Shown here one piece after another: positions 1 through 44,132 of a stretch of 44,132 bases of DNA. The notes below the pieces were generated by a model. That model was not told where the DNA came from and searched no databases. It was given only the letters and a program-made list of their open reading frames with translations. This DNA is from a virus, in IMG/VR virus record IMGVR_UViG_3300037587_000383, positions 1 through 44,132 of that record. One strand, given 5' to 3'. Position 1 is the stretch's first letter; every line of letters begins with the position of its first letter. The position numbers and the translations under genes are program-made.

Positions 1-32
1 ATATATAATGTTATAGGGATTATATTTTACCC
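1..32. repeat. AT-rich hairpin, left copy of an inverted repeat pair
   Basis: Bases 1-25 are the exact reverse complement of 43390-43414, and similarity continues with mismatches to about base 32. Each copy is itself a hairpin: ATATATAAT, nine loop bases, then ATTATATAT (one mismatch in this copy). It sits just upstream of the first promoter and would follow the gene that runs off the right edge if the window is circular. It may be a transcription terminator or a replication structure; the repeat is seen, the role is inferred. Confidence 0.6.
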
Positions 33-40
33 ATCCTCTT

Positions 41-77
41 ATCCAGTACACTGGTGATTGACACCTGGTTACTGGAT
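41..77. promoter_or_regulatory. 37-bp imperfect dyad, candidate operator
   Basis: ATCCAGTA (41-48) is the exact inverse of TACTGGAT (70-77), and GGTG (53-56) pairs with CACC (62-65) around the same centre, base 59. The dyad covers the -35 box at 58-63, so a dimeric regulator bound here would block or recruit polymerase. No regulator gene was identified. Confidence 0.5.
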
Positions 78-87
78 ATGTTATAAT
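58..87 (+). promoter_or_regulatory. Sigma70-type promoter of the replication operon
   Basis: TTGACA at 58-63 and TATAAT at 82-87 with an 18-bp spacer and an extended -10 TGT at 79-81. Both boxes match the bacterial consensus perfectly. Expected start of transcription is near base 94, giving a leader of about 135 nt before the gene at 229, or about 40 nt before the possible small peptide at 134. Confidence 0.85.
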
Positions 88-133
88 TATATAGTCAAAT
101 ACAAAAAACGCACAGGAAGGAGGTATCCAGTAA

Positions 134-229
134 ATTGAGGAGATAGCAATTACAGCAATCATGGTCTCGTTCATGTCAATCCCTATCATCGCAGTAAAAA
201 TATTATTTAGTGAAAGGAGGAAAAAGTAA
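134..229 (+). CDS. Possible 22-31 residue membrane peptide in the leader
   Basis: An open frame runs from the stop at 131 to a TAA that shares its last base with the ATG at 229, suggesting translational coupling. The first ATG is at 161 (22 residues), but it lacks a well placed Shine-Dalgarno site. A strong AAGGAGGT at 117-124 instead lies before an ATT codon at 134, and a GAGGAG at 137-142 lies before another ATT at 149. The encoded peptide is hydrophobic (roughly ITAIMVSFMSIPIIAVKILF) and ends SERRKK, like a one-pass membrane peptide. Whether it is translated, and from which codon, is uncertain. Confidence 0.35.
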   Translation: MEEIAITAIMVSFMSIPIIAVKILFSERRKK

Positions 230-990
230 TGGGAGAAGAAAGAGCCCCAACTAGCAGAGGTCTCGTTGACTTTGATGTAGGACCTCTAAGGAAATTCACA
301 GGTATACTTGACAGTATGCCCAGAGAACCACAGTCCTTTGGAGAGGGAGTAAACATCAGAAACTCCATGCGTGTTACCTACAACTTCAGCAGCATAGAGG
401 TTCTGGAGACAATAGAGCCCTACCACTTCCCAGTGTTCTCTTGCCAAGCAACAGAGTCCAACAGAAAGAAGAGTATGTATGGAGTATTTGCGGAGTCCTT
501 CAATGCTGTAGCAGACAGCCAGTACACACCAGAACAGCTTGACCCATCTAACCCAGCCTTTGTCAAGGCAGCGGACAGGATGGATTTCACGGATATCATT
601 GGGAAGAATAGGATAGGCGTAGTGCTAGCAGATGGAGAGGATGGCAGACCTGAGCCGCCCATGCTCTTTGACGGTAGAGTTGGCGAGGATAGACCAAGGG
701 TTGCCTGGATGGTCTATATGATAGAGGGTGTAGGCGTAGCTGGTGCTCAGGGCATGAGTGCTATAGAGATAGCCGAGGCCCTGCTACATGGGAAGACTCT
801 ATCTGCTTTCAATAAGGATGCACTGGCTAACGATGCTATCAAGACCAATGTTGCGCTACTCCAGTCAATATCCCTGCCTGTGTCAGCACCAGCCAGCTTC
901 GCCAATGTGCTAGTTGCTACTGGCAAGTTCACCAAGGATGCAGCTGGAGTGTATCATAAGGCGGAGGTAGCAGCTCCAGCAACAACATAG
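229..990 (+). CDS. Hypothetical early protein, possible ssDNA-binding protein
   Basis: A 253-residue protein with a strong AAAGGAGG site before the ATG. It is soluble, rich in short beta-type segments in the first 170 residues, with an Ala/Pro-rich tail. I recognise no catalytic motif. It is the first gene of the operon, followed by a Cas4-like nuclease and a Sak4-like ATPase; phage operons with that pair often carry a single-stranded DNA-binding protein, and the N-terminal segment (YNF..IEVLE...PYHFPVF) resembles beta-rich phage proteins in such loci. The SSB reading is inference from context only. Confidence 0.6.
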   Translation: MGEERAPTSRGLVDFDVGPLRKFTGILDSMPREPQSFGEGVNIRNSMRVTYNFSSIEVLETIEPYHFPVFSCQATESNRKKSMYGVFAESFNAVADSQYTPEQLDPSNPAFVKAADRMDFTDIIGKNRIGVVLADGEDGRPEPPMLFDGRVGEDRPRVAWMVYMIEGVGVAGAQGMSAIEIAEALLHGKTLSAFNKDALANDAIKTNVALLQSISLPVSAPASFANVLVATGKFTKDAAGVYHKAEVAAPATT

Positions 991-1024
991 ACTATTGACT
1001 TCATGTTTTATCTCCTTTGTGTTA

Positions 1025-1114
1025 GGTAGCGGGGGAGACTCTGGAGGTAAGGGCAACTAAGTATTTGCCTAGATATGAGATGGCGACATCCCCCCAGTCA
1101 GGTCCTCCGCTACC
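1025..1114 (+). ncRNA. Candidate structured RNA or cis-regulatory leader
   Basis: In the 143-bp gap between two genes, bases 1025-1036 pair with 1103-1114 (12 bp, one G-U), and GACT 1037-1040 can pair with AGTC 1096-1099. Inside lie a hairpin around 1051-1070 (GGCAA / TTGCC) and a hairpin at 1079-1090 with stem GATG/CATC and a GCGA tetraloop of the GNRA type. A competing pairing of the G-run at 1031-1036 with the C-run at 1089-1095 is possible, so it could switch. No known RNA family recognised. Confidence 0.4.
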
Positions 1115-1133
1115 GACAATTAAGGATAAGGAA

Positions 1134-1415
1134 ATGGGAAGAAAGAAGAATTGTTACGGATGCAGAGCCTCAAAACAAGTCAACTTGTCGAACTCTGATA
1201 GTACATATGGAATACATGAAGGATGGGTGCTATATAGTTGTGTACTAGGATACAAAGTAGTGCGAAACTACAAATACCCTGTCTCAAAGCCAGAGCCTAT
1301 ACCAGTTAGCAAGCATTGCCCTAAGCCTCGGACACATAAGGAATTAAGGAGACTACTGGATGAAAAGACAAGACAACCCCGAACTAAAGCGAAAAGTGTT
1401 AGACCATCTAGCTAA
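1134..1415 (+). CDS. Small Cys-containing basic protein
   Basis: The frame is open from 1065, but the ATG at 1134 (MGRKKNCYGCRAS) is preceded by AAGGA and lies outside the structured region 1025-1114, so it is the better start: 93 residues. It has a CxxC near the N-terminus, two further Cys, and a basic C-terminal third. A small metal-binding fold is possible but the spacing is not diagnostic. Its last 56 bases overlap the next gene, typical of a coupled phage operon. Function unknown. Confidence 0.55.
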   Translation: MGRKKNCYGCRASKQVNLSNSDSTYGIHEGWVLYSCVLGYKVVRNYKYPVSKPEPIPVSKHCPKPRTHKELRRLLDEKTRQPRTKAKSVRPSS

Positions 1416-2058
1416 CCTCTATGACATCAGAGAGGTAAGAGAGCCTAACCATCTTAGTAGCTATGTCTATTGCAGAACCAAATGCTTTCTAGACCAAAAG
1501 CAGACGAGCAAGGCTAATGATGAGGAAGTTCTGCTATTCGCTCTCGGCTATGGTCTGCAAGATGTACTAACTCCGAGGGATGCAACCGCACCCAGAGTTG
1601 AGAAGGAGGGTATTATCTATCGCCCTGACATGATATTGTCCTTCCGTCAGAATGAAATCAAGACCACTCGCAAGTCTGCCAAGAATCATTATATAGATGA
1701 GTACATCCCAGAGACTTGGCTGGACTATATGAAGGGTGGTTGCTATATGATGGGTACGAATGAGTATGACCTGATTGTACTATATATGATGGGAAGCTAC
1801 TCGCCTCCGTTCCCTCAGTTGTATTGTGATACATTTTACTTCAACGAAGATGAGATACTCAGCAACTGGAACAATATAAAGATACATAAGGAAAGATTGG
1901 ACTGGGCTCTGGAGGAGAATGTTCCACCAGAACCATTCCAGCACTGCCATGACTGGGAATGTAAATTTTGTAGGTACACTCTTGTATGTAATGCTATAGC
2001 AACTGCTATGGGAGTAGAGAACAAGCAGTTGGAGGAGGATAAAGAGAAATGGCAATAG
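1360..2058 (+). CDS. Cas4-like PD-(D/E)XK nuclease with Fe-S cysteines
   Basis: A 232-residue protein of the RecB/Cas4 exonuclease type. The nuclease core is visible as Asp90 (IYRPD) and Glu99-Ile-Lys101 (NEIKTT), matching the D...ExK signature. Four cysteines expected to hold a 4Fe-4S cluster are placed as in Cas4: C38 or C42 before the core and C201, C204, C210 after it (C196 is also near). Cas4-like phage nucleases resect DNA ends. It lies directly before a Sak4-like recombinase, with which it may act in end processing and recombination. RBS AAGGAG before the ATG. It is not near any CRISPR array. Confidence 0.85.
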   Translation: MKRQDNPELKRKVLDHLANLYDIREVREPNHLSSYVYCRTKCFLDQKQTSKANDEEVLLFALGYGLQDVLTPRDATAPRVEKEGIIYRPDMILSFRQNEIKTTRKSAKNHYIDEYIPETWLDYMKGGCYMMGTNEYDLIVLYMMGSYSPPFPQLYCDTFYFNEDEILSNWNNIKIHKERLDWALEENVPPEPFQHCHDWECKFCRYTLVCNAIATAMGVENKQLEEDKEKWQ

Positions 2059-2309
2059 AAGATAGATTGAAAGTTCGCCAGCTAATAGAGGAACTAAAGA
2101 AGTTTGACCAAGAACTTGAGGTAGTAGTAGACGGATATGAGGGAGGAGCAGACTCACTTTATAAAAGTAACATTGCTACCAAATACATAGATAAGGATAA
2201 TGGAAGTGACTGGTGTGGTGAGCATGGAGACCTTGAAGATACACCAGATAGCATGACTAGCCCACACTTGGTTATCCTATTGAGTAGAGGAGGAGATATA
2301 GATGAGTGA
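2049..2309 (+). CDS. Conserved small acidic phage protein
   Basis: An 86-residue acidic protein. Its start overlaps the end of the Cas4-like gene by 10 bp. The N-terminal helix (VRQLIEELKKFDQELEVVVDG) matches a pattern I know from many unrelated phage hypothetical proteins of the type 'LIEELKKLDPDLEVVV'. The C-terminal half is Asp/Glu/Gly-rich. Function unknown; the next start overlaps its end by 8 bp. Confidence 0.7.
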   Translation: MAIEDRLKVRQLIEELKKFDQELEVVVDGYEGGADSLYKSNIATKYIDKDNGSDWCGEHGDLEDTPDSMTSPHLVILLSRGGDIDE

Positions 2310-3156
2310 CGACTTTATCGGCATCGTAGCTATCTGCGGTGAGGAAGGAACTTGCAAGACCTCAATGGCTCTTACATTTCCCAAGCCGCTGCACCACTTT
2401 GACGTAGATGTTGGGGGATATAGGAGAGCTGCTTGGAGACTAAGCAAGGAGGACCTTGCACAGATAGTATCCAATAGCTATCCTAAGCCAATCCAGATTG
2501 AGAAGCTACTTGGGCAGGTGGGCAGTCCATCCTCAAGGGTAGTCATACCCAAGAAGGTTACAGGCATGAAGGAGCTCTGGCAACAGATGGTTCAGGACTT
2601 TGTAAATGCCTGCATGGATAAGGATGTCAAGTCCATAGTCATAGACTCAAACACTCTGCTATGGAACATCTGCCATCAGTCCCATCTACAGGAATTGCAG
2701 GAGCGACAGTTAGTATATCACAAGAAGAACAAGCCTAACATACCCTTTGATGAGAATGATTATCGGGAGAGGCTGCAGCCTATGGAGTATGGGCCTGCTA
2801 ATGATAAGATGAGGACTATCCTACACACTGCCAGGAGCTTCTCTAAGAACCTTATCCTCACTCATTATCCTACCGATGAGTATGGTACTATACCTGATGG
2901 CAAGGGTAACATAGTGGAAGGCAAGACTGGTAACAGGATACTGGATGGATTCAAGGAGACGGTTAAGTTGGTAGACTTGGTGATGTGGCTCAGCATCAAG
3001 GAGAGTGTAGTTGCTGGGAAGAAGGAGAAGCAGCCTATCGCAAAGATTACTAAGTGCGGGCTGGAAGGTATGGGACTAGATGCAGTTGGGATGGATATAC
3101 CTGCAACCTATGAAGGTGTCATCAACTTGCAGAGGTTGATGAGAGGAGAGGAGTAA
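2302..3156 (+). CDS. Sak4-like RecA-fold ATPase (recombination)
   Basis: A 284-residue P-loop ATPase of the AAA_24/Sak4 type. Walker A is G13-EEG-TC-K19-T20, Walker B is the hydrophobic strand ending at Asp115 (SIVIDS), and a later strand ILTHYP (His188) fits the sensor position. Sak4 proteins are short RecA relatives that help anneal single strands in phage recombination, usually with an SSB. The size fits. Cas4-like nuclease upstream and zinc-ribbon and RNase H-like genes downstream form one tightly packed operon. A RepA-type helicase ATPase is less likely because a better candidate lies at 42425. Confidence 0.82.
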   Translation: MSDDFIGIVAICGEEGTCKTSMALTFPKPLHHFDVDVGGYRRAAWRLSKEDLAQIVSNSYPKPIQIEKLLGQVGSPSSRVVIPKKVTGMKELWQQMVQDFVNACMDKDVKSIVIDSNTLLWNICHQSHLQELQERQLVYHKKNKPNIPFDENDYRERLQPMEYGPANDKMRTILHTARSFSKNLILTHYPTDEYGTIPDGKGNIVEGKTGNRILDGFKETVKLVDLVMWLSIKESVVAGKKEKQPIAKITKCGLEGMGLDAVGMDIPATYEGVINLQRLMRGEE

Positions 3157-3482
3157 TGGATAGGAACTACAACTTCATGCCTGCAGTCAAGTGCCCTTAT
3201 TGTGGTAAGTTAGCACATCCTGAGATATCTGGCTGGGGAGGCACCTTGTCCACTAGAACCAAGTTCTGCAGATATTGTGAGAATGAGTATACGCTAGTAG
3301 TATATTCCTATGCAGACACTGACAACATAGTTACTCCAACCAAACTAAATCAGATGAAGAGACACATACGACTGCTTAAGGAAAGGATAGCCAGAGAGCA
3401 GATGAAAGTTATAAGCCACTCTGCTGACCTAGCTGATGAGGTAGTTAGGGTAATGGCAGTATCTAAAGGGAGACAAAACTAA
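3156..3482 (+). CDS. Zinc-ribbon protein with C-terminal helix
   Basis: A 108-residue protein with CPYC (residues 13-16) and CRYC (38-41), a classic two-knuckle zinc ribbon, then a charged helical segment (QMKRHIRLLKERIAREQ) likely to form a coiled coil. Start and end each share one base or more with its neighbours. Probably a nucleic-acid or protein-binding accessory of the recombination operon; exact role unknown. Confidence 0.7.
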   Translation: MDRNYNFMPAVKCPYCGKLAHPEISGWGGTLSTRTKFCRYCENEYTLVVYSYADTDNIVTPTKLNQMKRHIRLLKERIAREQMKVISHSADLADEVVRVMAVSKGRQN

Positions 3483-3901
3483 TGCCAAAGTTATACTGCG
3501 ATGCTAACCCTCGCTGTGTAGCCTATGTGCTGGAGAATGGAGGCAGCGGCTATCAAATGCTACCGTCTGGACATACCAGTATGGAAGCTGAGTACCTAGC
3601 TATAATGTTTGGACTGAACGAGTACTTCCTCAAGTGGAACAAGGAGCTGGATGCTAGACACTATGACGGAGACCAGAAGGTAGCTACTCCATCAGACGAG
3701 ACGCAAAGACCACTACCGCCACCAGTGCTAGTATGCTCAGACAATGAGGTTGTGGTGAAGCAGCTTGCCAGAGAGTACCATATAGGTAATGATAGGCTAA
3801 GGAAGCTAGCACAGCAGGTATGGCAGCAGATACAGAATGTTGATGTCAAGTTCCAGTGGGTGCGAAGAGGAGAGAACCTTGCAGGTAAAATGCTTAAGTA
3901 A
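3482..3901 (+). CDS. RNase H-fold protein
   Basis: A 139-residue protein with the RNase HI pattern: first Asp7 in LYCDAN, Glu37 in MEAEYLAI, Asp87 in VCSDNE, and the last block VKFQWVRRGENLAG. RNase HI cuts RNA in RNA-DNA hybrids with a DEDD set. Here the fourth position, normally Asp in 'NxLAD', is Gly135. The enzyme may still work weakly on three acids, or serve as a binding module. A loop of about 25 residues (60-85) is inserted before the third Asp. Confidence 0.72.
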   Translation: MPKLYCDANPRCVAYVLENGGSGYQMLPSGHTSMEAEYLAIMFGLNEYFLKWNKELDARHYDGDQKVATPSDETQRPLPPPVLVCSDNEVVVKQLAREYHIGNDRLRKLAQQVWQQIQNVDVKFQWVRRGENLAGKMLK

Positions 3902-3912
3902 AGGAGGGTTAA

Positions 3913-4461
3913 ATGATAACTAACACAGAACGCAAAACCGTAGATATGGAGGCAAGGGACATCAACTTCATCTTGTCTGCCTACATTCGCCAGTACCTAT
4001 TTATGTCTAAGAATGAGGACCCAGACAGGATAGTCTTTCCTATGTTCCCATCAGTTCCTCATCCCACCAAGCCTGGAGTTCAGGTGCCTATAGAGTGGGT
4101 ACCTATGACAGACCCGATAGTAGCTGAGATTATAGAGGATGGTAAGGATGTAGCCGAGGTTACTCCAGCACAGGAAGCAGCGTTGGATGAGAAGGACAAG
4201 CAGAATGAGGAACTGAAGGCACAGGCAGCTAAACTGGGAGTGGTAACTGAAGATACAAAGCCTACTGTAAAGGAAGCTACCAAGCCATCTGAGCGAGTGC
4301 CCAAGCAGCCTCCAGGCGGAGACCTAGGTACTGGACATCCTGATGGCTTGGGTTCAAGGAACATCAGGGCAGACAGCCAAATAGCCAGAGACCTAGCACC
4401 CGAGAAGGAAGTGGAGGAGGAGAAAGAGATACCTGCAGAGATAGAGAAGCCGAAGGAGTAG
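3913..4461 (+). CDS. Hypothetical protein with charged disordered tail
   Basis: A 182-residue protein with AAAGGAGG before the start. Residues 1-80 look folded (IRQYLFMSKNEDPDRIVFPMFPSV region); from about 90 onward it is rich in Glu, Lys and Pro and likely disordered. Such layouts are common in phage early proteins. No motif recognised. The antisense strand has a long open frame here, which I take as a compositional shadow. Confidence 0.6.
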   Translation: MITNTERKTVDMEARDINFILSAYIRQYLFMSKNEDPDRIVFPMFPSVPHPTKPGVQVPIEWVPMTDPIVAEIIEDGKDVAEVTPAQEAALDEKDKQNEELKAQAAKLGVVTEDTKPTVKEATKPSERVPKQPPGGDLGTGHPDGLGSRNIRADSQIARDLAPEKEVEEEKEIPAEIEKPKE

Positions 4462-4488
4462 TTAATAAAAAGAAAGGAGGGCAAGATT

Positions 4489-4743
4489 ATGTCAATGGAT
4501 GCAGGAGCCGAAGCTAAAATCCTAACACTTGCCAAGGATATGGCAGAGAGCCTTAGTGCTCTAGAAAGCGAATTAGGTAACATACTGAAGCGTGGCGAGA
4601 TAAAGGACAAAGTTCCATCAGAGTCAGGCATCGTAATCCCTAATATAGTTGCAGAAATTATTGGCACTCTGATACGGAACAACAAGAAACTCAGCGAACT
4701 AGTGTTCCAGATGAGAAGTGAAATCTTCAACAAACTCAGCTAA
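4489..4743 (+). CDS. Small helical hypothetical protein
   Basis: An 84-residue, mostly helical protein with a strong AAAGGAGG before the ATG. Heptad-like hydrophobic spacing in residues 10-35 and 55-80 suggests it oligomerises. It sits between the acidic-tail protein and the ERCC4-like gene. No family recognised. Confidence 0.55.
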   Translation: MSMDAGAEAKILTLAKDMAESLSALESELGNILKRGEIKDKVPSESGIVIPNIVAEIIGTLIRNNKKLSELVFQMRSEIFNKLS

Positions 4744-4748
4744 GTACA

Positions 4749-5600
4749 ATGATTCTTGCTGATACATCCGAGCCAGACGCCATAGTTAGACTGCTTCAGC
4801 AGGCTGTACCAAACTCCGATAAGTTCCCGCTGAATCAGAATGGTGTCGCTGACTACTTCTTCGGCAACTATGAGGGCAAGAAGCTCCAGTTCGGCAGGGT
4901 TCAGGCAGGCGAACTCGTTGGCGACATAGACTCTATGGAAGATGAGTTGAAGCGCTACTATGACAATGCTGACGAGACTAGCCAGATAATAGAAGGCTTG
5001 CTCAGCCCTGTCAAATTATTTATGAAAGATGGCAGCACCAAAATCCATAGCGTAGGGGTTGGGGGGAGGAGAGGTGGGGCAGGAGTATCCGCTCCTTCAT
5101 CTCGTGACTTGGGCGCTAAGATATTTGCTTATCCAGTCAAGCCGTCAGGATTTATAGAACATGGGCATAGCTTCACTACGGTGAGGATGTCCGAGTTGTA
5201 TGCTTGGATTTATCGGCTGAGTCAGCTGGGCGTGAATACTTACTATACTAATAATTGGGAAGAGACAGCCAGATTCCTGATAGCAGTATATAGGAATGAG
5301 CAGAAGCCTCCCGATGAGCACACTACATTCAAGCGGATATATAGGCCAAGGATATACATCAGGTCTGAGAAGGATATGAGCAAGGAAGAGCTGGAGGAGC
5401 ATAGACTCACCAAGTCCTTGCTGTTCCTGTCGGCTGCATATAAGCTAGGCATCGGGGAAGTTAAGGCTAAGGCGCTGGCAGCCAGGTTCTGCAACATATT
5501 AGATATAGCTATAGCACCAATATCAGAGCTAACAGAAACAGCAGGGATAGGTAAGGCAATGGCTGAGAAACTACAAAGGTCATTAGGGAGGAGCATATGA
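4749..5600 (+). CDS. ERCC4-fold protein with C-terminal helix-hairpin-helix
   Basis: A 283-residue protein. The start ILADTSEPDAI and the block QFGRVQAGELVGDIDSMEDEL match the phage ERCC4/XPF nuclease pattern, and the end (residues about 230-283, GIGEVKAKALAARF and AGIGKAMAEKL) is a tandem helix-hairpin-helix that binds DNA. XPF-type enzymes cut branched DNA near junctions using a GDx(n)ERK motif. Here the ERK position reads GRV (residues 49-51), so catalytic competence is doubtful; it might act as a structure-specific binding protein. A Gly-rich stretch at about 103-112 looks like a linker. Confidence 0.72.
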   Translation: MILADTSEPDAIVRLLQQAVPNSDKFPLNQNGVADYFFGNYEGKKLQFGRVQAGELVGDIDSMEDELKRYYDNADETSQIIEGLLSPVKLFMKDGSTKIHSVGVGGRRGGAGVSAPSSRDLGAKIFAYPVKPSGFIEHGHSFTTVRMSELYAWIYRLSQLGVNTYYTNNWEETARFLIAVYRNEQKPPDEHTTFKRIYRPRIYIRSEKDMSKEELEEHRLTKSLLFLSAAYKLGIGEVKAKALAARFCNILDIAIAPISELTETAGIGKAMAEKLQRSLGRSI

Positions 5601-5863
5601 GTCAAGAATACCAAATAAAGGGAATTGACACTATAACTGAATTTTCTGGAGAGCCGCCCAAGAAGATTAACATTCCGTTCAAGCTAGAGTACAAGCAGCA
5701 GTCACTCCAGCAAGGTTGGAACGCCTGCTACATTGCAATTATCCCATACTGCTTCAAATGCAAGGTTCCTCTAGTATGGCACAGAAACCCTGAGCACAAA
5801 GTTCTATTCCACTGTCCCGACTGTAGTCGAGAATGGGTGCAGGGAGAGGATTGGCAGAAATGA
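5597..5863 (+). CDS. Small zinc-ribbon protein
   Basis: An 88-residue protein with CFKC and CPDC knuckles in its second half, a typical zinc ribbon. The start ATGA overlaps the upstream stop. Likely nucleic-acid-binding; role unknown. Confidence 0.65.
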   Translation: MSQEYQIKGIDTITEFSGEPPKKINIPFKLEYKQQSLQQGWNACYIAIIPYCFKCKVPLVWHRNPEHKVLFHCPDCSREWVQGEDWQK

Positions 5864-6012
5864 CTAAGCCTAAGAAGACACCAGAGCAACTAGCTAAAGA
5901 ACACTGGGCTTGGGTAGAGTCCGTATTGGCAGATAGACAACAAGAGACCAAGCATATGTTTATAGAAGGTTTTAAGCACGGATACAAGCATGGTAAGGAG
6001 AACAAGAAATGA
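5860..6012 (+). CDS. 50-residue charged helical protein
   Basis: A 50-residue frame starting ATGACTAAG, whose start overlaps the previous stop and whose stop overlaps the methyltransferase start (ATGA). The tight overlaps on both sides and the clean length support a real gene. The product is Lys/Glu/His-rich (MTKPKKTPEQLAKEHWAW...). Function unknown. Confidence 0.6.
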   Translation: MTKPKKTPEQLAKEHWAWVESVLADRQQETKHMFIEGFKHGYKHGKENKK

Positions 6013-6821
6013 GGCAGTTTGCACCAGAATATCCTCGAACTGAACAGGGCTGGATTAGATTCCCTGCCGACTCCGAGTACCGCAAAGGTATGTTCCCTGA
6101 GGAAGTCAACAAGCACCCAGCAAAAGCAAACGTCTACCTCACCCAGTCCATCATAGAATATGTATCGAAGGAAGGACAACTGCTACTGGACATCATGTCT
6201 GGCACAGGTACACTGATGGTAGGAGCGCTCATAAGTAGGTTTGTTATCTGTGTAGAGATTAGCCAAATGTTCCATGACCTACAGCAGCAAGCATTAGTCA
6301 AGCTGGAGACCATAGCACCAGGCATCAGTGAACGGATTGTACTTGTCAACTTACCATGTCAGCGGTATCTCCCCATACCTGACCTAGTAGACCATATCAT
6401 ATTCTCGCCACCTTATGCTGGCATAATGAAGGTTGGGCAGAAGCCAGGGAGATTGCAGGAAGAGTTCCTTGGTGCAGAGGTACATGAGTATAGTGCTGAC
6501 CCTCTCAACGTTGGGCTGATGAATGACTTTATCTGGACTCAGGAGATGGAGCGGATATATGCCAAGTGCCTTATAACTTTGAAGCCTGGTGGCACTATGA
6601 CACTCATTACCAAAGACCATTATGAGAAGCAGAAGGATGGTGTGAGGAAGAGGATACCACTAAGCCAAGCAGCCAGAGATGCCTGCATCCACGTTGGATT
6701 CACTGACCATAGTTGGTTCAAATGGGCAGCACCTGGTTCAGCATTTACTAATATATATAGGAGTAGAGGATGGGAAGTTGTAGAGGATGAGGACGTGATT
6801 ACAATGAAGAAAGGAGGTTAA
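6009..6821 (+). CDS. DNA methyltransferase (SPPY type)
   Basis: A 270-residue SAM-dependent DNA methyltransferase. The SAM-binding motif I is D61-IMSGTGT, the acidic end of the next strand is Glu83 (CVEIS), and the catalytic motif IV is SPPY at 133-136, used by amino-methyltransferases (N4-cytosine or N6-adenine). The motif order is I then IV. No restriction partner lies nearby, so it probably protects phage DNA or marks it during replication. The target sequence cannot be told from sequence. Confidence 0.82.
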   Translation: MRQFAPEYPRTEQGWIRFPADSEYRKGMFPEEVNKHPAKANVYLTQSIIEYVSKEGQLLLDIMSGTGTLMVGALISRFVICVEISQMFHDLQQQALVKLETIAPGISERIVLVNLPCQRYLPIPDLVDHIIFSPPYAGIMKVGQKPGRLQEEFLGAEVHEYSADPLNVGLMNDFIWTQEMERIYAKCLITLKPGGTMTLITKDHYEKQKDGVRKRIPLSQAARDACIHVGFTDHSWFKWAAPGSAFTNIYRSRGWEVVEDEDVITMKKGG

Positions 6822-6822
6822 T

Positions 6823-7353
6823 ATGGGTAAGACAGGCAATCCAAATATGTGCAACCAGAAACACTGGCTCGTAGGTGATGGCAAGTACTGCCAAAATTGT
6901 GGGCACCTAAGAGATGCGGACTGCCATATGAAGACTAAGGAAAGACCAGACTGGAGAGAGTACTTCATCAACATTGCAGAGCAGGTAGCTAAGAGGGCCA
7001 CTTGCCCAAGAGCTTGGGTAGGAGCGGTAATAGTCAAAGACAATAGGATTATATCAACTGGCTATAACGGAGCTCCTGCTGGTGAGTCCCACTGCACAGA
7101 ACAAGGGTGCTTCATAGAGCACGACCACTGCATAAGGGCTATTCATGCTGAGACCAATGCAGTTACTCAGGCTGCTAAGTATGGAGTAGCCATTGATGGA
7201 GCGCTCCTATACTTCTGGGATAGCCAGAGTAGAAGAGCTGACTCCTGCAACAAGTGCTTCCAAGTAATGCAGGCAGCTGGCATAGCTGGAGTCATTGACA
7301 GAGATGGAGCCTATATGCCTGTTATCGGACTGAATCCTAAGATGCTGAAATGA
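6823..7353 (+). CDS. dCMP/cytidine deaminase family enzyme
   Basis: A 176-residue zinc deaminase. The active-site HAE lies at 108-110 (CIRAIHAET) and the second zinc motif CNKC at 142-145; the usual PCxxC is SCNKC here. Family members convert dCMP to dUMP for thymidylate supply. An N-terminal extra segment (C10, C23, C26, C34) looks like an additional zinc site. No thymidylate synthase was found in the window, so the dUMP would feed the host enzyme. RBS AAAGGAGG. It sits between methyltransferase and polymerase genes. Confidence 0.85.
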   Translation: MGKTGNPNMCNQKHWLVGDGKYCQNCGHLRDADCHMKTKERPDWREYFINIAEQVAKRATCPRAWVGAVIVKDNRIISTGYNGAPAGESHCTEQGCFIEHDHCIRAIHAETNAVTQAAKYGVAIDGALLYFWDSQSRRADSCNKCFQVMQAAGIAGVIDRDGAYMPVIGLNPKMLK

Positions 7354-9020
7354 TTACATACTATGGCAAGGCCGAGCACAAGAATGACAAGGAGTATATC
7401 CTCAATCTGCTAAGCAATCCTCCTGAGGCTATATCGGTAGATGTCGAGACCGTCTCACTGGATGAGCGGATGCCTCTAGGCTTTGCCATAGCATTCTCGC
7501 CAGACGAGGCGATATATTTCCCGACTCATCCTGAAGCCACCAGGGAGATAGAATTGCTAGGTCCTTGTATGTTCAATCCTGCGGTCTGCAAGATTGCACA
7601 CAACATGCTCTTTGATATGGGAGTGCTGCCGATGGTGCCTCATATGACAGGATTTGATAGGACCAACTTCTTCGACACTAACACTGCTGCCAGGCTACTT
7701 GGTAGGATACAGACCGACCTACCGTTCCTGGCTAGTGAGGATGGTGAGGGCGTAGGTATAGAGGTTACATCAGCAAAGTCAATGCTAGTAGGCAAGAAGA
7801 CCATGCTGGATGTAGACCCAGTAGCTCTTGCCGACAAGTGCCAGCGGGATGCCAGAGCCACATACGCACTGTATCTGAAGTATAAGCCACAGATAGATTC
7901 CCAATACAAGGAATACTTCAAAGTTGAGACAGCAGTCATACCTATCCTGATTGACCTCAGCATGAGAGGTATAGCCATAGACCAAGACACCAGAGCAGAA
8001 ATGGAAGCCAAGCTGGAGGATGAGGTAGAGTTCTATCGTAGACTAATCAATGAGGCAGGGATAGAGAATCCAGGCAGTCCACAGCAGGTAGGATATATTC
8101 TCGGCAAGCGTGGTAACTTCCTACCGCTTACTAAGAGCAAGAAGCAGCTATCAACTCGGGAGGCTCAGCTGCAGTTCCTAGATGACCCACTGGCAGCAAT
8201 GATATTAGAGTTCCGAGGCAAGAGCAAACTGCTCAGCACCTACATAAAGCCAATGAAGTTCCAGGATAGATTTTATACTGAATACTACTTGGATACCGTA
8301 GTCGGCAGGCTCAACAGCAAGAACAGGAACATCCAGAACATCCCTCCAAACTGCAGGAAGATTCTACTGCCAGACTATGGCTGCTTTACCAGTGGGGACT
8401 ATCAGCGGGAACACCTATACATACTGGCTCATATGTCAGGAGACAGAGATATGCTCGAGGTCCTATATAATCCTGACCCAGAGAAGTCTGACATCCATCA
8501 GCATACAGCCAAGAAGATGGGAATACCAAGACCGCTAGCCAAGACCTGCAACTTCGCTGTTGCCTATGGTGCTACCGCCAAGACCATATCCGAGCAGGCT
8601 AAGATTAGGGACATTAACTTCTGTGGCAGGTTGCTAGATGATTGGTTCAGGACTTATAGGGGAGTAGCTGACTGGGTTACTTCAGTCCAGATATCATCAC
8701 TAAGGAGTGGCTGGTCTGAGCCTACACTATTCGGCAGGCGGATTGCCATACCTGATGAGTACAATAAATGGGGAGCACTGTATACTGAAGGTATGAAGAG
8801 GAAGGCGGTTAACTATCCTGTGCTTGGCAGCGATGGTGAGGTTATCAAGCGGGCAATTCTGCTATGTAATAGTAAAGGATTAGGTCCACCAGTGATGGCT
8901 ATAACAGTGCATGATAGTATTGACCTTGATGGAGACCACCAGTTCCCTGTTGAGGAGTTAGAGCAGATACCAGGCTTCAGGATACCCTTCGAGGTCAAAC
9001 AAACTATTCGGTGGGAATAA
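7350..9020 (+). CDS. Family A DNA polymerase with 3'-5' exonuclease
   Basis: A 556-residue replicative polymerase lacking the 5'-3' exonuclease domain. Proofreading motifs are present: D31-V-E33, N85...D89 and D167. Polymerase motifs follow: GRLNS..RNIQNIP (320-332), motif A from Asp350, the O-helix R394..K398..F402..Y406-G, and motif C H521-D522-S523. Motif A reads DYQREHLY where Klenow has DYSQIELR, so the steric-gate Glu710 position is His355; motif C has Ser for Glu883. Both metal-binding Asp are kept, so the enzyme is probably active. Phe402 predicts normal discrimination against dideoxynucleotides. Confidence 0.93.
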   Translation: MITYYGKAEHKNDKEYILNLLSNPPEAISVDVETVSLDERMPLGFAIAFSPDEAIYFPTHPEATREIELLGPCMFNPAVCKIAHNMLFDMGVLPMVPHMTGFDRTNFFDTNTAARLLGRIQTDLPFLASEDGEGVGIEVTSAKSMLVGKKTMLDVDPVALADKCQRDARATYALYLKYKPQIDSQYKEYFKVETAVIPILIDLSMRGIAIDQDTRAEMEAKLEDEVEFYRRLINEAGIENPGSPQQVGYILGKRGNFLPLTKSKKQLSTREAQLQFLDDPLAAMILEFRGKSKLLSTYIKPMKFQDRFYTEYYLDTVVGRLNSKNRNIQNIPPNCRKILLPDYGCFTSGDYQREHLYILAHMSGDRDMLEVLYNPDPEKSDIHQHTAKKMGIPRPLAKTCNFAVAYGATAKTISEQAKIRDINFCGRLLDDWFRTYRGVADWVTSVQISSLRSGWSEPTLFGRRIAIPDEYNKWGALYTEGMKRKAVNYPVLGSDGEVIKRAILLCNSKGLGPPVMAITVHDSIDLDGDHQFPVEELEQIPGFRIPFEVKQTIRWE

Positions 9021-9031
9021 GAAGGAAATAG

Positions 9032-9196
9032 ATGGAGGACATAATCAAGAACGCTATCATAAGAGCGAATAAATTAGGTCTTAAGGGAGTCAAGGTGACT
9101 GGCTATATTGAACCTATATCTGCTACGCAAAGTCCAGAGTTGGCGCTTATTACTACCACAACAGAGCCTCAAACTGCTAGCGATGATTCTGATTAA
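9032..9196 (+). CDS. 54-residue hypothetical protein
   Basis: A short frame with AAGGAAATAG before its ATG, 11 bp after the polymerase stop. The first 25 residues look helical and basic, the tail is Thr/Ser/Asp-rich. Position in the operon and the ribosome site support it; no family recognised. Confidence 0.5.
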   Translation: MEDIIKNAIIRANKLGLKGVKVTGYIEPISATQSPELALITTTTEPQTASDDSD

Positions 9197-9263
9197 GGTG
9201 AGAGTAGTTATAATCAGTAGATAGTCATACGTGGCTTGAACGGATAGGCAAAAAAGGAGGAAT

Positions 9264-9521
9264 ATGAGAAAACTGATAGCAACAATAATTAGGTTTGCTG
9301 ATACAAGTAAGAACCCTATTCTTATACCTAAGAGTTTGGAGCAGGACTATCTGAAGGCAACTGACCAAATCATAGACCTAATCTATGGGAAGATAGAGAA
9401 GGTGGAGAATCCTTATGGTTGGGCTTGCAAAATGATGAAGCGAGATATCGATGGTGCTCACGGAAGAGGCTTTGAGGATTGTCGCCAAAAGATTCTCTCC
9501 CTGCTTCGCCCTGAGAAATAG
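9264..9521 (+). CDS. Hypothetical protein, last gene of the rightward operon
   Basis: An 85-residue protein with AAAAAAGGAGG before the ATG. Largely helical, with GRGFEDCRQKILSLL near the end. It is the last gene before the convergent junction with the virion module. Function unknown. Confidence 0.6.
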   Translation: MRKLIATIIRFADTSKNPILIPKSLEQDYLKATDQIIDLIYGKIEKVENPYGWACKMMKRDIDGAHGRGFEDCRQKILSLLRPEK

Positions 9522-9526
9522 ACAGT

Positions 9527-9621
9527 GCGGACTGCCCATCGGTAACTACTAAGCAGCCCGCCTGCCCAATCAGAAAGGAGGGTAGGAGGTGCTCATCACT
9601 AGGGTCGATGCTAGCGATGAG
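9527..9621. terminator. Convergent junction with two hairpins
   Basis: Between the converging operons lie two inverted repeats: 9527-9535 with 9553-9561 (9 bp, one mismatch) and 9592-9602 with 9611-9621 (11 bp, one mismatch, 8-nt loop). Neither is followed by a clear T-run on either strand, so rho-independent action is unproven; the location is where termination of both operons is needed. Confidence 0.35.
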
Positions 9622-9630
9622 TCCCATCTA

Positions 9631-10899
9631 CTATCCAGGCATTTGTCTTACACTACTACCAGAGAAGTCTCCAATCCACTGAGTCCTATCACGCCAGATG
9701 CTCCACGCCTCATTCCTTCGCTCAACAGCCTGCTCCCTGAACCTGTCAGCCAGCTGCATATTGTAGTTGGCAATGTTAGCATACTGGATAGAGTCCGCCA
9801 GTCTCTGCTCAGCCTCAGCAATGAAGCCAGCAGCTATCCTTCCCCAGGCACCAGCCTGCTCTATGTAGCTCCTGAGATTACTCAACCGCTGTGCTGCTTC
9901 CTGAGCAAATATCATAGCAGCGTTAGTCCTATTGGTAGCATTCTGTGCAAGGAACCTTCTGTCCTCCTCAAACACAGCAATCAGAGCGCCCCTAGTTGTC
10001 TCGGCATACCGAGCATACGCTAGAGGAACTGCCTGTTGTTCACCACCGTCAGCTATCTTGTTCAGGTGAGCGTCTCCATCATCCAGATACTTCTTAACAT
10101 CTGGTGCTGAGCCTCCATCCAGATAGTTGGTAGTGCCCATATAGTCATTCTTGACAGCATCGGCAGCAGTCAGGTCGCCTGCCACAGCATCCAGATAAGT
10201 ATTGCAGGCATCCAAGGATGTTAGGATTGCAGTCCTGAGTCCAGCTATGTCAGTAGTTATCTTGGTCAGCCAGTACTTGCTATCCTCATTAGTATTGTCC
10301 TCCAGATAAGTTGTAACCTTAGCTAGTGCAGTAGCAGCTGATGTCAAGGCTGTCCTTGCTGAGGCAAAGTCCGTGCCTGCCTGCTTTATATAGTTCAGCG
10401 CTCGCTGGAACAGAGCATAGGCAGCTGCAGCCAGTATAACAGTGTTCTCTAAGAATACTGGGATAGTCCCAGACTCATCGTCCTCAGGCATGACATGGGG
10501 AGAATCATAGTAAATGCGGATTTCCTGACCTGCACCTAGCTCCGTCTGCCCCTCAGCTTCTCCAAAGCCAGTAATCATCAGCATCTTGGCAAAGATGTCA
10601 AAGTTGCAGAAAACCTGCGGAACTCGATTGGTAGGGAACTCTACCTTCTGAACTCGGATAAGCTCCTCCATACCATCATCTTCATTTATGTAGTCGGACA
10701 GGTCAATCATTACCTTGTCCTCTATGATGGCAGAGGTTAGGGTCAGGTCAAAGATAAGCTCCCTCGGCACAAAGCGGCTGAGGTCGGATACAGCCCGCTC
10801 CACAGCCCGCTCCAGTTCAGTAGCCTCCCACTCCTCCTCAGCCACATCGGACAGGTCAGTTCTCAAGTTTATTAGAAATGCAGTTAAATCTTTAGCCAT
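9631..10899 (-). CDS. Virion protein, connector-like N-terminus and long helices
   Basis: A 422-residue protein, last in the leftward module, with AGGAGGTACTT before its start. The first about 130 residues (helical start, then beta segments VMIDLSDYINEDDGMEELIRVQKVEF) resemble phage gp6-like head-tail adaptors. Residues 160-422 are Ala-rich helices with Tyr/Asn, likely coiled coil. It lies after the propeller protein, so a tail or adaptor role fits. Family assignment is tentative. Confidence 0.6.
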   Translation of the reverse strand: MAKDLTAFLINLRTDLSDVAEEEWEATELERAVERAVSDLSRFVPRELIFDLTLTSAIIEDKVMIDLSDYINEDDGMEELIRVQKVEFPTNRVPQVFCNFDIFAKMLMITGFGEAEGQTELGAGQEIRIYYDSPHVMPEDDESGTIPVFLENTVILAAAAYALFQRALNYIKQAGTDFASARTALTSAATALAKVTTYLEDNTNEDSKYWLTKITTDIAGLRTAILTSLDACNTYLDAVAGDLTAADAVKNDYMGTTNYLDGGSAPDVKKYLDDGDAHLNKIADGGEQQAVPLAYARYAETTRGALIAVFEEDRRFLAQNATNRTNAAMIFAQEAAQRLSNLRSYIEQAGAWGRIAAGFIAEAEQRLADSIQYANIANYNMQLADRFREQAVERRNEAWSIWRDRTQWIGDFSGSSVRQMPG

Positions 10900-10924
10900 A
10901 AGTACCTCCTATTGGTTATTCTTA

Positions 10925-13900
10925 TCATGTGTCTGCATACTCCCATATTGACGACACACGAAGGTATAACTCCGTATCAGTATTGCCAGAGTAGAACTTC
11001 ATAGTTATCTTCTGGTTGATTATGGGTAGTGGTAGGAAACCCATTAGTTTTATATCAGCCAATGTTAGAAACAGATTCACTCTTTTTCCAGCATCATCAG
11101 CCGTAAAAGGGGCAAGCTGTAGAATACGAACAGGGCTATTACCACCAGAACGGTCAAACCCGACAATACCAAAGAGAGCATACGCATCTGTGGCGGCAAC
11201 CTTATCCGACAGGTCAACATCAAAGGCGTCTGCTGCTACATTCACTTGACTCTGAACATCTATGGAATCGTTATCTGCCCAATCGTCAGTTGAGGACTCA
11301 GTAACAAAGAAATCATTTACTATGTCAGCATCCTCAATCTTTCTTATGCCATGCCTTATGGAATAACCCTCATTCCCGTCAGGGAAAAGGTCAAGGTCAT
11401 TACCCAAGTCGTCCATTATAGCTAATCTTCCCGCAGCAGCATTGGCAATGGACTTTACAAATCCAATAGTTACATCTGTGGTATTCTTAACCTCATCACC
11501 TACCGCAGCAGCTCCCTCACCATCATCCACAGTAAAGTCATCGGCACTATCTACTAACTCGTTGGTTGTGTCTGTATCGCAAGTACCACTATACTTTTCA
11601 GTTACATTGTGAAGTATGATTTTGCCCCAGTGGGTACTTCCATTATAGGCAGTTATTCCAGTAAACATAGTTTTGTGAGAATCATTGTCGTATGGCACAT
11701 TAGTTGCGGTAAGTCCGCCAGTCCCAGCAGCGTGTATGAGACCTGAAAAGGCACTACGAGCTAGATTTCCTATGTAGAAAATATCTCCACCAAGTCCAGC
11801 TGTCTTTAATCTTAGAAGTCGCCCACTACCTGCACCAAAGTCTTGGCTAAGATGAGTCTTGTCAATAATGTTTGTTAGAAGTAAAGTTCTGACTTCAGCT
11901 AGGGTTTTCTTAACCCAGGCAAATGGACTGGCAGCAGCCACTATAAAATCATTCTCCGCAGTGCCAGCAGGAACATTACTAGCCAAGCCAAGTAGAGTCT
12001 TTACTTCTGCGAGTGTCTTCTTAATAAATGCACCAGAACCAGAAGCCACAAGGAAGTCATTAGCAGCAGTTGCTAAAGCGTGTAGAATATACTGGGTATG
12101 CACATTGCCAGTAGGCAGGTTTGCTAGCGAATTATGGTCTGTAGCAAGAGAACTCACAAATGCAGTAGTCCAAGGATATGTAATAATTAGAGTATTGGAG
12201 CCTTCCTGGTTAATAATCTTGGCTATAAGCACACAGTAGCCTACAACAATAGAAGGTAGGACAGATGGAACACCTGCCTCTTCAGCCTGATTTGCATTAT
12301 AGTTACCCTGTCCATAAACTATATGTAGATGCGCTCCATCAATATCTGCATAGACCCAGTGAACGCCAAACCTATTCGTGCCAAGAGAAACCTTACCAGA
12401 TGCAATATTATTGTAGCTTTGCACCAAGGCAGATATGCCTGTATCCTCGTTCCAGGTAGAACCGCTATCATCAGTCCACCAATAAGACCAAGTACTACCA
12501 TCGACAGTAGTTGTGTGTCTATTGGTTCCTGCATAAAGTACACCAGTAGTTATAGACAAAGCTAAGCTACCACCATCTGAGGTGACAAGTCCAGAAGACC
12601 TGTGAGCACCATGATGCTCCACCTCATGCATAAAAGTTCTATTTATGCCCTGTATGCCTAAGTTCGATGATGGGAAGATGTGAACAGTAGTTCCCTGTCT
12701 ATAAACTGCGCTAAGTAAAATATGGTCTTGTTGGAAGCCATAAGTACCATAATTGGTTGCTACAACTATTTGTGGAGTCCCACCATTATAATCCAAGTAG
12801 ATAGCATTAACGCTATTATCTGTGAGAGTTTGCTTTGCCTTCCCTGCATAGTCAACAAACTTACCTACAGCTGTATCGGAGTCTGACTCCTTACACCAAG
12901 CAGTGCAGGCAGCTATAGCCACGCTACCATCAGCGTCTCCATGTGCTGAAATAGTGCCACCTGATAATAGTGTCCTATCTCCGAAGAAGTTGATGTAGTC
13001 CTGAAGCCTATCATAAGTAGCACCAGCTAGTTCATATACCTCTACATCATTGGCTTTTCTTACACCTTCCTGCCAAACTTGAAATGCTGATGTAGAGCGA
13101 TAGACATGCTTAGCCTCATCGCCTAAGATAACGATACCATTGCCACAATCTGCCATGCAGAGAATATCGGCAGAAGCAACTACTCCAAGGTCTGTCCAGC
13201 TATAGCCATAGTCAGTAGACCTAAAGATATGCCTATCATCATCACCAAGTACCACAACACCATTGCCTAAATAGACCATAGCTCGAATTGAGTTACCTGA
13301 AATCTCGCCCAAATCTGTCCAAGTAAGTCCATAGTCAGTAGATCGCAGTACGTTAAGAAGACCGCCAAGTAAAGCAACGCCATTACCTAAGTAAGCTATG
13401 GAGTATAGGTAATAATCAAGAGCACCTAAGTCTGTCCAATTAGCGCCATAGTCAACTGACCTATAAAGGTGCTTTGAGCTGTCACTTAGCAAAGCAATAC
13501 CATTACCTAAGTATGCCATAGCATAAATTATGTCAGTGGAAATTATGCCTAAGTCAGTCCAGTTAAGACCAAAATCGGTAGACCTACGCACATGTTCATT
13601 AGCATCGCCACAGATAACTATGCCATTACCTAGATAAGCTGTTGTATAGACAGGATACCCATCTCCAGCAGGTCCTACGTCAGTCCAGTTGAGTCCGTAA
13701 TCAGCAGAGCGATGTAGTTGACCATCACCATCGCCAAAGACGACTATGCCGTTACCCAGATTAGCTATGCGATAATTATATTCACTAGTACTAATGCTTA
13801 ACTTTGTCCAGGTGAGACCAAAATCTATAGAACGCCAAATGAAGTCCCAATCACCAAGAAGAGCAATACCATTACCCAGGTAAGTTATAGAATGAATATA

Positions 13901-14197
13901 GTCATCAGTAATCTCGCCAAGGTCAGCCCAGTTAAGACCATGGTCTTGTGAATAGATACTAGCATCCTCAACCAGAGCAAACTCCAAGGCATCCTCAGCT
14001 ACATTAACCTTAGTAACCTTCCCAGCTTCCCCTGAGTAACTGTCTGGAGTATCCTTCAACCTTATAAAGTTAATAAGATTCTGCACATAAGCAGGTATAG
14101 CTGTTACATATAGACGTCTCTTCTCATAATCCAGCATAACAGGATTGACGTACATAGGCTGGTCTTCTGGTCTCCGTCCTGAATACTTCTTACCCAT
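10925..14197 (-). CDS. Asp-box beta-propeller receptor-binding or tail fibre protein
   Basis: The frame is open from 14236, but the ATG at 14197 (MGKKYSGRR) follows AGGAAAG and abuts the upstream stop, giving 1090 residues. From residue about 83 to 370 there are eight repeats of 39-42 residues, each with S-x-D-x-G-x-x-W, the Asp-box of sialidase-like propellers; the eighth is degenerate. Near the C-terminus two copies of NDFxVAxxx..F..KKTLAEVxTLL follow, then beta-rich domains. Asp-box propellers in phages mostly occur in surface-binding tail proteins. No catalytic sialidase residues can be assigned, so binding rather than cutting glycans is the safer reading. Confidence 0.78.
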   Translation of the reverse strand: MGKKYSGRRPEDQPMYVNPVMLDYEKRRLYVTAIPAYVQNLINFIRLKDTPDSYSGEAGKVTKVNVAEDALEFALVEDASIYSQDHGLNWADLGEITDDYIHSITYLGNGIALLGDWDFIWRSIDFGLTWTKLSISTSEYNYRIANLGNGIVVFGDGDGQLHRSADYGLNWTDVGPAGDGYPVYTTAYLGNGIVICGDANEHVRRSTDFGLNWTDLGIISTDIIYAMAYLGNGIALLSDSSKHLYRSVDYGANWTDLGALDYYLYSIAYLGNGVALLGGLLNVLRSTDYGLTWTDLGEISGNSIRAMVYLGNGVVVLGDDDRHIFRSTDYGYSWTDLGVVASADILCMADCGNGIVILGDEAKHVYRSTSAFQVWQEGVRKANDVEVYELAGATYDRLQDYINFFGDRTLLSGGTISAHGDADGSVAIAACTAWCKESDSDTAVGKFVDYAGKAKQTLTDNSVNAIYLDYNGGTPQIVVATNYGTYGFQQDHILLSAVYRQGTTVHIFPSSNLGIQGINRTFMHEVEHHGAHRSSGLVTSDGGSLALSITTGVLYAGTNRHTTTVDGSTWSYWWTDDSGSTWNEDTGISALVQSYNNIASGKVSLGTNRFGVHWVYADIDGAHLHIVYGQGNYNANQAEEAGVPSVLPSIVVGYCVLIAKIINQEGSNTLIITYPWTTAFVSSLATDHNSLANLPTGNVHTQYILHALATAANDFLVASGSGAFIKKTLAEVKTLLGLASNVPAGTAENDFIVAAASPFAWVKKTLAEVRTLLLTNIIDKTHLSQDFGAGSGRLLRLKTAGLGGDIFYIGNLARSAFSGLIHAAGTGGLTATNVPYDNDSHKTMFTGITAYNGSTHWGKIILHNVTEKYSGTCDTDTTNELVDSADDFTVDDGEGAAAVGDEVKNTTDVTIGFVKSIANAAAGRLAIMDDLGNDLDLFPDGNEGYSIRHGIRKIEDADIVNDFFVTESSTDDWADNDSIDVQSQVNVAADAFDVDLSDKVAATDAYALFGIVGFDRSGGNSPVRILQLAPFTADDAGKRVNLFLTLADIKLMGFLPLPIINQKITMKFYSGNTDTELYLRVSSIWEYADT
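13073..13960 (-). repeat. Eight tandem coding repeats of about 123 nt
   Basis: The propeller repeats also show at DNA level: the Asp-box codons recur every 117-126 bp, with related blocks for YLGNGI and RSTDYG. Such repeats can recombine and change blade number or sequence. Confidence 0.7.
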
Positions 14198-14198
14198 T

Positions 14199-16178
14199 TT
14201 ACTTTCCTGTAATTCCTCGACTCTGCAATTCTGCAACTATCACATTTAGTCGGCTCTTATCTGCCTGAGTCCATCTCACTGGACCTAACTTCATCAGTTT
14301 ATCAAACTCATCCAAGAGTGCTTTATTTGAGACAGATGGTAAGGCAGAAGGCTTAGGAGTTATATCTACAGCTTTTAGTGTTGGAGGTGGAAGTTCAGGT
14401 GCTGTAGTCCTAGTAGCCCAAGAAGGCCAATCTTCCATAGATGTCCATATTCCAAGCTTCTCCTGCAAGTCAAGCCATTCCTGAAGCTTCTCTGGAGAAA
14501 GTGGAGCAAGCGGGGCTCCTGGCACTATCGGCTTTACTGGCTCATCAGATGGCGTTACTGGCTCTGCAACTTCATCAGGCACCCGCTTTATCGCTGCCTC
14601 GGATACATCTACATTAAAGCCCAAGTCGCCAACAGCAATTTCCATTCGGTATAGTCCAGGATGATAGACCTTACGAATAGAGGATACTCTAGCTACTAAA
14701 TCAGACGGATAAGCAAAGTAAGCAGCCATAGTGTCTCCATATGCAAATCCAGTATCGTTGATGGCAAAGGCTCTTACTCTATACAGCTTGCCAGCTTCAA
14801 GCGGTAGTTCAAGGCTATATTCTTCTGCTGCAAACTCACCATCAGTAGACAGACTTCCATCAACCTCATAGCTATCGTCAAAGACATTAGGGTCTCCTTC
14901 AGTTGCTTCCTTATAGCAGAAGCCTCTCACACTGCACGTGCTTCCATCTCCAATAGCAGATATAGTTCCGTATGCTAACGTACTAACCATTTTGTCAGTA
15001 GTTATAGTTGGATAAGTGTGAGATACTTCAACCAACAGTCCAAAGGACGCCTTCGCAGTAGCAGGACTATCTCCCTCTTCCCATTCCAAACAAAACAGTT
15101 CACCCTTTGACAGAGCTACAGACTCACCTGTAATGTCGCCCTCAGTATCAGTATCCTCTATCGTCACTGTAACAGATGTTGGTGTTGCTCCTCCACCTAT
15201 CTCCTTCTTTACAAGAGTACATGTCCGACTCTTACCATTGCCAGGTGCAGTATCTAACTTAACAAAGAGAGCCGTTATAGTCATACCAGCATTAGCCATC
15301 GCCTGATAGCTTCCATCAGAAGTACTTGCACCTTCTCCTATAGGATAAGAGTACCCAGGAGTGTTTACTCGGAATTCATCACCGCCTCCAATTAAGTGGG
15401 AGTTGGCTATACCATGAAGCTTCATACTGAACCCAATTCTTGTATCAGCAGGACTGCCTGAGGGCTCGGCACGAATACTTATGCCATCCCCTGGTGAAGT
15501 TGCCACTGAGTTAGCCAAGTCACTCCCAGTCTTAGCAGTGTTAGATATTGTTACTGCAAGACTAGTGTTTACCTCATTCTTCCTCAATGTGAAGGTCCAT
15601 GACTTCCCACTTCCTGGAGCAACTTCTAGCTCTACCCTAAGGTCACTTATAGTCTTACCCTCAGCAGCAACAACTGAGCGCTCAATCTCATCATCTCCCT
15701 GATAATTATAGCCTAGGCTTAGGTAACGACCAGAATTATCCTTGTCAGTTGACCCTGACCAATGACTATCACTTGCGCTAGCAGCGCCTTCTGAATCGGT
15801 AGTGAAGAAAACCAGTGAAATATGCTGATTATACTGAGAAGGGTCATTAACTGGTCGAACCCTAATATAGAGGTTATCGCCTGGACTTATAAGTACCATA
15901 GAACGGAGGGTAACCTCAGTATCAGTATCTGATATTACACCAGATAGTGGAGTTGATGAACCATTCCTTATAACAGTATATATGTACGTTTTGCCTACAC
16001 CTGGTGCTGTTTCAAGCTTGACGTGCATCTGAACTAGGATACCGTAGATGGAGCACGGAACTCTCACCTCATAGTAGGCAGTTGGTCCTTTAGCTGCTTC
16101 GTTTCTACCAAATATGCATTGATACCGAGTATCGTCATAGTCGGAGACTACCCCTGTAAGAAGGAATATCTGACTCAT
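14199..16178 (-). CDS. Multi-domain virion protein with triple repeat and FN3-like domain
   Basis: A 659-residue protein. Three repeats spaced about 125 residues carry the pattern L-x-x-APGxGKxxxxTxxxN, near residues 55, 182 and 308, each followed by a beta-sandwich-like stretch ending in SPGD or SKGE. Residues about 390-490 resemble a fibronectin-III fold (LPLEAGKLYRVRAFAINDTG). The tail is Pro-rich, then helical. It stands directly before the propeller gene (stop and start 1 nt apart), so a tail or fibre-base role is likely. No enzyme motif seen. Confidence 0.65.
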   Translation of the reverse strand: MSQIFLLTGVVSDYDDTRYQCIFGRNEAAKGPTAYYEVRVPCSIYGILVQMHVKLETAPGVGKTYIYTVIRNGSSTPLSGVISDTDTEVTLRSMVLISPGDNLYIRVRPVNDPSQYNQHISLVFFTTDSEGAASASDSHWSGSTDKDNSGRYLSLGYNYQGDDEIERSVVAAEGKTISDLRVELEVAPGSGKSWTFTLRKNEVNTSLAVTISNTAKTGSDLANSVATSPGDGISIRAEPSGSPADTRIGFSMKLHGIANSHLIGGGDEFRVNTPGYSYPIGEGASTSDGSYQAMANAGMTITALFVKLDTAPGNGKSRTCTLVKKEIGGGATPTSVTVTIEDTDTEGDITGESVALSKGELFCLEWEEGDSPATAKASFGLLVEVSHTYPTITTDKMVSTLAYGTISAIGDGSTCSVRGFCYKEATEGDPNVFDDSYEVDGSLSTDGEFAAEEYSLELPLEAGKLYRVRAFAINDTGFAYGDTMAAYFAYPSDLVARVSSIRKVYHPGLYRMEIAVGDLGFNVDVSEAAIKRVPDEVAEPVTPSDEPVKPIVPGAPLAPLSPEKLQEWLDLQEKLGIWTSMEDWPSWATRTTAPELPPPTLKAVDITPKPSALPSVSNKALLDEFDKLMKLGPVRWTQADKSRLNVIVAELQSRGITGK

Positions 16179-17233
16179 TATGTAATACCTCTACTATCAA
16201 TTACTGCTATCTTGTCATACAGCTCCACTATACCATTGTGAGGAGCAACCATACGACCTGCCATCTGCTCAAACTTAGCTCTACCCAATAGAGCAGCTGC
16301 CCTAGCAGTCACATCTGCCTGTTGAGTCAGTGAGCCTGACAGAACAATTCTAATAATATCATAGTAGGCAGCTACCTCATCAGCATCTTCAGCTTCACCA
16401 GTTAGATAACTTGTCCACAGACCGTCAGCACCTTCATTGCCATAGACATAGATGTGATTAGGCACAAGCACATTCTTACGCTCCATATACTCAAAGAAGT
16501 ATGGTGCTAGACCTGAGTAAAATGTTATATCAACAGAATCACTATCCTGTGGATACTTAATCTCAAACTCCAAATCATCCAGAGGTTTCAGATAGCTGGC
16601 AGTCATATTCAGGAGCCTGTAGATTAAGGCATCAGCATATTCAAAGGGCTGAGCATTGATGTCAAACTGAGGTTGGAGTGAGTCAATAATGCTATCATCC
16701 TCTTCCAGCACATTGAGAGTCAAGGCTGGGTCTATCTCACCAAGGATGATAGCTATGAGGTCATAGATAGTATCAGTGGTATAGCTGCCAGTATATAAGG
16801 GAGGACTGCCTACTCGGATAAGTGTCTCCCTGAGCAGAGTCCACATACCCTCTAACTCTAGCAGCTCCCACAGCTTGCCACCAGCAGAGATAGTTTGTTG
16901 ATGCTTTACCCAGAGGCGAGGAGGCGCTGGCTCATTAGTACCATCGCCAAGATACTCATCGCCTGCACCAGTTGTGTAGCCCCAACCTATCTCTACCCAG
17001 TAGCCCAGGATGTTTGGGATATCCCTATCTTTGTTCCTAAGGATAATAGTGGCATAGTCATTGTAGACTTCCTCAACTCCATCTATCAGTATTATGCGGT
17101 TTCCGTAGGCACTGCTGTCAGTTGATAAGTCTACATCAGAATCGCCAGTATGCTTGAACAGTAATTTGAAATAAGGAGTCTTAGTAGCCGCATTCTGGGC
17201 TGCTAGGTACGTTCCTGATACCGACCTAGCCAT
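16178..17233 (-). CDS. Tail or baseplate hub-like structural protein
   Basis: A 351-residue beta-rich protein with AAGGAGA before the ATG. The first 180 residues (DGVEEVYNDYATIILRN..., WVEIGWGY, LWELLELEGMW) look like the beta-barrel part of hub-type tail proteins, and the last third contains AARAAALLGRAKFEQMAGRMVAPH followed by LYDKIAVID, which in hub-like proteins precedes the final barrel. Its end overlaps the next start. The hub label is inferred from this pattern and position. Confidence 0.55.
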   Translation of the reverse strand: MARSVSGTYLAAQNAATKTPYFKLLFKHTGDSDVDLSTDSSAYGNRIILIDGVEEVYNDYATIILRNKDRDIPNILGYWVEIGWGYTTGAGDEYLGDGTNEPAPPRLWVKHQQTISAGGKLWELLELEGMWTLLRETLIRVGSPPLYTGSYTTDTIYDLIAIILGEIDPALTLNVLEEDDSIIDSLQPQFDINAQPFEYADALIYRLLNMTASYLKPLDDLEFEIKYPQDSDSVDITFYSGLAPYFFEYMERKNVLVPNHIYVYGNEGADGLWTSYLTGEAEDADEVAAYYDIIRIVLSGSLTQQADVTARAAALLGRAKFEQMAGRMVAPHNGIVELYDKIAVIDSRGIT

Positions 17234-17243
17234 ACCATTCTCC

Positions 17244-17594
17244 TTACAGTGGATCTATCCCACGAGCATAGAATGTTCTGGCAGCTGATGTCTGAGATGC
17301 CCCAACGACAAGAGTTATGAACTGCCCGCAGATATTATCAAAAACATTCACAGCAGCAGCTGTCTTAGCAGTGGTAGTTTTTGCAACATCACCTGTAGCA
17401 CTTACCTTAAATGTATGCACCTGAACTGCTGTATCGGCAGTTACCCGACTCACCTTGACCGTTAGTGTAGCAGAGTCCAATGCAGGACTATATACCAGAA
17501 CATTCCTAAAGATCGCACCAAGGTCAGTCTCACTAGACTCAGTGCCAGATTGCGCTATCGTTATTGTTTTCCAAGAACCTAATCTTAGTCCCAT
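17244..17594 (-). CDS. Small beta-sandwich virion protein
   Basis: A 116-residue, Thr/Ala/Val-rich protein with alternating hydrophobic residues typical of a beta sandwich (ATLTVKVSRVTADTAVQVHTFKV). RBS AGGAGGACTCT. Lies among tail genes, so likely a structural or decoration protein. No family recognised. Confidence 0.6.
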   Translation of the reverse strand: MGLRLGSWKTITIAQSGTESSETDLGAIFRNVLVYSPALDSATLTVKVSRVTADTAVQVHTFKVSATGDVAKTTTAKTAAAVNVFDNICGQFITLVVGASQTSAARTFYARGIDPL

Positions 17595-17604
17595 TAGAGT
17601 CCTC

Positions 17605-17781
17605 CTATTTGTAGTTTAATTCCTTGCCAGTTTGTCGTCTGGCTATGTCGTAAGCTATGGCAGCACATTGCTTCTGTTCTGTTCCGCCCTCTTCCATACA
17701 CTGACTGATAGATTCAGATATCCTACTTTGTACCTCAGCATCAGTGCTGTCAGATGTTAGCTGTTCTACTGATAATGGCAT
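17605..17781 (-). CDS. 58-residue protein with CMEEGG..QK..AIAY motif
   Basis: A short frame with a strong AAGGAGG before its ATG. The second half (ISQCMEEGGTEQKQCAAIAYDIARR) matches a small module that I know from the ends of phage head-maturation proteins and from short proteins in structural operons. Function unknown. The RBS, the position between structural genes and the recognised module make it credible. Confidence 0.65.
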   Translation of the reverse strand: MPLSVEQLTSDSTDAEVQSRISESISQCMEEGGTEQKQCAAIAYDIARRQTGKELNYK

Positions 17782-17791
17782 AATTGCCTCC

Positions 17792-17968
17792 TTATTCTAA
17801 CTCGAACTCTGTCACTATCCCATTCACAATCTTTATCTTCCTGAATGTCCCCTCAAACTCGCCAGTAAGGTCTGTGTGGGAATGACCCTTAAGTGCAAAT
17901 GGAGCTTCTTCCTTAACCTTATCAGCGTTCAGGTCCTCAATTAGTTCCGTAAATGGTTCATCACTCAT
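17792..17968 (-). CDS. 58-residue acidic protein
   Basis: A short frame with GAGGAGATACTA before the ATG. Product MSDEPFTELIEDLNADK... ends with a beta hairpin-like FRKIKIVNGIVTEFELE. It lies just below a strong hairpin and just above the 58-residue neighbour. Function unknown. Confidence 0.55.
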   Translation of the reverse strand: MSDEPFTELIEDLNADKVKEEAPFALKGHSHTDLTGEFEGTFRKIKIVNGIVTEFELE

Positions 17969-17986
17969 TAGTATCTCCTCGACTAA

Positions 17987-18021
17987 GCTGGCTGAGCCAA
18001 GTGTAGATTAGCCCAGCCAGC
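17987..18021 (-). terminator. Strong hairpin between structural genes
   Basis: GCTGGCTGAGC (17987-17997) pairs with GCCCAGCCAGC (18011-18021) over 11 bp with one G-U pair in the leftward transcript and a 13-nt loop. No T-run follows in the leftward direction. It lies after the decoration-protein gene and before two small genes, so it could be a partial terminator or an mRNA-stabilising end that sets capsid gene dosage. Confidence 0.45.
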
Positions 18022-18034
18022 AAAGCCTAGTTAA

Positions 18035-18880
18035 TTATGGACATATCTGGAGCATTAGGAAGGGAGCACCCTGCCCATTAGCGTTGGCATGGCACAGGCC
18101 AAATCCAGCGTGCTGTTGCTCGGTAAGGATTGCTGAGTCGTACTCATGCCCATCAACCTCACCAGTGCTCTCAAATACGACCTGATGCTTATGCGCTCCA
18201 TCGCAAGGACCCCCACTAGAAGGTCCAAGCCAGCAAGGTCCCCAGGTCTGTAGCCAGAACCAGTAGTTAGCAGTAACCTTCTTGTGGGCTACACCAACCA
18301 CAGGCTCTTCATTGTTGGTATTGTACTCGCAACCTGAAGCCCAGTGAGCCATGCACTCAGCCTGGTCGGCATCAACAACTAGGGTAGCAGTAATCTTGTC
18401 CTGTAAGGTAAGGGTCATCTCGCTAGCGCCAGTTGTTGCAGTGTTCTCTAGAATCCTACAGACGGTAGCATCATCATCGTGTCCGAAGATGACCACAAAT
18501 CCGCCAGCAAGTTCATTGGCAGCAATAGCTCCATTCTTGCCATTACCGTCTGTACCAGCGACATCTATGACGAGAGTCCTATCGCCAATAGCAGCAGCAA
18601 CAGCAACATTGGCATAGGCAACAGCCTGACGGTAGCCATTCTTGACTCCATAGTCAGTCTTGGTTACACCGACTGAGGATGCCTTGGCATAGTAGAACAC
18701 TCGCTCATTATCCAGAAGCTTAGTACCTACAGGATACTTCTGGATAGAGTCAATGTCCCCGATGTCATCAGGTACTTGCAGATTAGTAGGACCAACCTGC
18801 CCACCCTTCCACGCTGGTAGGATAATACACCTACCATCCTTATTCATGAGTTTATGTAGCACATACATTGGTTCAGTCAT
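18035..18880 (-). CDS. Head decoration or fibre candidate
   Basis: A 281-residue protein directly after the major capsid gene, with AAGGAGAAG before the ATG. It has a central beta-rich segment (DRTLVIDVAGTDG..., GGFVVIFG, EMTLTLQDKI) and a C-terminal part rich in Cys, Trp and His (HWASGCEYN, TWGPCWLGP, CDGAHKH). The position after the capsid gene is where head-stabilising or decoration proteins usually lie. The Cys cluster may form disulphides or bind metal. No specific family recognised. Confidence 0.6.
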   Translation of the reverse strand: MTEPMYVLHKLMNKDGRCIILPAWKGGQVGPTNLQVPDDIGDIDSIQKYPVGTKLLDNERVFYYAKASSVGVTKTDYGVKNGYRQAVAYANVAVAAAIGDRTLVIDVAGTDGNGKNGAIAANELAGGFVVIFGHDDDATVCRILENTATTGASEMTLTLQDKITATLVVDADQAECMAHWASGCEYNTNNEEPVVGVAHKKVTANYWFWLQTWGPCWLGPSSGGPCDGAHKHQVVFESTGEVDGHEYDSAILTEQQHAGFGLCHANANGQGAPFLMLQICP

Positions 18881-18900
18881 TTAGTTTCTTCTCCTTCTTA

Positions 18901-18937
18901 GAATCTTAGATAGGACTGTTAAGATTCCAGCCCTATC
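18901..18937 (-). promoter_or_regulatory. Two mutually exclusive hairpins after the capsid gene
   Basis: GAATCTTA (18901-18908) pairs exactly with TAAGATTC (18920-18927); within its loop GATAGG (18909-18914) can instead pair with CCTATC (18932-18937). The two cannot form fully together. They lie in the 72-nt gap between capsid and decoration genes and could tune read-through or mRNA decay. Confidence 0.35.
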
Positions 18938-18952
18938 GCATCCACAGATTGC

Positions 18953-20038
18953 TTATACAGTTATTGCCTCATCCTTCACATCAAACATCCTTGCTAGACA
19001 GAGAGATGAGCCAAGTAGCAATGCTCCGTAGTTGACCAGCCTTATGCCCCCAGCATCATAGGTCTCAAGCTCAGGGAATCGGACTAGCTTGTAGAAGTCT
19101 CCCAAGCCTTCAGTTCCACCATAGGCATAGGTTAGTCCAGGCTCCTGGTTCAGCACGTTACCATGCTTGATGATGAAGAGAGAGTACATGCCAGTTGAGC
19201 TGTAGAGAGCCCTCGCATCAGAGGATGAGCCAGTACCAGTGTTTGCCTCTTCCTTCACTAGGTAGTCAGTCCGTATGATAGGAACGCCATCCCAGAAGAG
19301 TACTCGCTTGCCAAGTTCGTTTAAGCCAAGAGTGATGAAGCCAAGATTGCCAGCTGTGCCATGAGCCAGACCAACAAAACCTTTCTCCTGATAGGCAGCA
19401 TCCATTCTTCGGATGATTTCAAAGGGAGCCCAGATTTCATCTGCCCCATGCTTCATCTCGTCTACCTGAAGTCTAAGCAGTGCTAAGGACAGACCAACCT
19501 CGTTGGCGTCTATGTTCTTAGGGTCGTTAGTGCCAGTCCAGTCGGTAGCCAGGGGCGCTCCATGCTCAGCAGCCAGAGCGTGTATGCCATCAAACTGCTT
19601 GGCAGAGCTATAGGTATTGTCAGCATAGATGATTCTGGCTCCTATCTTCCTCTTCATCGCCTTCTCGCACTCCAGGAGCAACCGAGCCTCATAGTTGTTG
19701 TAGGTACCGTAGATGCCAGGCAGATAATGGTCAAGCTTCCTCTGAACATAGCTTGTACGAAGAGTCATTTCTTTCTCTTCATAGTCTACATCCTCAGTCC
19801 AGGACAGTAGTTCACCAATATCTATCTCGGCTATAGCAGCCTCAAGAGCAGCAACATTAGCAGGCACTTCTCTTAGCCACTCTATCTTTTTCCCTGTATG
19901 AGCTGCCTGCCCTACGGTAAGTCGCTCTAAAGGGTTATTGCGCTTAATGTCTTCTTCAAAGACACCAGGTATCTTCATAGACTGCGTCAGCTTTTGAGCC
20001 GCAGCCAAAGTTACCCAATGTCCACCTGAATCAGCCAT
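18953..20038 (-). CDS. Major capsid protein (HK97-fold type)
   Basis: A 361-residue protein directly after a scaffold-like gene, with AAAAAGGAGACACT before its ATG. Features fit HK97-fold capsid proteins: a flexible N-terminal arm, a helix-rich first half with a long spine-like helix (NEVGLSLALLRLQVDEMKHGAD), the segment GKRVLFWDGVPIIRTDYLV typical of the P-domain to A-domain part of capsid proteins, and a beta-rich end. No protease-cut prohead domain is evident, so the separate scaffold protein probably guides assembly. The call rests on order (portal, internal protein, scaffold, capsid) and these patterns. Confidence 0.85.
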   Translation of the reverse strand: MADSGGHWVTLAAAQKLTQSMKIPGVFEEDIKRNNPLERLTVGQAAHTGKKIEWLREVPANVAALEAAIAEIDIGELLSWTEDVDYEEKEMTLRTSYVQRKLDHYLPGIYGTYNNYEARLLLECEKAMKRKIGARIIYADNTYSSAKQFDGIHALAAEHGAPLATDWTGTNDPKNIDANEVGLSLALLRLQVDEMKHGADEIWAPFEIIRRMDAAYQEKGFVGLAHGTAGNLGFITLGLNELGKRVLFWDGVPIIRTDYLVKEEANTGTGSSSDARALYSSTGMYSLFIIKHGNVLNQEPGLTYAYGGTEGLGDFYKLVRFPELETYDAGGIRLVNYGALLLGSSLCLARMFDVKDEAITV

Positions 20039-20058
20039 AGTAGTGTCTCCTTTTTAGT

Positions 20059-20736
20059 TTATTTTTGTTCAGAGGTAACAGGTTCTCGGACTCCACGCTG
20101 AGGAGTATTAGCAATAACTTCAGCAGCTCTCTCTATGTTTGTCTTTGGAGCTGCTCCGCCAGTGCCTCCTCCTATTGCGTAGTTCCCAACACTGCCTCCT
20201 CTGCTAGCCGCCAATGCTTTAGCGGCTTCTTCTAAAGAATCAAGCTGTGTCATTGTCTTTTCTGCTAAGCTGTCAGCGGTAAAACCTTGCAATACCAGTA
20301 ATGCCCGCTTGAGCTCCAGAGCCTTGCCAGCATCTGCGGTCAAGGTCTCTACCTTTGTTAAGGCATCGGTTAGTTCCATCTTGATTCTCGCAACTTCCTC
20401 ATCAGAAGTCGCACCCAGCCCTTGGGCTTTTTCTAGGGCTTCCTTGCTTTTAGCGTTCAGGTCGGCAACATTCTGAAGGGCTGCCGATAGCTCTAATGAT
20501 TTGGCATCAATCGCCTCAACATGAGCTGCCTGAGCCTTCTCAGCTGCTGACTCTGAACTCTGCTTCAAAGCCATGAGGTCGGACTCCTTCACCATCTTCT
20601 TACCATCTACGAAGATAGCGCCTTCCTTCAACTCCAACTTGGGAGCAGTTTCTCCACCAGGAGGAGTTGCAGGAAGAGGAGCGCCCTCACCGCCAGGAGC
20701 AGCACCAGGTGTTTCCGTCTGGTTCTCAGTTACCAT
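20059..20736 (-). CDS. Capsid scaffolding protein
   Basis: A 225-residue protein immediately before the capsid gene. Residues 1-35 are Pro/Gly-rich, 50-180 form an uninterrupted charged Ala-rich helix (coiled coil), and the tail is Gly-rich then basic. This design is standard for phage scaffold proteins, which fill the prohead and leave it before DNA enters. It has its own promoter (20759-20787), unlike the genes around it, which would allow extra transcription of scaffold and capsid. Confidence 0.8.
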   Translation of the reverse strand: MVTENQTETPGAAPGGEGAPLPATPPGGETAPKLELKEGAIFVDGKKMVKESDLMALKQSSESAAEKAQAAHVEAIDAKSLELSAALQNVADLNAKSKEALEKAQGLGATSDEEVARIKMELTDALTKVETLTADAGKALELKRALLVLQGFTADSLAEKTMTQLDSLEEAAKALAASRGGSVGNYAIGGGTGGAAPKTNIERAAEVIANTPQRGVREPVTSEQK

Positions 20737-20758
20737 AATAAACCTCCATTCAGTCTAC

Positions 20759-20787
20759 AGTATAACATACATAAGTAGCGTTGTCAA
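20759..20787 (-). promoter_or_regulatory. Leftward promoter for scaffold and capsid genes
   Basis: On the minus strand TTGACA (20787-20782) and TATACT (20764-20759) with a 17-bp spacer and extended TGT. Transcription should start near 20752, giving a short leader with GGAGGT before the ATG at 20736. Upstream it carries the same 16-bp and 10-bp blocks as the terS promoter. Confidence 0.8.
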
Positions 20788-20814
20788 GGATAATGACATC
20801 AGCCATTATTTTAT
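20781..20814 (-). repeat. Shared late-promoter element, copy 1
   Basis: TTGTCAAGGATAATGA (20781-20796) and ATTATTTTAT (20805-20814), separated by 8 bp, are identical to blocks at 32427-32442 and 32452-32461, separated there by 9 bp. The first block includes the -35 box. It extends into the end of the 2090-residue gene. Confidence 0.8.
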
Positions 20815-23800
20815 TTCGCTTCCCCTACCATTTCTGGTACAAGGTATTGCTTAACCAGTTCATCATATATCTCTCTGGATTCGATAGACATGAACTTGTC
20901 AGTATTACCGAAGAAGTAGAGCCAGGCATCTAGTGTAGGGTCAAGGATGCGGAGACGCTGCCGAGCTTCCCTGAGTTGCTTCTGATAGCCTGAGATGAGC
21001 TTGCCATCAGGTCCCATGACTTCTAGGATTTCCTCCCGCTCAGTCCCTCTAGCTACCTCATATCTGCGAATTATCATCACCTGCTCATCAGTATATTCTC
21101 GTAGGACTATGTCTCTGATGTTGCGGTAAGGTCTGGCATAGGTTCTGCTAAACTCCCAGTATAACCGCTCCATAGGAGTCCAGTCATTTTGGATTCTCTG
21201 CATCAAGCGTTCCCTGAATGGTGGAGTTAAGGTTTCCAGTAGAATATCAATGTAGGCATAGTAGGTCTCAAAGTCCAGCTCCATTCGGTCTGACTCCCAG
21301 TTGTATTTGAGTTCAGGCTTCAGCTCAAAGTAGTAATACATTAGCTCCTGGTCAGGAGTTTGGGTAGGAGTAACTATGCCACGCTCCTCCAGTAGAGTGG
21401 ACCTCTCCTCAAAGGTTTTAGGAACATCTACATAGGCAGGAGACTCACCAAGGATACGAACTGCCTCGCCAAGTCCATCCTGTATATCGTTGCGATGGCT
21501 CTTCCACTGGCTAGGACCTATCGTTCCGTCCACGAGTTGCTGGTTAAGGTCTATTATGCTCATCTGGATAAGTTTACCATCTTCATACCTGCCATTGTAC
21601 CTGGCATCATTATAGACTTCCTCCAGCTCCTTGTAGTAGTCTCTAATCTTAATGTCCAGTGCCTGCCAGCTGGAAGGATATAGAGGAGTTGTAATCCCCT
21701 GATAACGCCTGAAGGATTCCCACTGATAGAGGAGTGCCTGCTGCTGTATATCCAAGTGGTAGTAGTCGCTGAACCGCTTGCCTGTTACAGGATACATCTT
21801 ATCTATCCACTCCTGAGTTTTCACAGGAACACCAGTTGCTTCCTCTATGGCTAACTTCATCTCCCTGCGGAGTTGAGTAAACTCATCAGGACGGATTCTG
21901 AACAGTCCTGTCTGGTTCATAAGGATTCCTTTGATGCCGTCTACCTTATTGACTGCTTGTAGCCAGAGCTTCTCTTCCTCTTCAGTCAGTTTGATGTTCT
22001 GCTGCTTCTTGTTCCATATCTCGTCAGCGTCATAGCCCATACCACCAAGAGTTAGCATAGCCATGTAATCTCGAAAGCGGTCAGGATAGACAAGTTCGAG
22101 TATGTTGCCTATATGCTCAGGGGATAAGGCTCGTAGGGCGCTGAGTCCTGTCTTAATCCAAGCAGGCGCTAGTTGCCCAAACTGAGGAGGTTCTCCAATC
22201 TTAGTACCGAAGAGGATGATAGGAAGCATAACATGGACACCTGGGAAGAAGCCAGCCCTACCGATGTAGTCAAGGAATTCTATGCCAGGTGCAGCATCGT
22301 GGTATTCAGGGAAGTCTCGGAGGTAGAAGCTCCTGAGTCCGCCCATCCAGACAGTACCTCTGAGGATATTTATCTGTAGGTCAGTGGCAGGCACAGGCAT
22401 ATAGCCTTGGTCAGTGTTAGTCATGTATCTTGCCAGCGCTGACATAGTGCCAGGAGTCCGCATGAAGGTACGAGGAATCCACTTCCAGCGGAAGAGCTCG
22501 TAGTTCCAGAAGGGAAAGATGGCTCGCATGGTCTCGTCTATGATGTTAGCATCCTCGTAAGTTGGGTAGGATAAGGAGTGCATTTCTCGGGCTTTGGTCA
22601 TGGCTGATTCCTTCTTAGCCCACCAGTCAGGAGTACCACCAAGACCTTCAGCAGTTGGAGGAACTTTCGGAGGAGCAGCCGCTGTAACCTCACCTATTGG
22701 CTTAGCCTTCTTCCATATTCCTGAAGGAGCTCCTAGTATATCAAGCTCTGTCTTACCTGCTACAGTTACCTTACCAAGCGACCAAACCTCTTCAGGCAAA
22801 TCATCAAATACAAAGTAAACCTCAACTTCAACACCACTAATCCGCTTACGAATGTTATCATCTATAAGCTGAGCACCAGCCAGGTCCTTGCTATTAGAAA
22901 GTCTCACAACAATATCCAAGTCGCTCTTGGCAGTTGCTCTTCCAGTAGCATAACTACCAGATACGAACATATTCCTCCTATCAGCAAATTCTCTCAATGA
23001 CTCATACACACTACTGACCTTAGTAGGAGCAACCCCAGGAGCTACCTTATATGCTCCCAACTGTTCTGTTTCATCTGCTACACTGTTGATATACTTCCTC
23101 CACTTGATAACATCGGACTCAGGAATTCTGGTAGAGCCATACAGCCTATGCAACTCCTGCCTAACCTCCTCCAGCTGTAGCACAGTAGGATGGTCAGGAG
23201 TGAGGATGCTAGGGTCAATGCCAAGGTTCTTCCACATCTGGTCATAGACCTCACCTATTGCCTCATCGGTGAAGCCTAGTTGGTCAGCAGTCTTGCCAAG
23301 CTTAGCAGCATAGGCAGTAGCCTGGTCTCTGGTATGAACAATGAAGTCCTCACGAGGACGGACTGTAGTATGATGCTGGATTCTGGTGAGTCCTCGATAA
23401 AGGTCATCTCCAGTACAGCCATACAGATAGGCTAGATGATTAGGAGTTAGCTCACCTACGACATCTGGCACAAAGTCAGGGACAAATACAGGCTTGTCTA
23501 CTGACAGCAGGAAGTTTCTCTTCGCTGCTAACTCCATACTAGTAAGCCTTCTATCTAGAGTATCATGCCCATCCCATACAACAGACTTAGAAGACTTCTG
23601 CTGAGCCCAGAATCTATCGTTCCTCAGGCGTCTAGGAGTGCGAGGGATTACTGCCTCAATGTCAGCTATCTTAGTACGAGTAGCTAGCATATTCTCAAGC
23701 TTAAGACGAGTGATGTTATCAAGGTCGGTAAGGCGAGCTAGCTGAGTTTCGTCCAATCCAACTGCTCTAGCATTCTCCATTACCTGATTCATCATCCTTG

Positions 23801-26800
23801 TCAACTGCTCTTCCGATGTCTCCATAAACTCCGACAGCATCTTGGCAGACCCTACCTCAAAATTATCAAAGTCACCAGGGTCTAACCTGGCTTTTCGTAA
23901 CTCAGTAATTCGTCTGAAGTCATGTATTCGCTCACCTACAGCTTCTGCCTGAGAAGTTATACTCTGCATATCCCCAAGGAAGTCGTCAAGGTTACGAGGA
24001 GGATTAGCTATGAAGGCTTTGGTTTCTGCCTCCAGAGCATCTATCTGAGGAGCCAAGCCTGCTATGTTTAACTCCCGCTCAGATGCTATAAAGGCAGTTA
24101 CTCTGTCATCTATGCCATCAGCACCCTTAGCAAACATAGTACCATCCAGCACTTCATTCTCAATACCCTTCTTGGTAACAGTGTGAATGTCATTCATCTT
24201 ATCGAAGGTCTTGTTAATTTCCTTGCTAATCTGTCTCCGCTGCATAGTAATAACATCTATATCAGCAAAGTTCCTGACACTATCAGGTCCTCCGCCTATG
24301 GCTTCCAGTTTCAGTTCTCGCCTTATATCGAAGGCATCCCTCTTAGTGATACTGGGTATGTCGTCTAGTAGATGCTTAGTCTTCACTTCCAGTATATCAG
24401 ATATAGCTCTCATGTCGTCAGGAGCAATATCCTCAAGAGTTTTCAGAAAGTGAACTTGGAAATCGTATGATGTCTGGTCTACAGTGAGCTTACCCCACAT
24501 ATCGTACCAGTCTTGAGCACTGCCCATAAAGAACCTCTGGTCGCCTATGGTTATAGTCTCGCCAAGCATCTTACCACCCCACCTAGGAATCTTCTCAGGC
24601 ATACGGACATTCTTAGTTATGAATGGTATCTTGCCACCTTTGAACACAGCAGTAGTACCAGTTTTAGGGTCAATCACAGCCTGAGTAGTTCGCACCATAC
24701 CTTGCTCAAACGACCTGAGTTCATAAGGAGCATTAGCTAGTCCTCTGAATAGTCTATTGGTTTCAGCAACCCCACTGTATGCCTTGGGATGCATAATTTC
24801 TGCTCCACCAAGAAAGCTTCTTCCCATATTCTCAGCAAAGTTGAAAGGACCAAAGTTGGTGAACAGTAGCTGCCATCTAGCTATAGGCATTACTACTCTC
24901 CGCTCAAGAGCCACAAGAGCAGATGAGTACAATATCCTATCTGCTACTCTGCTATGCCACGATGCTGACCTACCAGCCTGCTGCATCCACTTGGTAAGAG
25001 GGCTATGAAGGTTAGCATATCTAGTAGTCTCCGCTCTGTTGAATATAGACCGAAGCAAATCGTCAGCAGTATCGCCCTTGAGAGCATCAATAGCGTTCTT
25101 AGCCACAGATTCCTTAAACTTGCCTATCTTAGTAGCTAAGGTAGCGACTGATTGCTCAGTGGCTTCTACTCCCATATCGCCCAGCATTCTGCCTGCTGTT
25201 ATTCTATTGCCTTGACCACTGAAAGCATCCAGCAGATTGCTATTGAATCTGGCTAGCCTAGGAACATCAAAGGTTACAGTGCCAGCAGCTTCCGCCACAA
25301 ACTTAGCCGCCAGTGCATCGTCTAGGTAGTTAAACTCCAGCATATTAGCACCAGCCCTGACTGCTAAGTTATTGCCCTCCATAGGATTAGCTAGTGCAGT
25401 TCGAATTGCTGCCTCGGCAGTCTCGGTAACATCTTTAGCTGTCAGTCCCCTAAGATTCCTTACCTTAGGGAATGTTCTATCCAGTACTGCCTTGAAGTCC
25501 ATCAGGCTCTTGCGACCAAAGTTACGAGCCATCTGAGTGAATGTTGCAGGTATAGTGTAGCCAGCACCTGTAAGCCAGAAGGCGCTCTTGATAGGAGCAG
25601 CCACTACTTGCAAAGCACCCTTAAATACTGCATCAGCAGCAGATACATAACCCTGCTCAAACGCTACCATCAGATTGCCGATTCTACTTCCTGCCCATTT
25701 AAGCCCCCTGGGCATAGCAGCAGTTGCAAGCTTCTTACCAGCAGCAGCAACTCCTCCCCAGCCTAGGTACATTAGAGGGTCAAAGGCTGAGTCAAGTATC
25801 ATCTTCTTCCACCAAGGAGCATCCCACTCATTGAAGGCTTTAGCGTATGAAGACCAGGCAGTTTCGCCCTGAGCTTGGTAGAAGTCATAGTGTACTGTTA
25901 GCTCCTTATCAGTCTCCGTCTCAAAGATAGAGAATAGAGTAGCACCACTAACAGCCCCTACTACCAAACCTATGAGTGCTCCTGCTCCCATACCTATAGG
26001 TCCACCAAAGGCACCGATTGCTGCTCCTGCCATACCACCTGCACCAGCGCCAAGAGCAACACCATGCACTGCACCAGCAATAGGAGCAGGTAAGTTCATC
26101 ATAATAGCAGCAGATAGAGGACGACTGATAGAATCCCACCACTTCTGCATTAGTTCCACAGTAGCCATCATGGGCTGAGTAGCTATTAGTTTCGCCCAAT
26201 CACCAGGAGTCAGTTCAGGCGTCTCAGCGAGGATTGTTCCTGCCCTGATAAGATTCATTCTGGCAGCTTCAAGTTCCCATTCCCTAGCCCTTTCAGCCAA
26301 CCATTCCCGCTCACTCTTCATCTCCTCATCGGTCAGCTCCAGTTTGCTGAGTAGATCTCTAACATCCTCTGCACTCATACCTGGTGGTAACTCAGTAACG
26401 CCAAAAGTAAATGCCTTGGCTATCTCATCTATTGTCAGCCTGTGTACTCCCTTAAGCTCTACCTTTGGCTCAGCCAGTATCTCATTGATTACCTTGGATT
26501 GAGCTTCTAGCACATCGCCTTGGAAGTCCTCAGGAAGCACATTAGATAGGTGTGATAACTTTTCGTAAGTTTGATTTAGCCACACAACGTCAGCATCTGT
26601 TAACTCTGCACCAGAGCGAACATATTGTAGTATATCTGCTGCCTTCTCCATTACATAGAATGGGTCAGACAGATATACTGGCATGACTTGCATAATCTCC
26701 AACTTCCATTCAGACATCTGGAAGTCCCGAACAGCAGCATCAAACTCAGCGGCAGCCTCTGCCTTAAGAGCAAGCTCCCGCTCAGGAGACATCTTCTCCC

Positions 26801-27083
26801 CAAAAATCGCCTCAATCATACCAAAAGGAAATAGAGGAATACTCTTACCAAACTGTCCAACAGTAGTGAGCCAACTTGGAAGTCCAGTATGGTATGGTAC
26901 AGGCTTGACTAAGTCTTGCTCAGCAGTCTGCATCCGTACATAGGCTTGTTGGAGTTCAACTCCTATCTGCTCAAACTCCGTACCGAAGCCAGTATAGTAT
27001 TCAGGGATTTCTGGAGGAGGAGGCAGTTCAGGAACAGGTTCCTCTCCAGTTACAGGTAATAATTCCGTAGGTTGTTCTGCCAT
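20811..27083 (-). CDS. Giant internal virion (ejection) protein with nucleotidyltransferase-like domain
   Basis: A 2090-residue protein between portal and scaffold genes. It is mostly helical. A Gly/Ala-rich hydrophobic stretch (about residues 330-390) could insert in a membrane, as in proteins ejected with DNA. Around residues 1374-1395 the pattern GSYATGRATAKSDLDIVV matches the minimal nucleotidyltransferase motif GSx(n)SDxD, followed by EVEVYFVFDD which may supply the third acid. About residue 1228 a YRG-containing segment (DLYRGLTRIQHHT) faintly recalls ADP-ribosyltransferases, too weak to call. Location and size suggest a podovirus-like internal protein delivered into the host; an injected enzyme is inference. 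Confidence 0.72.
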   Translation of the reverse strand: MAEQPTELLPVTGEEPVPELPPPPEIPEYYTGFGTEFEQIGVELQQAYVRMQTAEQDLVKPVPYHTGLPSWLTTVGQFGKSIPLFPFGMIEAIFGEKMSPERELALKAEAAAEFDAAVRDFQMSEWKLEIMQVMPVYLSDPFYVMEKAADILQYVRSGAELTDADVVWLNQTYEKLSHLSNVLPEDFQGDVLEAQSKVINEILAEPKVELKGVHRLTIDEIAKAFTFGVTELPPGMSAEDVRDLLSKLELTDEEMKSEREWLAERAREWELEAARMNLIRAGTILAETPELTPGDWAKLIATQPMMATVELMQKWWDSISRPLSAAIMMNLPAPIAGAVHGVALGAGAGGMAGAAIGAFGGPIGMGAGALIGLVVGAVSGATLFSIFETETDKELTVHYDFYQAQGETAWSSYAKAFNEWDAPWWKKMILDSAFDPLMYLGWGGVAAAGKKLATAAMPRGLKWAGSRIGNLMVAFEQGYVSAADAVFKGALQVVAAPIKSAFWLTGAGYTIPATFTQMARNFGRKSLMDFKAVLDRTFPKVRNLRGLTAKDVTETAEAAIRTALANPMEGNNLAVRAGANMLEFNYLDDALAAKFVAEAAGTVTFDVPRLARFNSNLLDAFSGQGNRITAGRMLGDMGVEATEQSVATLATKIGKFKESVAKNAIDALKGDTADDLLRSIFNRAETTRYANLHSPLTKWMQQAGRSASWHSRVADRILYSSALVALERRVVMPIARWQLLFTNFGPFNFAENMGRSFLGGAEIMHPKAYSGVAETNRLFRGLANAPYELRSFEQGMVRTTQAVIDPKTGTTAVFKGGKIPFITKNVRMPEKIPRWGGKMLGETITIGDQRFFMGSAQDWYDMWGKLTVDQTSYDFQVHFLKTLEDIAPDDMRAISDILEVKTKHLLDDIPSITKRDAFDIRRELKLEAIGGGPDSVRNFADIDVITMQRRQISKEINKTFDKMNDIHTVTKKGIENEVLDGTMFAKGADGIDDRVTAFIASERELNIAGLAPQIDALEAETKAFIANPPRNLDDFLGDMQSITSQAEAVGERIHDFRRITELRKARLDPGDFDNFEVGSAKMLSEFMETSEEQLTRMMNQVMENARAVGLDETQLARLTDLDNITRLKLENMLATRTKIADIEAVIPRTPRRLRNDRFWAQQKSSKSVVWDGHDTLDRRLTSMELAAKRNFLLSVDKPVFVPDFVPDVVGELTPNHLAYLYGCTGDDLYRGLTRIQHHTTVRPREDFIVHTRDQATAYAAKLGKTADQLGFTDEAIGEVYDQMWKNLGIDPSILTPDHPTVLQLEEVRQELHRLYGSTRIPESDVIKWRKYINSVADETEQLGAYKVAPGVAPTKVSSVYESLREFADRRNMFVSGSYATGRATAKSDLDIVVRLSNSKDLAGAQLIDDNIRKRISGVEVEVYFVFDDLPEEVWSLGKVTVAGKTELDILGAPSGIWKKAKPIGEVTAAAPPKVPPTAEGLGGTPDWWAKKESAMTKAREMHSLSYPTYEDANIIDETMRAIFPFWNYELFRWKWIPRTFMRTPGTMSALARYMTNTDQGYMPVPATDLQINILRGTVWMGGLRSFYLRDFPEYHDAAPGIEFLDYIGRAGFFPGVHVMLPIILFGTKIGEPPQFGQLAPAWIKTGLSALRALSPEHIGNILELVYPDRFRDYMAMLTLGGMGYDADEIWNKKQQNIKLTEEEEKLWLQAVNKVDGIKGILMNQTGLFRIRPDEFTQLRREMKLAIEEATGVPVKTQEWIDKMYPVTGKRFSDYYHLDIQQQALLYQWESFRRYQGITTPLYPSSWQALDIKIRDYYKELEEVYNDARYNGRYEDGKLIQMSIIDLNQQLVDGTIGPSQWKSHRNDIQDGLGEAVRILGESPAYVDVPKTFEERSTLLEERGIVTPTQTPDQELMYYYFELKPELKYNWESDRMELDFETYYAYIDILLETLTPPFRERLMQRIQNDWTPMERLYWEFSRTYARPYRNIRDIVLREYTDEQVMIIRRYEVARGTEREEILEVMGPDGKLISGYQKQLREARQRLRILDPTLDAWLYFFGNTDKFMSIESREIYDELVKQYLVPEMVGEAK

Positions 27084-27084
27084 A

Positions 27085-28848
27085 TTATGCTCCTAGTTCA
27101 GGCATTACTGCTCCTCTGCCTGCAGTCAACTGTCCCACTGCTCCAGGTCCAGCAGCAGGCTTAGGAGAAGGCTCTCCCTCAGATTGTGGCATTAGCTGTT
27201 GCAAAGCCATATCTGCCATCAGGTCGTATAGTTTGGCACTCTCTATGTCATTGTTATCAGTAAGGAAAGCTGCCTGTTGTCTGTAGTATTGGGTTAAGGC
27301 TATCACTGCATTACTAGGATGAAGTATAGCCTTATCCGCCAAGACCTGAGCCCTTTCTCTCATTGGGTCTGAGATATCAGGAAATAGCTTGCTTTGCACA
27401 TAAGTATAGCTCAGCTCAAAGGTCGGATGCAACATTCTTGCAGTAGTAGCCCGCTGGATGAGGTCGCCAGGGATTTCTACTTCATAGTCAGCAGAGACCG
27501 TAGTGTCCTCAGGCAAGTCCTTAGGATATGTCCAGCCATAAGGCTTGATGCCTCGTTCCCTTATATCAATAAGGTCGTCATTGTCCATATCTGACAAGGC
27601 ATCTACTATCGCCTGATGAAAAGGCTTCATCACCTGATTAGCTGAGGCAGCAATCTGGCTCATAACATAGGCTGTTATCTGTCCAGTAACCGCTCCGTGC
27701 ATAGCCCAGCTAACTCCACCTCTCTGCATCATGGCTTCAAGGTCAAGCTGAGTGCTCCTGAGCTCTAGTGGTATAGGTGGCACAGATAAATAATCCACAG
27801 AGTCGTCAGGACCTCCACGGAAGATTGCTCCTCGCCTGAAGACATCCTGAGGCTGTACGATAGCCTTGCCACTTCTGCTCCGCTCAAAGATTCTGGGTTG
27901 AGCAGTGTCCCTTAGTAGCTGTAGGCTAAAGGACCACCACTTATTCCAGGTACGATATACATTCTCATTGGTAGCTATGATAGACTGACCAAGCTCAGCC
28001 TTCCAGCGCTCAGTGGTTACCTCCTGAGTGTTCAGCTTTAGGGTAGATGAGTAGGTCGGAATGACTCCTTCAGTCAAACTACCCATATCAGGAAGTCCAC
28101 CAACTGGAGCTATGTAGATAGGAATTCTCTTAAATCTGGTCTGCTCATACTTCACCAGATCCTGACCTATCACAATAGCGTTCCAGACGGCAGCAATGTA
28201 AGGAAATGTATCTGTTATCTCAATCCACCAGTAGTCATAAACTTCCACACTCCTACCTGCAGCAGTTGTCCACTGACTAAAGGGGCTACTGAGCATCCAA
28301 TTATTCTTCTTGACCAAGTTGATAGCCTGCAGCGGACTGAGTGGATAGATGCGAGCTACCTCCGACAAACCTAACATCGCATCCCACATCGGGAAAACTT
28401 CCATAGGATTCAAAGGCTCTTTGTATGTTCTCTTGCCATCATCAGAGTTGAGGCTAATCATAGAGTACCAGCCAGTAGCAAGCAGGAAGCCTATGAAAGT
28501 TCTCATCAGACCCTGCCGAGGATTAGAGCGACGGAAGGTGTTCTTAGCATCCTTCCAGCTAAGTTTGAAGTATCGGCTAACCTCAGCTACCGCAGTTGAT
28601 ATAGCAAGGTCAGCCATATCATACTCCTTGACTCTATGAGGTATGTCAGCATCAAGGAGATGTAGCACAAGATTATACATAGACCTTGGGTCATTGCCTA
28701 CAAAGGATTCCATCTTGTCAGTCCTGAGCTCATCAATCATCTCAATCAGCCTGTACCACCGCTTCATAGCATCATTTCTAGGCTTCCAGAATGTCCTGAG
28801 GTCCTTACATCGAGTTGTTACTTTTACAGCAGTTTCAGTATTACTCAT
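27085..28848 (-). CDS. Portal protein
   Basis: The frame is open from 28881, but the ATG at 28848 (MSNTETAVKV) follows GAAGGAGAAATT, giving 587 residues. The size, the helical core, the segment RRGAIFRGGPDDSVDYLSVPPIPLE and the C-terminal barrel-like helices with a Pro/Gly tail fit phage portal proteins, the dodecameric ring through which TerL pumps DNA. It follows TerL after a group of small genes and precedes the giant internal protein, the usual order. No detailed subfamily assigned. Confidence 0.8.
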   Translation of the reverse strand: MSNTETAVKVTTRCKDLRTFWKPRNDAMKRWYRLIEMIDELRTDKMESFVGNDPRSMYNLVLHLLDADIPHRVKEYDMADLAISTAVAEVSRYFKLSWKDAKNTFRRSNPRQGLMRTFIGFLLATGWYSMISLNSDDGKRTYKEPLNPMEVFPMWDAMLGLSEVARIYPLSPLQAINLVKKNNWMLSSPFSQWTTAAGRSVEVYDYWWIEITDTFPYIAAVWNAIVIGQDLVKYEQTRFKRIPIYIAPVGGLPDMGSLTEGVIPTYSSTLKLNTQEVTTERWKAELGQSIIATNENVYRTWNKWWSFSLQLLRDTAQPRIFERSRSGKAIVQPQDVFRRGAIFRGGPDDSVDYLSVPPIPLELRSTQLDLEAMMQRGGVSWAMHGAVTGQITAYVMSQIAASANQVMKPFHQAIVDALSDMDNDDLIDIRERGIKPYGWTYPKDLPEDTTVSADYEVEIPGDLIQRATTARMLHPTFELSYTYVQSKLFPDISDPMRERAQVLADKAILHPSNAVIALTQYYRQQAAFLTDNNDIESAKLYDLMADMALQQLMPQSEGEPSPKPAAGPGAVGQLTAGRGAVMPELGA

Positions 28849-28858
28849 AATTTCTCCT

Positions 28859-29110
28859 TCATAGTACCACTCCAAGCACATATGCTACTGCTCCAGCTAT
28901 AGTAAATATAAATCCAGCAAATCCAAGTACTGTTCCAACCATATAGTAGTGATGCTCCTTTATTACCTGACCCCTCAGTACTGCAGATATCGGAAACGCA
29001 GGAGTCCAAGGACAGTAGCCATAGCCAAAGCCTATAACAAGAGCGTGCCACTCCTCGTGAGTACTCAGACATTCTCCCAGATTCTTAAATATCCTACCTA
29101 GAAAAGCCAT
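28859..29110 (-). CDS. Small membrane protein
   Basis: Start chosen at 29110 (MAFLGRIFKN) after AGGGAG; 83 residues. The last 30 residues (YYMVGTVLGFAGFIFTIAGAVAYVLGVVL) form one clear transmembrane helix reaching the C-terminus; an amphipathic N-terminus and a His/Trp-rich middle precede it. It could be a holin, a spanin-like protein or a virion membrane component; lysis is suggested by its location near other membrane genes. Confidence 0.55.
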   Translation of the reverse strand: MAFLGRIFKNLGECLSTHEEWHALVIGFGYGYCPWTPAFPISAVLRGQVIKEHHYYMVGTVLGFAGFIFTIAGAVAYVLGVVL

Positions 29111-29120
29111 ACTTATCTCC

Positions 29121-29261
29121 CTAACAGAAACGTATCTGGATATAGAGTCGTCCAATACGGAAAATTATTAAGCTCCCATCTCGAAAGTAATGCCATCGCC
29201 AGTTTATAGCTTGAGGATTGGTAAGCCGATAAGTTGTAACCGCTATTTTGCTTAAGAACAT
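29121..29261 (-). CDS. 46-residue basic aromatic protein
   Basis: A short frame in an otherwise empty 157-bp gap, with AGGAGCG before its ATG. The product (INWRWHYFRDGSLIIFRIG in the middle) looks like a single small beta sheet with Trp, Tyr and Arg, reminiscent of tiny conserved phage proteins. Function unknown. Confidence 0.45.
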   Translation of the reverse strand: MFLSKIAVTTYRLTNPQAINWRWHYFRDGSLIIFRIGRLYIQIRFC

Positions 29262-29267
29262 ACGCTC

Positions 29268-29546
29268 CTATTTTACTATCTTGTTTATGATGTCTTCAGC
29301 AGCCCAACCCTGCATGAAGGCTATTGGGAAGATATACTCACTCGGAATCTTGAGAGTAGGCAGTATGAACATAGTTGCTACGAATGAAACGCCAATAGCG
29401 AACAGGATTGTCCAGATATATCTTCCTTCCCACCTGATTGAACCGCCATTCTTTGCCACTTCAGCCTTCTTCTTCAGGAATGGAAGCATGGCTCTACCGA
29501 AGCATCCGAAGAAAATGCCTAATCCAGCTAAAATCTCAATCTCCAT
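29268..29546 (-). CDS. Holin candidate, two hydrophobic segments
   Basis: Start chosen at 29546 (MEIEILAGLG) after GGAGGTAAT; 92 residues. Two hydrophobic helices are seen, LAGLGIFFGCFGRAMLPFL and IWTILFAIGVSFVATMFIL, joined by a basic segment (KKKAEVAKNGG). Size and topology fit a class II holin, which makes holes in the inner membrane at lysis. No endolysin gene was found beside it, so this remains a topology-based call. Confidence 0.5.
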   Translation of the reverse strand: MEIEILAGLGIFFGCFGRAMLPFLKKKAEVAKNGGSIRWEGRYIWTILFAIGVSFVATMFILPTLKIPSEYIFPIAFMQGWAAEDIINKIVK

Positions 29547-29547
29547 A

Positions 29548-29781
29548 TTACCTCCTCTCGAAGACACGAACCGCCCAGCAGTTATAGCTAGGCTTCAATT
29601 TTAGACCCATTTCCTTGCCGACCTTATCTGCCGCATCTAGCCTGTTGTATGCCATTTTTTCGGTCTGTGTCCACTCATGCACACTGTTGAAATAGGACAC
29701 TCGATAGGGCTTCAATCTGGGAGCACACGCAGATAATACGCTTCCGATTCCTTCCCTGACTGCTCTTAATCTATGGTTCAT
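29548..29781 (-). CDS. Hypothetical basic protein
   Basis: A 77-residue basic protein with AAAGGAGGTTACT before its ATG, between TerL and the holin candidate. No family recognised. Confidence 0.55.
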   Translation of the reverse strand: MNHRLRAVREGIGSVLSACAPRLKPYRVSYFNSVHEWTQTEKMAYNRLDAADKVGKEMGLKLKPSYNCWAVRVFERR

Positions 29782-29792
29782 AGTAACCTCCT

Positions 29793-31466
29793 TTATCTTC
29801 CCCAGTCATCTGACCATCCGCTAGTGCCTACAAAGCCTCGCTGGATTGACTGGGCATCTCTACATACTATCGCAATAGCACCGCAGTCGTGGTGGTCGTC
29901 GGCACCTACAACTATGATGCCGCTCTTGACCATAGGATTTCTGCGGATATTCTTGCACTGACTCCAGAAGCGAATGTCCTGGCAGTCCAAATGCTCCATA
30001 TGTCTATTGAGTTCAGTAATCATATAGGGCTTAGTGGATATGTTGGTCTGCCAACCTATCGCCCTGATTAGCTTTCCTGTTCTTACATCCTCTCGCCAGT
30101 AGAGGTCAGGATAATCTCGTAGATGGCTAACTATATCAAGATTGTCTTCTGGTGCTATAACCCCATCATTGTAATAGTGAGCAACAACCTTCATATACTC
30201 AGCCATCTCCCACTCATCATAGAAGCCTGCTAGCGTAGCACAATGCTTCATGATAGGCGATACTTCCTTACCATCCTTATTCTGATAGCCAACTTCAAAG
30301 TGCCACACATGACCTACCGATTCAGATATCTTGCCCTTGCCTGGGTCTATAGATATTACATAATTTAGTCCTTCTTCCTTATCATGCCAGATTTCCAGTT
30401 CGGCTGAAGTGCCATTCTTGAGATTTACAATGTTCTTTGGGATAGGTGCAGGGATACACTGGCGAATCTTATCAGTGATGATGTCAGTGCTATATGCTTG
30501 GTCTCCAGCAACAAGGAAGCAGGTCTCATCATCCTCAGGGAATTCCTGCTCAAACAATAGCATGGTATCTCCGCTTCTACGAAGACTAGCCATCTCAGCT
30601 CTCTTATATCTCCTCCATCGAAGTTTAGCCATAGCCTCATACCCTTCATAGCCATACTCCGAGAGCAACAACTTCATCAACAACACCTCATCTGACTTCA
30701 AGTTTGGTAGTGGGTCAGTGTCATCTCCATCAAGACAGAATGGGTCATCTGGATACATGACATACTCAGGATGGATAAACCAAGGATAGAAGTGAGGCTT
30801 GTATACTGATTGAGCAACCACTGTTCCTTCCTTAGCTGCTCGGTACATCTCACAGTGAGGATTATCTTCGCCATTAGCAGTGGACAGTACTCTAATCTTA
30901 GTCCCCAACTTCAATGGCACACGCTGAACTGCCGAAGCAAATACGCCCTCGTGAGTACCTATCTGCCAGAAGCCGTACTCATCCATTAGCAGATTATGTA
31001 TAGGCTCTCCCCTACCAAGTGTGTAACTTCTAGAGGTAAAGATATACATGACGGAGTAGAAGTCAGTATCCTTATCTTCCCAGGTTAACTCCTCAGCTCC
31101 CTTATGCTCCATCTTAGGAATTGATGGAATCTTCCTGACTAGGAACTGATGGAAGCGCTTAGCCTTGATGATTAGACGCTTGGCACTGGTCTCATCGTAG
31201 CTGATGATAACTGATACAGTTCCACTGGTAGTAATGTTATCAAGGTAGAAGTCCGCCAGATGGAATGATGTAGCCCCTATGGTAGCAGGCTTTACATAGA
31301 CATCCCGAGGACCTGAGTTCTCCAGCATATCCAGCTGAATAGGGTTGAGGATAAAGTCCACAAGCCTACGCTCCTTATCCTCTATCTGGAGAAGGCTCTC
31401 CATCATAAGTCTGCGGTCAGAGAATAAAGCCTTTAGAGCTTCATCTTGGGTTACAGCAGTCGCCAT
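29793..31466 (-). CDS. terL: Terminase large subunit
   Basis: A 557-residue packaging motor. The ATPase part shows an ATP-binding loop variant ATIGATS (61-67), Walker B LLMDE ending at Glu163, and the coupling motif STANG (about 195-199). The nuclease part starts with Asp374 in ISIDPGKGK and ends with the acidic DDHHD cluster near residue 525. Between them, LFEQEFPEDDETCFLVAG is typical for large terminases. It cuts concatemers and pumps DNA through the portal. The P-loop lacks the usual GKT Lys, as in other terminases with a displaced Lys (here Lys59). The ATG shares one base with the upstream stop. Confidence 0.92.
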   Translation of the reverse strand: MATAVTQDEALKALFSDRRLMMESLLQIEDKERRLVDFILNPIQLDMLENSGPRDVYVKPATIGATSFHLADFYLDNITTSGTVSVIISYDETSAKRLIIKAKRFHQFLVRKIPSIPKMEHKGAEELTWEDKDTDFYSVMYIFTSRSYTLGRGEPIHNLLMDEYGFWQIGTHEGVFASAVQRVPLKLGTKIRVLSTANGEDNPHCEMYRAAKEGTVVAQSVYKPHFYPWFIHPEYVMYPDDPFCLDGDDTDPLPNLKSDEVLLMKLLLSEYGYEGYEAMAKLRWRRYKRAEMASLRRSGDTMLLFEQEFPEDDETCFLVAGDQAYSTDIITDKIRQCIPAPIPKNIVNLKNGTSAELEIWHDKEEGLNYVISIDPGKGKISESVGHVWHFEVGYQNKDGKEVSPIMKHCATLAGFYDEWEMAEYMKVVAHYYNDGVIAPEDNLDIVSHLRDYPDLYWREDVRTGKLIRAIGWQTNISTKPYMITELNRHMEHLDCQDIRFWSQCKNIRRNPMVKSGIIVVGADDHHDCGAIAIVCRDAQSIQRGFVGTSGWSDDWGR

Positions 31467-31669
31467 TACTTCTTCCCTCTACTTTTATGATTATTAAGTT
31501 CATTCCTTATTGCATCATCAAGAGATTCCTCAGAATGACCATTGCCTCTCAGCAATAACCTTAACATAACTTCAGTAACGGTAAGTCTACTATTAAGGTT
31601 CAAGTAGCCCTTTACACCCAAGACAACTAGTGGCACTGCAACTGCTACACCTATGCCCAGTATGTCCAT
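31466..31669 (-). CDS. Small N-terminally anchored membrane protein
   Basis: A 67-residue protein with AGGAGGAGATA before its ATG. Residues 3-22 (ILGIGVAVAVPLVVLGVKGY) form one transmembrane helix; the rest is charged and ends in KSRGKK. It lies between the Arg-rich protein and TerL. Could be a lysis or virion membrane protein. Confidence 0.55.
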   Translation of the reverse strand: MDILGIGVAVAVPLVVLGVKGYLNLNSRLTVTEVMLRLLLRGNGHSEESLDDAIRNELNNHKSRGKK

Positions 31670-31857
31670 TATCTCCTCCTTGTCCTAACAGCTCTCCCTG
31701 CCCTGCTAGCAGTTGGAGGCTTACTATATCTTTGGCGGCTTCTAGTTATTCTGCCTACACTACGAACTTCCCTGATACCTCGCCTGGACATCTGAGCACG
31801 CCTGATGTTTCTGCGAGAGGCATTTATTACTCTAGCTGTTACTGGGCGTCTCGCCAT
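31669..31857 (-). CDS. Arg-rich protamine-like basic protein
   Basis: A 62-residue protein with 21 Arg and 1 Lys and only one acidic residue (Glu30). The first 26 bases overlap the end of terS and it lies next to TerL, so it may bind or condense DNA during packaging, or be packaged with the genome. A head-associated DNA-binding role is inference from composition and position. Confidence 0.6.
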   Translation of the reverse strand: MARRPVTARVINASRRNIRRAQMSRRGIREVRSVGRITRSRQRYSKPPTASRAGRAVRTRRR

Positions 31858-32398
31858 TAGGCAAGCTCCTTCGTACTACTATCCTATCAGTTCTACTAAG
31901 CTCAATGACTTCCCGATGTTCCTTGACAAATCGGGCAAAGTTGAAGCCATCCTCACCTACACCCTTCATTACTTGCTCCAGTATCTGTAACTGCTGTGGA
32001 GTGTAGGCTGAGCGCATCTTGAGCAAGTACTGATGGTCTTGATTGGTCATAATAGTATCGCCCATCTCCAATGCTCGCTTCAGTACTCTATAGTCCTTCT
32101 CCAGCACCATTCTAAAATTGCGGAAGAAGTCCAGCTCAATGTACTCCTTGCTAAGCTCCTTGCGTATCTCAGGAACCCCAAGTTCAATAAGGTTAAAGCC
32201 ATCATCCTGCCGCTGCTCCTCCAGCCAAGTAGTCTTTAGACCAAGCATATAGAGGGATTCATCAGGACTAAAGCCGCAGGCTAAATAGCCCATGTATCTT
32301 GCTCGGAGGTCATCTTTACGCCAAGGTATTAGCGTAGTGGCGATGGAGACTTCCTTAGGATTATCAGAACCTAGAGGCAATACGTCAGTACCGCTCAT
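31832..32398 (-). CDS. terS: Terminase small subunit candidate, leaderless
   Basis: A 188-residue protein, first of the leftward module and upstream of TerL. The part from about 25 to 65 (RYMGYLACGFSPDESLYMLGLKTTWLEEQRQDDGF) fits a helix-turn-helix of the kind small terminases use to recognise the packaging site; a long helical middle (RMVLEKDYRVLKRALEMG) would form the oligomer core. Its ATG sits 7 nt after the -10 box and has no Shine-Dalgarno site, so transcript and translation should start at the same base. Confidence 0.72.
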   Translation of the reverse strand: MSGTDVLPLGSDNPKEVSIATTLIPWRKDDLRARYMGYLACGFSPDESLYMLGLKTTWLEEQRQDDGFNLIELGVPEIRKELSKEYIELDFFRNFRMVLEKDYRVLKRALEMGDTIMTNQDHQYLLKMRSAYTPQQLQILEQVMKGVGEDGFNFARFVKEHREVIELSRTDRIVVRRSLPNGETPSNS

Positions 32399-32404
32399 AG
32401 TACC

Positions 32405-32433
32405 AGTGTATCATATCTACCTTGGATTGTCAA
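32405..32433 (-). promoter_or_regulatory. Leftward late promoter for terS, leaderless type
   Basis: On the minus strand TTGACA (32433-32428) and TACACT (32410-32405) with a 17-bp spacer and extended TGA. Seven bases after the last -10 base is the A of the terS ATG (32398). Confidence 0.82.
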
Positions 32434-32461
32434 GGATAATGATGGCATACGATTATTTTAT
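32427..32461 (-). repeat. Shared late-promoter element, copy 2
   Basis: TTGTCAAGGATAATGA (32427-32442) and ATTATTTTAT (32452-32461), spaced 9 bp, identical to the copy at 20781-20814. Lies around and upstream of the -35 box of the terS promoter. Confidence 0.8.
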
Positions 32462-32482
32462 GTGTATAGTGAATAAGGAAGG

Positions 32483-32518
32483 TTGACAACAGATGCTGGA
32501 TGTGTTATAATAATAACA
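32483..32518 (+). promoter_or_regulatory. Rightward leaderless promoter with dyad
   Basis: TTGACA 32483-32488 and TATAAT 32506-32511, 17-bp spacer, extended TGT. Predicted start at 32518-32519, the A of the next ATG. A perfect dyad TGTTAT-AATA-ATAACA spans 32503-32518, over the -10 box, and could be an operator. Confidence 0.82.
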
Positions 32519-32797
32519 ATGACTGAGCAAACTGATAATATACTACTACATCTGAGTAGCAAAGGCATATTTAGTCTAAAGGTACTTGTTACGCAAGCAA
32601 TAGCATCAGGACTTGGAAATGAGACACTTATGATAGCAAGCCCACATAATCCAGTCGAGAAGGTTCCAAAGATGCTCTGGTACGAGGAAGATGGAATATC
32701 CAACTTCGACGTTATCTGGGAAGATAGACCCAAGCATCCTGTCAAGACCATGTATGAGTGGGCAAAGGAGTTAGGAATTGAAATGGAGGTACGATGA
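32519..32797 (+). CDS. Hypothetical protein, leaderless gene
   Basis: An upstream in-frame TTG overlaps the -35 box, so the ATG at 32519 is the start: 92 residues. There is no Shine-Dalgarno site and the ATG coincides with the predicted transcription start. The protein looks globular; the region VKTMYEWAKELGIEMEVR ends it. It is the first gene of the accessory rightward module. No family recognised. Confidence 0.65.
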   Translation: MTEQTDNILLHLSSKGIFSLKVLVTQAIASGLGNETLMIASPHNPVEKVPKMLWYEEDGISNFDVIWEDRPKHPVKTMYEWAKELGIEMEVR

Positions 32798-32928
32798 CAC
32801 CAGAAGAAGCTATTGAGATACTTGAGGAGCATTATCCTGAAGACAATGCCTATGTTCCTCCTTATGTAAATGAGGCAATAAGGAAAGGTATTGAAGCAAT
32901 GAAGAGAGAACAGAAGCATAAGGAGTAA
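32794..32928 (+). CDS. 44-residue helical protein
   Basis: A short frame whose ATGA overlaps the previous stop, preceded by GGAGGT. Product MTPEEAIEILEEHYPEDN... is an acidic-to-basic helical peptide of a type common in phage accessory regions. Function unknown. Confidence 0.6.
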   Translation: MTPEEAIEILEEHYPEDNAYVPPYVNEAIRKGIEAMKREQKHKE

Positions 32929-32930
32929 CT

Positions 32931-33158
32931 ATGAAATGTGAGTTATGCGACAGGGATAACTTGAGTGCCAAGGAGCTAGCAGTTCACCGTAAGCTCTTCC
33001 ATAAGATAGGATACACTGCTAGTGCTCCCAAAGAAGCTATCCAGCAACCAGCAGCGATTGTAACAACTAACACAGCTTGTCCTGATTGTGGAGGACAGAT
33101 GATTTATGAGGAAGGATGTAAGCACTGCACAAGTTGCGGATATAGTAAGTGTGGGTAG
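32931..33158 (+). CDS. Double zinc-finger protein
   Basis: A 75-residue protein. The N-terminus CELC...H(18)...H(23)F-type pattern (MKCELCDRDNLSAKELAVHRKLFH) looks like a C2H2 finger and the C-terminal half (CPDCGGQ...CKHCTSCG) like a zinc ribbon. Likely nucleic-acid-binding. Confidence 0.65.
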   Translation: MKCELCDRDNLSAKELAVHRKLFHKIGYTASAPKEAIQQPAAIVTTNTACPDCGGQMIYEEGCKHCTSCGYSKCG

Positions 33159-33166
33159 GAGGTAAT

Positions 33167-33319
33167 ATGGCATCCACTACTGAAGAGCTAAGCATAGCAC
33201 AACTAAGACTACAAGCTATAGCCAAAGAGCAAACTGTAGAATTGCTAACCAATAGAATTGAGTTTCTTAAAATAGAAATTACTGCAATCTATGAGAAGAT
33301 TAAACAGTTGGAGGAATAA
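33167..33319 (+). CDS. 50-residue coiled-coil protein
   Basis: A short frame with AGGAGGTAAT before the ATG; its TAA shares a base with the next ATG. Product is a continuous heptad-like helix (LSIAQLRLQAIAKEQ ... FLKIEITAIYEKIKQLEE). Function unknown. Confidence 0.6.
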   Translation: MASTTEELSIAQLRLQAIAKEQTVELLTNRIEFLKIEITAIYEKIKQLEE

Positions 33320-33717
33320 TGGACACTTCAGAGACTTATATTAAGATGTGCGAGAAGGCAGAGGAGATACAGGAGCAAAATCCATGTAATGCTAGTGATG
33401 GTAATGGCAAACCCTTATCCTTTGAAAAGGGCAACTGGTACAGTCATCATGGTCATGTTTATGTAGCGAAATATGACTACCTAATAGCTGGGTCTATCTG
33501 GCTACCCCGACAAGACCAACTTCAGGATATGTATGGAGATTATCATAAGTGCCTTGGTGCATTATATTGGTGGACTGAGTGTCATAAGATGTCTGGTAAA
33601 TATGATTACTGGGGATACGATAGCGATACATTTGAAACAATGGAACAACTATGGTTAGCGTTTGTAATGAAGGAGAAGTATAACAAAGTCTGGAATGGTG
33701 ATGAGTGGACAATATAA
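33319..33717 (+). CDS. Hypothetical aromatic-rich protein
   Basis: A 132-residue protein rich in Trp and Tyr, with GHVYVAKYDYLIAGSIWLPRQDQLQDM and MEQLWLAFVMKEKYNKVWNGDEW. The combination of a beta segment, a helix starting at WLPRQDQLQ and the final WNGDEW block is a pattern of widespread phage hypothetical proteins. No function known. Confidence 0.6.
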   Translation: MDTSETYIKMCEKAEEIQEQNPCNASDGNGKPLSFEKGNWYSHHGHVYVAKYDYLIAGSIWLPRQDQLQDMYGDYHKCLGALYWWTECHKMSGKYDYWGYDSDTFETMEQLWLAFVMKEKYNKVWNGDEWTI

Positions 33718-34172
33718 AGAATGAGTTTATGCTAGCCAGACTTGCTATGGCTGTAGACTGTGAAGGTAGTATCCTGCTTTGCAAGTACAATGACATCAGG
33801 AGATATACTGGAGTAAGGTACTACATCCAAGTCAATATATACAACACGAATGAAGAGTTTATTGATTGGATGGTAGATAACTTTGGATTCTCCAAATGGT
33901 CTGGTGCTAAGAGGACTAAGCCTAACCATAAGCAAGAGCACTTAGCGTATCTGTCAAGAGCCAAGGCTGAGGAGATATTATGGGGAGTTAGACCTTATCT
34001 AATAATAAAGAGCGCACTAGCAGAATTAGCGCTAGACCTACAAGATACAATGCAATATAATAGAGGAAAGAGCAAAGTACCAGATAATATCCTAGCTGAA
34101 AGAGAAAGATTATGGTTAGCTGCGAAAGAGCTAAACCGCAAAGGTAGGTATCCAGAATTGATATCTGGCTAA
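33705..34172 (+). CDS. LAGLIDADG-type protein, single motif
   Basis: A 155-residue protein. Residues 10-23 (LARLAMAVDCEGSI) match the LAGLIDADG motif form 'LAGFIDGEGSI'; a beta strand with aromatic residues (YYIQVNIYN) follows as in homing endonucleases. Only one motif, so it would act as a dimer. It is free-standing, not in an intron seen here. It overlaps the previous gene by 13 bp and its start has no convincing ribosome site; ATG at 33729 is an alternative. Such proteins cut DNA to spread, or act as regulators. Confidence 0.7.
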   Translation: MDNIKNEFMLARLAMAVDCEGSILLCKYNDIRRYTGVRYYIQVNIYNTNEEFIDWMVDNFGFSKWSGAKRTKPNHKQEHLAYLSRAKAEEILWGVRPYLIIKSALAELALDLQDTMQYNRGKSKVPDNILAERERLWLAAKELNRKGRYPELISG

Positions 34173-34645
34173 CTATTTGCCGTAAGACTGTACCCAAGTG
34201 CCACTACTGTAACGAACCCATCACCTTAGGCTCAGTTATGGTAGCAGGCAAATTATGGTTTAGGGCCTCTAAGGAAGGAGGTGAAGTAAGAAGATGGATA
34301 AAGCACTTCAGATGGCATGCTCAGAAGGAGACATGGGCAAGTCCAACGAACCCAGTGATACAATGCTGCTGGCTACTGGAGGGACTAGCATATCTAAAGG
34401 AACATCCACAGGCAGAGACAAGAGGGAGGAAACAACTACAATTAAGCAAAAAGAAAAAGGACGCAAGGCTAAAGCTCCTACGCCAAAGGGCAAGGCTGGT
34501 GCAAAAGTTAAAAACCTTGATGGAAGTCCCACTATCAGACCAGAGTCAAAAGGACACAGACGATATGATAAAGATAGGCAGCCAGATAGAGGAGCTGAAG
34601 GAAAGGATAGCACCCTTAGGCGGAGTGCCGCCGAGTTGGGAATAA
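34157..34645 (+). CDS. Zinc-knuckle basic protein with no canonical start
   Basis: The first ATG in this frame is at 34238, but a CHYC knuckle typical of the start of zinc proteins (KCHYCNEPITLG) is encoded just upstream. From the in-frame TAG at 34145 to 34238 there is no ATG, GTG or TTG. An ATT at 34157 follows AAAGGTAGGT at a suitable distance; alternatively a -1 frameshift from the overlapping LAGLIDADG gene could join them. I mark ATT provisionally. The C-terminal two-thirds are Lys/Arg-rich helices, like a coiled DNA-binding tail. Confidence 0.5.
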   Translation: MDIWLTICRKTVPKCHYCNEPITLGSVMVAGKLWFRASKEGGEVRRWIKHFRWHAQKETWASPTNPVIQCCWLLEGLAYLKEHPQAETRGRKQLQLSKKKKDARLKLLRQRARLVQKLKTLMEVPLSDQSQKDTDDMIKIGSQIEELKERIAPLGGVPPSWE

Positions 34646-34992
34646 GTTGGATAGGGAGCTACTGCCCTGATGGTCAGCCGCACTTCCTTATCGGTAGGCA
34701 CAACTTTGATGAAGGCGTTATACTCAACTGCAGAGGATGTGGGAAGAATCTGTGGCTTCCTACAGGTATGAGTGAGGCTACCAAGCTTGACCACTTGCTT
34801 GACCATTATGGAGCAAACAAGGGTTATCAGTTGTATCTGGATAAGCACAGGGAGGCTAAGTGCCTGGTAGCCAAGTTGCAGGACTTATGGTATGCTAAGG
34901 AAAGGATGGAGGACAATGAGGAGTTTATGAAGTTGATAATAAGTGTAATGGAGGATAAGGAATATGACAGGAAAGATAATCAAGTGGCGTAG
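34636..34992 (+). CDS. Zinc-ribbon protein with helical tail
   Basis: Start chosen at TTG 34636, 10 nt before the previous stop, with GGCGGAG upstream: 118 residues. It has CPDG and CRGCG knuckles and a long helix (EAKCLVAKLQDLWYAKERMEDNEEFMK). The frame is open further upstream to an ATG at 34294 with a strong AAGGAGGT site, which would add a 114-residue low-complexity N-terminus overlapping the previous gene; I regard the shorter form as more likely. Confidence 0.55.
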   Translation: MGISWIGSYCPDGQPHFLIGRHNFDEGVILNCRGCGKNLWLPTGMSEATKLDHLLDHYGANKGYQLYLDKHREAKCLVAKLQDLWYAKERMEDNEEFMKLIISVMEDKEYDRKDNQVA

Positions 34993-35323
34993 GAGTGATT
35001 TTGACAGTTACCAGGAGACTGCAAGGAAGACAGCAATATATCCTGATGTAGACAACAACCTTTGGTATCCTGCTCTCGGTCTAGCAGGTGAAGCTGGCGA
35101 GGTAGCCGAGAAGGTAAAGAAGATATACCGAGACTATGGAGGTGAAGTTAGCTCTAGTGTCAGGCACGATATTTGCATGGAACTTGGCGATGCCTTATGG
35201 TATATTGCTAACATAGCCTGTGAACTTCATGTAAGCCTTAGAGACATTGCTTACAGTAACATTACCAAGTTACAATCTCGTACTGGCCGAGATAAGATTC
35301 ATGGCGAAGGAGACAAGCGATGA
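34964..35323 (+). CDS. MazG-like nucleotide pyrophosphohydrolase
   Basis: A 119-residue protein with the MazG pattern: GLAGEAGEVAEKVKK gives the ExxE pair (Glu43, Glu46) and MELGDALWYIANIA the ExxD pair (Glu73, Asp76), which bind magnesium. MazG enzymes hydrolyse (d)NTPs to monophosphates, cleaning nucleotide pools or lowering alarmones. Phage-encoded copies are common. The start overlaps the upstream gene by 29 bp. Confidence 0.88.
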   Translation: MTGKIIKWRRSDFDSYQETARKTAIYPDVDNNLWYPALGLAGEAGEVAEKVKKIYRDYGGEVSSSVRHDICMELGDALWYIANIACELHVSLRDIAYSNITKLQSRTGRDKIHGEGDKR

Positions 35324-35406
35324 GCAACATACTAAAACAGAAGAGGCGAGCCAAGCAGAAACAAAAGGAGAATCGAGAGCACCGAAATGCTCTTAGAAGG
35401 AAGTGA
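35320..35406 (+). CDS. 28-residue very basic peptide
   Basis: The ATGA overlaps the MazG stop. Product MSNILKQKRRAKQKQKENRE... is a Lys/Arg/Gln-rich helix that could bind RNA. Supported only by overlap and spacing. Confidence 0.4.
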   Translation: MSNILKQKRRAKQKQKENREHRNALRRK

Positions 35407-35409
35407 GCG

Positions 35410-35658
35410 ATGATTGTAGCAACCATATTCAAAAAGGAAACTAAGGTAAGATTACATAGTCCTAACTACTCATCTCGAGTCAGCCATGACCCATGGGAAA
35501 GAGAACTAATAGAAGATCATACTATTACTGTAGCTTATGGAGACAGCATTAGTATAACACTAAGTGAAGATGAGGACAAGTGGCTTATAACTGTATCTAG
35601 CAAGGGAGTAACTACTTGCTCTATGTTCGCAGACCGTATTGAGAAAGGAGGCTACTAA
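35410..35658 (+). CDS. Small beta-rich hypothetical protein
   Basis: An 82-residue protein with alternating strands (DHTITVAYGDSISITLSEDEDKWLITVSSKGV). The stop shares a base with the next ATG. Shine-Dalgarno is GGAAG, moderate. Function unknown. Confidence 0.6.
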   Translation: MIVATIFKKETKVRLHSPNYSSRVSHDPWERELIEDHTITVAYGDSISITLSEDEDKWLITVSSKGVTTCSMFADRIEKGGY

Positions 35659-35996
35659 TGAAAGACTTTGAGTTATTTCAAAAGGAATTCAAGAAGTGGC
35701 AGAAGCTATTTGGACTAACTGGCTATAAGGTTTACTTCAAATATGAGCCAGATAAGGAATATTTTGCTGGTCTTACTGTTGACCAAACCAACATGGTAGC
35801 TACTGCAAAGCTAAACAGCAAGTTGCCTGATAAGGATGAACCCCATAAGGACATTAGGCAAAGTGCCAAGCACGAAGCGCTGCACTTATTAGTTTCTAGG
35901 TTAGAGAAGAATGGTCGGTATCGCTACATATCAGATAATGAAATATATGAGGCTACTGAGGAATTAGTAGTTAGGCTAGAAGGCTTGATTCCATAA
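35658..35996 (+). CDS. Zincin-like HExxH protein
   Basis: A 112-residue protein with H72-E73-x-x-H76 (AKHEALHLL) and a later Glu101/102 that could be the third zinc ligand. The layout (N-terminal FxxxWQxxFGLxGYKVYF, then a strand, then the HExxH helix) is a widespread small phage protein likely to have a minimal metallopeptidase fold. Substrate unknown. RBS AAAGGAGG. Confidence 0.68.
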   Translation: MKDFELFQKEFKKWQKLFGLTGYKVYFKYEPDKEYFAGLTVDQTNMVATAKLNSKLPDKDEPHKDIRQSAKHEALHLLVSRLEKNGRYRYISDNEIYEATEELVVRLEGLIP

Positions 35997-36006
35997 GGAG
36001 GCAACA

Positions 36007-36204
36007 ATGAGCATAGCAACAGTTTATATGTGTGATGAGTGTGGTATATCTAAAGCTTCAGATTGGTTAGGAGAACCAAAAGGATGGGTAAGGCTTGAAG
36101 CTCAAGCTAAGTGGGACGGGCATAACTATCATATCCACGAAGGTAAATGGGAGAAGTCGTTTTGCTCACTCAAGTGCTTCATTAAGTTTATGCAGCATCC
36201 TTGA
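36007..36204 (+). CDS. Small zinc-finger protein
   Basis: A 65-residue protein with CDEC near the start and CSLKC near the end (FCSLKCFIKFM), joined by a Trp-rich beta segment; probably a treble-clef type zinc fold. RBS AAGGAGG. Role unknown. Confidence 0.65.
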   Translation: MSIATVYMCDECGISKASDWLGEPKGWVRLEAQAKWDGHNYHIHEGKWEKSFCSLKCFIKFMQHP

Positions 36205-36213
36205 TAAGTTAAG

Positions 36214-36230
36214 TTTTACAAAACGTAAAA
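36214..36230. repeat. Short AT-rich inverted repeat
   Basis: TTTTAC (36214-36219) pairs with GTAAAA (36225-36230) across five bases, just after a stop codon. May assist transcript release together with the hairpin at 36276. Confidence 0.35.
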
Positions 36231-36275
36231 TCTCCGTTCTCTGATAGAATAATGTATAGCATATCAAACTTGTCT

Positions 36276-36302
36276 GACCGTATGGGGCGGTCTTTGTTCT
36301 TA
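36276..36302 (+). terminator. Rho-independent terminator
   Basis: GACCG (36276-36280) pairs with CGGTC (36288-36292), one extra G-U, followed by the T-rich tract TTTGTTCTT (36293-36301). Ends the transcript of the zinc-finger gene. Confidence 0.6.
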
Positions 36303-36447
36303 TATAACATAGGCGTATGCGATTTATGAGCATGGTAAATGTCCAGACCCCGAGCATGGCATGGCACGACCTACCATCATGCGAACTATTCTCATGGGAG
36401 CAGCTCATGCCACGAACTATACAGGCATGAGCCAATCATAGATGAGT

Positions 36448-36461
36448 AGCACAAATGTTCT
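36448..36461 (+). promoter_or_regulatory. LexA-like dyad box
   Basis: AGCACAAATGTTCT, an imperfect palindrome (ideal AGAACA-nn-TGTTCT). It ends 1 bp before the -35 box at 36463. Related copies lie at 36849-36862 and 36862-36875, also upstream of a promoter. Confidence 0.5.
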
Positions 36462-36462
36462 A

Positions 36463-36491
36463 TTGACAAATAGTTTGGGGTGTGATACAAT
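36463..36491 (+). promoter_or_regulatory. Rightward leaderless promoter
   Basis: TTGACA 36463-36468 and TACAAT 36486-36491, 17-bp spacer, extended TGA. The predicted start is 36498-36499, the A of the ATG; no Shine-Dalgarno site. Confidence 0.78.
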
Positions 36492-36498
36492 TACCATA

Positions 36499-36654
36499 AT
36501 GAGAACGAAAACGATTGCCGATTATGAAAAGGAAATCACCATCGCCTACATCAACGGCGAGAATGATAAAGCCCATCGGATTGAAGATGAGTTATACACG
36601 GCATATCCAAGGCACGCAATCGGCGATGTCCCCGACAAGGATGAGAATGATTAG
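36499..36654 (+). CDS. 51-residue hypothetical protein, leaderless gene
   Basis: An upstream in-frame ATG at 36442 lies before the promoter, so 36499 is the start. The product (MRTKTIADYEKEITIAYING...) is a charged helical protein. All Ile codons are ATT or ATC, unlike the ATA-rich neighbours, hinting at recent transfer. Function unknown. Confidence 0.65.
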   Translation: MRTKTIADYEKEITIAYINGENDKAHRIEDELYTAYPRHAIGDVPDKDEND

Positions 36655-36683
36655 AACATATGATATAATAATGGAGGTATAGT

Positions 36684-36845
36684 ATGCTAGAACAAATTAG
36701 GGAACTTGCCAAGTCCATACTTGGACAAACGGAAACAATCCGAGATTCATTCCCAGATGACCTGCCGAATGTATGGGCAGAACTATCACCAATGATTGAA
36801 AGCATAGAACGAGCAGCCCATACCATAATCAATAGCACTAAGTAA
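36684..36845 (+). CDS. 53-residue hypothetical protein
   Basis: A short frame with GGAGGT well placed before the ATG. Just upstream is TGATATAAT, an extended -10 without a clear -35. Product is an amphipathic helix-rich peptide (MLEQIRELAKSILGQTETIRD...). Arg codons are mixed. Function unknown. Confidence 0.55.
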   Translation: MLEQIRELAKSILGQTETIRDSFPDDLPNVWAELSPMIESIERAAHTIINSTK

Positions 36846-36848
36846 ATT

Positions 36849-36875
36849 AGCACAAATGCTCGGCACAAATGTTCT
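36849..36875 (+). promoter_or_regulatory. Two tandem LexA-like boxes
   Basis: AGCACAAATGCTCG (36849-36862) and GGCACAAATGTTCT (36862-36875) repeat at 13-bp spacing, about 33 bp upstream of the promoter at 36908. The core GCACAAATG is shared with 36448. Confidence 0.5.
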
Positions 36876-36907
36876 AACATTTTCTTTAACATTATGTCTA
36901 GAAAAGC

Positions 36908-36936
36908 TTGACAACCAGAACGATGTATGGTATGAT
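36908..36936 (+). promoter_or_regulatory. Rightward promoter
   Basis: TTGACA 36908-36913 and TATGAT 36931-36936, 17-bp spacer, extended TGG. The start should be near 36943, giving a leader of about 94 nt before the gene at 37037. Confidence 0.75.
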
Positions 36937-37036
36937 TATCATGTATTGAGAATCAATAACCACAGATTCATCAATATGGTTGGTAGTGGTAACAACCAGC
37001 ACTTTAACAATTGAATAAGAAAACGGAGGTGTATCT

Positions 37037-37597
37037 ATGGCGAAAGAAACCGCCAAAGAAAACACCACCACACCAGAACAAACGGAAGCCCCTGTTGCTA
37101 CCCCCGAGTTGACCATTGAACAACTCATGGCACAGATGCAAACGGCACTTGACGGCAAAGATTTCAAAGCCGTGTCCTCAATCAGTCGGCAGATAGACCA
37201 GCGCAACCGAGCCGTTGAGAAAGCAGCACTTGACGAGAAACGTGCCAAAGCAGATGAGATTGGCAAGATTGTACTAACAGCCATCACAAGTGCAGTTGAA
37301 GTGTTTGTCCGAGATGGCATACTTGACTCCTTTGATGGCGTATGGTTCTCATACGACTTTGGTGAGCAAGCGCCAACAATCCGTCTTGTAAAGACAGCGA
37401 CAAAAGCAACCCGTTCTGGTAATGGTGGTACAGGCAAAAAGTTCGACATATCAACTGACGATATGCTAAGCAAATTTGGTGAAGAACCTTACAAGGAATC
37501 AGGCATGACCTTTAAGGTGGCATACGATAGCAACACAGACAAGAATTGGAGATATGCTATTCGGACTGCCCTGCTTAAGAAACAAGGCATCATATAG
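37037..37597 (+). CDS. Hypothetical protein on its own transcription unit
   Basis: A 186-residue protein with GGAGGTG before the ATG and its own promoter and terminator. Residues 1-30 are Thr/Glu/Pro-rich, 30-90 a long charged helix, 95-186 beta-rich and then helical (DKNWRYAIRTALLKKQGII). Arg codons are nearly all CGN (one AGA), while most window genes prefer AGA/AGG. Strong separate expression and foreign codon use suggest an acquired gene with its own control. No family recognised. Confidence 0.68.
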   Translation: MAKETAKENTTTPEQTEAPVATPELTIEQLMAQMQTALDGKDFKAVSSISRQIDQRNRAVEKAALDEKRAKADEIGKIVLTAITSAVEVFVRDGILDSFDGVWFSYDFGEQAPTIRLVKTATKATRSGNGGTGKKFDISTDDMLSKFGEEPYKESGMTFKVAYDSNTDKNWRYAIRTALLKKQGII

Positions 37598-37604
37598 CAA
37601 GAAG

Positions 37605-37637
37605 GGGACTGTTAGTTACCGCAGTCCCTTTTCTTAT
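37605..37637 (+). terminator. Rho-independent terminator
   Basis: GGGACTG (37605-37611) pairs perfectly with CAGTCCC (37622-37628), then TTTTCTTAT. A 10-nt loop. Ends the transcript of the 186-residue gene. Confidence 0.85.
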
Positions 37638-37683
37638 GCTTTCAGAGACCGCAGAGAGTAAGGCAGTAAGTTGGTAGTTGCTT

Positions 37684-37755
37684 GTTGCACGATGCAACAG
37701 GACAGTTGACATATCGGATTAGTTGAGGTGATACCATGCAACAGGAAGGTTGACA
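37684..37755 (+). promoter_or_regulatory. Operator-like repeats around a promoter pair
   Basis: A perfect palindrome GTTGCA-CGA-TGCAAC (37684-37698) leads into ATGCAACAGGACAGTTGACA (37692-37711), which recurs with 18 of 20 identities at 37736-37755. Both copies end in TTGACA, so the region looks like a duplicated promoter upstream segment; only the second has a good -10. Confidence 0.55.
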
Positions 37756-37778
37756 AAGTAGATGGTATGTGATATAAT
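37750..37778 (+). promoter_or_regulatory. Rightward promoter, near-leaderless
   Basis: TTGACA 37750-37755 and TATAAT 37773-37778, 17-bp spacer, extended TGA. Predicted start near 37785, at most about 3 nt before the ATG at 37788, which has no Shine-Dalgarno site. Confidence 0.82.
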
Positions 37779-37787
37779 AGTGGTATA

Positions 37788-37970
37788 ATGGAAACAATGA
37801 GAAAGTGGAACTGTTTATGTGGAAGGCAAGCAACTCATACAGCATATCTTCCAGCGCCTAACATATTTGCAAGGTGCAAGCAAGTAATGGAACCTCACCG
37901 AGTATGCGAGTATCATGCTGCAAGGGCAAAGTTATATGAGTATGCAGTTGAGGAAGGAGTTAAGCTATGA
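37788..37970 (+). CDS. Small Cys/His protein, leaderless gene
   Basis: A 60-residue protein with CLC near the start, C in ARCKQ and HRVCEYH, a likely zinc site. Its ATG lies at the predicted transcription start. The stop overlaps the next start. Role unknown. Confidence 0.65.
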   Translation: METMRKWNCLCGRQATHTAYLPAPNIFARCKQVMEPHRVCEYHAARAKLYEYAVEEGVKL

Positions 37971-38041
37971 AGACAAAGTTACACAGATTCTACCTATATC
38001 TAAAGGATATATGGTACACTATCACTCGCCAGAATATATAG
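37967..38041 (+). CDS. 24-residue basic aromatic peptide
   Basis: ATGA overlaps the previous stop and AAGGAG precedes it. Product MKTKLHRFYLYLKDIWYTI... is short and aromatic. Real translation is plausible but unproven. Confidence 0.4.
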   Translation: MKTKLHRFYLYLKDIWYTITRQNI

Positions 38042-38057
38042 CAAGGGAGGTAACAAT

Positions 38058-38249
38058 ATGAACAGAGAACTACATGATGAGACCATGATAAACGATGAGG
38101 GCATACCAACACTCAATAGCAGTCCAGAAAGGAATGAGGTATGCAGGTACTGCCCTTACAACATTCACTTTTCTGATGGCACAGAGACCTGCGACCCTCC
38201 GATGGGAGAATGCAGGCAGGAGGTATCATGTCAATCAGGCAACTACTAA
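38058..38249 (+). CDS. Small Cys-rich protein
   Basis: A 63-residue protein with AAGGGAGGTAACA before the ATG; CRYC, then C in TETCDPP, MGECRQEVSC. Probably metal-binding. Function unknown. Confidence 0.55.
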   Translation: MNRELHDETMINDEGIPTLNSSPERNEVCRYCPYNIHFSDGTETCDPPMGECRQEVSCQSGNY

Positions 38250-38542
38250 CAAGGGCTGAACTACAACAAGTCAGCCAGTCAGACCGCAAGTACCTGAAGC
38301 GGAAGTTATCTGAGCACTGTACGCTGAACCGTATGCTCAACAAACCTATCAACCAGACCATACTTCACGAACTACAATGCTTGCTGGATAGTAAACCATT
38401 ACCTAGACAGGAAGCAGGGCAGTTCATACGAGGGCAGGTGAGTAGGTTGAGTGATGGTATCAGGCGACCATGTATAGTGAGGAAGATGACAGATGAGGAG
38501 ATGGTACGGTACGGACTGAAGGAGGGACAGCATGAGCAATAG
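38228..38542 (+). CDS. Basic hypothetical protein
   Basis: Start at ATG 38228 after AGGAGGTATC (an upstream ATG at 38210 lacks a site); 104 residues. Helical and basic (SDRKYLKRKLSEHCTLNRMLNKP). It overlaps both neighbours by about 10-20 bp. Function unknown. Confidence 0.6.
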   Translation: MSIRQLLTRAELQQVSQSDRKYLKRKLSEHCTLNRMLNKPINQTILHELQCLLDSKPLPRQEAGQFIRGQVSRLSDGIRRPCIVRKMTDEEMVRYGLKEGQHEQ

Positions 38543-39011
38543 ACCATTCGGCTGGGACTTACCACCAGGAGTCAACGTATCAGATATCCCAGGCAACAGG
38601 CCAGAAGACGAGGTATGGGATAATATATTAGACGACTTCTACACCAAGTTAGAAGAGAAGCATCAGGCTATGCTTGAGACACATATTGTACGATTCTGGG
38701 AGGAGATGTATGAAGTTGTTGACCAAGCTATTCAGTATGGTATTGAGCTTGGCAAGCTTGACCAGATGAAGTGTGAGCAGGAAGCTACATTCTATATGTT
38801 TCAGCACCTTCGGGAGTGCATCAACAAAGTCCGAAGCAGCTTCCCTGCACCAGACCACATATACACTCGTATACTTACCATTCTTAACAATGTAGAACAT
38901 GGCAAGGAGGGAGCGCACCATGAACATACACATCTTACGAGTCAACCGAACCCAGATTCAGCAGCAGGTAGTCCAGAACCTGATAGAGGCAGGGGTACTA
39001 GCCAAGAGTGA
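38532..39011 (+). CDS. Conserved phage protein with FGWDLPPGV motif
   Basis: A 159-residue protein starting MSNRPFGWDLPPGVNVSDIPG, a motif I know from many phage hypothetical proteins. The middle is helical; the end is His/Pro/Gly-rich. Its last 92 bases overlap the next gene in another frame. Function unknown. Confidence 0.65.
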   Translation: MSNRPFGWDLPPGVNVSDIPGNRPEDEVWDNILDDFYTKLEEKHQAMLETHIVRFWEEMYEVVDQAIQYGIELGKLDQMKCEQEATFYMFQHLRECINKVRSSFPAPDHIYTRILTILNNVEHGKEGAHHEHTHLTSQPNPDSAAGSPEPDRGRGTSQE

Positions 39012-39180
39012 GGCTGAGCATCAGATAACTGAGCTCGCCAAACTTGACGCAAAGGATTTGCTGACAGTACTGCTGGAGTCCCATCAGCTGAAGGAAGAGA
39101 CAGTGACAAAGGAATTGGCTGCTTGGATTGCAACTCAGTCCTACCGCATAGACCCAGCGACTATGAATAGTATGAACTAA
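38920..39180 (+). CDS. Hypothetical helical protein
   Basis: Start at 38920 after a perfect AAGGAGG (38904-38910), rather than the upstream 38899; 86 residues. It overlaps the previous gene by 92 bp out of frame. Helical, with NLIEAGVLAKSEAEHQITELAKLDAKDL. Function unknown. Confidence 0.6.
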   Translation: MNIHILRVNRTQIQQQVVQNLIEAGVLAKSEAEHQITELAKLDAKDLLTVLLESHQLKEETVTKELAAWIATQSYRIDPATMNSMN

Positions 39181-39191
39181 GGAGGTGAATC

Positions 39192-39572
39192 ATGTGCTTA
39201 GAAACAATAGAGAAGTTTACACCATGCAGAGTCGGTTACAAGGTTATGAGATGCGAGGATGGCGAACTGCATAGTGATGTTCGTTGGTGTAGCAGACCAA
39301 TACCTAGAGACGAATGGGTAGACGAGGCGGGCTTTCGCCCATGCTATCAGTTCAACAGTACCATTGACCTAGACAATGGCACTGGAACATATCCAGTAGG
39401 ATGGCATATCTTCCATACCAAGAAGGATGCTATTGACTGGGTGTTTGAGAATACACCTGAAGTGATTGTCAAGGTAGCAGTGAGAAGTCCGCTAGCCACA
39501 GGCCGTCAGGATGGAGGAGCAAAGGTAACTGTCGCCAAAGAAATTAAAATCCTTGAAGTACTAGCAGCATGA
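39192..39572 (+). CDS. Hypothetical phage protein
   Basis: A 126-residue protein, RBS AAGGAGGTGA. It contains GTYPVGWHIFHTKKDAIDWV, with a Trp/His-rich centre common to a widespread phage hypothetical family. Beta-rich end. Function unknown. Confidence 0.65.
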   Translation: MCLETIEKFTPCRVGYKVMRCEDGELHSDVRWCSRPIPRDEWVDEAGFRPCYQFNSTIDLDNGTGTYPVGWHIFHTKKDAIDWVFENTPEVIVKVAVRSPLATGRQDGGAKVTVAKEIKILEVLAA

Positions 39573-39826
39573 GCATCAAACTATCTCAAGAAAAGCAGCG
39601 GCTCAAGTACCTACTCTGGCGTATGATTGAGAAGTACCAACCACACTGCTGGTTCTGTGAAGAGCTATTTGTTAGAGATGAGGTTCTGCCTCCACGAGGT
39701 ACGGATAACTTGACAGAACATCATAAAGATGGAGACCATCAGAACATGAGGTTTGACAACTGTATGCTGGTACATAGGCGATGCCATAAGTCGCACCATA
39801 CAAAGGATAATATCAACAGGAGGTAA
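39569..39826 (+). CDS. HNH-type nuclease domain protein
   Basis: An 85-residue protein with CWFC (27-30), the HNH-like EHHKDGDHQNM...DNCMLVHRRCH block (His51/52, Asn64, His69) and a closing CH. This is a compact HNH endonuclease fold with a structural zinc site. Such proteins nick DNA; it may be free-standing or act in packaging. Start overlaps the previous stop. Confidence 0.72.
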   Translation: MSIKLSQEKQRLKYLLWRMIEKYQPHCWFCEELFVRDEVLPPRGTDNLTEHHKDGDHQNMRFDNCMLVHRRCHKSHHTKDNINRR

Positions 39827-39828
39827 GC

Positions 39829-40098
39829 ATGGGTAAGGCAACAATAGTTAGAGCAGATGGAACTGAAACAGAGTTAGACCATAGACCATCATTGGAAAAA
39901 GCACAGAACATAGTTGGTGGATACATAGAGCTAGTTAAGGCAGGGCATAATACAACCTTGGTAGTAGATGAAGAGGGAAGGATGAAGAATCAGCCAGTTA
40001 ACAATACCATTACTTCAAGGTTCAAGAGGTCTATCTATGGATTACGCATAGTTGGCGATGTGATTGTTCTGGAAGGATGGAGGACGGTAGGAAATTGA
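39829..40098 (+). CDS. DUF3846-like phage protein
   Basis: An 89-residue protein. The order ATIVRADGTE, the central LVKAG..TTLVVDEEGRMKNQPVN and the end YGLRIVGDVIVLEG match the phage family DUF3846 in pattern (VDEEGKLKGLPVN...GP..IVGDVVV). Function unknown. Confidence 0.7.
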   Translation: MGKATIVRADGTETELDHRPSLEKAQNIVGGYIELVKAGHNTTLVVDEEGRMKNQPVNNTITSRFKRSIYGLRIVGDVIVLEGWRTVGN

Positions 40099-40301
40099 CT
40101 AGACTGAAACGCTACTGCCACACCTGCTGCTTCTGGGAGTGGGATGCTAACATCTACCTACCAAATGACAAGGTAGCATACCCAGGTCATTGCGGACTGA
40201 TGTCAGCTGCCTGTGTCAATGAGGTAGCAGACGATGATGATAAGCCAGTCCACTATAGGTCATTGGAGGAGTCATATGAAGAAGATATACCCAGCGTATA
40301 G
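40077..40301 (+). CDS. Cys-rich protein
   Basis: A 74-residue protein with RYCHTCCFWEW and HCGLMSAACVNE, an acidic tail. The cysteines could form a zinc site. It overlaps the previous gene by 22 bp. Function unknown. Confidence 0.6.
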   Translation: MEDGRKLTRLKRYCHTCCFWEWDANIYLPNDKVAYPGHCGLMSAACVNEVADDDDKPVHYRSLEESYEEDIPSV

Positions 40302-40458
40302 TTGGGAGCTACCACCAACCTACAAGCAGTCAACTGCAATAGCTAGACTATCCCTTGCACTCGGAGTTACAGAGACTAGCCCCAGCAACAGGCTGGAGGC
40401 TAGGCGACTGATATATAGTCTAAGAAATGATTTGAAACTGAAGGATGCAAAGAAGTGA
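40276..40458 (+). CDS. Hypothetical helical basic protein
   Basis: Start at 40276 (MKKIYPAYSWELPPT) after GGAGGAGTCAT; 60 residues. It overlaps the previous gene's end. Function unknown. Confidence 0.55.
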   Translation: MKKIYPAYSWELPPTYKQSTAIARLSLALGVTETSPSNRLEARRLIYSLRNDLKLKDAKK

Positions 40459-40982
40459 ACGGTATCATCTGCCGAGAGTGCGGAGGCTCAGGCTGTGAGG
40501 TATGTAATCATACAGGCTACTCCCAAGCATACCGTCTGGAACATCCCTATAGAGGAGCACTACGCAGAATCATTATTGCATGTGAAGAATGCAAAGGCTC
40601 AGGGTGCTCTAACTGTAATGAGTTAGGTTATATTGAGGAGCACTTCGATGAGGCAGAGGGTTATGCTGATAGTAAATATGAAGATGATACAGTCCCCATG
40701 CCTTATGGCAAGATGCTGCCAGACCTAACGGACTGCAACTATCCTAACGAGGATTTATCTGAACCAGGAGATGAAGACTATGACGATTTCTGGGATGGAA
40801 GGATGAGGATTGTGTGTCCTGGCTGCGGCTCAGACCATGTAGTAGGTCTTGATGAAGATTGTAACCCTGAGATAGAAGAAGAGAATGTTGGCATAGGAGG
40901 CAGATGGTTCTGTATCAGTTGTCAGGACAGTTGGTGTTATGAAAGGGAGTACAGAAGTAGTATCAATCGTAGTGCACTGTAG
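40455..40982 (+). CDS. DnaJ-type zinc-finger protein
   Basis: A 175-residue protein with a GTG start overlapping the previous stop. Two CxxCxGSGCxxC repeats (CRECGGSGCEVC and CEECKGSGCSNC) match the DnaJ cysteine-rich zinc modules; near the end CPGCG...CISC forms a third site. The middle is acidic. There is no J domain, so it is not a chaperone as such; likely a protein- or nucleic-acid-binding adaptor. Confidence 0.7.
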   Translation: MNGIICRECGGSGCEVCNHTGYSQAYRLEHPYRGALRRIIIACEECKGSGCSNCNELGYIEEHFDEAEGYADSKYEDDTVPMPYGKMLPDLTDCNYPNEDLSEPGDEDYDDFWDGRMRIVCPGCGSDHVVGLDEDCNPEIEEENVGIGGRWFCISCQDSWCYEREYRSSINRSAL

Positions 40983-41133
40983 TAAGTGCGGATGGTCAGG
41001 CTCTAATCCCAAGGCTATCTACAAGCCTGACCCTCTATGCCCTGATGAGGTCATACCCGAGATGGGCTGCCCTATCTGCAACTCAGACCAGTACATATTG
41101 ATAATAGATTTCCATGACTGGAGAGGATGGTAG
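40939..41133 (+). CDS. Zinc-ribbon protein
   Basis: A 64-residue protein with CSKC and CPIC knuckles. The start at 40939 overlaps the previous gene by 44 bp; a later GTG is possible. Function unknown. Confidence 0.6.
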   Translation: MKGSTEVVSIVVHCSKCGWSGSNPKAIYKPDPLCPDEVIPEMGCPICNSDQYILIIDFHDWRGW

Positions 41134-41138
41134 TATAA

Positions 41139-41441
41139 TTGGCAGAAATATCTATCACTAAACTCCGACATAAGATTATGAAGGAGCGAGGTATGCTGCC
41201 TCCCAGGCAGAAGAAGATTAAAGTCCCCATTGAGCAGGAGGAAGAGGACTTAACCATCATGGAGAACATACCACTACTTCCCAAGATGCTATACATACAG
41301 GAGAAGTACAAAGTCAGGGTAGTATTCGATGTCTTTGTAGGTAGCCTCACTGATGTCTGCATCCGCTACCACTGGGAGGTACACCGCAGCACCATCAGTC
41401 GTTGGAGAAAGTATATGAGGCAATTTATATTAGGGAGGTAA
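41139..41441 (+). CDS. Helix-turn-helix-like protein
   Basis: A 100-residue protein, TTG start (alternative ATG inside at MKERG). The end, LTDVCIRYHWEVHRSTISRWRKYMRQF, has the shape of a resolvase-type helix-turn-helix, so it may bind DNA as a regulator. The start is uncertain; a weak GGATGG precedes it. Confidence 0.55.
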   Translation: MAEISITKLRHKIMKERGMLPPRQKKIKVPIEQEEEDLTIMENIPLLPKMLYIQEKYKVRVVFDVFVGSLTDVCIRYHWEVHRSTISRWRKYMRQFILGR

Positions 41442-41445
41442 AGAA

Positions 41446-41502
41446 ATGGAAGACATAATCAGATATGCACTAGCAGCACTTGGTATCGGTCTTCTGATTT
41501 GA
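41446..41502 (+). CDS. 18-residue hydrophobic peptide
   Basis: AGGGAGGTAAAGAA precedes the ATG; the product MEDIIRYALAALGIGLLI is a single short membrane helix. Its strong ribosome site and clean gap to the next gene support translation. Role unknown. Confidence 0.4.
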   Translation: MEDIIRYALAALGIGLLI

Positions 41503-41514
41503 AAGGAGGAAGTA

Positions 41515-41670
41515 ATGGGACAGTCAGTATTCAGTTGGATAGTCATCTTCGAGACTTATGTTGATGAGAAAACGGTAGAGCACTATGTGTGCACTTGGGA
41601 TGAGCTACTGGAGCAGCTACCATCCGAGCAGGAAGTGGTGGCTATCATCCGAACAGGCTTGAAGTGGTGA
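41515..41670 (+). CDS. 51-residue hypothetical protein
   Basis: AAAGGAGGAAGTA precedes the ATG. The product is beta then helical (FETYVDEKTVEHYVCTWDELLEQL). No family recognised. Confidence 0.55.
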   Translation: MGQSVFSWIVIFETYVDEKTVEHYVCTWDELLEQLPSEQEVVAIIRTGLKW

Positions 41671-41672
41671 GT

Positions 41673-41954
41673 ATGAACTTCATCTGCCTAGACTGCAACC
41701 ACCACTTCCATAGCACAGACCAGAACCGCTCTCAACAGCGGGACGGTCAGTGTCCTACTTGTGGCTCGGAGAATATAAAGGAGGAAGGGATGAAAGAGAA
41801 GCCGCCAGTATTAAGTGATGAAGATGTAAGGCAGTGGTTATGCAAGAAGGAAGGTGAGGATAATTATATTCTGTTTCCTCATAGTGATGCTATGGAAGCC
41901 CAACGAGATGCTGATGTAGAATGGTATAAGAACATAAGGAGGACTAATGCCTAA
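41673..41954 (+). CDS. Zinc-ribbon protein
   Basis: Start at ATG 41673 (MNFICLDC) rather than GTG 41664; 93 residues. CLDC and CPTC knuckles at the start, a Trp/Glu-rich helical end. Coupled to the upstream gene by 2-nt spacing. Confidence 0.6.
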   Translation: MNFICLDCNHHFHSTDQNRSQQRDGQCPTCGSENIKEEGMKEKPPVLSDEDVRQWLCKKEGEDNYILFPHSDAMEAQRDADVEWYKNIRRTNA

Positions 41955-42144
41955 GAGTTTATTTACAAGAAGACACTACAGGTTCATAGCCCAAGCAATC
42001 AAGGGAAGTAGGTCGCCAAGCAATATCATTGATGGTAAACTACTCATCATGGTACTCGTTGCTACACTTAGAATGGACAATCCTAGGTTTGATGCTGATG
42101 CCTTCCGTGCAGCGTGTGGAGAGCAACCAGCCCACTCCGATTGA
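41947..42144 (+). CDS. Conserved hypothetical phage protein
   Basis: A 65-residue protein. The order RRHYRFIAQAIK, then a helix, then NPRFDADAFRAACGE is a common small phage family of unknown function. The stop overlaps the -35 box of the next promoter. Confidence 0.65.
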   Translation: MPKSLFTRRHYRFIAQAIKGSRSPSNIIDGKLLIMVLVATLRMDNPRFDADAFRAACGEQPAHSD

Positions 42145-42170
42145 CACCTATCCCTTCTATATGTTATAAT
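42141..42170 (+). promoter_or_regulatory. Rightward promoter for the RepA-like gene
   Basis: TTGACA 42141-42146 and TATAAT 42165-42170, 18-bp spacer, extended TGT. It shares TTGACACCT and ATATGTTATAAT with the promoter at 58-87. Drives 42205 and likely the ATPase gene. Confidence 0.85.
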
Positions 42171-42204
42171 GTATAGAGGCTACCAAGCCGTTTGAGGAGG
42201 TACT

Positions 42205-42414
42205 ATGGGAACATCAGCTACACTAACTGCAATGCTGAGAGACAACTTGGGTATGGTGCCTGTGTCTGATGCTCATGCACAAGCTATTGAGCTTGAACTT
42301 AACATCATTAAGTCCACATTCAAAGTTTGGATTCAAACAGTTGGCTTACATAATGGAATGGTTGTAGAGTCTACACGACAACTGCTAATAACTTTGGTAG
42401 ATGAGCCAGGATAG
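42205..42414 (+). CDS. Small hypothetical protein
   Basis: A 69-residue helical protein with GAGGAGGTACT before the ATG, first gene after the promoter. Function unknown. Confidence 0.55.
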   Translation: MGTSATLTAMLRDNLGMVPVSDAHAQAIELELNIIKSTFKVWIQTVGLHNGMVVESTRQLLITLVDEPG

Positions 42415-42424
42415 GAGATAGCTG

Positions 42425-43378
42425 TTGTCAGATATACATGATAAAGATAAACAACTATTTACTATCACTGACCTGTTGGAGTGGAAGCCCCCTTATCATA
42501 CTCGCATCATCTCTGCTGGCATCCTTAATACAAGTAATAGAATGATTATCTTCGGAGACGAAGGGAGCTGGAAGTCTATCCTTGCCCTACATACTGGACA
42601 CTGTATAGCTAGAGGCAGCGACTGGCTAGGCTTCAAAACTTACCCTTCCAATGTCCTTCGTCTTCAGGTTGAGCTGCCTATGTATATAGATAGAGAACGG
42701 TTAGACAAATACTGTATCGGTAGCAGGCAAATCTTCCTAGCCAAGTATAGCCATACAGAGCCTGACAAACTAGATGCTAGGGCTGCTAGGTATGCTTACC
42801 CTGGTAACTACATCAGCCGCACTGAACAGTTCCTTCACATAGATGAGTCCCTTGGCTGGGAGTCCTTACTCAGGAACATCAGAACCTGCGTGACTGAGCT
42901 ACCTCCAGCTCCCTTAGTAGTTATCCTTGACCCTCTATACAAGCTGTTCAACCGAGACATATCTGCCGAGGTAGATGTCAAGCCTCTGATAGACAAGATT
43001 GATATTATCATGGAAGACAAGGACCTAAAGGATGTAGGCTTATCCTTCATCATAGTCCACCATACTCGCAAGTCCAAGACTGATGAGTCTGGTACACCCA
43101 TGGCTATGGGTAGCCAAGATGCTACTGGTAGTCGAGCATGGCTAAGATGGACAGACACTATTCTCCGCATAGACCCTGACCCTGAGGACAGAACAATGAC
43201 TAAGGTTACTGCTACCTTCACCAAGCACCGCAACGCTGAGGATGTACTACCCATCATCCGTCTCCGCTGGAACAGAGATACTCTCCATCCTCAAATACTC
43301 CAGCGCCTTATGCCTAGGTATGAGGATGAGGAGGAGATGGAGCTGAGAGGTCAGGCAGACCTTGCTCAACTGGAATGA
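42425..43378 (+). CDS. RepA/AAA_25-type helicase-like ATPase
   Basis: A 317-residue P-loop protein. Walker A is GDEGSWKS (G44-D-E-G-S-W-K50-S51), Walker B LVVILDP (Asp169), then FIIVHHTRK (His212/213) and the block SRAWLRWTDTILRI as in RepA/DnaB-family hexameric helicases of phages and plasmids. TTG start with AGGAG at 42413. It likely melts or unwinds DNA for replication; it is separated from the polymerase operon but would adjoin it if the window is circular. Confidence 0.82.
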   Translation: MSDIHDKDKQLFTITDLLEWKPPYHTRIISAGILNTSNRMIIFGDEGSWKSILALHTGHCIARGSDWLGFKTYPSNVLRLQVELPMYIDRERLDKYCIGSRQIFLAKYSHTEPDKLDARAARYAYPGNYISRTEQFLHIDESLGWESLLRNIRTCVTELPPAPLVVILDPLYKLFNRDISAEVDVKPLIDKIDIIMEDKDLKDVGLSFIIVHHTRKSKTDESGTPMAMGSQDATGSRAWLRWTDTILRIDPDPEDRTMTKVTATFTKHRNAEDVLPIIRLRWNRDTLHPQILQRLMPRYEDEEEMELRGQADLAQLE

Positions 43379-43385
43379 CTTAGGA

Positions 43386-43414
43386 TAATATATAATCCCT
43401 ATAACATTATATAT
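43386..43414. repeat. AT-rich hairpin, right copy of the inverted pair
   Basis: ATATATAAT (43388-43396), nine loop bases, then ATTATATAT (43406-43414): a perfect 9-bp stem just after the RepA-like gene. Bases 43390-43414 match the reverse complement of bases 1-25 exactly. Possibly a terminator. Confidence 0.65.
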
Positions 43415-43457
43415 ATGATATTGTTATTTATTCATTACTGAAAGGAAGGAGAAGTAA

Positions 43458-43796
43458 ATGAACACAGAAACACCAGAATACGAAAGGGTGAGGGAAGAGG
43501 TAGCCAAACTGCTCTTTGCTAGACACGGTTCGTCTTGTGGTTGGCTAGGAAGTGATGCCAAGCAAGATGAATTACTATCTGTTTGGGATAAAGTTCCACA
43601 ATACGAGCGAGATGGATACTTAGAGGAGACCCACCAAATCCTCTCTACCAAAGGCGTAGCGATAGAAGCAGACGACCAGACTAAACCTGAACCTGCGATA
43701 GATGTTCACCTTTGGCGAGATTGTTCACCAGGCGAAGCATACCAAACAGCACAAGATGATATGCAAGATAACAACTTCAAGAAGGTGATACTATGA
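43458..43796 (+). CDS. Hypothetical acidic protein
   Basis: A 112-residue protein with AAAGGAAGGAG before the ATG. Helical start (EYERVREEVAKLLFARHG) and acidic end. Its stop overlaps the next start. Function unknown. Confidence 0.6.
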   Translation: MNTETPEYERVREEVAKLLFARHGSSCGWLGSDAKQDELLSVWDKVPQYERDGYLEETHQILSTKGVAIEADDQTKPEPAIDVHLWRDCSPGEAYQTAQDDMQDNNFKKVIL

Positions 43797-44132
43797 TTAG
43801 CACAAGAAAGCGTCCGCAACATATCCGTATCAGCAAGGACAGTCCTTACTACTACATGAGCTATAAGGGTTACATATCTCCAGCTCGCCTTGCTATGGCA
43901 GTGCATCTAGGCAGACATCTTGGAAGTGATGAGTACATATACTTCAAAGATGGCAATGAGTTTAACAGCGTAGTATGGAATCTCAGACTTGTCTCCCATA
44001 AGGAGCTAACCAAGCTTAATGAGATTAGAAGGACTACATTAACGATAGACAATATGCTCAGTCGCCTAGCTACACTCCAGAGCCAGCTAGCAGAGATACA
44101 GTTCAATCACACTCCCTGTAATTGTCCTAAGT
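43793..44132 (+). CDS. HNH-like protein, incomplete at the right edge
   Basis: The ATGA overlaps the previous stop and the frame runs through 113 codons to the edge. The segment LAMAVHLGRHLGSDEYIYFKDGNEFNSVVWNLRLVSHKEL follows the shape of phage HNH_3 homing nucleases (V.H.DGN..N....NL.L...), but the usual His-His before DGN is YF, so it may be inactive. If the window joins to its own start, the frame would end after two more codons, giving 115 residues. Confidence 0.6.
   Translation, partial: MISTRKRPQHIRISKDSPYYYMSYKGYISPARLAMAVHLGRHLGSDEYIYFKDGNEFNSVVWNLRLVSHKELTKLNEIRRTTLTIDNMLSRLATLQSQLAEIQFNHTPCNCPK

What the first reader, a model, noticed from the sequence alone, without database searches (positions are those of the whole stretch)
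20811..27083. Nucleotidyltransferase-like domain inside a 2090-residue ejected virion protein
GSx(10)SDLD near residue 1374 and a following acidic beta strand are the minimal nucleotidyltransferase signature, here in a protein encoded between portal and scaffold, where internal ejection proteins lie. If delivered with DNA, it could modify host RNA or proteins at the first moment of infection. I know of no described phage ejection protein with this domain, but I cannot search.
Basis: partly seen in the sequence, partly recalled or inferred. Interest (0 to 1): 0.78.

Follow-up and report, generated by a model that had tools for sequence, protein, structure and literature searches.

The report
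Swappable nucleotidyltransferase in phage ejection-type protein
A very large phage head-region protein, probably injected into bacteria with the viral DNA, carries an enzyme module that attaches nucleotides to other molecules; the module sits in a socket where related phages carry different enzymes or nothing, which suggests a phage that changes its injected weapon like a drill bit.

Summary
The nucleotidyltransferase (NTase) observation is real. Residues 1344-1453 of the 2090-aa minus-strand ORF hit Pfam NTP_transf_2 above its cut-off, carry the exact GSX10DXD signature (G1376, S1377, D1388, D1390; third acidic residue E1419 or E1421), and model as a minimal Pol-beta fold whose best solved matches are HEPN-MNT antitoxins. 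The domain is not part of the protein's core. Some 50 uncultivated viral contigs encode the same scaffold (~1800 residues), between TerL and the scaffold/capsid genes wherever flanks allow. In them residues 1349-1479 are a socket holding an NTase, ADP-ribosyltransferase, HExxH, GNAT or unassigned module, or nothing. A very distant homologue (L071), found by an independent motif scan, has an NTase in the same socket; a phage 94% identical to it lacks it. Four further sites take inserts, several of them from the same module families. The window's insert has exceptionally low GC3. Best reading: an exchangeable effector module in a polyvalent-type protein ejected with phage DNA, probably transferring NMP to a host protein. 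Ejection and activity are inferred. The 2017 polyvalent-protein survey placed Pol-beta NTases only in conjugative elements, so this is a new variant of a known kind.

The parts
20811..27083 (-). 2090-aa giant protein gene: conserved scaffold plus variable module
   Evidence: homologues
22638..23051 (-). Exchangeable socket, residues 1345-1482 (linkers included)
   Evidence: alignments; lowest GC3 of the gene (0.297 vs 0.443, bottom 0.1% of windows)
22725..23054 (-). Minimal Pol-beta nucleotidyltransferase domain, residues 1344-1453
   Evidence: Pfam PF01909; model; Foldseek
22914..22958 (-). GSX10DXD catalytic signature, residues 1376-1390
22809..22832 (-). Acidic strand VEVEVYFV, residues 1418-1425 (probable third metal ligand E1419 or E1421)
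25917..26099 (-). Glycine-rich hydrophobic segment, residues 329-389, largely absent from many relatives
25139..25140 (-). Site after residue 648 where L003 carries a 151-aa insert (empty here)
24008..24009 (-). Site after residue 1025 where six relatives carry a ~125-aa GNAT-like module (empty here)
   Evidence: GNAT by eye only, no Pfam hit
23759..23760 (-). Site near residue 1108 where relatives carry ART-like, NTase-like, HELGH peptidase-like, GNAT-like or helical modules (empty here)
23123..23124 (-). Site after residue 1320 where L024, L026, L029 carry inserts (empty here)
29793..31466 (-). Large terminase subunit
   Evidence: tblastn; hhalign 99.9%
27085..28881 (-). Portal-position gene, 598 aa (identity by gene order only)
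   Evidence: no profile support
20059..20736 (-). Scaffold-like protein (by position and composition)
18953..20038 (-). Major capsid protein
   Evidence: PHROG 212 E=1.4e-7; tblastn

Best explanation
The gene encodes a carrier protein packaged near the portal and ejected with the DNA (inferred). Its scaffold of about 1800 residues is conserved and has fixed sockets that accept interchangeable modules (shown). In this phage the main socket holds a catalytically intact-looking minimal Pol-beta nucleotidyltransferase of the MNT type (shown by sequence and model). After ejection the module most likely transfers an NMP, probably AMP from ATP, to a host protein, as MntA, GlnE and SidM/DrrA do, to disable a defence or redirect the host at entry (inferred). 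An attractive, untested target is a host HEPN RNase of an abortive-infection or toxin-antitoxin system, which would make the module an 'injected antitoxin'.
For: NTase: Pfam above cut-off, GSX10DXD intact, model matches HEPN-MNT structures, best NCBIfam hit MntA antitoxin (23.7 bits, below its cut-off); in MntA the same GSX10DXD is the AMP-transferring motif (PMC7641770; PMC11586414). Socket: NTase, ART, HExxH, GNAT, unassigned or empty at one place (Pfam ART-PolyVal 31.3 vs cut-off 31.2; Acetyltransf_1 24.5 vs 20.7). L071, a distant homologue (24-33% identity) found by motif scan alone, has an NTase (30.1 bits) in the same socket, while L167, 94.4% identical to it over 1599 aligned residues, lacks it. 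At least 16 state changes on a 33-row scaffold tree. The same module families sit at different sites, one of them twice in L024 (E=4e-28). The insert is compositionally distinct. Delivery: the order TerL, portal-position gene, giant, scaffold, MCP holds in the relatives whose flanks reach. Module repertoire as in injected polyvalent proteins (PMC5512222). Parallel: L072/L123 fuse Phage_Mu_F (66 bits) directly to NTP_transf_2 (42.7 bits).
Against: No virion proteomics, no known host, no activity data. The portal and the ejection role rest on position. The MntA family cut-off is not met (23.7 vs 60 bits) and no credible HEPN partner lies in the window, so the HEPN target is a guess. The model is of moderate confidence and its alignment held MNT-like rows, which could pull the fold toward MNT; a 3-row alignment gave no usable model. 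The third acidic residue is E here where L071 has D.
Confidence: 0.6

Rival explanations
1. The NTase modifies RNA, not protein: an injected toxin-like enzyme that adds nucleotides to tRNA or other RNA (as MenT- or AbiEii-type NTases) to shut host translation.
For: The minimal Pol-beta fold serves both kinds of enzyme; Foldseek also lists poly(A) polymerases and a CCA-adding enzyme lower down; weak Pfam hit to MTPAP-like_central (17.1 bits, cut-off 27).
Against: Best structural and profile neighbours are protein-AMPylating MNT antitoxins; no RNA-binding extension was recognised; the other socket occupants recognised (ART, GNAT, HExxH) are mostly protein-acting types.
Confidence: 0.2
2. It repairs or protects rather than attacks: the module restores tRNA or RNA ends, or counters nucleotide-based defence signals, at entry.
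For: Phage Pol-beta NTases such as RlaP and CCA enzymes work in RNA repair (PMC7824862); weak similarity to CBASS cyclase profiles (16 bits).
Against: The CBASS cyclase matches cover only the region of the shared catalytic motif; no RlaP or CCA-enzyme family was hit.
Confidence: 0.1
3. The insert is a passive structural or decoration domain: an NTase fold was recruited, and the protein never leaves the capsid.
For: Several sockets hold modules with no recognised enzyme, or are empty, so no particular module is needed for assembly.
Against: GS, both DxD aspartates and an acidic third position are kept here and in L071; several enzyme families recur.
Confidence: 0.1

Closest known systems
Polyvalent proteins of phages and conjugative elements (Iyer et al. 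2017, PMC5512222)
   Same: Very large multidomain protein encoded among virion genes; ART, GNAT, HExxH and NTase-type modules; predicted to be injected with DNA.
   Different: [quoted passage not shown] here it is a phage protein with a long conserved scaffold and fixed sockets. No LPD domain was recognised in the window protein (LPD38 also by name, whose control was silent).
MuF polymorphic toxins (Jamet et al. 2017, PMC5576092)
   Same: Gene directly downstream of the portal position; constant head-associated part plus exchangeable enzyme domains.
   Different: MuF toxins carry the variable domain at the C-terminus of a small MuF protein; here inserts are internal, at several sites of a scaffold of about 1800 residues with no MuF hit.
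MntA / MNT antitoxins of HEPN-MNT systems (PMC7641770, PMC11586414)
   Same: GSX10DXD, ~100-residue minimal Pol-beta fold; best Foldseek and NCBIfam neighbour.
   Different: Not encoded beside a HEPN gene; below the MntA cut-off; embedded in a giant phage protein.
T4 Alt and N4 virion RNA polymerase as ejected enzymes
   Same: Enzyme packaged and delivered with DNA (general knowledge; also summarised in PMC5512222).
   Different: Different enzyme types; delivery is shown there and only inferred here.

Membership tests
NTP_transf_2 / Pol-beta nucleotidyltransferase | Profile score above curated cut-off | tested here: met
   27-31.4 bits vs 21
NTP_transf_2 / Pol-beta nucleotidyltransferase | hG[GS]x9-13Dh[DE]h motif plus a third acidic residue on a later strand | tested here: met
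   G1376-S1377, D1388, D1390, E1419/E1421
NTP_transf_2 / Pol-beta nucleotidyltransferase | Pol-beta fold | tested here: met
   Model pLDDT 67.6; top Foldseek hits MNT structures; moderate confidence
NTP_transf_2 / Pol-beta nucleotidyltransferase | Nucleotidyl transfer activity | not testable with these tools
   needs an assay
MntA antitoxin | NCBIfam equivalog cut-off (60 bits) | tested here: not met
   23.7 bits
MntA antitoxin | Adjacent HEPN toxin with RX4HXY | tested here: not met
   only one match, in an unlikely antisense frame, in the window
Polyvalent proteins (phage type) | Encoded among virion/packaging genes of a portal-terminase phage | tested here: met
   TerL and MCP neighbours conserved
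Polyvalent proteins (phage type) | Two or more disparate effector-type domains in one polypeptide | tested here: inconclusive
   one recognised in the window; several in relatives, e.g. L010 ART-like plus NTase-like, L026 three inserts; many module assignments rest on motifs
Polyvalent proteins (phage type) | Packaged in the virion and injected | not testable with these tools
   gene position only
MuF polymorphic toxin | MuF domain | tested here: not met
   no Phage_Mu_F hit in P0001

The most novel reading that the evidence does not exclude
A lineage of uncultivated podovirus-like phages carries a universal ejected carrier protein with fixed sockets for interchangeable enzymes; in this phage the enzyme is an injected MNT-type antitoxin that AMPylates a host HEPN RNase and so disarms toxin-based immunity before the phage makes any protein.
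Probability: 0.15. Interest if true: 0.88.

Novelty: new variant of a known kind. Interest (0 to 1): 0.64.

Why it matters
It is a natural experiment: one carrier scaffold, dozens of swapped modules, and pairs over 90% identical on the scaffold that differ in what is inserted. That makes the question of what ejected phage enzymes do in the first minutes, and against which host defences, directly testable. It also extends Pol-beta NTases to phage-type polyvalent proteins, from which the 2017 survey excluded them.

Tried and rejected
Relatives of the giant in 50,697 phage records and in species genomes: none, so no host or cultured model. Close relatives of the NTase alone: none. First AlphaFold job with three rows: unusable. 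Two motif scans failed because my pattern was one base short (shown); the corrected scan worked. LPD38 search uninformative. Known ejection or tail families: only weak hits to tape-measure and unknown profiles, mostly over the glycine-rich segment, judged compositional. Portal by profile: not recognised. Considered that the domain is an ancient integral part: rejected because near relatives have an empty socket. Considered assembly artefact: unlikely, because related modules and empty sites recur in frame in contigs from different metagenomes.

Full report
Observation. The open reading frame at 20811-27083 is on the minus strand and gives 2090 residues from an ATG. It contains GSYATGRATAKSDLDIVV at residue 1376, i.e. 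exactly GSX10DXD, and a following acidic strand VEVEVYF at 1418. Pfam NTP_transf_2 is hit above its curated cut-off. The loose motif alone would occur in 2.8% of shuffles, the strict one in none of 5000. A first structure job on three rows failed. A second with 20 rows, drawn from viral contigs by a motif scan, gave pLDDT 67.6 and pTM 0.59, and the best solved matches were a HEPN-MNT complex and MNT antitoxins with probability 1.00, then aminoglycoside nucleotidyltransferases. The alignment contained MNT-like rows, so the preference for MNT over other NTases carries less weight than the fold itself.

The surroundings. The gene follows a 598-aa gene in the portal position and precedes a scaffold-like and a capsid gene; TerL is further upstream. 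The same order is found in the relatives whose contigs reach that far. The portal identity is by order only. No relative was found in 50,697 phage records or in the species genomes scanned, so the host is unknown.

The socket. Sixteen relatives, then 44 loci in a wider scan, share the scaffold but, with few exceptions, not the NTase. In the alignment residues 1349-1479 are replaced by an ART-PolyVal-like module (L002-L004, L006, L007; Pfam 31.3 bits vs cut-off 31.2 in L003), a HEFMH peptidase-like module (L005), a GNAT (L018, Acetyltransf_1 24.5 vs 20.7), a divergent NTase-like module (L010; weak, hhalign probability 24.7%), other or unassigned sequence, or nothing (L008, L012, L013, L016, L021, L031, L035, L036, L037, L042, L043). 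L025 is cut by its contig end and should not be counted as empty. Four more insertion points exist, after 648, 1025, near 1108 and after 1320. Unsupervised comparison of the inserts shows the same module families at different sites, including a helical module twice within L024 (E=4e-28) and a HExxH module near 1108 in L036/L037 and at the main socket in L005. Pairs as close as 91% on the scaffold differ in inserts (L029/L021). Parsimony needs at least 16 changes of socket content on a 33-row tree; several labels in that count were assigned by eye from motifs.

Independent recurrence. The motif scan also brought in L071, a 1740-residue open frame cut by its contig end, whose TerL and portal-position protein are 34% and 33% identical to the window's and whose giant is about 24% identical to it (26-33% over long stretches to other members). 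It has an NTase (30.1 bits) in the same socket, the best match to the window's NTase among those retrieved. L167, 94.4% identical to L071 over 1599 aligned residues, has a short linker there and instead a larger insert at another site; L166 (77%) is also empty. The same scan found L072/L123, in which NTP_transf_2 is fused to the Phage_Mu_F head domain. In the window the socket has GC3 0.297 against 0.443 for the gene, the bottom 0.1% of equal-length windows, consistent with recent acquisition.

Mechanism. Shown: an NTase module with all catalytic positions present, exchangeable in a conserved scaffold within the packaging/head gene block. Inferred: packaging and ejection; transfer of NMP. Among chemistries, protein NMPylation is favoured because the nearest structures and the best named family are MNT antitoxins, whose GSX10DXD transfers AMP to a HEPN tyrosine, and because the other recognised occupants are protein-modifying or protein-cutting types. 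That the target is a host HEPN RNase is a hypothesis with perhaps 15% probability.

Known or new. Polyvalent proteins (PMC5512222) are the known kind: large virion- or conjugation-associated proteins mixing ART, GNAT, peptidase and NTase domains, predicted to be injected. [quoted passage not shown] MuF polymorphic toxins (PMC5576092) share the gene position and exchangeability but vary at the C-terminus. The internal multi-socket carrier with a phage-borne MNT-type NTase is a new variant; my literature searches found no description of it, within an open-access library only.

Noticed in passing
L005:14513-15478 and 15545-16492; L014, L021, L033, L039, L040 at the sites equal to window residues 1526 and 1556: Intein-like insertions of ~300 aa (Cys start, ...TGN end; weak Pfam Intein_splicing hit below cut-off) at two fixed, highly conserved positions of the giant protein.
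   Followed up: partly
window residues 329-389 (25917-26099): Glycine-rich hydrophobic segment, largely absent from many relatives, that could be a membrane-inserting element gained or lost as a unit.
   Followed up: partly
L072:3461-4540 and L123:2647-3726: Phage_Mu_F domain fused directly to an NTP_transf_2 domain in two metagenomic phages: an NTase-type MuF fusion.
   Followed up: partly
L043:1-744 and 449-5356; L044:9917-13171 and 13162-13617: The giant frame is split into two overlapping frames in these two contigs (frameshift, sequencing error or natural split).
   Followed up: no
L055, L062, L121: A small family of phage proteins with GSYAFGCAE..SD[IL]D NTase-like motifs that Pfam hardly recognises (L062: 14.7 bits against a cut-off of 21).
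   Followed up: no
window 10925-14236: Tail-fibre-like protein with BNR/Asp-box repeats in its N-terminal part.
   Followed up: no
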